DNA of 21,559 nucleotides. Source: a virus. The position numbers were made by a program, and so were the translations under genes. Location: positions 1 to 21,559 of the IMG/VR virus record IMGVR_UViG_3300035698_020820; one strand, written 5' to 3'. The notes below the pieces were generated by a model that was not told the DNA's origin, did no database searches, and saw only the letters and a program-made list of their open reading frames with translations. The number at the start of each line of letters is the position of its first letter. The stretch's first letter is position 1. This document shows, piece by piece, positions 1-21,559 of this stretch.

Positions 1-153
1 TACATGAGGATCTACAGGGGGGCCATGCGTGCGAATTGCACGGAGTCACTGTTGCGGGAGTTGGCCGACTGCGCCGGGCTCTCTTTCGTTGACTTCATGG
101 GACGAAAGGAAGCCCTCAATGGGGCGGTGAAAAATCCAGACGAAGCCGGTTGA
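1..153 (+). CDS. C-terminal end of an unidentified upstream gene (partial) or a small ORF
   Basis: Frame 1 is open from the left edge of the window to a TGA at 151-153. The first ATG in this frame is at position 4, so this is either the last 50 codons of a gene that begins outside the window or a 49-aa ORF. The visible peptide contains two cysteines and ends in a charged, proline-containing tail (NPDEAG). I do not recognise it. It lies about 30 bases upstream of the next ORF on the same strand, so it probably belongs to the same transcript as the csf genes. It could also be non-coding, because it is short and a longer ORF overlaps it on the other strand. Confidence 0.4.
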   Translation, partial: YMRIYRGAMRANCTESLLRELADCAGLSFVDFMGRKEALNGAVKNPDEAG

Positions 154-183
154 CACACATTTTGATGAGGAGCCGAAGGGGAA

Positions 184-378
184 GTGGTGAGCAAAACACT
201 GGGCGAAGCACTCGGTTTGACAGTAGAGAGCCTTCTGGCTCTCAGCGACGAAGAACTGGAGCGGCAACTAAAGGCAGCGGAAAACGGAGAGATTGCAACC
301 ACGTTCAGGACGCTTGAGGAATTCTCCGCATGGCTGGCAGATCGAACGACAGCAACGAACGACAAGGAGAGGCGATGA
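184..378 (+). CDS. Small hypothetical protein translationally coupled to csf2
   Basis: A 64-aa acidic and probably helical protein starting at GTG 184; a second GTG follows at 187. A purine-rich stretch with GAGGAG and GAAGGGG lies just upstream and could serve as the ribosome site. Its stop codon overlaps the ATG of csf2 in an ATGA at 375-378, so the two genes are probably translationally coupled. The sequence includes a short LSDEELERQL helix and no recognisable domain or motif. In type IV-B loci the gene before csf2 is usually the small subunit (Cas11, roughly 120 residues). At 64 residues this one is too short for a complete Cas11, and a Cas11-like domain seems instead to be fused to the next gene. 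It could be a csf accessory protein or a remnant. No function is claimed. Confidence 0.6.
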   Translation: MVSKTLGEALGLTVESLLALSDEELERQLKAAENGEIATTFRTLEEFSAWLADRTTATNDKERR

Positions 379-1619
379 ATAGACTTGTAGCGAATACCTT
401 CAACCTGCTTCACGAAATAGCAGAGTCTTCCACGCTCAAAACGAGCCGACATCACATCGATGTGTTCGCAGACAGGCTGCGAAAAGCCGCAACGTCTGAC
501 GGGCTCGTGTCGTGCATGGAGACCCTCTGTACCTCAATGGAAGTTCAAATGGGGACAATCCGACCGAAGGCTGTGACTGAATTTCTGAATGCCTGCCGTG
601 ACCCAGAAGCTGCATCCGTCCAGAAGTGGCTTCGTGAGCACTCGAGACTTTCCGCTATGATCGCAAATCTGAAGGATGATGCGTTGCGAATGGAGAGCTT
701 GGAAGGAATAGACCTTGGAGACATCCACAGCGGACACGGGACGGCTCCGAAGCGAATTGAATATGAGGTCCCGATCAAAGTCGAGTGCCTGTCTCCGTTG
801 GTCCATGGTGACGACCACAAGGCAGGGAACGCTACGATCTTCAGACGAATGGACATCCTGACAGAGGATGGAAGAGTGGACTCTCTTCCGTACTACGGAG
901 GGAATGCTCTCCGTGGATACATGCGTGACCTGCTGGCAGACCACTTCTTGGACTCCATCCATTTGCCGGTGTCCAGGAACAAGCCAGCGGTCGTGCCATG
1001 GTTCTTCCAGGTGCTGTATTCCGGAGGCGCTCTCGAGGAGAGGAATGCAGCCAGCAGCAAATCACTCGGCAAGCTCCTCGGGAAGAACGGGGCGATCAAA
1101 ACAGAAGGTCTCCGGAGACTCCGTGGCATGCTTCCTGGACTGTCTCTTCTGGGGTGTGCGCTCGGGAACAGAGTGCTCCCAGGGAGAATCCAGGTAGCCG
1201 ACATCCGCCCCAGGTGCAAACAGTGGGGCACCGGAGAGATGGACGTGTCCGAACTTATGACCTGGACGTTCTTGACTCGGCACGAAGACAGGGAAGTCAT
1301 AGAGGGCGGACACGGAGGAATGATCGCCAACGCAGAAGCATTGAAGGTCGGGACGATCCTTGATGGTGGAATCGACATTGACAGCCACGCCAGCGAGCTG
1401 GAAAGGTCCGCTCTCGCAATGGCGCTGTCGATGGTCGGGAAGTACGGAAGGCTCGGCGCACAGGGACGCATGGGTTTGGGAGAAGTCAGGTTCGAGTTCG
1501 ATGGTAGCCTGGACGCTGCCCCATACGATACCTGGCTGAAGGAGCATGCGGACGAGATCAAGCTCTTCCTGGAGGGTCTCGGGGCACTTGTTCCGCCTGA
1601 CTTCTACGAGGACATTTGA
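375..1619 (+). CDS. csf2: Csf2 (Cas7-family RAMP) backbone subunit with an extra N-terminal helical domain, possibly a fused Cas11
   Basis: A 414-aa protein. ATG 375 is preferred over the in-frame start at 330 because AAGGAG lies just upstream and the start overlaps the previous stop. From about residue 127 (RIEYEVPIKVECLSPLVHG) the sequence reads as a RAMP/Cas7 fold: a first beta strand followed by SPLVHG, YYGGNALRG at 173-181, and a glycine-rich C-terminal segment YGRLGAQGRMGLGEV from 357. By family, Csf2 is the repeated backbone subunit of type IV complexes that binds the crRNA or other small RNA. Residues 1-126 are predicted to be almost entirely helical and end in a Gly/His-containing linker. 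That resembles a Cas11-type small subunit joined to Cas7, which would explain the length, well above the roughly 330-350 residues usual for Csf2. The gene is followed by csf1 after one base. The RAMP assignment is strong; the Cas11 assignment is inference. Confidence 0.8.
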   Translation: MNRLVANTFNLLHEIAESSTLKTSRHHIDVFADRLRKAATSDGLVSCMETLCTSMEVQMGTIRPKAVTEFLNACRDPEAASVQKWLREHSRLSAMIANLKDDALRMESLEGIDLGDIHSGHGTAPKRIEYEVPIKVECLSPLVHGDDHKAGNATIFRRMDILTEDGRVDSLPYYGGNALRGYMRDLLADHFLDSIHLPVSRNKPAVVPWFFQVLYSGGALEERNAASSKSLGKLLGKNGAIKTEGLRRLRGMLPGLSLLGCALGNRVLPGRIQVADIRPRCKQWGTGEMDVSELMTWTFLTRHEDREVIEGGHGGMIANAEALKVGTILDGGIDIDSHASELERSALAMALSMVGKYGRLGAQGRMGLGEVRFEFDGSLDAAPYDTWLKEHADEIKLFLEGLGALVPPDFYEDI

Positions 1620-1620
1620 C

Positions 1621-2358
1621 ATGAATTGCGTTGATCTATTCTACTCGGCACTCAGCGACGGTGCACTGGCCACAGGAAGGCGGGGCAACCGAGTCGAGCT
1701 GCCCTACGAACCATACGAAGACGTCTGTTGCCTGACCGGCACCCGCCAGAAGTGCATCCAGAGAAAGGATTGCATTGGGGAAAACTTCACAACGCAGAGC
1801 GTTTTTGCCGCTCCGGACTCTGACTCTATCGGGGTCCGGGCGTTCTTCGCTCTCAAGCACGGAAAGGAGTCGTTGTCGTCCTGGATCGTGTCTGAGGATG
1901 CCCTCGTGCTGCTCAACAGAACGGAAGCGCTATCGATGATTCTCTGCCCACCAACGACGAAGAGGTGGGCTGCCTATATAACAACCAGCTACAAAAAGCA
2001 CGGGTGCCTCGTTGCCCCAGTGAACAATCAGGGGTCGGCAAGGGTCGCCTTCGAGACGGAGGTCGTTGACATTCATGGACCAACGCCAGCGAACGAAATC
2101 TATTCTCGACTGAGATATTTCATGGACGCCGGCATTCCACGGGCGGCGCTACAGGGCGGACCGATCGACGATCTAGCCGGTGGCCCCCCGCTCATCTGGA
2201 TTGAGTTCAAGAGATGGTCGGATCCGTTGGCGAAGTCCGGGCTGTATCGGTTGGTTTCACATCTACTGCCAGGGAGAAAAGCAGGTGACCCAGAAAAAAT
2301 ACATTGGAATGAACGTCTTCGACGCTGCCAGGCAAAGGATCGAATGGACCTTCGATAA
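1621..2358 (+). CDS. csf1: Csf1, Cas8-like large subunit of a type IV CRISPR complex
   Basis: A 245-aa protein beginning at ATG 1621, one base after the csf2 stop. The N-terminal third has the Csf1 layout: a cysteine cluster (CCLTG at 36-40, further Cys at 45 and 51), then GENFTTQSVF at 53-62 and a SWIVS segment, followed by a KKHGCLVAPV stretch like the conserved lysine-histidine region of Csf1. In the family, Csf1 is the large subunit of type IV complexes and carries a zinc finger. Here the second cysteine pair expected after the FT...F segment is not present, so the zinc site may be altered. Position directly behind csf2 and in an operon with a Cas5-like gene supports the call. The C-terminus overlaps the start of the next gene by about 74 bases. 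Another type IV-like large subunit is possible. Confidence 0.7.
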   Translation: MNCVDLFYSALSDGALATGRRGNRVELPYEPYEDVCCLTGTRQKCIQRKDCIGENFTTQSVFAAPDSDSIGVRAFFALKHGKESLSSWIVSEDALVLLNRTEALSMILCPPTTKRWAAYITTSYKKHGCLVAPVNNQGSARVAFETEVVDIHGPTPANEIYSRLRYFMDAGIPRAALQGGPIDDLAGGPPLIWIEFKRWSDPLAKSGLYRLVSHLLPGRKAGDPEKIHWNERLRRCQAKDRMDLR

Positions 2359-3514
2359 CTTCGAGCGTGTCTATGTGTCCTTCTCGGGCGGGAAAGACAG
2401 CAGCGTCATGTTTCACATGGCCATGGACGAAGCCAGGAAGCGCAAACGAAAGCTCGGGGTGATGTTCATTGACCTTGAGGCGCAGTACGAGCTGACGATA
2501 GAGCATGTGGAGGAGTGCTTCGATCTGTACCAGGACGAAATCGAGCCGTACTGGGTCTCCCTTCCCGTCCTGCTCCGAAATGCAGTGTCAGTATTCGAGC
2601 CCAGGTGGTTGTGCTGGGACCCGGAACAGAAGGATATTTGGGTTCGCAAGCCGCCAGCTCTCGCCATAACGAAAGAGGATTTCTTCCCATTCTTCAGAAG
2701 AGGAATGGAGTTCGAGGAGTTCGTCCCGAAGTTCGGTGAGTGGTTCGGTGGAGGGAAGTCTACGGCGTGCATGGTCGGGATTAGGACGGACGAGAGCCTC
2801 AATCGGTGGCGCACGATCAAGAGCACGAAGAAGACGATGATGGACGGGAGGGGATACACGACGAAGGTGAGCGACAACGTGTACAACGTCTACCCGATCT
2901 ACGACTGGAGGACCAGGGATATCTGGATTTACAACAACAAAGAGCGACGGCCATACAATCGACTTTACGATCGCATGCACCAGGCGGGGCTGACCATTCA
3001 CCAGCAACGGATCTGCCAGCCGTACGGCGATGACCAACGAAAGGGGCTGTGGCTGTTCCACGTAATCGAACCGCAAACATGGGCCAAGGTGGTAGCCCGA
3101 GTCAACGGAGCGAACCAAGGGGCTCTCTATGCGAGGGAGTCAGGGAACGCTTTGGGCCGGCTGAAGATATCCAAGCCCGAGAATCACACATGGAAGAGCT
3201 TTGCGTATCTGCTGCTCGGCTCGATGCCACCGGCGATGAAACGCCACTACGAAGACAAGATGTTGGTCTTCATCAAGTGGTGGGCAGACAGGGGATACCC
3301 GGACGGCATCCCGGATGTGCTCCCGGCCAACCAGGAAAACGCTTCAGGGTACGACAGAAAGCCATCATGGAGGAGAATATGCAAGGCTCTACTGAGAAAC
3401 GACTACTGGTGCAAGGGGCTGAGCTTTTCCCAGACGTCGAGCACGAAGGACGCAGTGAAGAACTACCGAAGGCTGATGGACAAAAGGAGGCAGGAATGGG
3501 ACTTGACGATGTGA
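2285..3514 (+). CDS. ibrA: IbrA-like PP-loop ATPase of the PAPS-reductase family (DUF3440-like)
   Basis: A 409-aa protein. GTG 2285 is chosen because it gives the family's typical N-terminus (KKYIGMNVFDAA followed by RIEWTFDNFERVYVSFSGGKDS); a purine-rich GGGAGAAAAG precedes it. Upstream in-frame codons encode sequence unlike the family. The PP-loop SGGKDS lies at 34-39, the ATP-pyrophosphatase signature for adenylating a substrate. IRTDESLNRW and YPIYDWRTRDIW blocks, and C244 in a RICQPYGDD context, match IbrA/DUF3440 proteins. There is no ECGLH motif, so it is unlikely to be an assimilatory PAPS reductase. It starts inside csf1 and overlaps the ParB-like gene by 19 bases, and IbrA with IbrB is a known two-gene pair. 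IbrA/IbrB are known from E. coli as regulators of immunoglobulin-binding proteins; the biochemical reaction is not settled. Here it lies inside a csf operon, which is unusual. Confidence 0.87.
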   Translation: MTQKKYIGMNVFDAARQRIEWTFDNFERVYVSFSGGKDSSVMFHMAMDEARKRKRKLGVMFIDLEAQYELTIEHVEECFDLYQDEIEPYWVSLPVLLRNAVSVFEPRWLCWDPEQKDIWVRKPPALAITKEDFFPFFRRGMEFEEFVPKFGEWFGGGKSTACMVGIRTDESLNRWRTIKSTKKTMMDGRGYTTKVSDNVYNVYPIYDWRTRDIWIYNNKERRPYNRLYDRMHQAGLTIHQQRICQPYGDDQRKGLWLFHVIEPQTWAKVVARVNGANQGALYARESGNALGRLKISKPENHTWKSFAYLLLGSMPPAMKRHYEDKMLVFIKWWADRGYPDGIPDVLPANQENASGYDRKPSWRRICKALLRNDYWCKGLSFSQTSSTKDAVKNYRRLMDKRRQEWDLTM

Positions 3515-4140
3515 AGCAGGCAAAGGTTGACTCAGTCCTTGCTGGACTTGCGGAATTGGCCGGGTGGTCTGACGATGAGAAAATTGAGGCATCGAATCAG
3601 GTGAAAAAGAGGTTGCATGCTGCCGGCCCATTCTCCGACCAGCCAGTCGACTGTGTCTTGTGGGTGAAGTCGGTGCGGGTCATGGCCAATGACTACAACC
3701 CGAATGTGGTCGCACCACCGGAAATGAAACTGCTCGTCCGCAGCATCGAGTCAGACGGCTTCACGCAGCCGATCGTCACGAACGAAGAGGAGGGGGATGT
3801 GTTCGAGGTAATCGACGGGTTCCACAGATTCAGAGTGGGAACGGAGATCGAATCTGTCAGGTCCGGGACCCTTGGATATCTGCCCGTCACTAGGATCCGC
3901 CAGGACAGAGACGGGAAGTCCGACAGGATAGCATCGACGATTCGACACAACAGGGCGCGGGGGAAACACATGGTCCAGGAAATGTCGAACATTGTACTGG
4001 AGTTAGCCAGGAGAAACTGGAACAACGACAAGATCAGCAGAGAGTTAGGCATGGAGCCAGACGAAGTGCTGAGGCTGAAGCAAATAACCGGGCTTGCGGA
4101 GATGTTCTCTGACCAGGAATTCAGTGATGCATGGGAGTGA
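3496..4140 (+). CDS. ibrB: IbrB-like ParB/Srx-fold protein
   Basis: A 214-aa protein from ATG 3496, which has AGGAGG about 6 bases upstream. After an approximately 55-residue N-terminal helical segment comes a ParB N-terminal-like domain: ANDYNPN ending at 70, APPEMKLL, TQPIV, then the nucleotide-contact motif DGFHRFR at 107-113 and TIRHNRARGKH ending at 158. A helix-turn-helix-like segment (ISRELGMEPDEVLRLK) follows at about 180-195. These blocks match IbrB, the partner of IbrA. ParB-fold domains bind and sometimes hydrolyse CTP or ATP, and related folds occur in DndB-type DNA modification proteins. The gene overlaps ibrA by 19 bases and the next PP-loop gene by 10, so the three are probably co-translated. 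Whether it binds DNA, RNA or nucleotide here is unknown. Confidence 0.9.
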   Translation: MGLDDVKQAKVDSVLAGLAELAGWSDDEKIEASNQVKKRLHAAGPFSDQPVDCVLWVKSVRVMANDYNPNVVAPPEMKLLVRSIESDGFTQPIVTNEEEGDVFEVIDGFHRFRVGTEIESVRSGTLGYLPVTRIRQDRDGKSDRIASTIRHNRARGKHMVQEMSNIVLELARRNWNNDKISRELGMEPDEVLRLKQITGLAEMFSDQEFSDAWE

Positions 4141-4868
4141 ACGAGGACGCAATTTACAGGGCCGTATTTTCTGCCAGATATGAGAGCGCAATCAGTGACG
4201 CTTCCGGTATCATTGAATCAATCGGTGCGCATGCTGGCAGGGTGGCGGTCGCTGTATCCGGGGGGAAGGACTCCACAGCAATGGCGCACATCGCAGTGAC
4301 CGTATTGCCTGTGAAGCCCCTCCTCGTCTGGAACGATTCGGGCTTGGAGCTTCCGGAGTCAGAGGCCGTCGTTCGGAGTTTGGCAGCTCGTCTCGGGTGT
4401 AGGCTGGCTATCGCCACAGGAAAGGCTCTTGACATCAAGCGCAAACTCGGAGGATTCGGAGCGGAGAAGAAAGCCAGGCGTACCGACGAACTCGCAATCA
4501 TATACCCCGTACGGGAGCTATTGCGGGCAGAGGGAATGGAGGTCAACCTCGTTGGGCTTCGTGAGCAGGAGAGCTACACGAGGAAAATGGTCATTCGCAA
4601 GATGGGTCCGACGTATCAGTCGAAGAGGTGGGGGTGCCTGGTTGGGTGGCCAATGCGCCGATGGTCTGCCGCTGACGTTTTCGCTTATATTGACGAGCAC
4701 GATCTCCCGCTTCACCCGGCGTACACGCGGACGGACTGGGCGGACAGGAACTCAATTCGGGTGTCATGGCTGTGGGATTCGACCCGTGAACGATTTGGAG
4801 ACATCGAATATTTGAGAAGATACTACCCCAAAATCTGGGCACAACTGAAATCAGAGGGGCTGATATGA
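4131..4868 (+). CDS. cysH: CysH-like PP-loop protein of the type IV-B-associated kind
   Basis: A 245-aa protein with the PP-loop SGGKDS at 43-48, a VWNDSGLELPES strand-loop, GLREQES and a single cysteine at 169 in a KRWGCLVGWPMRRW context, followed by the conserved W-x-A-x-D-V-F-x-Y-I helix. This is the PAPS-reductase/ATP-pyrophosphatase fold. The ECGLH redox motif of true PAPS reductases is missing. CysH-like proteins of this size are the characteristic ancillary gene of subtype IV-B CRISPR-Cas loci, and this copy directly precedes csf3. It is clearly not a recent duplicate of the IbrA-like gene upstream, since only the PP-loop region is shared. Two starts are possible, ATG 4131 or GTG 4137; the second gives a GTGA overlap with the ibrB stop. 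Substrate unknown; nucleotide or RNA modification by adenylation is an inference. Confidence 0.82.
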   Translation: MGVNEDAIYRAVFSARYESAISDASGIIESIGAHAGRVAVAVSGGKDSTAMAHIAVTVLPVKPLLVWNDSGLELPESEAVVRSLAARLGCRLAIATGKALDIKRKLGGFGAEKKARRTDELAIIYPVRELLRAEGMEVNLVGLREQESYTRKMVIRKMGPTYQSKRWGCLVGWPMRRWSAADVFAYIDEHDLPLHPAYTRTDWADRNSIRVSWLWDSTRERFGDIEYLRRYYPKIWAQLKSEGLI

Positions 4869-5551
4869 GCGACCATTATGGGCCGATGAGGGTAACGTTT
4901 CGATTCGACGGGACGGGAGTCTGCCACGACACGAACAACCCGACACACCTGGACGGGCTATTGGTGTGGTGCATGCTGCCCGACAGTAAGCGTTCCGAGA
5001 GCTTGACAAGAGACGAACAGCCAGAAGACATCATACTTCCACTGGAAAGATGGCACAGCGAAGACCCAAAAGCATGGGGGTGGAGAGCATCGGCGTTGTT
5101 TCCTGACGGGCAGTTTGCTGAGACTCGCTTCCATCGAAGGCGGAAGATGCAGATGAATCGACTGGAGAGAACAACCGGCACCGTCAACACGCAGATCGGA
5201 ACCATGAAGGAGTGGAACGTTCCTGTGCCAGTACTGCTCTGCCATACCTTGGTAGCTTTTGCTGTCGGGGACAGGTTGCTTGTGGAGCGCCTGCTGAGAG
5301 ACAACATTCGATATGTCGGGAGAGAGAGGGCTCGTGGGTTTGGCCGAGTGGTTGGAATCGACGTAGATGCCACAGACGGTGACTGGAGTTGCGTTCGCAA
5401 TAGTGCGTGCACCAGGTACCTCCCGGACCGACAAGGAGAGAGGATGGTCAGGCCAAGGCCGCCGTACTGGAATATCGCAGACGCTGTTCCCCATAAAGAC
5501 GTTGGTGAGCCGGCGCCGGAGTGGACGTGGGCACCAAGACAACTGTTTTGA
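4865..5551 (+). CDS. csf3: Csf3, Cas5-family RAMP subunit of a type IV complex
   Basis: A 228-aa protein whose ATG overlaps the cysH-like stop in an ATGA. It shows the Csf3 pattern: an N-terminal RAMP strand (RVTFRFDGTGVC), THLDGLLVW around 27-35, a long insertion with ILPLERW, and the glycine-rich C-terminal loop YVGRERARGFGRV at 150-162, followed by a WSCVRNSACTRYLP segment and RPRPPYW. By family, Csf3 is the Cas5-like protein that caps the 5' end of the guide RNA in type IV complexes. With Csf2 and Csf1 it completes the core of a type IV effector complex. It is the last gene of the operon; the next gene is convergent, 32 bases away, and I see no clear terminator between them. Confidence 0.82.
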   Translation: MSDHYGPMRVTFRFDGTGVCHDTNNPTHLDGLLVWCMLPDSKRSESLTRDEQPEDIILPLERWHSEDPKAWGWRASALFPDGQFAETRFHRRRKMQMNRLERTTGTVNTQIGTMKEWNVPVPVLLCHTLVAFAVGDRLLVERLLRDNIRYVGRERARGFGRVVGIDVDATDGDWSCVRNSACTRYLPDRQGERMVRPRPPYWNIADAVPHKDVGEPAPEWTWAPRQLF

Positions 5552-5583
5552 GCGACAACAAACCAGAGGGATGAGGATGTCGG

Positions 5584-6000
5584 TCAGTTGCTCCGCCCCT
5601 TCTTCTTGGCGGTTTTCTTGACTCCCTTCTTCTTGTCGATGTCGTTGGCGTCCCTGAGGAACCGGCGCTCCTCCTTTGGGATCGGGATCGTGTCACAGTA
5701 TCCTTTCTCGTGCCACCATACGAGGGCGCTTCGGATGATTCGGCGGATCTGGAGGATGCTCGCTTCTGCCCTGGGCCTCGTCCCGTCCTTCGTCGGTTGG
5801 TTCAGAGCTGCGTCGCTCTTGAAGAATACTGCGATGTGCATCGGCATGATCTTGTCGATGATCTTGGCGGCTCCGAGGTCTGCCTCGAGGAGTGCGAGGG
5901 ATCTCCCTGCCGTTTTGACGGTGCTCTTCTTGCGTCCGTCCTCGTTGAGGCTGCTGATGTACTCTTCGATTCCCGTTTTGAGTTCGATGTCCTTTGCCAT
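5584..6000 (-). CDS. Stand-alone integrase-type core-binding (SAM-like) domain protein with a basic tail
   Basis: A 138-aa protein read right to left from the ATG at 6000, with AGGAGG in the end of the preceding gene. Residues about 10-110 look like the N-terminal core-binding domain of tyrosine recombinases: IEEYISSL, STVKTAGRSLALLEADLG, a central helix with HIAVFFKS, then RAEASILQIRRIIRSALVWWHEKGYC. In an integrase this domain clamps DNA. Here the protein ends shortly afterwards with a lysine-rich tail (KKKGVKKTAKKKGR), and the catalytic domain with its Arg-His-Arg-Tyr residues is absent. It is therefore probably a DNA-binding accessory protein, not a recombinase. It is the last gene of a three-gene leftward cluster and is convergent with csf3. 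Domain call moderate, function unknown. Confidence 0.7.
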   Translation of the reverse strand: MAKDIELKTGIEEYISSLNEDGRKKSTVKTAGRSLALLEADLGAAKIIDKIMPMHIAVFFKSDAALNQPTKDGTRPRAEASILQIRRIIRSALVWWHEKGYCDTIPIPKEERRFLRDANDIDKKKGVKKTAKKKGRSN

Positions 6001-6002
6001 GA

Positions 6003-6302
6003 TTAGTCCTCCTTGGTGGTGTAGATTATAACGGATCCGCTCGTGACGATGTGCTCTCCGAATCTGTCAGATCGTGTCATTGTCGCTCTGTACCTTTGGC
6101 TCAATCCATCGTCTCCGTTCCAGGTGAGCCTGCAGGCGAGTCCGGTCCTTCGTTCGAGGCTCTTGATGACCGCCTGCCTTCGGGCTTCGTTTTTTGATTC
6201 GCAGCCACTGTGGTCAGCCAGTGCATGCAGGATCCAGTTTCCGAGGTGCAGTGTTTGTGCGAGGACTGGGTCGAGCCAGAATTGGATTCGTTGCTTCTTC
6301 AT
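6003..6302 (-). CDS. Hypothetical protein
   Basis: A 99-aa basic protein starting at the ATG at 6302 (on the minus strand), preceded by GGAGACAACC, a good ribosome site. It ends two bases before the start of the core-binding-domain gene and carries that gene's AGGAGG, so the two are probably co-translated. The sequence has an FWLDPVLAQTLHLGNW start, a helical middle with ESKNEARRQAVIKSLERR, and a strand-rich C-terminus. No cysteine cluster, membrane segment or catalytic motif is evident. I do not recognise a family. Small phage genes between an accessory module and the packaging genes are often early regulators or host-interaction proteins, but nothing in the sequence shows this. Confidence 0.65.
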   Translation of the reverse strand: MKKQRIQFWLDPVLAQTLHLGNWILHALADHSGCESKNEARRQAVIKSLERRTGLACRLTWNGDDGLSQRYRATMTRSDRFGEHIVTSGSVIIYTTKED

Positions 6303-6326
6303 GGTTGTCTCCTTGCCCGGTACGAT

Positions 6327-6340
6327 GCCCCGGGCGGGGC
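6327..6340. other. GC-rich hairpin between two leftward genes
   Basis: GCCCC at 6327-6331 and GGGGC at 6336-6340 form a perfect 5-bp stem with a four-base loop (6 bp if the loop is tightened). It lies between the stop of the 66-aa gene and the ribosome site of the 99-aa gene. No T-run follows on either strand, so an intrinsic terminator is doubtful. It may act as a processing or pausing site. Confidence 0.3.
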
Positions 6341-6349
6341 GTTGGTTTA

Positions 6350-6550
6350 TTATCCGAAAAGCTTCTCAGCGTGTCGGACGACCCAGTGGCCTCGCCCTTG
6401 CAAAGCTACGAAGATGGTCTTGCCCTTGGGGCTCTTCAGCTCAACTTTCCCCTGGGCCATCGTGCCGACCATGGGAGCCCCCATGTCCGTAAGTGCAGAA
6501 ATCATTGCCCGTGTGTCTTTCGGTGTGGTCAGTTTGGTGGTCATTTTCAT
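6350..6550 (-). CDS. Small hypothetical protein
   Basis: A 66-aa protein read leftward. The ATG at 6550 is preferred over the in-frame ATG at 6583 because GGAGAAG stands about three bases before it, while the upstream ATG has no ribosome site and would add only eleven charged residues. It starts MKMTTKLTTPKDTRAM and contains a likely beta-rich core (GKVELKSPKGKTIFVAL and GRGHWVVRH). I do not recognise a family. It is the first gene of the leftward cluster, so its upstream region holds the divergent promoters. Alternative: the longer 77-aa form starting at 6583. Confidence 0.6.
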   Translation of the reverse strand: MKMTTKLTTPKDTRAMISALTDMGAPMVGTMAQGKVELKSPKGKTIFVALQGRGHWVVRHAEKLFG

Positions 6551-6619
6551 GTTCTTCTCCGTTGTGTTTGTCTTCTTTTCCATGACTCGACATTACCGTT
6601 CTCCCAGGGGGACGCAAGG

Positions 6620-6646
6620 ACTTTCTTTGCCGTTGGCAAAGAAAGT
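6620..6646. promoter_or_regulatory. Perfect 12-bp inverted repeat (operator or terminator-like hairpin)
   Basis: ACTTTCTTTGCC at 6620-6631 and GGCAAAGAAAGT at 6635-6646 are exact reverse complements separated by three bases. The element lies in the gap between the divergent 66-aa gene and the ribbon-helix-helix gene. It is followed by TTTCTGG, too weak a T-tract for a confident terminator. Its symmetry and place suit an operator for a dimeric repressor; the adjacent ribbon-helix-helix protein is an obvious but unproven candidate. A hairpin insulating the structural operon is the main alternative. Confidence 0.5.
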
Positions 6647-6684
6647 TTCTGGAGGCTCCGAAAACTCTGGACCTACAAAGGGGG

Positions 6685-6714
6685 TTGACAGGCAAGCGAG
6701 CACATGGGTATCCT
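6685..6714 (+). promoter_or_regulatory. Promoter-like -35/-10 pair before the structural operon
   Basis: A perfect TTGACA at 6685-6690, an 18-base spacer and TATCCT at 6709-6714 (4 of 6 to TATAAT). Transcription would begin around 6721, which is the first ATG of the ribbon-helix-helix gene. No other promoter of similar quality is seen in the 170-base divergent gap. Confidence 0.5.
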
Positions 6715-6720
6715 CTGGGC

Positions 6721-6879
6721 ATGTCGAGAATGCCCAGACAAATGATCCAGTTCACCCGGCCGCAAATGATCTTCCTGCGAGAAGAGGCAGAGCGGCTTGG
6801 TCTGACAGTCGCCGAGTTGGTTCGTCGAATCATTGACGATCACCGCACTCGAGCCGGCCGCGTCGAGGTGAATCGCTGA
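6721..6879 (+). CDS. Small ribbon-helix-helix-like protein preceding the terminase
   Basis: A 52-aa protein from ATG 6721 (a second ATG is at 6730; a TTG at 6685 is in frame but lies in the -35 box). The body has the pattern of a short ribbon-helix-helix DNA-binding domain: one strand (RQMIQFTRPQ), then helix MIFLREEAERLG and helix TVAELVRRIIDDHR. Proteins of this type are usually dimeric repressors. Its stop overlaps the terminase ATG in TGATG, so the two are translated together. Because small terminase subunits normally occupy this position, it could have a packaging role, but it is far shorter than usual TerS proteins and the repressor-type fold is the better reading. No ribosome site is evident, which would fit a leaderless message. 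Confidence 0.62.
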   Translation: MSRMPRQMIQFTRPQMIFLREEAERLGLTVAELVRRIIDDHRTRAGRVEVNR

Positions 6880-8438
6880 TGGCTCAGAAGTCAGAGATGG
6901 ATGATCTTCTAAGCAGCCTGTCACCGAGCGAGCGCGCTCTTTACGAGCTGCTCGGGAACCCCGCAGACTGGGGAGAAACCATGCTTGTGAATCGTGACGG
7001 GCAACCGCGGCGCTACAGAGAATATCAACGAGAGGATCTCGAATGCTCGGCAGATCGAATCGTCCACATGGATGGCAGAGCGGTCGGAAAGACGGTGGAC
7101 CTGAGTACGATGATCCTCTGGTTCGCCTTGCGGAACACAGGCAAGTCAGTCTTGATCGCCGCTCCATTCCAGGGACAGTTGGACACGATCATCGATGAGA
7201 TTGAATACCAGATCGGAGCCAACGACATCTTGCGCGAAAGTGTCGCCCGCAACTCCCAGGGACAACCGAAGATCAAACGCAAACCATACTTCGAGATGGA
7301 GTTCACCAACGGAGTGAGGCTGTATTTCCGACCAGCTGGTTCCGCCGGTGGTTCTTTCCGTTCGTTGCATGTGGACTTCCTGGTCGTCGACGAGGCGGCT
7401 TGGTTGCCAGAGCCAGCTTGGAATGCTCTCAGGCAGTGCCTGAACGCAGGCGGGCAGTTCCGCGTTTATTCGACGCCGAACGGATTGCGTGACACGACAT
7501 ATTACAGGATTACGCAGAGCAAGGAATGGCGGCAGTTCCGATGGCCCTCTTGGGTATCTCCCGATTGGACAGAAGAAAGGAAGGCCGACCTGCTCGAATT
7601 CTACGGAGGCAACGATACCCCCGGATGGCAACACGAAGTTGCAGGTGAGCACGGGAAGCCGACCTACGGAGCCTTCAGCACGGTTCAGGTAATGCGCTCG
7701 TTGTCCCATGTCCAGGGTTACAGAAAGATTACAATCAGAGGATCCGACCTGGACACTTGCAAAGACGAGCAGGCCATCCGGGAGCGCCTCGAGATTCTTC
7801 TCAATCTGTCCGGTGGACAAGGGATCTATTGGCTCGGCGGTGACCTCGGATACACCTCGGATCCGACCGAGCTATTGTTGCTTGAGGAAGACCAGGAAAC
7901 CAAGCGCCTCCGTTTGATTCTCAGGATCCACGCCGAGCATATTGCCTACCCAGTGATAACCGAAGTCATCGCTCTCGTTGATCGCCTTTACGTTCCCCAC
8001 GGAATCGGAGTGGACAGAGGCGGGAACGGGATGAGCGTCGTTCAAGAGCTGCTCGGCCTCGACAAATATCGGAACCTGAATCTGTCGGGCAGATTGGTCG
8101 GTTACGATTTTGGCGGCACGATCGAGGTTGGAGAGGACGAACGCGGGCGGGCGGTGAAGGTCAGAATCAAGGAGCACATGACCGCACTCATCAACGAGGC
8201 TCTGAACGGTCGTGTTCTGGAACTGCCGAAGCAGGACTCTCAGGTCGAGGATCAACTCTGTACTCAAACTTATGTGCTGAGTGAGAGGGGCGTTGTATAC
8301 TCCAAAGGCAACGATCACGTCGTCGACGCTCTCAGGTGTGCTATGATCCGCCGAGCGCAGGAAATCGATCCGAGATATGATCGCACAGAAACAACGCCGG
8401 ATGTTTTCCCGGCGCGGCTGAGTCGGCCGTTACCATAG
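6879..8438 (+). CDS. terL: Terminase large subunit (packaging ATPase/nuclease)
   Basis: A 519-aa protein with all the parts of a large terminase. Walker A is GRAVGKT at 66-72; Walker B is FLVVDEAAW with D171 and E172; a coupling-motif-like YSTPNG follows. The C-terminal RNase H-like nuclease has an acidic residue in GGDLGY (D322), another in GIGVDRGGNG, and NDHVVDA with D479 and D483. The enzyme pumps phage DNA into the prohead and cuts the concatemer. Start ATG 6879 overlaps the previous stop. The length is normal for the family and all catalytic residues appear intact. No recognisable small terminase subunit is found next to it apart from the 52-aa ribbon-helix-helix protein. The portal gene follows after 13 bases. 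Confidence 0.95.
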   Translation: MAQKSEMDDLLSSLSPSERALYELLGNPADWGETMLVNRDGQPRRYREYQREDLECSADRIVHMDGRAVGKTVDLSTMILWFALRNTGKSVLIAAPFQGQLDTIIDEIEYQIGANDILRESVARNSQGQPKIKRKPYFEMEFTNGVRLYFRPAGSAGGSFRSLHVDFLVVDEAAWLPEPAWNALRQCLNAGGQFRVYSTPNGLRDTTYYRITQSKEWRQFRWPSWVSPDWTEERKADLLEFYGGNDTPGWQHEVAGEHGKPTYGAFSTVQVMRSLSHVQGYRKITIRGSDLDTCKDEQAIRERLEILLNLSGGQGIYWLGGDLGYTSDPTELLLLEEDQETKRLRLILRIHAEHIAYPVITEVIALVDRLYVPHGIGVDRGGNGMSVVQELLGLDKYRNLNLSGRLVGYDFGGTIEVGEDERGRAVKVRIKEHMTALINEALNGRVLELPKQDSQVEDQLCTQTYVLSERGVVYSKGNDHVVDALRCAMIRRAQEIDPRYDRTETTPDVFPARLSRPLP

Positions 8439-8451
8439 CAGGGGGCAGATC

Positions 8452-9876
8452 ATGGCGACGCAAAAACGCAAGCCGATGAAGAAAAACTCGAAGAAATCAA
8501 ATGCAGGTGTCCCGGAGGCAAGCTCCACCCCAGATCCGATGCCGCTTGCCAGTTGTGCATCCATGTCAGGGAGTTACTTCGGAGACGTGAACGTGACCGA
8601 GGCCATCCCTGCAGATTGGGACGGTCGGGCAAGGAAGGCGGTCGAGTATTTCCAGGAGGAGCCGCTGGTCTCGAACGCCATCAACGCGTGGAGGACATTC
8701 GCTGTTGGAGACGAGATCGGTGTCAATTGTGAATCAGAGCACGTCAGGGACGAGGCGCGAGAAGCATTCGACCGGCTGAACCTGAATCGATTTATCAAGG
8801 ACATGGTTCTTCAGCTCCTGGTCAAGGGAGACGCCATCGGGTATTTCATCCGGGATGAAGGAGCCGATCTGCGTCGAGTTATCTGCGTCAACCCAGTGAG
8901 CGTGACGCTGGAGTATGAAGGCGATACTTTGGTCAGAGCGATCCAGCGTCCGGAAAATCCGGATGGATCTTTTGGGGAAGAGGTGTCTTTGGCTCTGGAT
9001 CAAATGATCCACATCAAGTGGAACGCCCCAGAATTCGAGTCTCGTGGAATCTCGATGGTTCTGCCAGCATTCGAGGCAATCGAATTGTTGCGTGATTACA
9101 GGAAGGCAGAGCGAGCCATCGCCAAGCGATGGACGACTCCCCTTCGTTTCATCCAGGTCGGCGGCGCCTATGGCAATCGGATCATTCAGCCTGATCAAGC
9201 GACCATCAACAGGATTCGTGATGAGATTGAGAACGCCGATCTGAAGTCTGGGCTTGTGGTGCCGTTCTATGTGAAGGCAGAAACCTACGGGGCAGACGGG
9301 GCAGCATTGGATACTCACATCCGGATGAAGGAGGTCAAGGAGGACATTCTCGTCGCCCTGGGGATGGCAAGATCGATCGTCACCGGGGACGGGCCCAACT
9401 TTGCAACTGCGTCAGTCTCGATGCAGAAGATGATCGTCCAGCTCAAGGAAATCAAACAGGCGGTCCGGATTATCCTCGACTGGTTTTTTGACGAGTGGAT
9501 GACCAGAAAAGGGTTCAAAAACGAAAAGCTAAACTACGAGTTCTCCGATCTGGATCTGACGGCAGAAGTTGAGCAGAAGAAGCTGCTCCTCGAGTTGTAC
9601 GACCGTGGGTTGATCTCCAAGAACACACTCCAGCGAAAGATGGGGCTCTCTTCATCCGTCGAGTCTCGTGAAAAGGGAGACGAAGAGATCGTCGTCGACA
9701 CGAACTGGTCCGTCGAGGACATCGCAAAGTTGGTGGCGCTTGAGGTGTTGACAGTGGACGAGGCAAGGGAGCGGCTCGGCCTCGATGGTGACTCAGGGAA
9801 GGCCAAGGCAGACGCTGCACAACGAGATATCGAGAAGTTGTATGCTCGAAACGAAATGACCAATCCAGGAGGGTGA
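8452..9876 (+). CDS. Phage portal protein
   Basis: A 474-aa protein following the terminase. It has a lysine-rich N-terminus, then portal-type blocks: AVEYFQEEPLVSNAINAWR, MVLQLLVKGDAIGYFIRDE, RVICVNPVSVTLEY, MIHIKWNAPEFESRGISMVLPAFE, and a long helical region ending in VALGMARSIVTGDGPNFATA before the C-terminal crown helices. The portal is the dodecameric ring at the capsid vertex that passes DNA and joins head to tail. Length and position after the terminase are as expected. The start ATG 8452 has AGGGGGCAG upstream. The C-terminus contains VEDIAKLVALEVLTVDEARERLGL, common in portals of this group. Confidence 0.9.
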   Translation: MATQKRKPMKKNSKKSNAGVPEASSTPDPMPLASCASMSGSYFGDVNVTEAIPADWDGRARKAVEYFQEEPLVSNAINAWRTFAVGDEIGVNCESEHVRDEAREAFDRLNLNRFIKDMVLQLLVKGDAIGYFIRDEGADLRRVICVNPVSVTLEYEGDTLVRAIQRPENPDGSFGEEVSLALDQMIHIKWNAPEFESRGISMVLPAFEAIELLRDYRKAERAIAKRWTTPLRFIQVGGAYGNRIIQPDQATINRIRDEIENADLKSGLVVPFYVKAETYGADGAALDTHIRMKEVKEDILVALGMARSIVTGDGPNFATASVSMQKMIVQLKEIKQAVRIILDWFFDEWMTRKGFKNEKLNYEFSDLDLTAEVEQKKLLLELYDRGLISKNTLQRKMGLSSSVESREKGDEEIVVDTNWSVEDIAKLVALEVLTVDEARERLGLDGDSGKAKADAAQRDIEKLYARNEMTNPGG

Positions 9877-9879
9877 ACA

Positions 9880-10041
9880 ATGGCAACGAAGGGACGGCCG
9901 AGCGGCGGGGTGAAAGATGGGAGTGGCGGTGGTAAGGGACAGCCAGGAGGAGGGCGCGGCGGCAAGAAATCCGGTCCTTGCCCGAGTGGTGGTCCGGGTG
10001 GAGGGAAAGGCGGCGGCAGCGGCGGAGGCAAAGGCCGATAG
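9880..10041 (+). CDS. Gly/Lys-rich low-complexity small protein
   Basis: A 53-aa ORF starting at ATG 9880 three bases after the portal stop, with AGGAGGG seven bases upstream. After MATKGRPSGGV nearly every residue is Gly, Lys, Ser, Pro or Arg, in GGG/GGK-type repeats, with one cysteine in a GPCPSGGPG segment. It is strongly basic and presumably disordered. The good ribosome site and operon position argue that it is translated. Small disordered basic proteins in head operons may bind DNA or contact the portal, but no function is visible. Low-complexity composition makes homology claims unreliable. Confidence 0.62.
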   Translation: MATKGRPSGGVKDGSGGGKGQPGGGRGGKKSGPCPSGGPGGGKGGGSGGGKGR

Positions 10042-10182
10042 CTGACGTGACGTCAATTAGAAGCGGAGTGAAGCCGAGGGTTGCTCCCTGGGCGATTGGT
10101 GGAGGGTGTACGGTAGCGACAGCCCCAAGACTCTCCTTGCAGGTTCGATTCCTGCCACTTCGCCCAACTTGAACGGAGGGAA
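10042..10182 (+). other. Non-coding gap with a tRNA-like 3' half
   Basis: A 141-base gap between the Gly-rich gene and the lysin-like gene. Bases 10139-10155 form a textbook T-arm (GCAGG, TTCGATT, CCTGC) followed by CACTTCG and CCCA. The acceptor partner could be CGGAGTG at 10064-10070, pairing with 10156-10162 and giving an encoded CCA at 10164-10166, but that makes a 102-base molecule. The alternative GGGCGA at 10090-10095 pairs perfectly with TCGCCC at 10160-10165 and gives a 77-base molecule, but leaves four unpaired bases after the T-arm. I could not fold a standard D-arm or anticodon arm with either. It may be a degenerate tRNA, an unusual long-arm tRNA or another structured RNA. Confidence 0.35.
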
Positions 10183-11139
10183 ATGATGCTTTTGCAAAAG
10201 GGAGTCGAGGCTCTAGAAGTTCAGGAACTCAGGCAGATGATGCAGCGCGTTGGATACGTCGTTGATGACGGACTCGAATTCGAGGCCGAGCTTGATCGGA
10301 GTGTGCGGGCATACCAAGAAGATCGAGGCCTTTCGATTGACGGAAAGGTGCTCGTAAACCGAGGAAAGACTTGGCCGCGACTGGAGCGGGAACCATCAGT
10401 CGTGTTCTGCTCCGACCCGTCGCCCAGAGCGTCGAGGTTGTCGAAAGGCCTGGAGACACTATACAGCGCGACGTCTCGACGGATGATCCCTGGATACAGA
10501 GGCAGCAGAATCGGAGCATGGCAGCGAATGGAGGCTGGACAAGAACGAGCTTTCATCGTCCCATTTGCGAGTGACGGATCTGGAGAGCATGGAGGCACCT
10601 GCGGACATGCCGCCTGGCTCCTCACTTCCTGGTGGATGCGGGCGATGTTTCCAGAGAAGGGAATCTTCCCGACGTGGAGGACAGGACGCGGAGCGACCAG
10701 GACGATGCCGCATCGGATGCTCCCTCGCTGCAGTATCGACGGCGAAGTCATCGCTGGTTCCCTCTGCCGAGGCCTGATGGAGTACATCGCCTCGACTGAC
10801 GTCGTTGCAGAGCTGGCAGACATCGCGGAGTTGGAGAATCCTGCTCAGTGGAACTTCATTCAGAAACGGAGCGGGCACGTCATTCTCGTGTTGCGCTTAG
10901 ATGAGAACATGGGGTGCATCGACCCGCGCACCGGCCTCCCGGCAGTTCCTGGTTTGTACCGGCTCGCAGCAGACGGGAGCAAACGAACGCTCGGTCGACC
11001 ATGGACTTGGCGCAGAGTGAAACCAGGAGAAAAGGGGCCCTGGACGATTTACGGGATGGCTCCCGTTCCTGAGTCTGGTGAGATCGAGTGGGGTCCCCTT
11101 GCCGGAGCCCCGGACCTGCCTCTCGTCTTGGAGGTCTAG
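10183..11139 (+). CDS. Peptidoglycan-binding-domain protein, putative cysteine-peptidase-like lysin
   Basis: A 318-aa protein starting at ATG 10183 (a second ATG is adjacent) with GGAGGGAA upstream. Residues about 10-55 look like a PG_binding_1 domain (EALEVQELRQMMQRVGY, then a Y-Q-E-D-R-G-L-S-I-D-G-K-V ending). The remainder contains GGTCGHAAW with C140 and SGHVILV with H232, a Cys...His order seen in NlpC/P60, CHAP and related cysteine peptidases or amidases, and a later DPRTG turn. That suggests a cell-wall hydrolase. The spacing between the two residues is larger than usual for NlpC/P60, so the catalytic call is tentative. It sits between portal and Mu F-like genes, not in a lysis cassette, so it may be a virion-associated enzyme used at DNA entry. 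No signal peptide or membrane segment is visible. Confidence 0.55.
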   Translation: MMLLQKGVEALEVQELRQMMQRVGYVVDDGLEFEAELDRSVRAYQEDRGLSIDGKVLVNRGKTWPRLEREPSVVFCSDPSPRASRLSKGLETLYSATSRRMIPGYRGSRIGAWQRMEAGQERAFIVPFASDGSGEHGGTCGHAAWLLTSWWMRAMFPEKGIFPTWRTGRGATRTMPHRMLPRCSIDGEVIAGSLCRGLMEYIASTDVVAELADIAELENPAQWNFIQKRSGHVILVLRLDENMGCIDPRTGLPAVPGLYRLAADGSKRTLGRPWTWRRVKPGEKGPWTIYGMAPVPESGEIEWGPLAGAPDLPLVLEV

Positions 11140-11143
11140 CTGC

Positions 11144-11989
11144 ATGGCCGACACAGCCCAGGAAATCCGAATCAAGAGGGCGGTTGCGGAGGCGACAAAG
11201 CGCCGGGACCGGTACGCAGATGATCGCGTCCAGGAGATGGTAGGTATCCTGGACGGCGCTGCCGACGACGTGGCAAAGCAGATTTCCAGGCTCGAGCAGA
11301 AATCAGTCATCAAAGACTGGCAGACCATGCGGCTGTCGATTCTGAAAGACCTCGAGAAGGAGATCGATGGCATCGCCGCTGAGTTGAAGGCAAAGGGCAA
11401 GATCGGCATCAAGGCCAACGTCGAGGGTGCCATGAAGCTCGGCATCGAAGATGGCATTGCCCAGTTGCAGGCGATGGAGAATCCGGATTTCGCTGACCTG
11501 TCCAAACCCCAAATCAACTCTTTGGTGACGAGGACGTTTGCGACAATCGATCGTTCTGCCGTCGACTTTCTGGCAAACTACCAACTTCAACTCTTGGGAG
11601 ATGTGACGAGCGAGTTGGCTTCTGGCATCAAGAAAACAGTGGCCCAGGGTATCCTGACCGGGAAGAGCATCCCTGAAATCTCAAAGGGCATCGGCCGGGT
11701 TGTGAAGGACAAAGAAGCGTTCAAACGAGCCGGCAAGACCGTGTTCAAGACCGCGCAGCAGCGAACCACCCTCATCGCCCGCACCGAGACCCTCCGGGCA
11801 CACAACGAGGGCCGCAAGGTCTTCTACCGGCAGGTCGGGGTCAAGAAGGTGAAGTGGCTCACTGCCGACGACGAACGGACATGCCCGATTTGTCGGCCGC
11901 TTGACGGGGTCGTATTCGAGGTCGATAAGTTGGACGGGCCCCCACGTCACCCCGCCTGCCGGTGTACGGTTTTCGCTGTAATCACATAA
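11144..11989 (+). CDS. Mu F-like head morphogenesis (minor head) protein
   Basis: A 281-aa protein from ATG 11144, with GGAGG about eleven bases upstream. The N-terminal two thirds are helical. The C-terminal third is the Mu gpF-like/SPP1 gp7-like domain: QRTTLIARTETLRAHNEGRK, VKKVKWLTADDERTCPICRPLDG with a CPIC cysteine pair, and PPRHPACRCTV with H, C and C completing a probable metal site. Such proteins sit near the portal and are needed for head assembly or DNA delivery. The position downstream of the portal is normal. It is the last gene before a 113-base gap and the large polyprotein. Function at the level of minor head protein is secure; the details vary between phages. Confidence 0.88.
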   Translation: MADTAQEIRIKRAVAEATKRRDRYADDRVQEMVGILDGAADDVAKQISRLEQKSVIKDWQTMRLSILKDLEKEIDGIAAELKAKGKIGIKANVEGAMKLGIEDGIAQLQAMENPDFADLSKPQINSLVTRTFATIDRSAVDFLANYQLQLLGDVTSELASGIKKTVAQGILTGKSIPEISKGIGRVVKDKEAFKRAGKTVFKTAQQRTTLIARTETLRAHNEGRKVFYRQVGVKKVKWLTADDERTCPICRPLDGVVFEVDKLDGPPRHPACRCTVFAVIT

Positions 11990-12056
11990 TCGACAAGCGG
12001 CGCAAGCAGACACGGTTCGCCTGTTGGCCACGAAAGAATCACTGCGTTATTTGCTC

Positions 12057-12085
12057 TTGACATCACATTTCGACGTCGATAGGCT
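12057..12085 (+). promoter_or_regulatory. Weak promoter-like pair before the head polyprotein gene
   Basis: The gap 11990-12102 holds TTGACA at 12057-12062 with TAGGCT (3 of 6) after 17 bases, and no gene. Transcription would start a few bases before ATG 12103. The -10 element is weak, so this is suggestive only. Confidence 0.3.
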
Positions 12086-12102
12086 TGTGTGGACATAGCT
12101 GG

Positions 12103-15100
12103 ATGATCGATTTAAATCGAATCGACATGGAGAGGCTTTTGCAGACTGACGCAGACCGGATCCGATTTCTTCTAGAGAGTGACGCTGAGTTCTTTGCGTT
12201 CATGGGTGACGATGCCTTAGAGGCTTCGGCTGCTGCCGAACGAAAGAAGTACATCACGAACTACATTTCCGCTGTGGACAAATCGTTGCGTGCCGCCGCT
12301 CCAGGTTGGGACGACGCGGATAAAGAGTACCGTTACCGCATCCTCCCTCCCGACAATTTCGTGTCAGATTCGTTCCGCACGAAGCAGCTCGACGGCGTGG
12401 AAGGACTCTCCATGGTGCTCGGAAAATTCAAGCCTGAATTCGTTCCAGAGGGTGGCAACGAAGAGTTGATGATTGTCCAGTCACTCCGGTTCACCAAGGA
12501 GTCTTGGGAACTGGACGAGGCAAAGAAGTGGCTCGACGAGCACCGGAAGACATTTGCCGAGCAAACTGCAGAGGCAGACATGGACAACGCTGACCCAGAG
12601 GCAAGCGGCTTCTTCATGTCTCTGACAGCCGGTTGTGACTTGGATCTGCTCGAGGCCATGGCCGCGCAGAAGGACAAAGACGCAGTCCGCGTTTCATCGT
12701 TCATGGGATCCAAGTATTTCATCCTGGACTTCTTGTGGAAGCAAACGCCCCGGGACGCAAAGAGTGTCCTGGACGCTTTCTCAGGCGGAGCGAACGTAGG
12801 ATACTTCTATAAGCGAAAGGGGCTCCGGGTCGTCTCGAACGACAAGTTGGACTTCCCCTATGCAATCGCAAGGGGCCTGATTGAGAACTCGAAAGAGACT
12901 CTTTCCGAAGAGGACATCGAGAGCCTTTTCGCTGCCAACCCATCCGCCGGTGATTTCTGTGAGAAGCACTTTTACGGATACTATTTCACGAAGCCGATCC
13001 TCCAGTTCATAGATGTCACCTGGGCAAACATCCAGAAGCTACAGGGATACAAGAAAGATCTGGCACTCGCTGCTTTCGGATGGACCGTGAAGCAGAAGGC
13101 TCACTACGGAGAATTTTCCAGGAGCAAGAAGGGGCTCACAGGGCCTGTCAAGATATCCGAGGGACAAGAAACTTCCCTCACAAACATCCCGATTGCAGAG
13201 TTTCACAGAGCATTCAGGAGTTACATCGCCCGAGCAAATCGCCTTGTGTTCTGCAACGGGACAGCGTGCAAGGTAACGCAAGTCGACGCGGTGCAGGCCA
13301 TCAAGAGTTCCAACTGCGATCTGGTTTATGCTGACCCTCCCTATATCACCGAGTTTGGAAGTAACGACTACGAGACGAAGATGCACTTCGTCGAGGGTCT
13401 TATGACCATGTGGAAGGGAAAAGAACTCCAGGCAAACAATCGCAGAGACTACAAGTCAAAAACCAAGTATAATCGTGAAAGCATCACGGCGCTGATTGCA
13501 GACATCGTGTCCAGCTCTTCAGGCAAGCAATTGTTGCTGTCGTATAGAGACAAAGCATACCCAACTGAAAAAGACATCAAGGCGATGTTCAAAGAGCGAT
13601 TCAAGACCAGCTCCGTCAAACGGATCAAGGTCCAGTATGGAATCGTTCGTGGAGATCCTGAGTCCGGAGGGAAATACGCCGAAGAACTGATTTTCATCGG
13701 GGAAGACCCGATGCAGGCTTCTTCGACTGCTACACTGGATGAAGGACGGCTGAACTCTGCCGCTGGCATTTGGGACGACGGGACTCGGGATTACGTTTAC
13801 GTTGTTATGGCAGCGGACCAATTCGTCGTCGAGAGCCTCCAGACGAAACAGCTTAGTGGAGCCGAGGGAATCGCAATCAGAATGGGGAAGTTGAAGGATA
13901 TCTTTCTCCGTGATGAAGAGGATCCAGAAGAAGAGCATGTCCAGTCAGTGATTTTCCAGAAGTCAAAATGGCCGCTCGGGAAGGCCCAGGAATGGCTCGA
14001 TGAACACTGGAGGATTTACGCGTCAATCAAGAACTCGGTTCTCATGGCGACCGCAACAACGAGCCAGAGCACAGAAGCAGCGAGCCGTCCAGAGCAGAAT
14101 ATCCACACCAGCATGGCGGGTCGAATTGATACTCAATCGCTATCTGCGTCGGCGTCTCAAGACACTGACAAGCGTTTCAGGTTCATCCTTACCCATGTCG
14201 GCACGAATACCAACGGAGATCACTTCACTGCTGATGAACTCTCCAAAGCAGCTAAATCAGCGATCGGGAAGAAGATCGATCTTTCTCACTCCCAGGAATT
14301 CCGGGACATTGTCGGCGGGATCGTGGAATCCAAATTCGTGTCTGCCGGTGAACTGTCCCGCGTCGAGTGCGTCGGTGAACTGTTCACCGACGAGTCAGAG
14401 CCGGCCAGGCTCGCTTACAAGCTGATGAAGCGAGAGATCATCGGGCACGTTTCGATGGAGTGCCATTATCAAGAAGGTGAATGTTCTGTTTGTGGAAAGA
14501 AGATCCGGAGCAAAGCGGATTACTGTTCACATCTGAAGAATTACAAGGGTCGAGAGTACCAGGGAAAACTGGTGTTCGAGATTTTGCGTGGCATTACGTT
14601 TACCGGCATGGGGCTTCTGGACCGGGAAGGCGCCGACGAAAAGGCTAAGATCCGGGAAGTGGCCAATCATCACACGAACAGAAGAGGAGAAGAAGCGATG
14701 GACCCCAAGAACAAGAAGATCGCGGCTGAGGAAGTCGATCCTACGACTTTGTCTGACGCCGAAAAGCTGGCGCTCATCAAGAAGCTGCAGGGTGAGAACT
14801 CGCGGCTGATGGGTGAGGTCGAGAGCATGCAGAAGAAACTCGACGAAGCCGAAGCCTCCAGGAAGGCGGCTGCGCGCAAGGCAAAAGCCCAGACGCTCCT
14901 CGTCCATTGGGAAGATGCCGGGCGTGAGTTCGACTCCGAAGCTGCGAAGGAAACCGAGTTGGATCGATTGCAGAAGATGACCGACGAGGCGTTCGCCGCC
15001 ACCGAAGCGACGGTTCAGAGTTTCGCCGCTGGCAAGAAGAAGAAGAAGACGCCAGAGGAAGAAGAAGCCGAGAAGGTCGCGGCTGAAGAAGCGAAGAACA

Positions 15101-15240
15101 AGAAGGCAAAGGCCGACTTGAAGGCAGATGCAGGAGCGCACCCCGTTGCGACGCCGGACAGAAAGGGCATGTCCCTGACTGAAGAGCTCTCCGCTGGTTT
15201 CATGGCAGCTTACAACGACAGCGTCAACAACGACGGCTAA
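12103..15240 (+). CDS. Head polyprotein: duplicated phage domain with embedded adenine methyltransferase, prohead-protease-like domain and scaffold
   Basis: A continuous frame of 1045 aa from ATG 12103 (12127 and TTG 12085 are alternatives; none has a clear ribosome site). Order: helical start; domain copy 1, about 68-152; a D12-class N6-adenine methyltransferase, about 195-540, with FMGSK at 200-204, SAM-binding DAFSGGANVG from 224 and DPPY at 411-414; domain copy 2, about 554-641, sharing WDD, TKQL, VQS and WLDEH elements with copy 1; a linker; a prohead-protease-like domain with candidate catalytic H729 and S784 and a zinc-finger-like C794, C797, C808, H810; then a coiled-coil, Lys/Glu-rich scaffold from 866. 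It lies just before the decoration and capsid genes, the normal place for protease and scaffold. The methyltransferase could protect DNA or be carried in the capsid; processing by the protease is an inference. All methyltransferase motifs seen are intact. Confidence 0.85.
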   Translation: MIDLNRIDMERLLQTDADRIRFLLESDAEFFAFMGDDALEASAAAERKKYITNYISAVDKSLRAAAPGWDDADKEYRYRILPPDNFVSDSFRTKQLDGVEGLSMVLGKFKPEFVPEGGNEELMIVQSLRFTKESWELDEAKKWLDEHRKTFAEQTAEADMDNADPEASGFFMSLTAGCDLDLLEAMAAQKDKDAVRVSSFMGSKYFILDFLWKQTPRDAKSVLDAFSGGANVGYFYKRKGLRVVSNDKLDFPYAIARGLIENSKETLSEEDIESLFAANPSAGDFCEKHFYGYYFTKPILQFIDVTWANIQKLQGYKKDLALAAFGWTVKQKAHYGEFSRSKKGLTGPVKISEGQETSLTNIPIAEFHRAFRSYIARANRLVFCNGTACKVTQVDAVQAIKSSNCDLVYADPPYITEFGSNDYETKMHFVEGLMTMWKGKELQANNRRDYKSKTKYNRESITALIADIVSSSSGKQLLLSYRDKAYPTEKDIKAMFKERFKTSSVKRIKVQYGIVRGDPESGGKYAEELIFIGEDPMQASSTATLDEGRLNSAAGIWDDGTRDYVYVVMAADQFVVESLQTKQLSGAEGIAIRMGKLKDIFLRDEEDPEEEHVQSVIFQKSKWPLGKAQEWLDEHWRIYASIKNSVLMATATTSQSTEAASRPEQNIHTSMAGRIDTQSLSASASQDTDKRFRFILTHVGTNTNGDHFTADELSKAAKSAIGKKIDLSHSQEFRDIVGGIVESKFVSAGELSRVECVGELFTDESEPARLAYKLMKREIIGHVSMECHYQEGECSVCGKKIRSKADYCSHLKNYKGREYQGKLVFEILRGITFTGMGLLDREGADEKAKIREVANHHTNRRGEEAMDPKNKKIAAEEVDPTTLSDAEKLALIKKLQGENSRLMGEVESMQKKLDEAEASRKAAARKAKAQTLLVHWEDAGREFDSEAAKETELDRLQKMTDEAFAATEATVQSFAAGKKKKKTPEEEEAEKVAAEEAKNKKAKADLKADAGAHPVATPDRKGMSLTEELSAGFMAAYNDSVNNDG
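14698..15240 (+). CDS. Nested scaffold protein from an internal in-frame start
   Basis: ATG 14698 lies in frame within the polyprotein (codon 866) and has AGAGGAGA eight bases upstream, a better ribosome site than any near the polyprotein's own start. The resulting 180-aa product begins MDPKNKKIAAEEVDP, contains a coiled coil (LIKKLQGENSRLMGEVESMQKKL) and a Lys/Glu-rich tail (GKKKKKTPEEEEAEK), and ends just before the decoration gene. This matches scaffolding proteins. Nested protease/scaffold genes with a shared C-terminus are known in lambda (C/Nu3), so separate production of free scaffold together with the protease fusion is likely. Translation from this site is an inference from the ribosome site. 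Confidence 0.6.
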   Translation: MDPKNKKIAAEEVDPTTLSDAEKLALIKKLQGENSRLMGEVESMQKKLDEAEASRKAAARKAKAQTLLVHWEDAGREFDSEAAKETELDRLQKMTDEAFAATEATVQSFAAGKKKKKTPEEEEAEKVAAEEAKNKKAKADLKADAGAHPVATPDRKGMSLTEELSAGFMAAYNDSVNNDG

Positions 15241-15252
15241 GGAGGACATCTC

Positions 15253-15615
15253 ATGGCGAAGGTAGAAACAAAGGCCCCCGGCTTCCGTTATGGTCTGGGC
15301 AAAATCTCGGAAGACGCAGTCGAAGGGCAGCTCGTGGTGCTCTCGAACAATGACGTTTTCTCAATCAACGACGACCCGGCAGTTCGGTCGTTTGGAATCC
15401 TCGCCGCAGACGCGAGCGAAGGGGAACTCTGTGCGGTGCACTGCATGGGCGGGATCTATGATACCGACCAGTACACCGGCGAGATTGCAGCACAAGGCTT
15501 TCTGGCCTGTGATGCTTCGACTGGTCTCTTGCGGGCGATCGGGGTTGACGAAGAGGCTGTAGCACAGGCCATCTCCGTCGTTTCCGGAACTCTCCGCTTC
15601 AAGCTGTTGGTATAA
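15253..15615 (+). CDS. Capsid decoration-like / head protein
   Basis: A 120-aa protein from ATG 15253 with GGAGGA seven bases upstream. It is beta-rich with many glycines and alternating hydrophobic strands (GQLVVLSNNDVFSI, FGILAADASEGELCAVHC, ending LRFKLLV). It lies directly between the scaffold and the major capsid gene, where decoration or cement proteins (lambda gpD-like or DUF2190-like) are usual. No signature residue proves the family, so the name rests on size, composition and position. It lies 12 bases upstream of the capsid gene and is presumably made in similarly high amounts. Confidence 0.65.
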   Translation: MAKVETKAPGFRYGLGKISEDAVEGQLVVLSNNDVFSINDDPAVRSFGILAADASEGELCAVHCMGGIYDTDQYTGEIAAQGFLACDASTGLLRAIGVDEEAVAQAISVVSGTLRFKLLV

Positions 15616-15627
15616 GGAGGAACGACA

Positions 15628-16488
15628 ATGGATCCGAAACTGAACGTCCATAGCGACGAATTCATGCAGACAATGGCCAACCTGATGCAGCGCGCGTCGG
15701 AGTCGCCCGAAGGCCTGCGAGCATTGGCCGCGGCCATTGCTCCCCCAATCGACCAGGAGATCAAGCGTCGTGAGATCACCTCGCTCCTTCTGACCCAACA
15801 CAACCTGCCCGCCGGTGAGCCGGCCAAGTACCAGAAAAAGGCAGAAGTCGCTGCCTACTGGGTATCCAAGGACGGCGACGCAGTCGAGTCCGGGATCGAG
15901 GAAGACGAAGTCGAGTTTCCGATCAACCGGATCGCCTCGATGCCCGTCGTGGACATCTCCGTGCTCAAACACGGGAATGTTGGGTCCATGCTGGACATCC
16001 AGAAGGCAGCCGCGACGGAAATACGCAAAGCCATCGACCGACGAACGATTACCGTTCTGTCCGCCGCTGTGCCCGCTGACCAGACCGTTACCGTCTCCGG
16101 TGGTTCACTGACCGAAGAGGCCTTGAGCGAAGCGATGGCCTTCATCGAGGACCAGGAATTGCGCGTCAAGTATATCTTGCTTCGAGGAGCGAGACTGGCT
16201 GACATGCGCACCTTCGGGTTGGACCCGGTGACCAAGCGTGAACTCCTGCTCAAGGGCATCTTCAAGACCTACAACGGAGCCGAGATCATCGCCTCCGCAG
16301 CCATGGGGTTGACCGAGGTCATCCTGGTCGCTGAAGAAGAGGTCGGGAAGTATGCGATCAGGCAGAAGTTGACCACCGACAACATCAGCGAAACCAAGCG
16401 GTTCAAGACCGGCTGGTTGGCGTGGATGGAAGCGGCCCAGGGAATCACCCGACCGGATCTTCTGGCCAAGGTCACCATCACCGCGTAG
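15628..16488 (+). CDS. Major capsid protein (HK97-fold likely)
   Basis: A 286-aa protein from ATG 15628 with AAGGAGG upstream. Its layout fits an HK97-fold capsid protein: a helical N-terminus, an N-arm/E-loop-like region (AYWVSKDGDAVESGIEEDEVEFPINRIASMPVVDISVL), a spine-like helix (MLDIQKAAATEIRKAIDRRTITVL), a P-domain with AMAFIEDQELRVKYILLRGARLADMR, and the C-terminal segment NISETKRFKTGWLAWMEAAQGITRPDLLAKVTI. Position after protease/scaffold and decoration genes supports it strongly. No cleavage site is obvious; the mature form may lose some N-terminal residues if the adjacent protease acts on it. Confidence 0.87.
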   Translation: MDPKLNVHSDEFMQTMANLMQRASESPEGLRALAAAIAPPIDQEIKRREITSLLLTQHNLPAGEPAKYQKKAEVAAYWVSKDGDAVESGIEEDEVEFPINRIASMPVVDISVLKHGNVGSMLDIQKAAATEIRKAIDRRTITVLSAAVPADQTVTVSGGSLTEEALSEAMAFIEDQELRVKYILLRGARLADMRTFGLDPVTKRELLLKGIFKTYNGAEIIASAAMGLTEVILVAEEEVGKYAIRQKLTTDNISETKRFKTGWLAWMEAAQGITRPDLLAKVTITA

Positions 16489-16497
16489 GAGGCTCTC

Positions 16498-16878
16498 ATG
16501 TCCATAGTCGTAACTAACGCAGTGGGCACGGTTCTCGACATTCCCGGTGCCGGACTCGTGTTCGACATCGGGGAATCGAAGACCGTGACCAGCATCACGG
16601 AGCCTCTGTCTGCCGCTATCCAGGCAGGCCAAATCACGGTCGTCTCTCAGGCGGCGACGGCGGTTGTGACGGTGGCGGCTGATGCCGACGTCGAATTCGA
16701 TCTGCCGTTCACCTGGCCGGGGCCCGACGACGTGAGTCTGTTCGTCGGTGGTCTCCTGCAGGTCTTCGGAACCGACTGGTCCGTCGACGCAGAGGCCAAC
16801 ACATTCGAATGGCTGGACTCGGATATCGTTCTCGAAGAAAACGACGTTCTGGTCTTCGTCGGGAGGTGGGAAGCATGA
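16498..16878 (+). CDS. Hypothetical virion protein
   Basis: A 126-aa acidic, Val/Thr/Ala-rich protein from ATG 16498 with TAGGAGGC in front, overlapping the stop region of the capsid gene's downstream gap. The N-terminal half looks like a beta-sandwich strand set (VTNAVGTVLDIPGAGLVFDIGESKTV); the C-terminal half has VSLFVGGLLQVFGTDW and ENDVLVFVGRW, resembling the small binding repeats found in tail and fibre proteins. Being between the capsid gene and a pair of paralogous genes, it is probably a head or head-surface protein. No family is recognised. Its stop overlaps the start of the next gene in ATGA. Confidence 0.68.
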   Translation: MSIVVTNAVGTVLDIPGAGLVFDIGESKTVTSITEPLSAAIQAGQITVVSQAATAVVTVAADADVEFDLPFTWPGPDDVSLFVGGLLQVFGTDWSVDAEANTFEWLDSDIVLEENDVLVFVGRWEA

Positions 16879-17282
16879 GATTTGACGGAAAAGCAATCAA
16901 GCCGGGGACGATCCCGGCTGACAGGATGGCCTCCGGACTGGCCGACAGGTTTGTTGTTGTTAGCTGGGGGACCGCCGTCGAAACGGATCCGACCACCAGG
17001 ACCATCGAGGTCCAGCTCCTTGACCTTGCTGACGACCCCGTCGAAGCAGCTCACGTCTTGCGCGTGACCTGCGACGATCAAGCGTCGATGGCAGTCGGGG
17101 TTTCGGGGACGGCTTTGGCCGGAGACGGCAGCGCCGACCTCATCGCACAAACTGATGCATCTGGCATCCTCGAATTGGTTGTTACGTGTTCAGAGGCTGT
17201 CGCTATTTCGTTGGCGGTTGGTCCGACCCAGTTGAGCCCGTTGCTCGATTGTCGGGCTGCAGGACAAGTTACCTTCGTGTAA
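16875..17282 (+). CDS. Hypothetical virion protein, paralogue A
   Basis: A 135-aa protein whose ATG overlaps the previous stop. It starts with MRFDGKAIKPGTIPAD, then about 110 residues matching the next gene: ADRFVVVSWGT, TIEVQLLD, EAAHVLRVTC, GTALAGDGSADLIAQTD, and a final LLDCRAAGQVTFV. The fold should be a beta-sandwich. Two cysteines (in RVTCDD and LLDC) occur in the same places in both paralogues. Because it follows the capsid gene and is tandemly duplicated, it may be a capsid surface or decoration protein; the sequence does not show this directly. Confidence 0.68.
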   Translation: MRFDGKAIKPGTIPADRMASGLADRFVVVSWGTAVETDPTTRTIEVQLLDLADDPVEAAHVLRVTCDDQASMAVGVSGTALAGDGSADLIAQTDASGILELVVTCSEAVAISLAVGPTQLSPLLDCRAAGQVTFV

Positions 17283-17297
17283 CTGAGGAGAATTCAC

Positions 17298-17714
17298 ATG
17301 GGTATTGGGGACGCAGTAAAACCCGTCAAAGCAGTAGCGCTTGATGAATTGGGATCCGACTTTGCCGACGTGTTTGGCATCGTCACCTGGGGCACCGAGG
17401 GAGCCGAGGATGCCGACACGATCGAGGTTACCCTGCAGCTCGAAAATGCGAACGGCGTGAACTTGGCGAAGGCCGAGATTCTCCGTCTGACCTGCACCAC
17501 TGGAGCCACGATGGATCTGGTCGCTGCCGGTGCGGGGACCGTGCTCGATGGAGACGGGACAGCGGACATGATCATCCAGTTGGACGAGGCCACCGGCACG
17601 TTCGACTTGGAGGTCACAGACGCCGCCACCGAAACCTGCACCGTCGTCGCTGGGGCAACCCAGGGATCCGGCATGCTCGATTGCGGCCAGTCGAAGGATC
17701 TCGTGTTCGCGTAA
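17298..17714 (+). CDS. Hypothetical virion protein, paralogue B
   Basis: A 138-aa protein from ATG 17298 with GAGGAG nine bases upstream. It aligns along most of its length with the preceding protein: ADVFGIVTWGT, TIEVTLQLE, KAEILRLTC, GTVLDGDGTADMIIQLD, and GMLDCGQSKDLVFA. It therefore arose with its neighbour by tandem duplication, with considerable divergence since. Its own start, MGIGDAVKPVKAVALDE, differs, so the N-terminal 15-20 residues are the variable part. The same structural role is likely for both. A strong hairpin follows the stop codon by about 28 bases. Confidence 0.7.
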   Translation: MGIGDAVKPVKAVALDELGSDFADVFGIVTWGTEGAEDADTIEVTLQLENANGVNLAKAEILRLTCTTGATMDLVAAGAGTVLDGDGTADMIIQLDEATGTFDLEVTDAATETCTVVAGATQGSGMLDCGQSKDLVFA

Positions 17715-17742
17715 GCCTGACGGCTGTTCGAATCTGACAGAG

Positions 17743-17769
17743 GGGGATGGGGCGTTCTGCCTCATCCCC
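17743..17769 (+). terminator. Strong hairpin after the capsid-proximal genes (terminator or attenuator)
   Basis: GGGGATGGGGC at 17743-17753 pairs with GCCTCATCCCC at 17759-17769: 11 base pairs with one G-T, loop GTTCT. It lies in the 75-base gap behind paralogue B, 28 bases past the stop. No T-run follows (TGAAATG), so it may reduce or process transcription rather than end it, lowering expression of the connector genes relative to capsid genes. Confidence 0.45.
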
Positions 17770-17789
17770 TGAAATGTAACGGGAGTCAA

Positions 17790-18221
17790 ATGCTCACCAT
17801 CAAAAGCAAACTCAAATCGATTCTGGTGATTCCGAAGTCCGGCAACAACGGTCGGTCGTTGGTTCTGCCTCCAATCGGCAGTGCACAGGTTCATGCACTC
17901 ACCGATGAGATCAAATCAGCAGAACGAAGCGGTCTCATCTCAGTTGGTGCTTCTCCAAGAAAGAGGGAGATTCGGATCGAGTCTGCTTTGCCTGACAAAG
18001 GGCCGACGTTGGCCGTCAGTGCACAGAAGGCCAAGAGTGGAGAGCAGAAGGTCAAGGAGAAACCAACGAGCCCAGAAGACGACCTGACTGCCCAGGTCGT
18101 TGCACTCGAGGCAGAGGGCAACACGCAAAAGAAGATCGGAGAAAAACTCGGCCTCACAAAGGGAGAGGTCTATAGTGTTCTTCGTAAGTACAGAGCTGCT
18201 AAAGCCAGGGTCGAAAACTGA
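17790..18221 (+). CDS. Hypothetical protein with a C-terminal helix-turn-helix-like segment
   Basis: A 143-aa basic protein. The N-terminal 55 residues are beta-like (MLTIKSKLKSILVIPKSGNNGRSLVLPPIGSAQV), a short Lys/Pro-rich linker follows, and residues about 98-135 have a helix-turn-helix look: QVVALEAEGNTQKKIGEKLG then LTKGEVYSVLRKYR, as in sigma or resolvase-type HTH domains. It could be a late transcription factor, or a neck protein with a DNA-contacting tail. The stop codon overlaps the next start (TGATG). GGGAG precedes the ATG. The N-terminal half resembles short DUF-type head proteins of phages, but I cannot name one. Confidence 0.62.
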   Translation: MLTIKSKLKSILVIPKSGNNGRSLVLPPIGSAQVHALTDEIKSAERSGLISVGASPRKREIRIESALPDKGPTLAVSAQKAKSGEQKVKEKPTSPEDDLTAQVVALEAEGNTQKKIGEKLGLTKGEVYSVLRKYRAAKARVEN

Positions 18222-18667
18222 TGTTGGAAGAACTGGTTGCCGACATCCTGACAGACTTCACCGATGAGGATGGCTCCGCGCTAGTCTCAGAGGAGTACGT
18301 CGAGCGAGCAGCAGAACGATCATTCCCTCTCATCGTCGCAGACCTGGACGAAGAATTCGAACTCGACGATTCCGGGGAAGTGACGCCTGAGATGTCTGGA
18401 CCACGACGCGAGATTTGGTTGACAAAGACAAAGATCATGGTCTGTCGTTTTCTTCGGGCTCGATCATCGAGCCGAGTCAATTTCTCATCTGGGGACAAGA
18501 AGATGGATCGAAGCAAAGAGGCGGCAAACTGGGCGGCACTGGAAAAGGACTTGGCCTCGGAATATGCCAACAGGGTTCGACGGATAAACCCGGCAGCTGA
18601 TGAGTCAGTGCTGACGACAACGATTTACCCCGTAAGATATTCCCGGGGTTCACAATTGGAGGAATGA
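18221..18667 (+). CDS. Head-tail connector-like protein
   Basis: A 148-aa, mostly helical acidic protein from ATG 18221, coupled to the previous gene by TGATG. It has the look of the helical adaptor proteins that dock on the portal (gp6/gp15-like): EELVADILTDFTDEDG, EYVERAAERSFPLIVADLDEEF, EIWLTKTKIMVCRFLRARSSSRVNFSSGDKKMDRSKEAANWAALEKDLASEYANRV. Its location between capsid genes and the stopper and tail-completion genes is right for an adaptor. Family identity is by pattern only. Confidence 0.65.
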   Translation: MLEELVADILTDFTDEDGSALVSEEYVERAAERSFPLIVADLDEEFELDDSGEVTPEMSGPRREIWLTKTKIMVCRFLRARSSSRVNFSSGDKKMDRSKEAANWAALEKDLASEYANRVRRINPAADESVLTTTIYPVRYSRGSQLEE

Positions 18668-18670
18668 GTC

Positions 18671-19222
18671 ATGGAGAAGGAAACGAAGCTGGATCCGTTC
18701 AGACACACGACGATGGATATTCTTTCGACTGTCGTTCAGATCGCAACCATAGTAGCCGGGATCATCCTGGCGGTGAAGGGGAACTCTGCCGGGTTGTTGG
18801 CACTCGGGGCAATGGCCGGTGGAACCAAAGGGAACCTCGTCAAAGACATACTCGGCAAGAGCAAAGTCAAGGGACCGACGAGCATTCTCTTGGCTCTGGC
18901 TTTCGTCCTGGTCTCCACCGGGTGCGGAACTGTAAACAGACAGTTCATTGTCGATTCACAAGCCGCCGTAATGAGTACAGCATCCGACTATCTCGGAGGA
19001 TGTACGACCGTCACGATCGCCCCCGCGTTCACGGTGGATTGGAACAAGAACGTGGCTTACGGAGGCGGCCTGTTCGCTGGGTGTAGCTCCGAAGGAAACA
19101 TGGTCGAATTCCGGTGTGTCGGGATGCAGGATGAGGAGACGGGCAAGGTGCGGGTAAAGTGTGCACCTCTGTCGCTCTGGAAACTGGCAGAAGATGAACC
19201 GATTATTGAGGAAGTGCTTTGA
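18671..19222 (+). CDS. Membrane protein with an internal lipobox-like segment (lysis-related candidate)
   Basis: A 183-aa protein from ATG 18671 with TTGGAGGA upstream. Residues 17-37 form one membrane segment (ILSTVVQIATIVAGIILAVKG), like a small holin. Residues 70-85 form a second hydrophobic stretch ending in STGC, with a basic residue before it, like a lipoprotein signal peptide whose acylated cysteine would be C85. The rest is soluble with seven more cysteines. It looks like a membrane segment fused to a lipoprotein, for example holin-like plus spanin-like. No separate ribosome site for the lipoprotein part was found. It lies among neck genes, where a lysis gene would be unusual. Other explanations, such as a superinfection-exclusion membrane protein, are equally possible. 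Confidence 0.6.
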   Translation: MEKETKLDPFRHTTMDILSTVVQIATIVAGIILAVKGNSAGLLALGAMAGGTKGNLVKDILGKSKVKGPTSILLALAFVLVSTGCGTVNRQFIVDSQAAVMSTASDYLGGCTTVTIAPAFTVDWNKNVAYGGGLFAGCSSEGNMVEFRCVGMQDEETGKVRVKCAPLSLWKLAEDEPIIEEVL

Positions 19223-19584
19223 GGAATGGATACACGGCGCAGGCTCAGAGGGATGTTAAGTGGTTGATCGAGCAATCGGGAATCACTGGAGCACTGAGCC
19301 GGCCGAACTCGATTGGTGCTGAATCGTTTTACGGACCAACCGAGAATTCAGAAACGTCAGTTGGAAGCATCGCAGTTGAGATGCGCCGGCTGGCAGAGAA
19401 AGATCTCACAGAGATCGGAGCCGACGCTTCGGCGTTCGTGCTTCCCGATTCTGGAGTTCTTGAGCAGGATTTTTTGACAGTCGCAGGAGTTCGTTATCGA
19501 ATCTCTGAAGTCAATCCTGCTAATTTTTTCGGGACCACGACGCACTTGGAACTGCATCTTGTGAGGGAAAGACGGGATGGTTAG
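19219..19584 (+). CDS. Head-closure (stopper)-like protein
   Basis: A 121-aa protein. The start is TTG 19219, overlapping the previous stop (TTGA), with GAGGAAG before it; no ATG or GTG start lies near the N-terminus in this frame. The C-terminus has the beta-strand pattern of phage stoppers: ADASAFVLPDSGVLEQDFLTVAGVRYRISEVNPANFFGTTTHLELHLVRER. Stoppers seal the portal after packaging and make the joint to the tail. It overlaps the next gene by eight bases, as is typical in neck operons. The TTG start is uncertain; a later start would remove several residues. Confidence 0.68.
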   Translation: MRNGYTAQAQRDVKWLIEQSGITGALSRPNSIGAESFYGPTENSETSVGSIAVEMRRLAEKDLTEIGADASAFVLPDSGVLEQDFLTVAGVRYRISEVNPANFFGTTTHLELHLVRERRDG

Positions 19585-19972
19585 AAAGGGACAACTAGTG
19601 ACCATCGATGTCGACTTCAGAGCCCTGGCCGGCATAAAGAAGGCGATGAAACGGTTTCCCGAAATCGTCACAAAGGAAATCGGAAAAGCCGTTACTGACC
19701 TCGTGTTGATCATCGAAGCAGAAGCAAAACGGCGTTGCCCTGTGGACACCGGAAATCTGCGATCTTCAATCACTCCAGTAGTCGAATCTTGGGCGGCTGG
19801 ATACGTTGGGACTAACGTCCAATATGCTCCTTTCGTCGAATATGGAACGAAGCACATGGCCGCACAGCCGTTCCTGGAACCAGCTTTCATCGAGGGCAAG
19901 AGGCGAGCAAAAGAGATATTCGAGAAAGCGATGACCCGAGCAATCTCCGAATATGAAAGGTCTGCCAGATGA
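19577..19972 (+). CDS. HK97 gp10-like tail completion / neck protein
   Basis: A 131-aa protein with the gp10-like signature: MKRFPEIVTKEIGKAVTDLV, CPVDTGNLRSSI, GYVGTNVQYAPFVEYGTKHM, and QPFLEPAFIEGKRRA. The block of CPVDTG...LR followed by YA.FVEYGT and QPFL is well conserved in this family, which connects head and tail in siphoviruses and myoviruses. ATG 19577 lies inside the stopper gene end, and the stop overlaps the next start in ATGA. Length is as expected, and no residue of the signature is missing. Confidence 0.9.
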   Translation: MVRKGQLVTIDVDFRALAGIKKAMKRFPEIVTKEIGKAVTDLVLIIEAEAKRRCPVDTGNLRSSITPVVESWAAGYVGTNVQYAPFVEYGTKHMAAQPFLEPAFIEGKRRAKEIFEKAMTRAISEYERSAR

Positions 19973-20529
19973 GCGGATCACTCAAGAGGGCGTTCGGATT
20001 ATGGGTCGCTTCGAAAGTATCGGGGCTCCATGTGTACGCCGACGACCTCGCAAACGTAGCACACAAATTTCCGGCATGCAGTGTCACGGAGTTAGCCCAT
20101 TCGACTTCTAAGTTCGGATGCGGACGCAGAGACTTCGAAGCCAGAGCCGAAGATACCGGGCACGTTTCCTTATTTGGAAAAATGCTCAGGGATGACACTA
20201 CGTTTCGGTTGACAATCAAGATTCCTTCGGGTCCGAACGGCAGTGGACAAGAGCGCGTCGAATCCATGATTGAGCAGCTCGGCCTCGACGTCACAGAAGC
20301 CGGGATGTTGTGGGTAGCATTAGATATGGTGGACACAGCGACGACTCCGAACACGACTTTCCCCATCGACCATATCAGCGTGGAAGGACGGCAGTCTTTA
20401 TCGCCTGACGTTTCGAGCGAGCCGTTCCTTTTCCAGGGAGCCTTGACCGTCAAGATATCGCGCACTTTAGCTCTGGCTAAACCAGTTGAGAATGTGATAG
20501 AACGGATACATCTGGACAGTGGAGGATAG
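19969..20529 (+). CDS. Tail or neck protein, function not recognised (possible tail terminator)
   Basis: A 186-aa protein coupled to the gp10-like gene by ATGA. It has mixed helix and strand, with SLFGKMLRDDTTFRLTIKIPSG, VESMIEQLGLDVTEAG, and a strand-rich end (HISVEGRQSLSP then FLFQGALTVKISRTLALAKPVE). In myophages the gene between gp10-like and sheath is usually the tail terminator or a neck protein of this size; the strand-helix-strand order fits but no specific motif proves it. Short cysteine-containing segments (FPACSV, KFGCGR) are present. Confidence 0.62.
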   Translation: MSGSLKRAFGLWVASKVSGLHVYADDLANVAHKFPACSVTELAHSTSKFGCGRRDFEARAEDTGHVSLFGKMLRDDTTFRLTIKIPSGPNGSGQERVESMIEQLGLDVTEAGMLWVALDMVDTATTPNTTFPIDHISVEGRQSLSPDVSSEPFLFQGALTVKISRTLALAKPVENVIERIHLDSGG

Positions 20530-20532
20530 ATC

Positions 20533-20922
20533 ATGTCTGACAAGAGAAAAACGAAGGACAAGAACGAATCAGGGGCCGTCCCAGAATCTCAGGTTAAGGC
20601 GGAGCCAAAGGCGGCAGAGCAACCCAAAAAGGAACCAGTCGTCGCCGCTGTTGTCGATTCGAAGATGGCAAAGGCCGAGCCGAAAACAGCAGCCAACCGA
20701 GCGTCGAAGCCAGGATCAAAAGGCCCGTTCAATCGAGCTGCAAAATCGACGAAAATCCGCAAGGTGCCCGTTGGCGATCTGGCTTCTGCCACCGGCGTTT
20801 CCCGCCTCGTGTTTGCTGCCTTGAAGGTAGCATACCGGTGGACCGCAAAAACACGGTTGACCAAGGATGAGTTTGTGCTGAAGCACAAAGAATGGTTGGC
20901 CCGCCCAGCAAGTGAGGTTTAG
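20533..20922 (+). CDS. Small basic hypothetical protein, disordered N-terminus
   Basis: A 129-aa protein from ATG 20533 with GGAGGA upstream. The first 75 residues are Lys/Ala/Glu/Pro-rich and probably disordered. The C-terminal 50 (VPVGDLASATGVSRLVFAALKVAYRWTAKTRLTKDEFVLKHKEWLARP) form a likely small helical domain. Its place directly before the sheath gene suggests a tail-assembly or head-tail protein. No family recognised. Codon composition resembles its neighbours. Confidence 0.65.
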   Translation: MSDKRKTKDKNESGAVPESQVKAEPKAAEQPKKEPVVAAVVDSKMAKAEPKTAANRASKPGSKGPFNRAAKSTKIRKVPVGDLASATGVSRLVFAALKVAYRWTAKTRLTKDEFVLKHKEWLARPASEV

Positions 20923-20924
20923 TC

Positions 20925-21559
20925 ATGGTAACGACTCACATCATCCCTGATTCCTATTCCGAATATGAAGACGGGCATCTCGGCCTTGTCCCCTCCTCAC
21001 TCGCCAACGTCGAAGCAAAACTCGGTGCGGCAACTGGTGGGACGCCATTCAGAGTCTACACGCTCGCAGGACCAGACGCCAAGAACATGGCAAGGACCAT
21101 CTTCATCAGTGGCCCCTTGCTCAAAGCAATCGAGGAAGCCTTTGATGCTGGATCTACCCGTATCCACGCAGTTCGCATCGGAACACCCGATGAGGCGAGC
21201 CTCACGATAACGGGGATTAATGATGAAGGGGACGACCCGACGGACCTGTTGATGCTTCGAGGGGTGTACGGCGAATTTGCAAACAGCAATTTTGCTAATG
21301 TGAAACACTCCATCGTCGTCAACGAAACCGGCCATGCCATCGCACTGCAGACGGCTCCCCTCACGGTCGGATTCTTCGATGAAGACTTCGTGCTCGATCA
21401 TGGAATCCAGATGCCTGATGATGCGGCGTCCCTTGTCGGCGTCTGGGTTCAGGAATTCCCCAAAAGTGTTGCGACAGGCGAGAGCGGTTTCTGGGCCCTC
21501 GGTACCAATGGCGATGGTGAATGCCTCTGGCACTACGATGAAAACAGAAACTTCATCGA
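20925..21559 (+). CDS. Tail sheath protein, N-terminal part (runs off the window)
   Basis: An open frame from ATG 20925 to the right edge, 211 complete codons without a stop. The N-terminal pattern matches myophage sheath proteins: YTLAGPDAKNMARTIFISGPLLKAIEEAFDAGSTRIHAVRIGTP, in which a Gly-rich segment precedes the GPLLKAI and a pair of strands ends in AVRIG, followed by strand-rich sequence with DDPTDLLMLRGVYGEF. Sheath proteins contract to drive the tail tube into the host. The presence of a sheath is the main reason to call this phage contractile-tailed. The conserved C-terminal sheath domain lies outside the window, so the call rests on the N-terminal part. Confidence 0.72.
   Translation, partial: MVTTHIIPDSYSEYEDGHLGLVPSSLANVEAKLGAATGGTPFRVYTLAGPDAKNMARTIFISGPLLKAIEEAFDAGSTRIHAVRIGTPDEASLTITGINDEGDDPTDLLMLRGVYGEFANSNFANVKHSIVVNETGHAIALQTAPLTVGFFDEDFVLDHGIQMPDDAASLVGVWVQEFPKSVATGESGFWALGTNGDGECLWHYDENRNFI

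Follow-up and report, generated by a model that had tools for sequence, protein, structure and literature searches.

The head module of the virus studied here contains a single open reading frame in which a predicted Dam-type adenine methyltransferase precedes, in frame, a predicted prohead protease and a scaffold. This fusion is old and widespread. The reading that we prefer, while giving it roughly even chances, is that the frame serves a lineage of tailed phages as head protease-scaffold gene, with the methyltransferase as its N-terminal cargo, delivered by the capsid.

Methyltransferase, protease and scaffold in one frame

The window (the whole stretch of DNA that was analysed, a viral record of 21.6 kb) carries a late head module, recognised with Pfam, PHROGs and NCBIfam, which begins with a terminase (6879-8438) and a portal (8452-9876). 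The upstream neighbour of the fusion gene is a MuF-like minor head protein (11078-11989, +; Pfam 1.6e-17, and synteny); on the other side lie a small protein without family match (15253-15615, +), decoration-like by position and placed by synteny, and an HK97-fold major capsid protein (15628-16488, +; NCBIfam NF042927, 2.9e-68). No second protease or scaffold candidate was seen between the portal and MuF genes and the capsid gene of the window. Among relatives, the order MuF, fusion, small protein, capsid protein recurs nearly everywhere that there is room for it.

An ORF scan gives a stop-free frame from 12061 to 15240 that encloses methyltransferase, protease and scaffold. The whole gene is placed at 12139-15240 (+), with its stop at 15238-15240 and with ATG 12127 and ATG 12103 as alternative starts. 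TTG 12139 is the probable start: among the candidates it has the strongest ribosome site (-6.4 kcal/mol), and in the two nearest relatives, L002 and L003, the aligned codon is a GTG start served by GGGAGG (-10 kcal/mol). The order of domains is N-terminal segment, first WLD domain, methyltransferase, second WLD domain, protease, Cys/His loop and scaffold, where WLD is our name, taken from a WLDEH motif, for a domain of about 100 residues. The N-terminal segment (12139-12270, +) is conserved in an alignment with L002, L003 and L005, and consists of a helix, TDADRIRFLLESDAE..., up to YITNYI. A preliminary description of this DNA had reported intact D12 motifs in frame with prohead-protease and scaffold domains, and frame, motifs, profiles and predicted structure all bear this out in the position described. 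Its simple picture of a methyltransferase set in a polyprotein stands as far as the fusion goes, but has to be amended, in that the methyltransferase is flanked by two WLD domains.

The methyltransferase domain (12685-13722, +) is assigned by Pfam, PHROGs, structure and tree to the D12/Dam-type N6-adenine methyltransferases, and within the family to a clade that we call MT2. Its motifs occur in order, with FMGSK at 12700-12714, the SAM motif DAFSGGANVGYF at 12772-12807 and DPPY at 13333-13344. Pfam MethyltransfD12 (PF02086) matches the window protein with 48.2 bits (cut-off 22, E 1.6e-12), PHROG 27806 ('DNA methyltransferase') matches at 1.7e-154 across both the methyltransferase and the protease parts, and the predicted structure aligns with E. 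coli Dam (2ore; Z 13.2, 215 residues) and T4 Dam (1yfl; Z 12.4, 206 residues). Pfam, PHROGs and predicted structure thus concur in identifying a Dam-type adenine methyltransferase; PDB sequence searches with the methyltransferase and with the protease returned nothing useful. Across the family, 84/84 methyltransferase domains have kept DPPY. In our tree these domains split into two clades, MT1 with a support of 0.94 and MT2 with 1.0, and the window enzyme groups with those of L002, L003 and L012 in MT2. Free-standing relatives of MT1 sit in AlwI-/DpnII-type restriction-modification systems, and a plasmid collection yielded free-standing methyltransferases only, with no fusion.

The prohead protease domain (14170-14550, +), delimited by conservation, structure model and structure matches, is predicted to adopt the T4 gp21/assemblin fold. 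A His (14287-14289) and a Ser (14452-14454) are invariant across 48 sequences (H721 and S776 when numbered from 12127). A Cys-x2-Cys ... Cys-x-His loop follows (14482-14532, +), the C, C, C and H columns of which are invariant, and which likely binds zinc. The second WLD domain and the protease were modelled together, apart from the rest of the chain (mean pLDDT 81, protease about 96), and the best structure match of this model is T4 gp21 (5jbl; Z 10.7, 128 residues, 3.0 A), followed by herpesvirus assemblins at Z about 7 to 10.4 (1vzv, Z 10.4); many prohead proteases are also found among the BFVD matches. Neither Pfam Peptidase_S78 nor NCBIfam proheadase_HK97 matches the window protein, and one relative, L097, falls below the cut-off in both (17.4 of 21 bits and 18.9 of 59 bits respectively). 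As modelled, the window protease is a divergent relative by fold and not S78 proper.

The two WLD copies were delimited with a local HMM. Copy 1 spans 12271-12579 (+), and copy 2, which has a predicted beta-rich fold (pLDDT about 92), lies directly before the protease at 13735-14070 (+). WLD has no Pfam match, no significant PHROG match and no phage match by tblastn, and a structure search gave only a weak match to a BRX domain (6l0v, Z 6.2). The domain is conserved in 15 or more relatives, and L120 and L083 likewise have it ahead of the protease. An alignment with phage G Gp19 extends over 312 columns of the WLD-plus-protease model.

Two further features of the wider neighbourhood deserve mention. 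Just upstream of the fusion, many relatives encode a giant MuF protein of >1,300 residues (L031, at 1-4140; L032, L047, L059, L067, L089, L100 and L110); that of L031 gives weak SAP/Rho_N-like matches, and these proteins may be further ejected polyvalent proteins. At the other end of the window, positions 330-5551 (+) of this phage contig carry type IV CRISPR effector genes: a Csf2/Cas7-like gene (330-1619, +; 6.6e-41), the N-terminal part of which is Cas11-like (1.1e-5), a Csf1/Cas8-like gene (1546-2358, +; 4.3e-12) and a Csf3/Cas5-like gene (4865-5551, +; 8.6e-32). They are accompanied by two PAPS-reductase/CysH-like genes (2180-3514, +, with DUF3440, and 4131-4868, +) and a ParB-like ORF (near 3500-4140, +). 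The set looks like type IV-B with cysH; no CRISPR-like repeat array is present in window positions 1-7000.

Distribution and history of the fusion

Relatives were collected with a profile of the protease-scaffold only, from which the methyltransferase part was left out. Viral contigs yielded 80 matching loci and bacterial genomes another 49, the latter loci being taken for prophages from their head-gene context only. From 110 complete protease ORFs, 54 non-redundant sequences (<90% identity) were retained. In 51/54 of these the protease is preceded, in frame, by one D12 methyltransferase or by two, a proportion that describes this protease branch and not all prohead proteases, since the profile was built from fused sequences. 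With MT for methyltransferase and PRO for protease, the architectures are MT-MT-PRO (18), MT-PRO (16), MT-WLD-MT-PRO (15), MT-WLD-PRO (1), WLD-MT-WLD-PRO (1) and, in the remaining 3, no methyltransferase. Two D12 domains from the two distinct clades share one chain in 33/54 cases, and the window has one such domain; here too the preliminary description has to be amended, in that most relatives have another or a second methyltransferase.

Of the three ORFs that lack the enzyme, L125 starts within the protease domain and is probably a broken gene. The other two, L120 and L128, are intact, and none of the frames of their loci encodes a methyltransferase; the domain has therefore been added to a protease that can function on its own. 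L136 (77% identity), a candidate for a close relative without methyltransferase, was rejected because it is a chimeric contig end. In two relatives an in-frame TAG interrupts the methyltransferase-protease chain (L052, 7041-7043; L119, 570-572), which may reflect decay, readthrough or an error in the sequence. The protease gene is present in two to four copies per genome in Desulfosarcina alkanivorans, Desulfobulbus rhabdoformis, bacterium ADurb.Bin236 and a Holophagae MAG (within L089-L137), and one 133 kb viral contig has two copies (L032, L053).

The same fusion, which was sought in other phages, was found in independent viral contigs and in finished genomes, including the isolate chromosome of Desulfosarcina alkanivorans PL12 (L097, L106). 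Other isolates with the fusion are Desulfobulbus rhabdoformis DSM 8777 (L093, L098) and Ectothiorhodospira shaposhnikovii DSM 243 (L126). Median dN/dS values of 0.054 for MT1, 0.053 for MT2 and 0.062 for the protease indicate that the fusion is under purifying selection. Between methyltransferase and protease the correlation of pairwise distances is 0.87-0.90, as against 0.81 between protease and capsid protein, and 0/999 permutations reach these values, though shared descent raises all such correlations.

The window's own order, WLD-MT-WLD-PRO, is a single case (1/54). Its nearest relatives, L002 and L003 (61-63% identical to the window), have MT1 and MT2 in tandem; in the alignment the window follows their first residues as far as YITNYI, where MT1 starts, and then switches to the first WLD copy. 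This copy is nearest to the WLD that stands between MT1 and MT2 of relatives (40-46% identity), and the second has its nearest counterpart in L083, in the WLD that immediately precedes the protease there (38%). YITNYI in the window would thus appear to be what remains of the first residues of a lost MT1. The simplest reading is an ancestor of the form MT1-WLD-MT2-WLD-protease-scaffold, from which the window would have lost MT1 by in-frame deletion, and L002 and L003 their WLD domains.

A predicted nested scaffold start and a conserved linker

Every in-frame ATG, GTG and TTG of the 54 genes was scored for anti-Shine-Dalgarno pairing, with a threshold of -8 kcal/mol or better. At the border of protease and scaffold, a start codon with a ribosome site at threshold is present in 49/54 genes, compared with 6.7% per random 25-codon window, and in two more relatives (L079, L081) the start is slightly displaced. 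The codon is ATG in 40 cases, GTG in 5 and TTG in 4, such that the residue varies between M, V and L while a start codon is kept. In the window, the ribosome-site scan places an internal Shine-Dalgarno sequence, GAGGAG, at 14684-14689 (+), ahead of ATG 14698 in the same frame; the product (14698-15240, +) would be a scaffold of 180 residues with, as modelled, a long coiled coil and a conserved C-terminal helix. These patterns are strong sequence evidence that a nested gene gives free scaffold from an internal start.

No such conserved start divides methyltransferase from protease. A separate translation start, together with absence of the methyltransferase from virions, had been named in the preliminary description as something that would tell against its reading, and we looked for such a start at this point; strong starts occur in only 6/51 linkers, which is about chance, and none is conserved. 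An own start for the protease was accordingly rejected, and neither a free protease nor a free methyltransferase product is evident among the scanned starts. Given that no linker start is conserved and that the scaffold tail is shared, the methyltransferase should travel with the protease into the prohead, if the chain is indeed the head protease.

The linker before the protease (14071-14169, +) is predicted to be disordered, as judged by low pLDDT, and column conservation and motif counts pick out two conserved short motifs in it, xHT[ST] and one like L-x-[STA]-[ED]-A. The latter is found 29 times in the linker (2.1 expected by shuffling) and 35 times near the scaffold C-terminus (1.4 expected), counts that come from a motif picked post hoc and from homologous columns, and so are not independent; within the protease fold it is found 0 times. 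The window's linker copy, LSASA, deviates from the pattern. We regard L-x-[STA]-[ED]-A as a candidate recognition or cleavage site of the protease, and a conserved disordered linker with such a motif fits with the methyltransferase being cut free.

What the fused methyltransferase may do

Under the capsid-delivery reading, one frame would yield two products late in infection, namely free scaffold from the start at 14698 and the long methyltransferase-protease-scaffold chain, which would be co-assembled into the prohead by way of the common scaffold tail. That the methyltransferase is incorporated in this manner seems to us very likely. The protease would then digest the scaffold and cut the linker, leaving a methyltransferase of ~40 kDa, too large to exit through the shell, and cleavage from the protease is probable. 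The freed enzyme would stay with the packaged DNA and be ejected along with it, a step that could equally well hold or fail, and would methylate the entering genome, or would have done so during packaging, thereby protecting it from host restriction; that anti-restriction is the benefit is likewise finely balanced. The injection and anti-restriction role put forward in the preliminary description is therefore plausible and unproven.

Some considerations weigh against this reading. The fused enzyme could act in the cytoplasm before assembly, and prohead proteases often digest much of the head interior, so that the methyltransferase could be destroyed there. Sequence alone cannot decide between delivery as cargo and methylation in the producing cell. 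The latter is the main rival, which we consider rather unlikely: a late-gene methyltransferase would act in the producing cell just before packaging, its fusion serving timing or dosage, and would be digested later. The position of the gene in the head operon agrees with this, as does the fact that the free-standing relatives are ordinary, cytoplasmic restriction-modification methyltransferases, and in other phages, T4 with its Dam among them, modification of the DNA likewise comes ahead of packaging. For this purpose, however, an independent late gene would suffice, with no tie to the scaffold needed; retention of the fusion in 51/54, with no conserved separate start in the linker, also speaks against this rival.

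It is improbable that the domain works at packaging itself, by marking or reading the packaging start or by retaining DNA at the head, headful cutting then being governed by methylation. GATC methylation does control cutting at P1 pac, and the domain sits in a head-assembly protein with its catalytic motifs intact, but two methyltransferase clades come and go in this position, which would be odd for an essential packaging signal. Still harder to credit is a structural module, DNA-binding or size-determining, in which catalysis is irrelevant; residence within a scaffold protein and absence from L120 and L128 would suit it, yet unused catalytic residues should drift, and DPPY is retained throughout the family with dN/dS about 0.05. 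An assembly or frameshift artefact joining separate genes, against which the preliminary description had cautioned and which could appeal to the metagenomic origin of the contig, the TAG codons of L052 and L119 and the chimeric end of L136, is refuted by the same fusion in independent contigs, in the finished D. alkanivorans PL12 chromosome and at about 100 other loci.

The capsid-delivery reading can be extended, tentatively and at less than even probability, to a self-processing head polyprotein in which tandem MT1 and MT2 would be loaded by the scaffold, cut free and ejected, would methylate both strands of an asymmetric site, and would be gained and lost with host restriction, as in the window's loss of MT1. 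The analogy with M.FokI suggests that MT1 and MT2 of the two-methyltransferase members are such a strand pair.

Comparison with known systems

Methylases in ejected head proteins are already known from polyvalent proteins, among them P1 DarB, which joins a methylase of EcoKI/TaqI type to an SF2 helicase (PMC5512222). The Dar proteins of P1 are loaded into the head and leave it with the DNA to counter restriction, and the prohead protease cleaves one of them, DarA (PMC12810830). DarB and the window protein have in common that an adenine methylase forms part of a multidomain head protein for which entry into the cell along with the DNA is predicted. DarB, however, is a separate protein, whereas the window enzyme is of D12/Dam type and fused to the protease-scaffold itself, and neither Pfam nor PHROGs matches a helicase in it. 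The likeness to DarB drawn in the preliminary description thus survives as an idea, the two being analogues and not relatives.

Virion-delivered methylases are therefore known in concept, while fusion of a protease-scaffold with a D12 enzyme appears to be undescribed: we found no published description in the open-access papers searched and no instance among 50,697 phage records. PHROG 27806 represents the same family as the window protein, but is named for the methyltransferase only, with the head-protease half and nested scaffold unnoted. If our reading is correct, loading of the enzyme would be obligatory, as part of the protease-scaffold chain, and its release tied to head maturation, which would constitute a new route of enzymes into virions. 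It would also account for many of the proteins annotated as 'DNA methyltransferases' in prophages, those of Desulfobacterota, Acidobacteriota and Planctomycetota among others, and isolates with such prophages would allow protection from restriction by a capsid-borne enzyme to be tested.

In M.FokI a single chain unites two adenine methyltransferase domains, each of which serves one strand (PMC3990576). In this M.FokI and other tandem type IIS methyltransferases resemble most relatives of the window, which have two different D12 domains per chain; the differences are that no restriction enzyme partner was seen and that the window keeps the second domain only.

With the T4 gp21/HK97-type proteases, the window protease has in common the fold, the invariant His and Ser and the position before the capsid gene, but it is distant in sequence and has in addition the CxxC...CxH loop and the N-terminal methyltransferase. 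Parallels in gene organisation are lambda C/Nu3 and herpesvirus UL26/UL26.5, where, as in the fusion gene, protease and scaffold follow one another in one frame with a nested start for free scaffold. Lambda C belongs to a different protease family, and the herpesvirus proteases share their fold with the window protease as predicted. Both systems differ from the fusion gene in that they lack enzyme cargo ahead of the protease.
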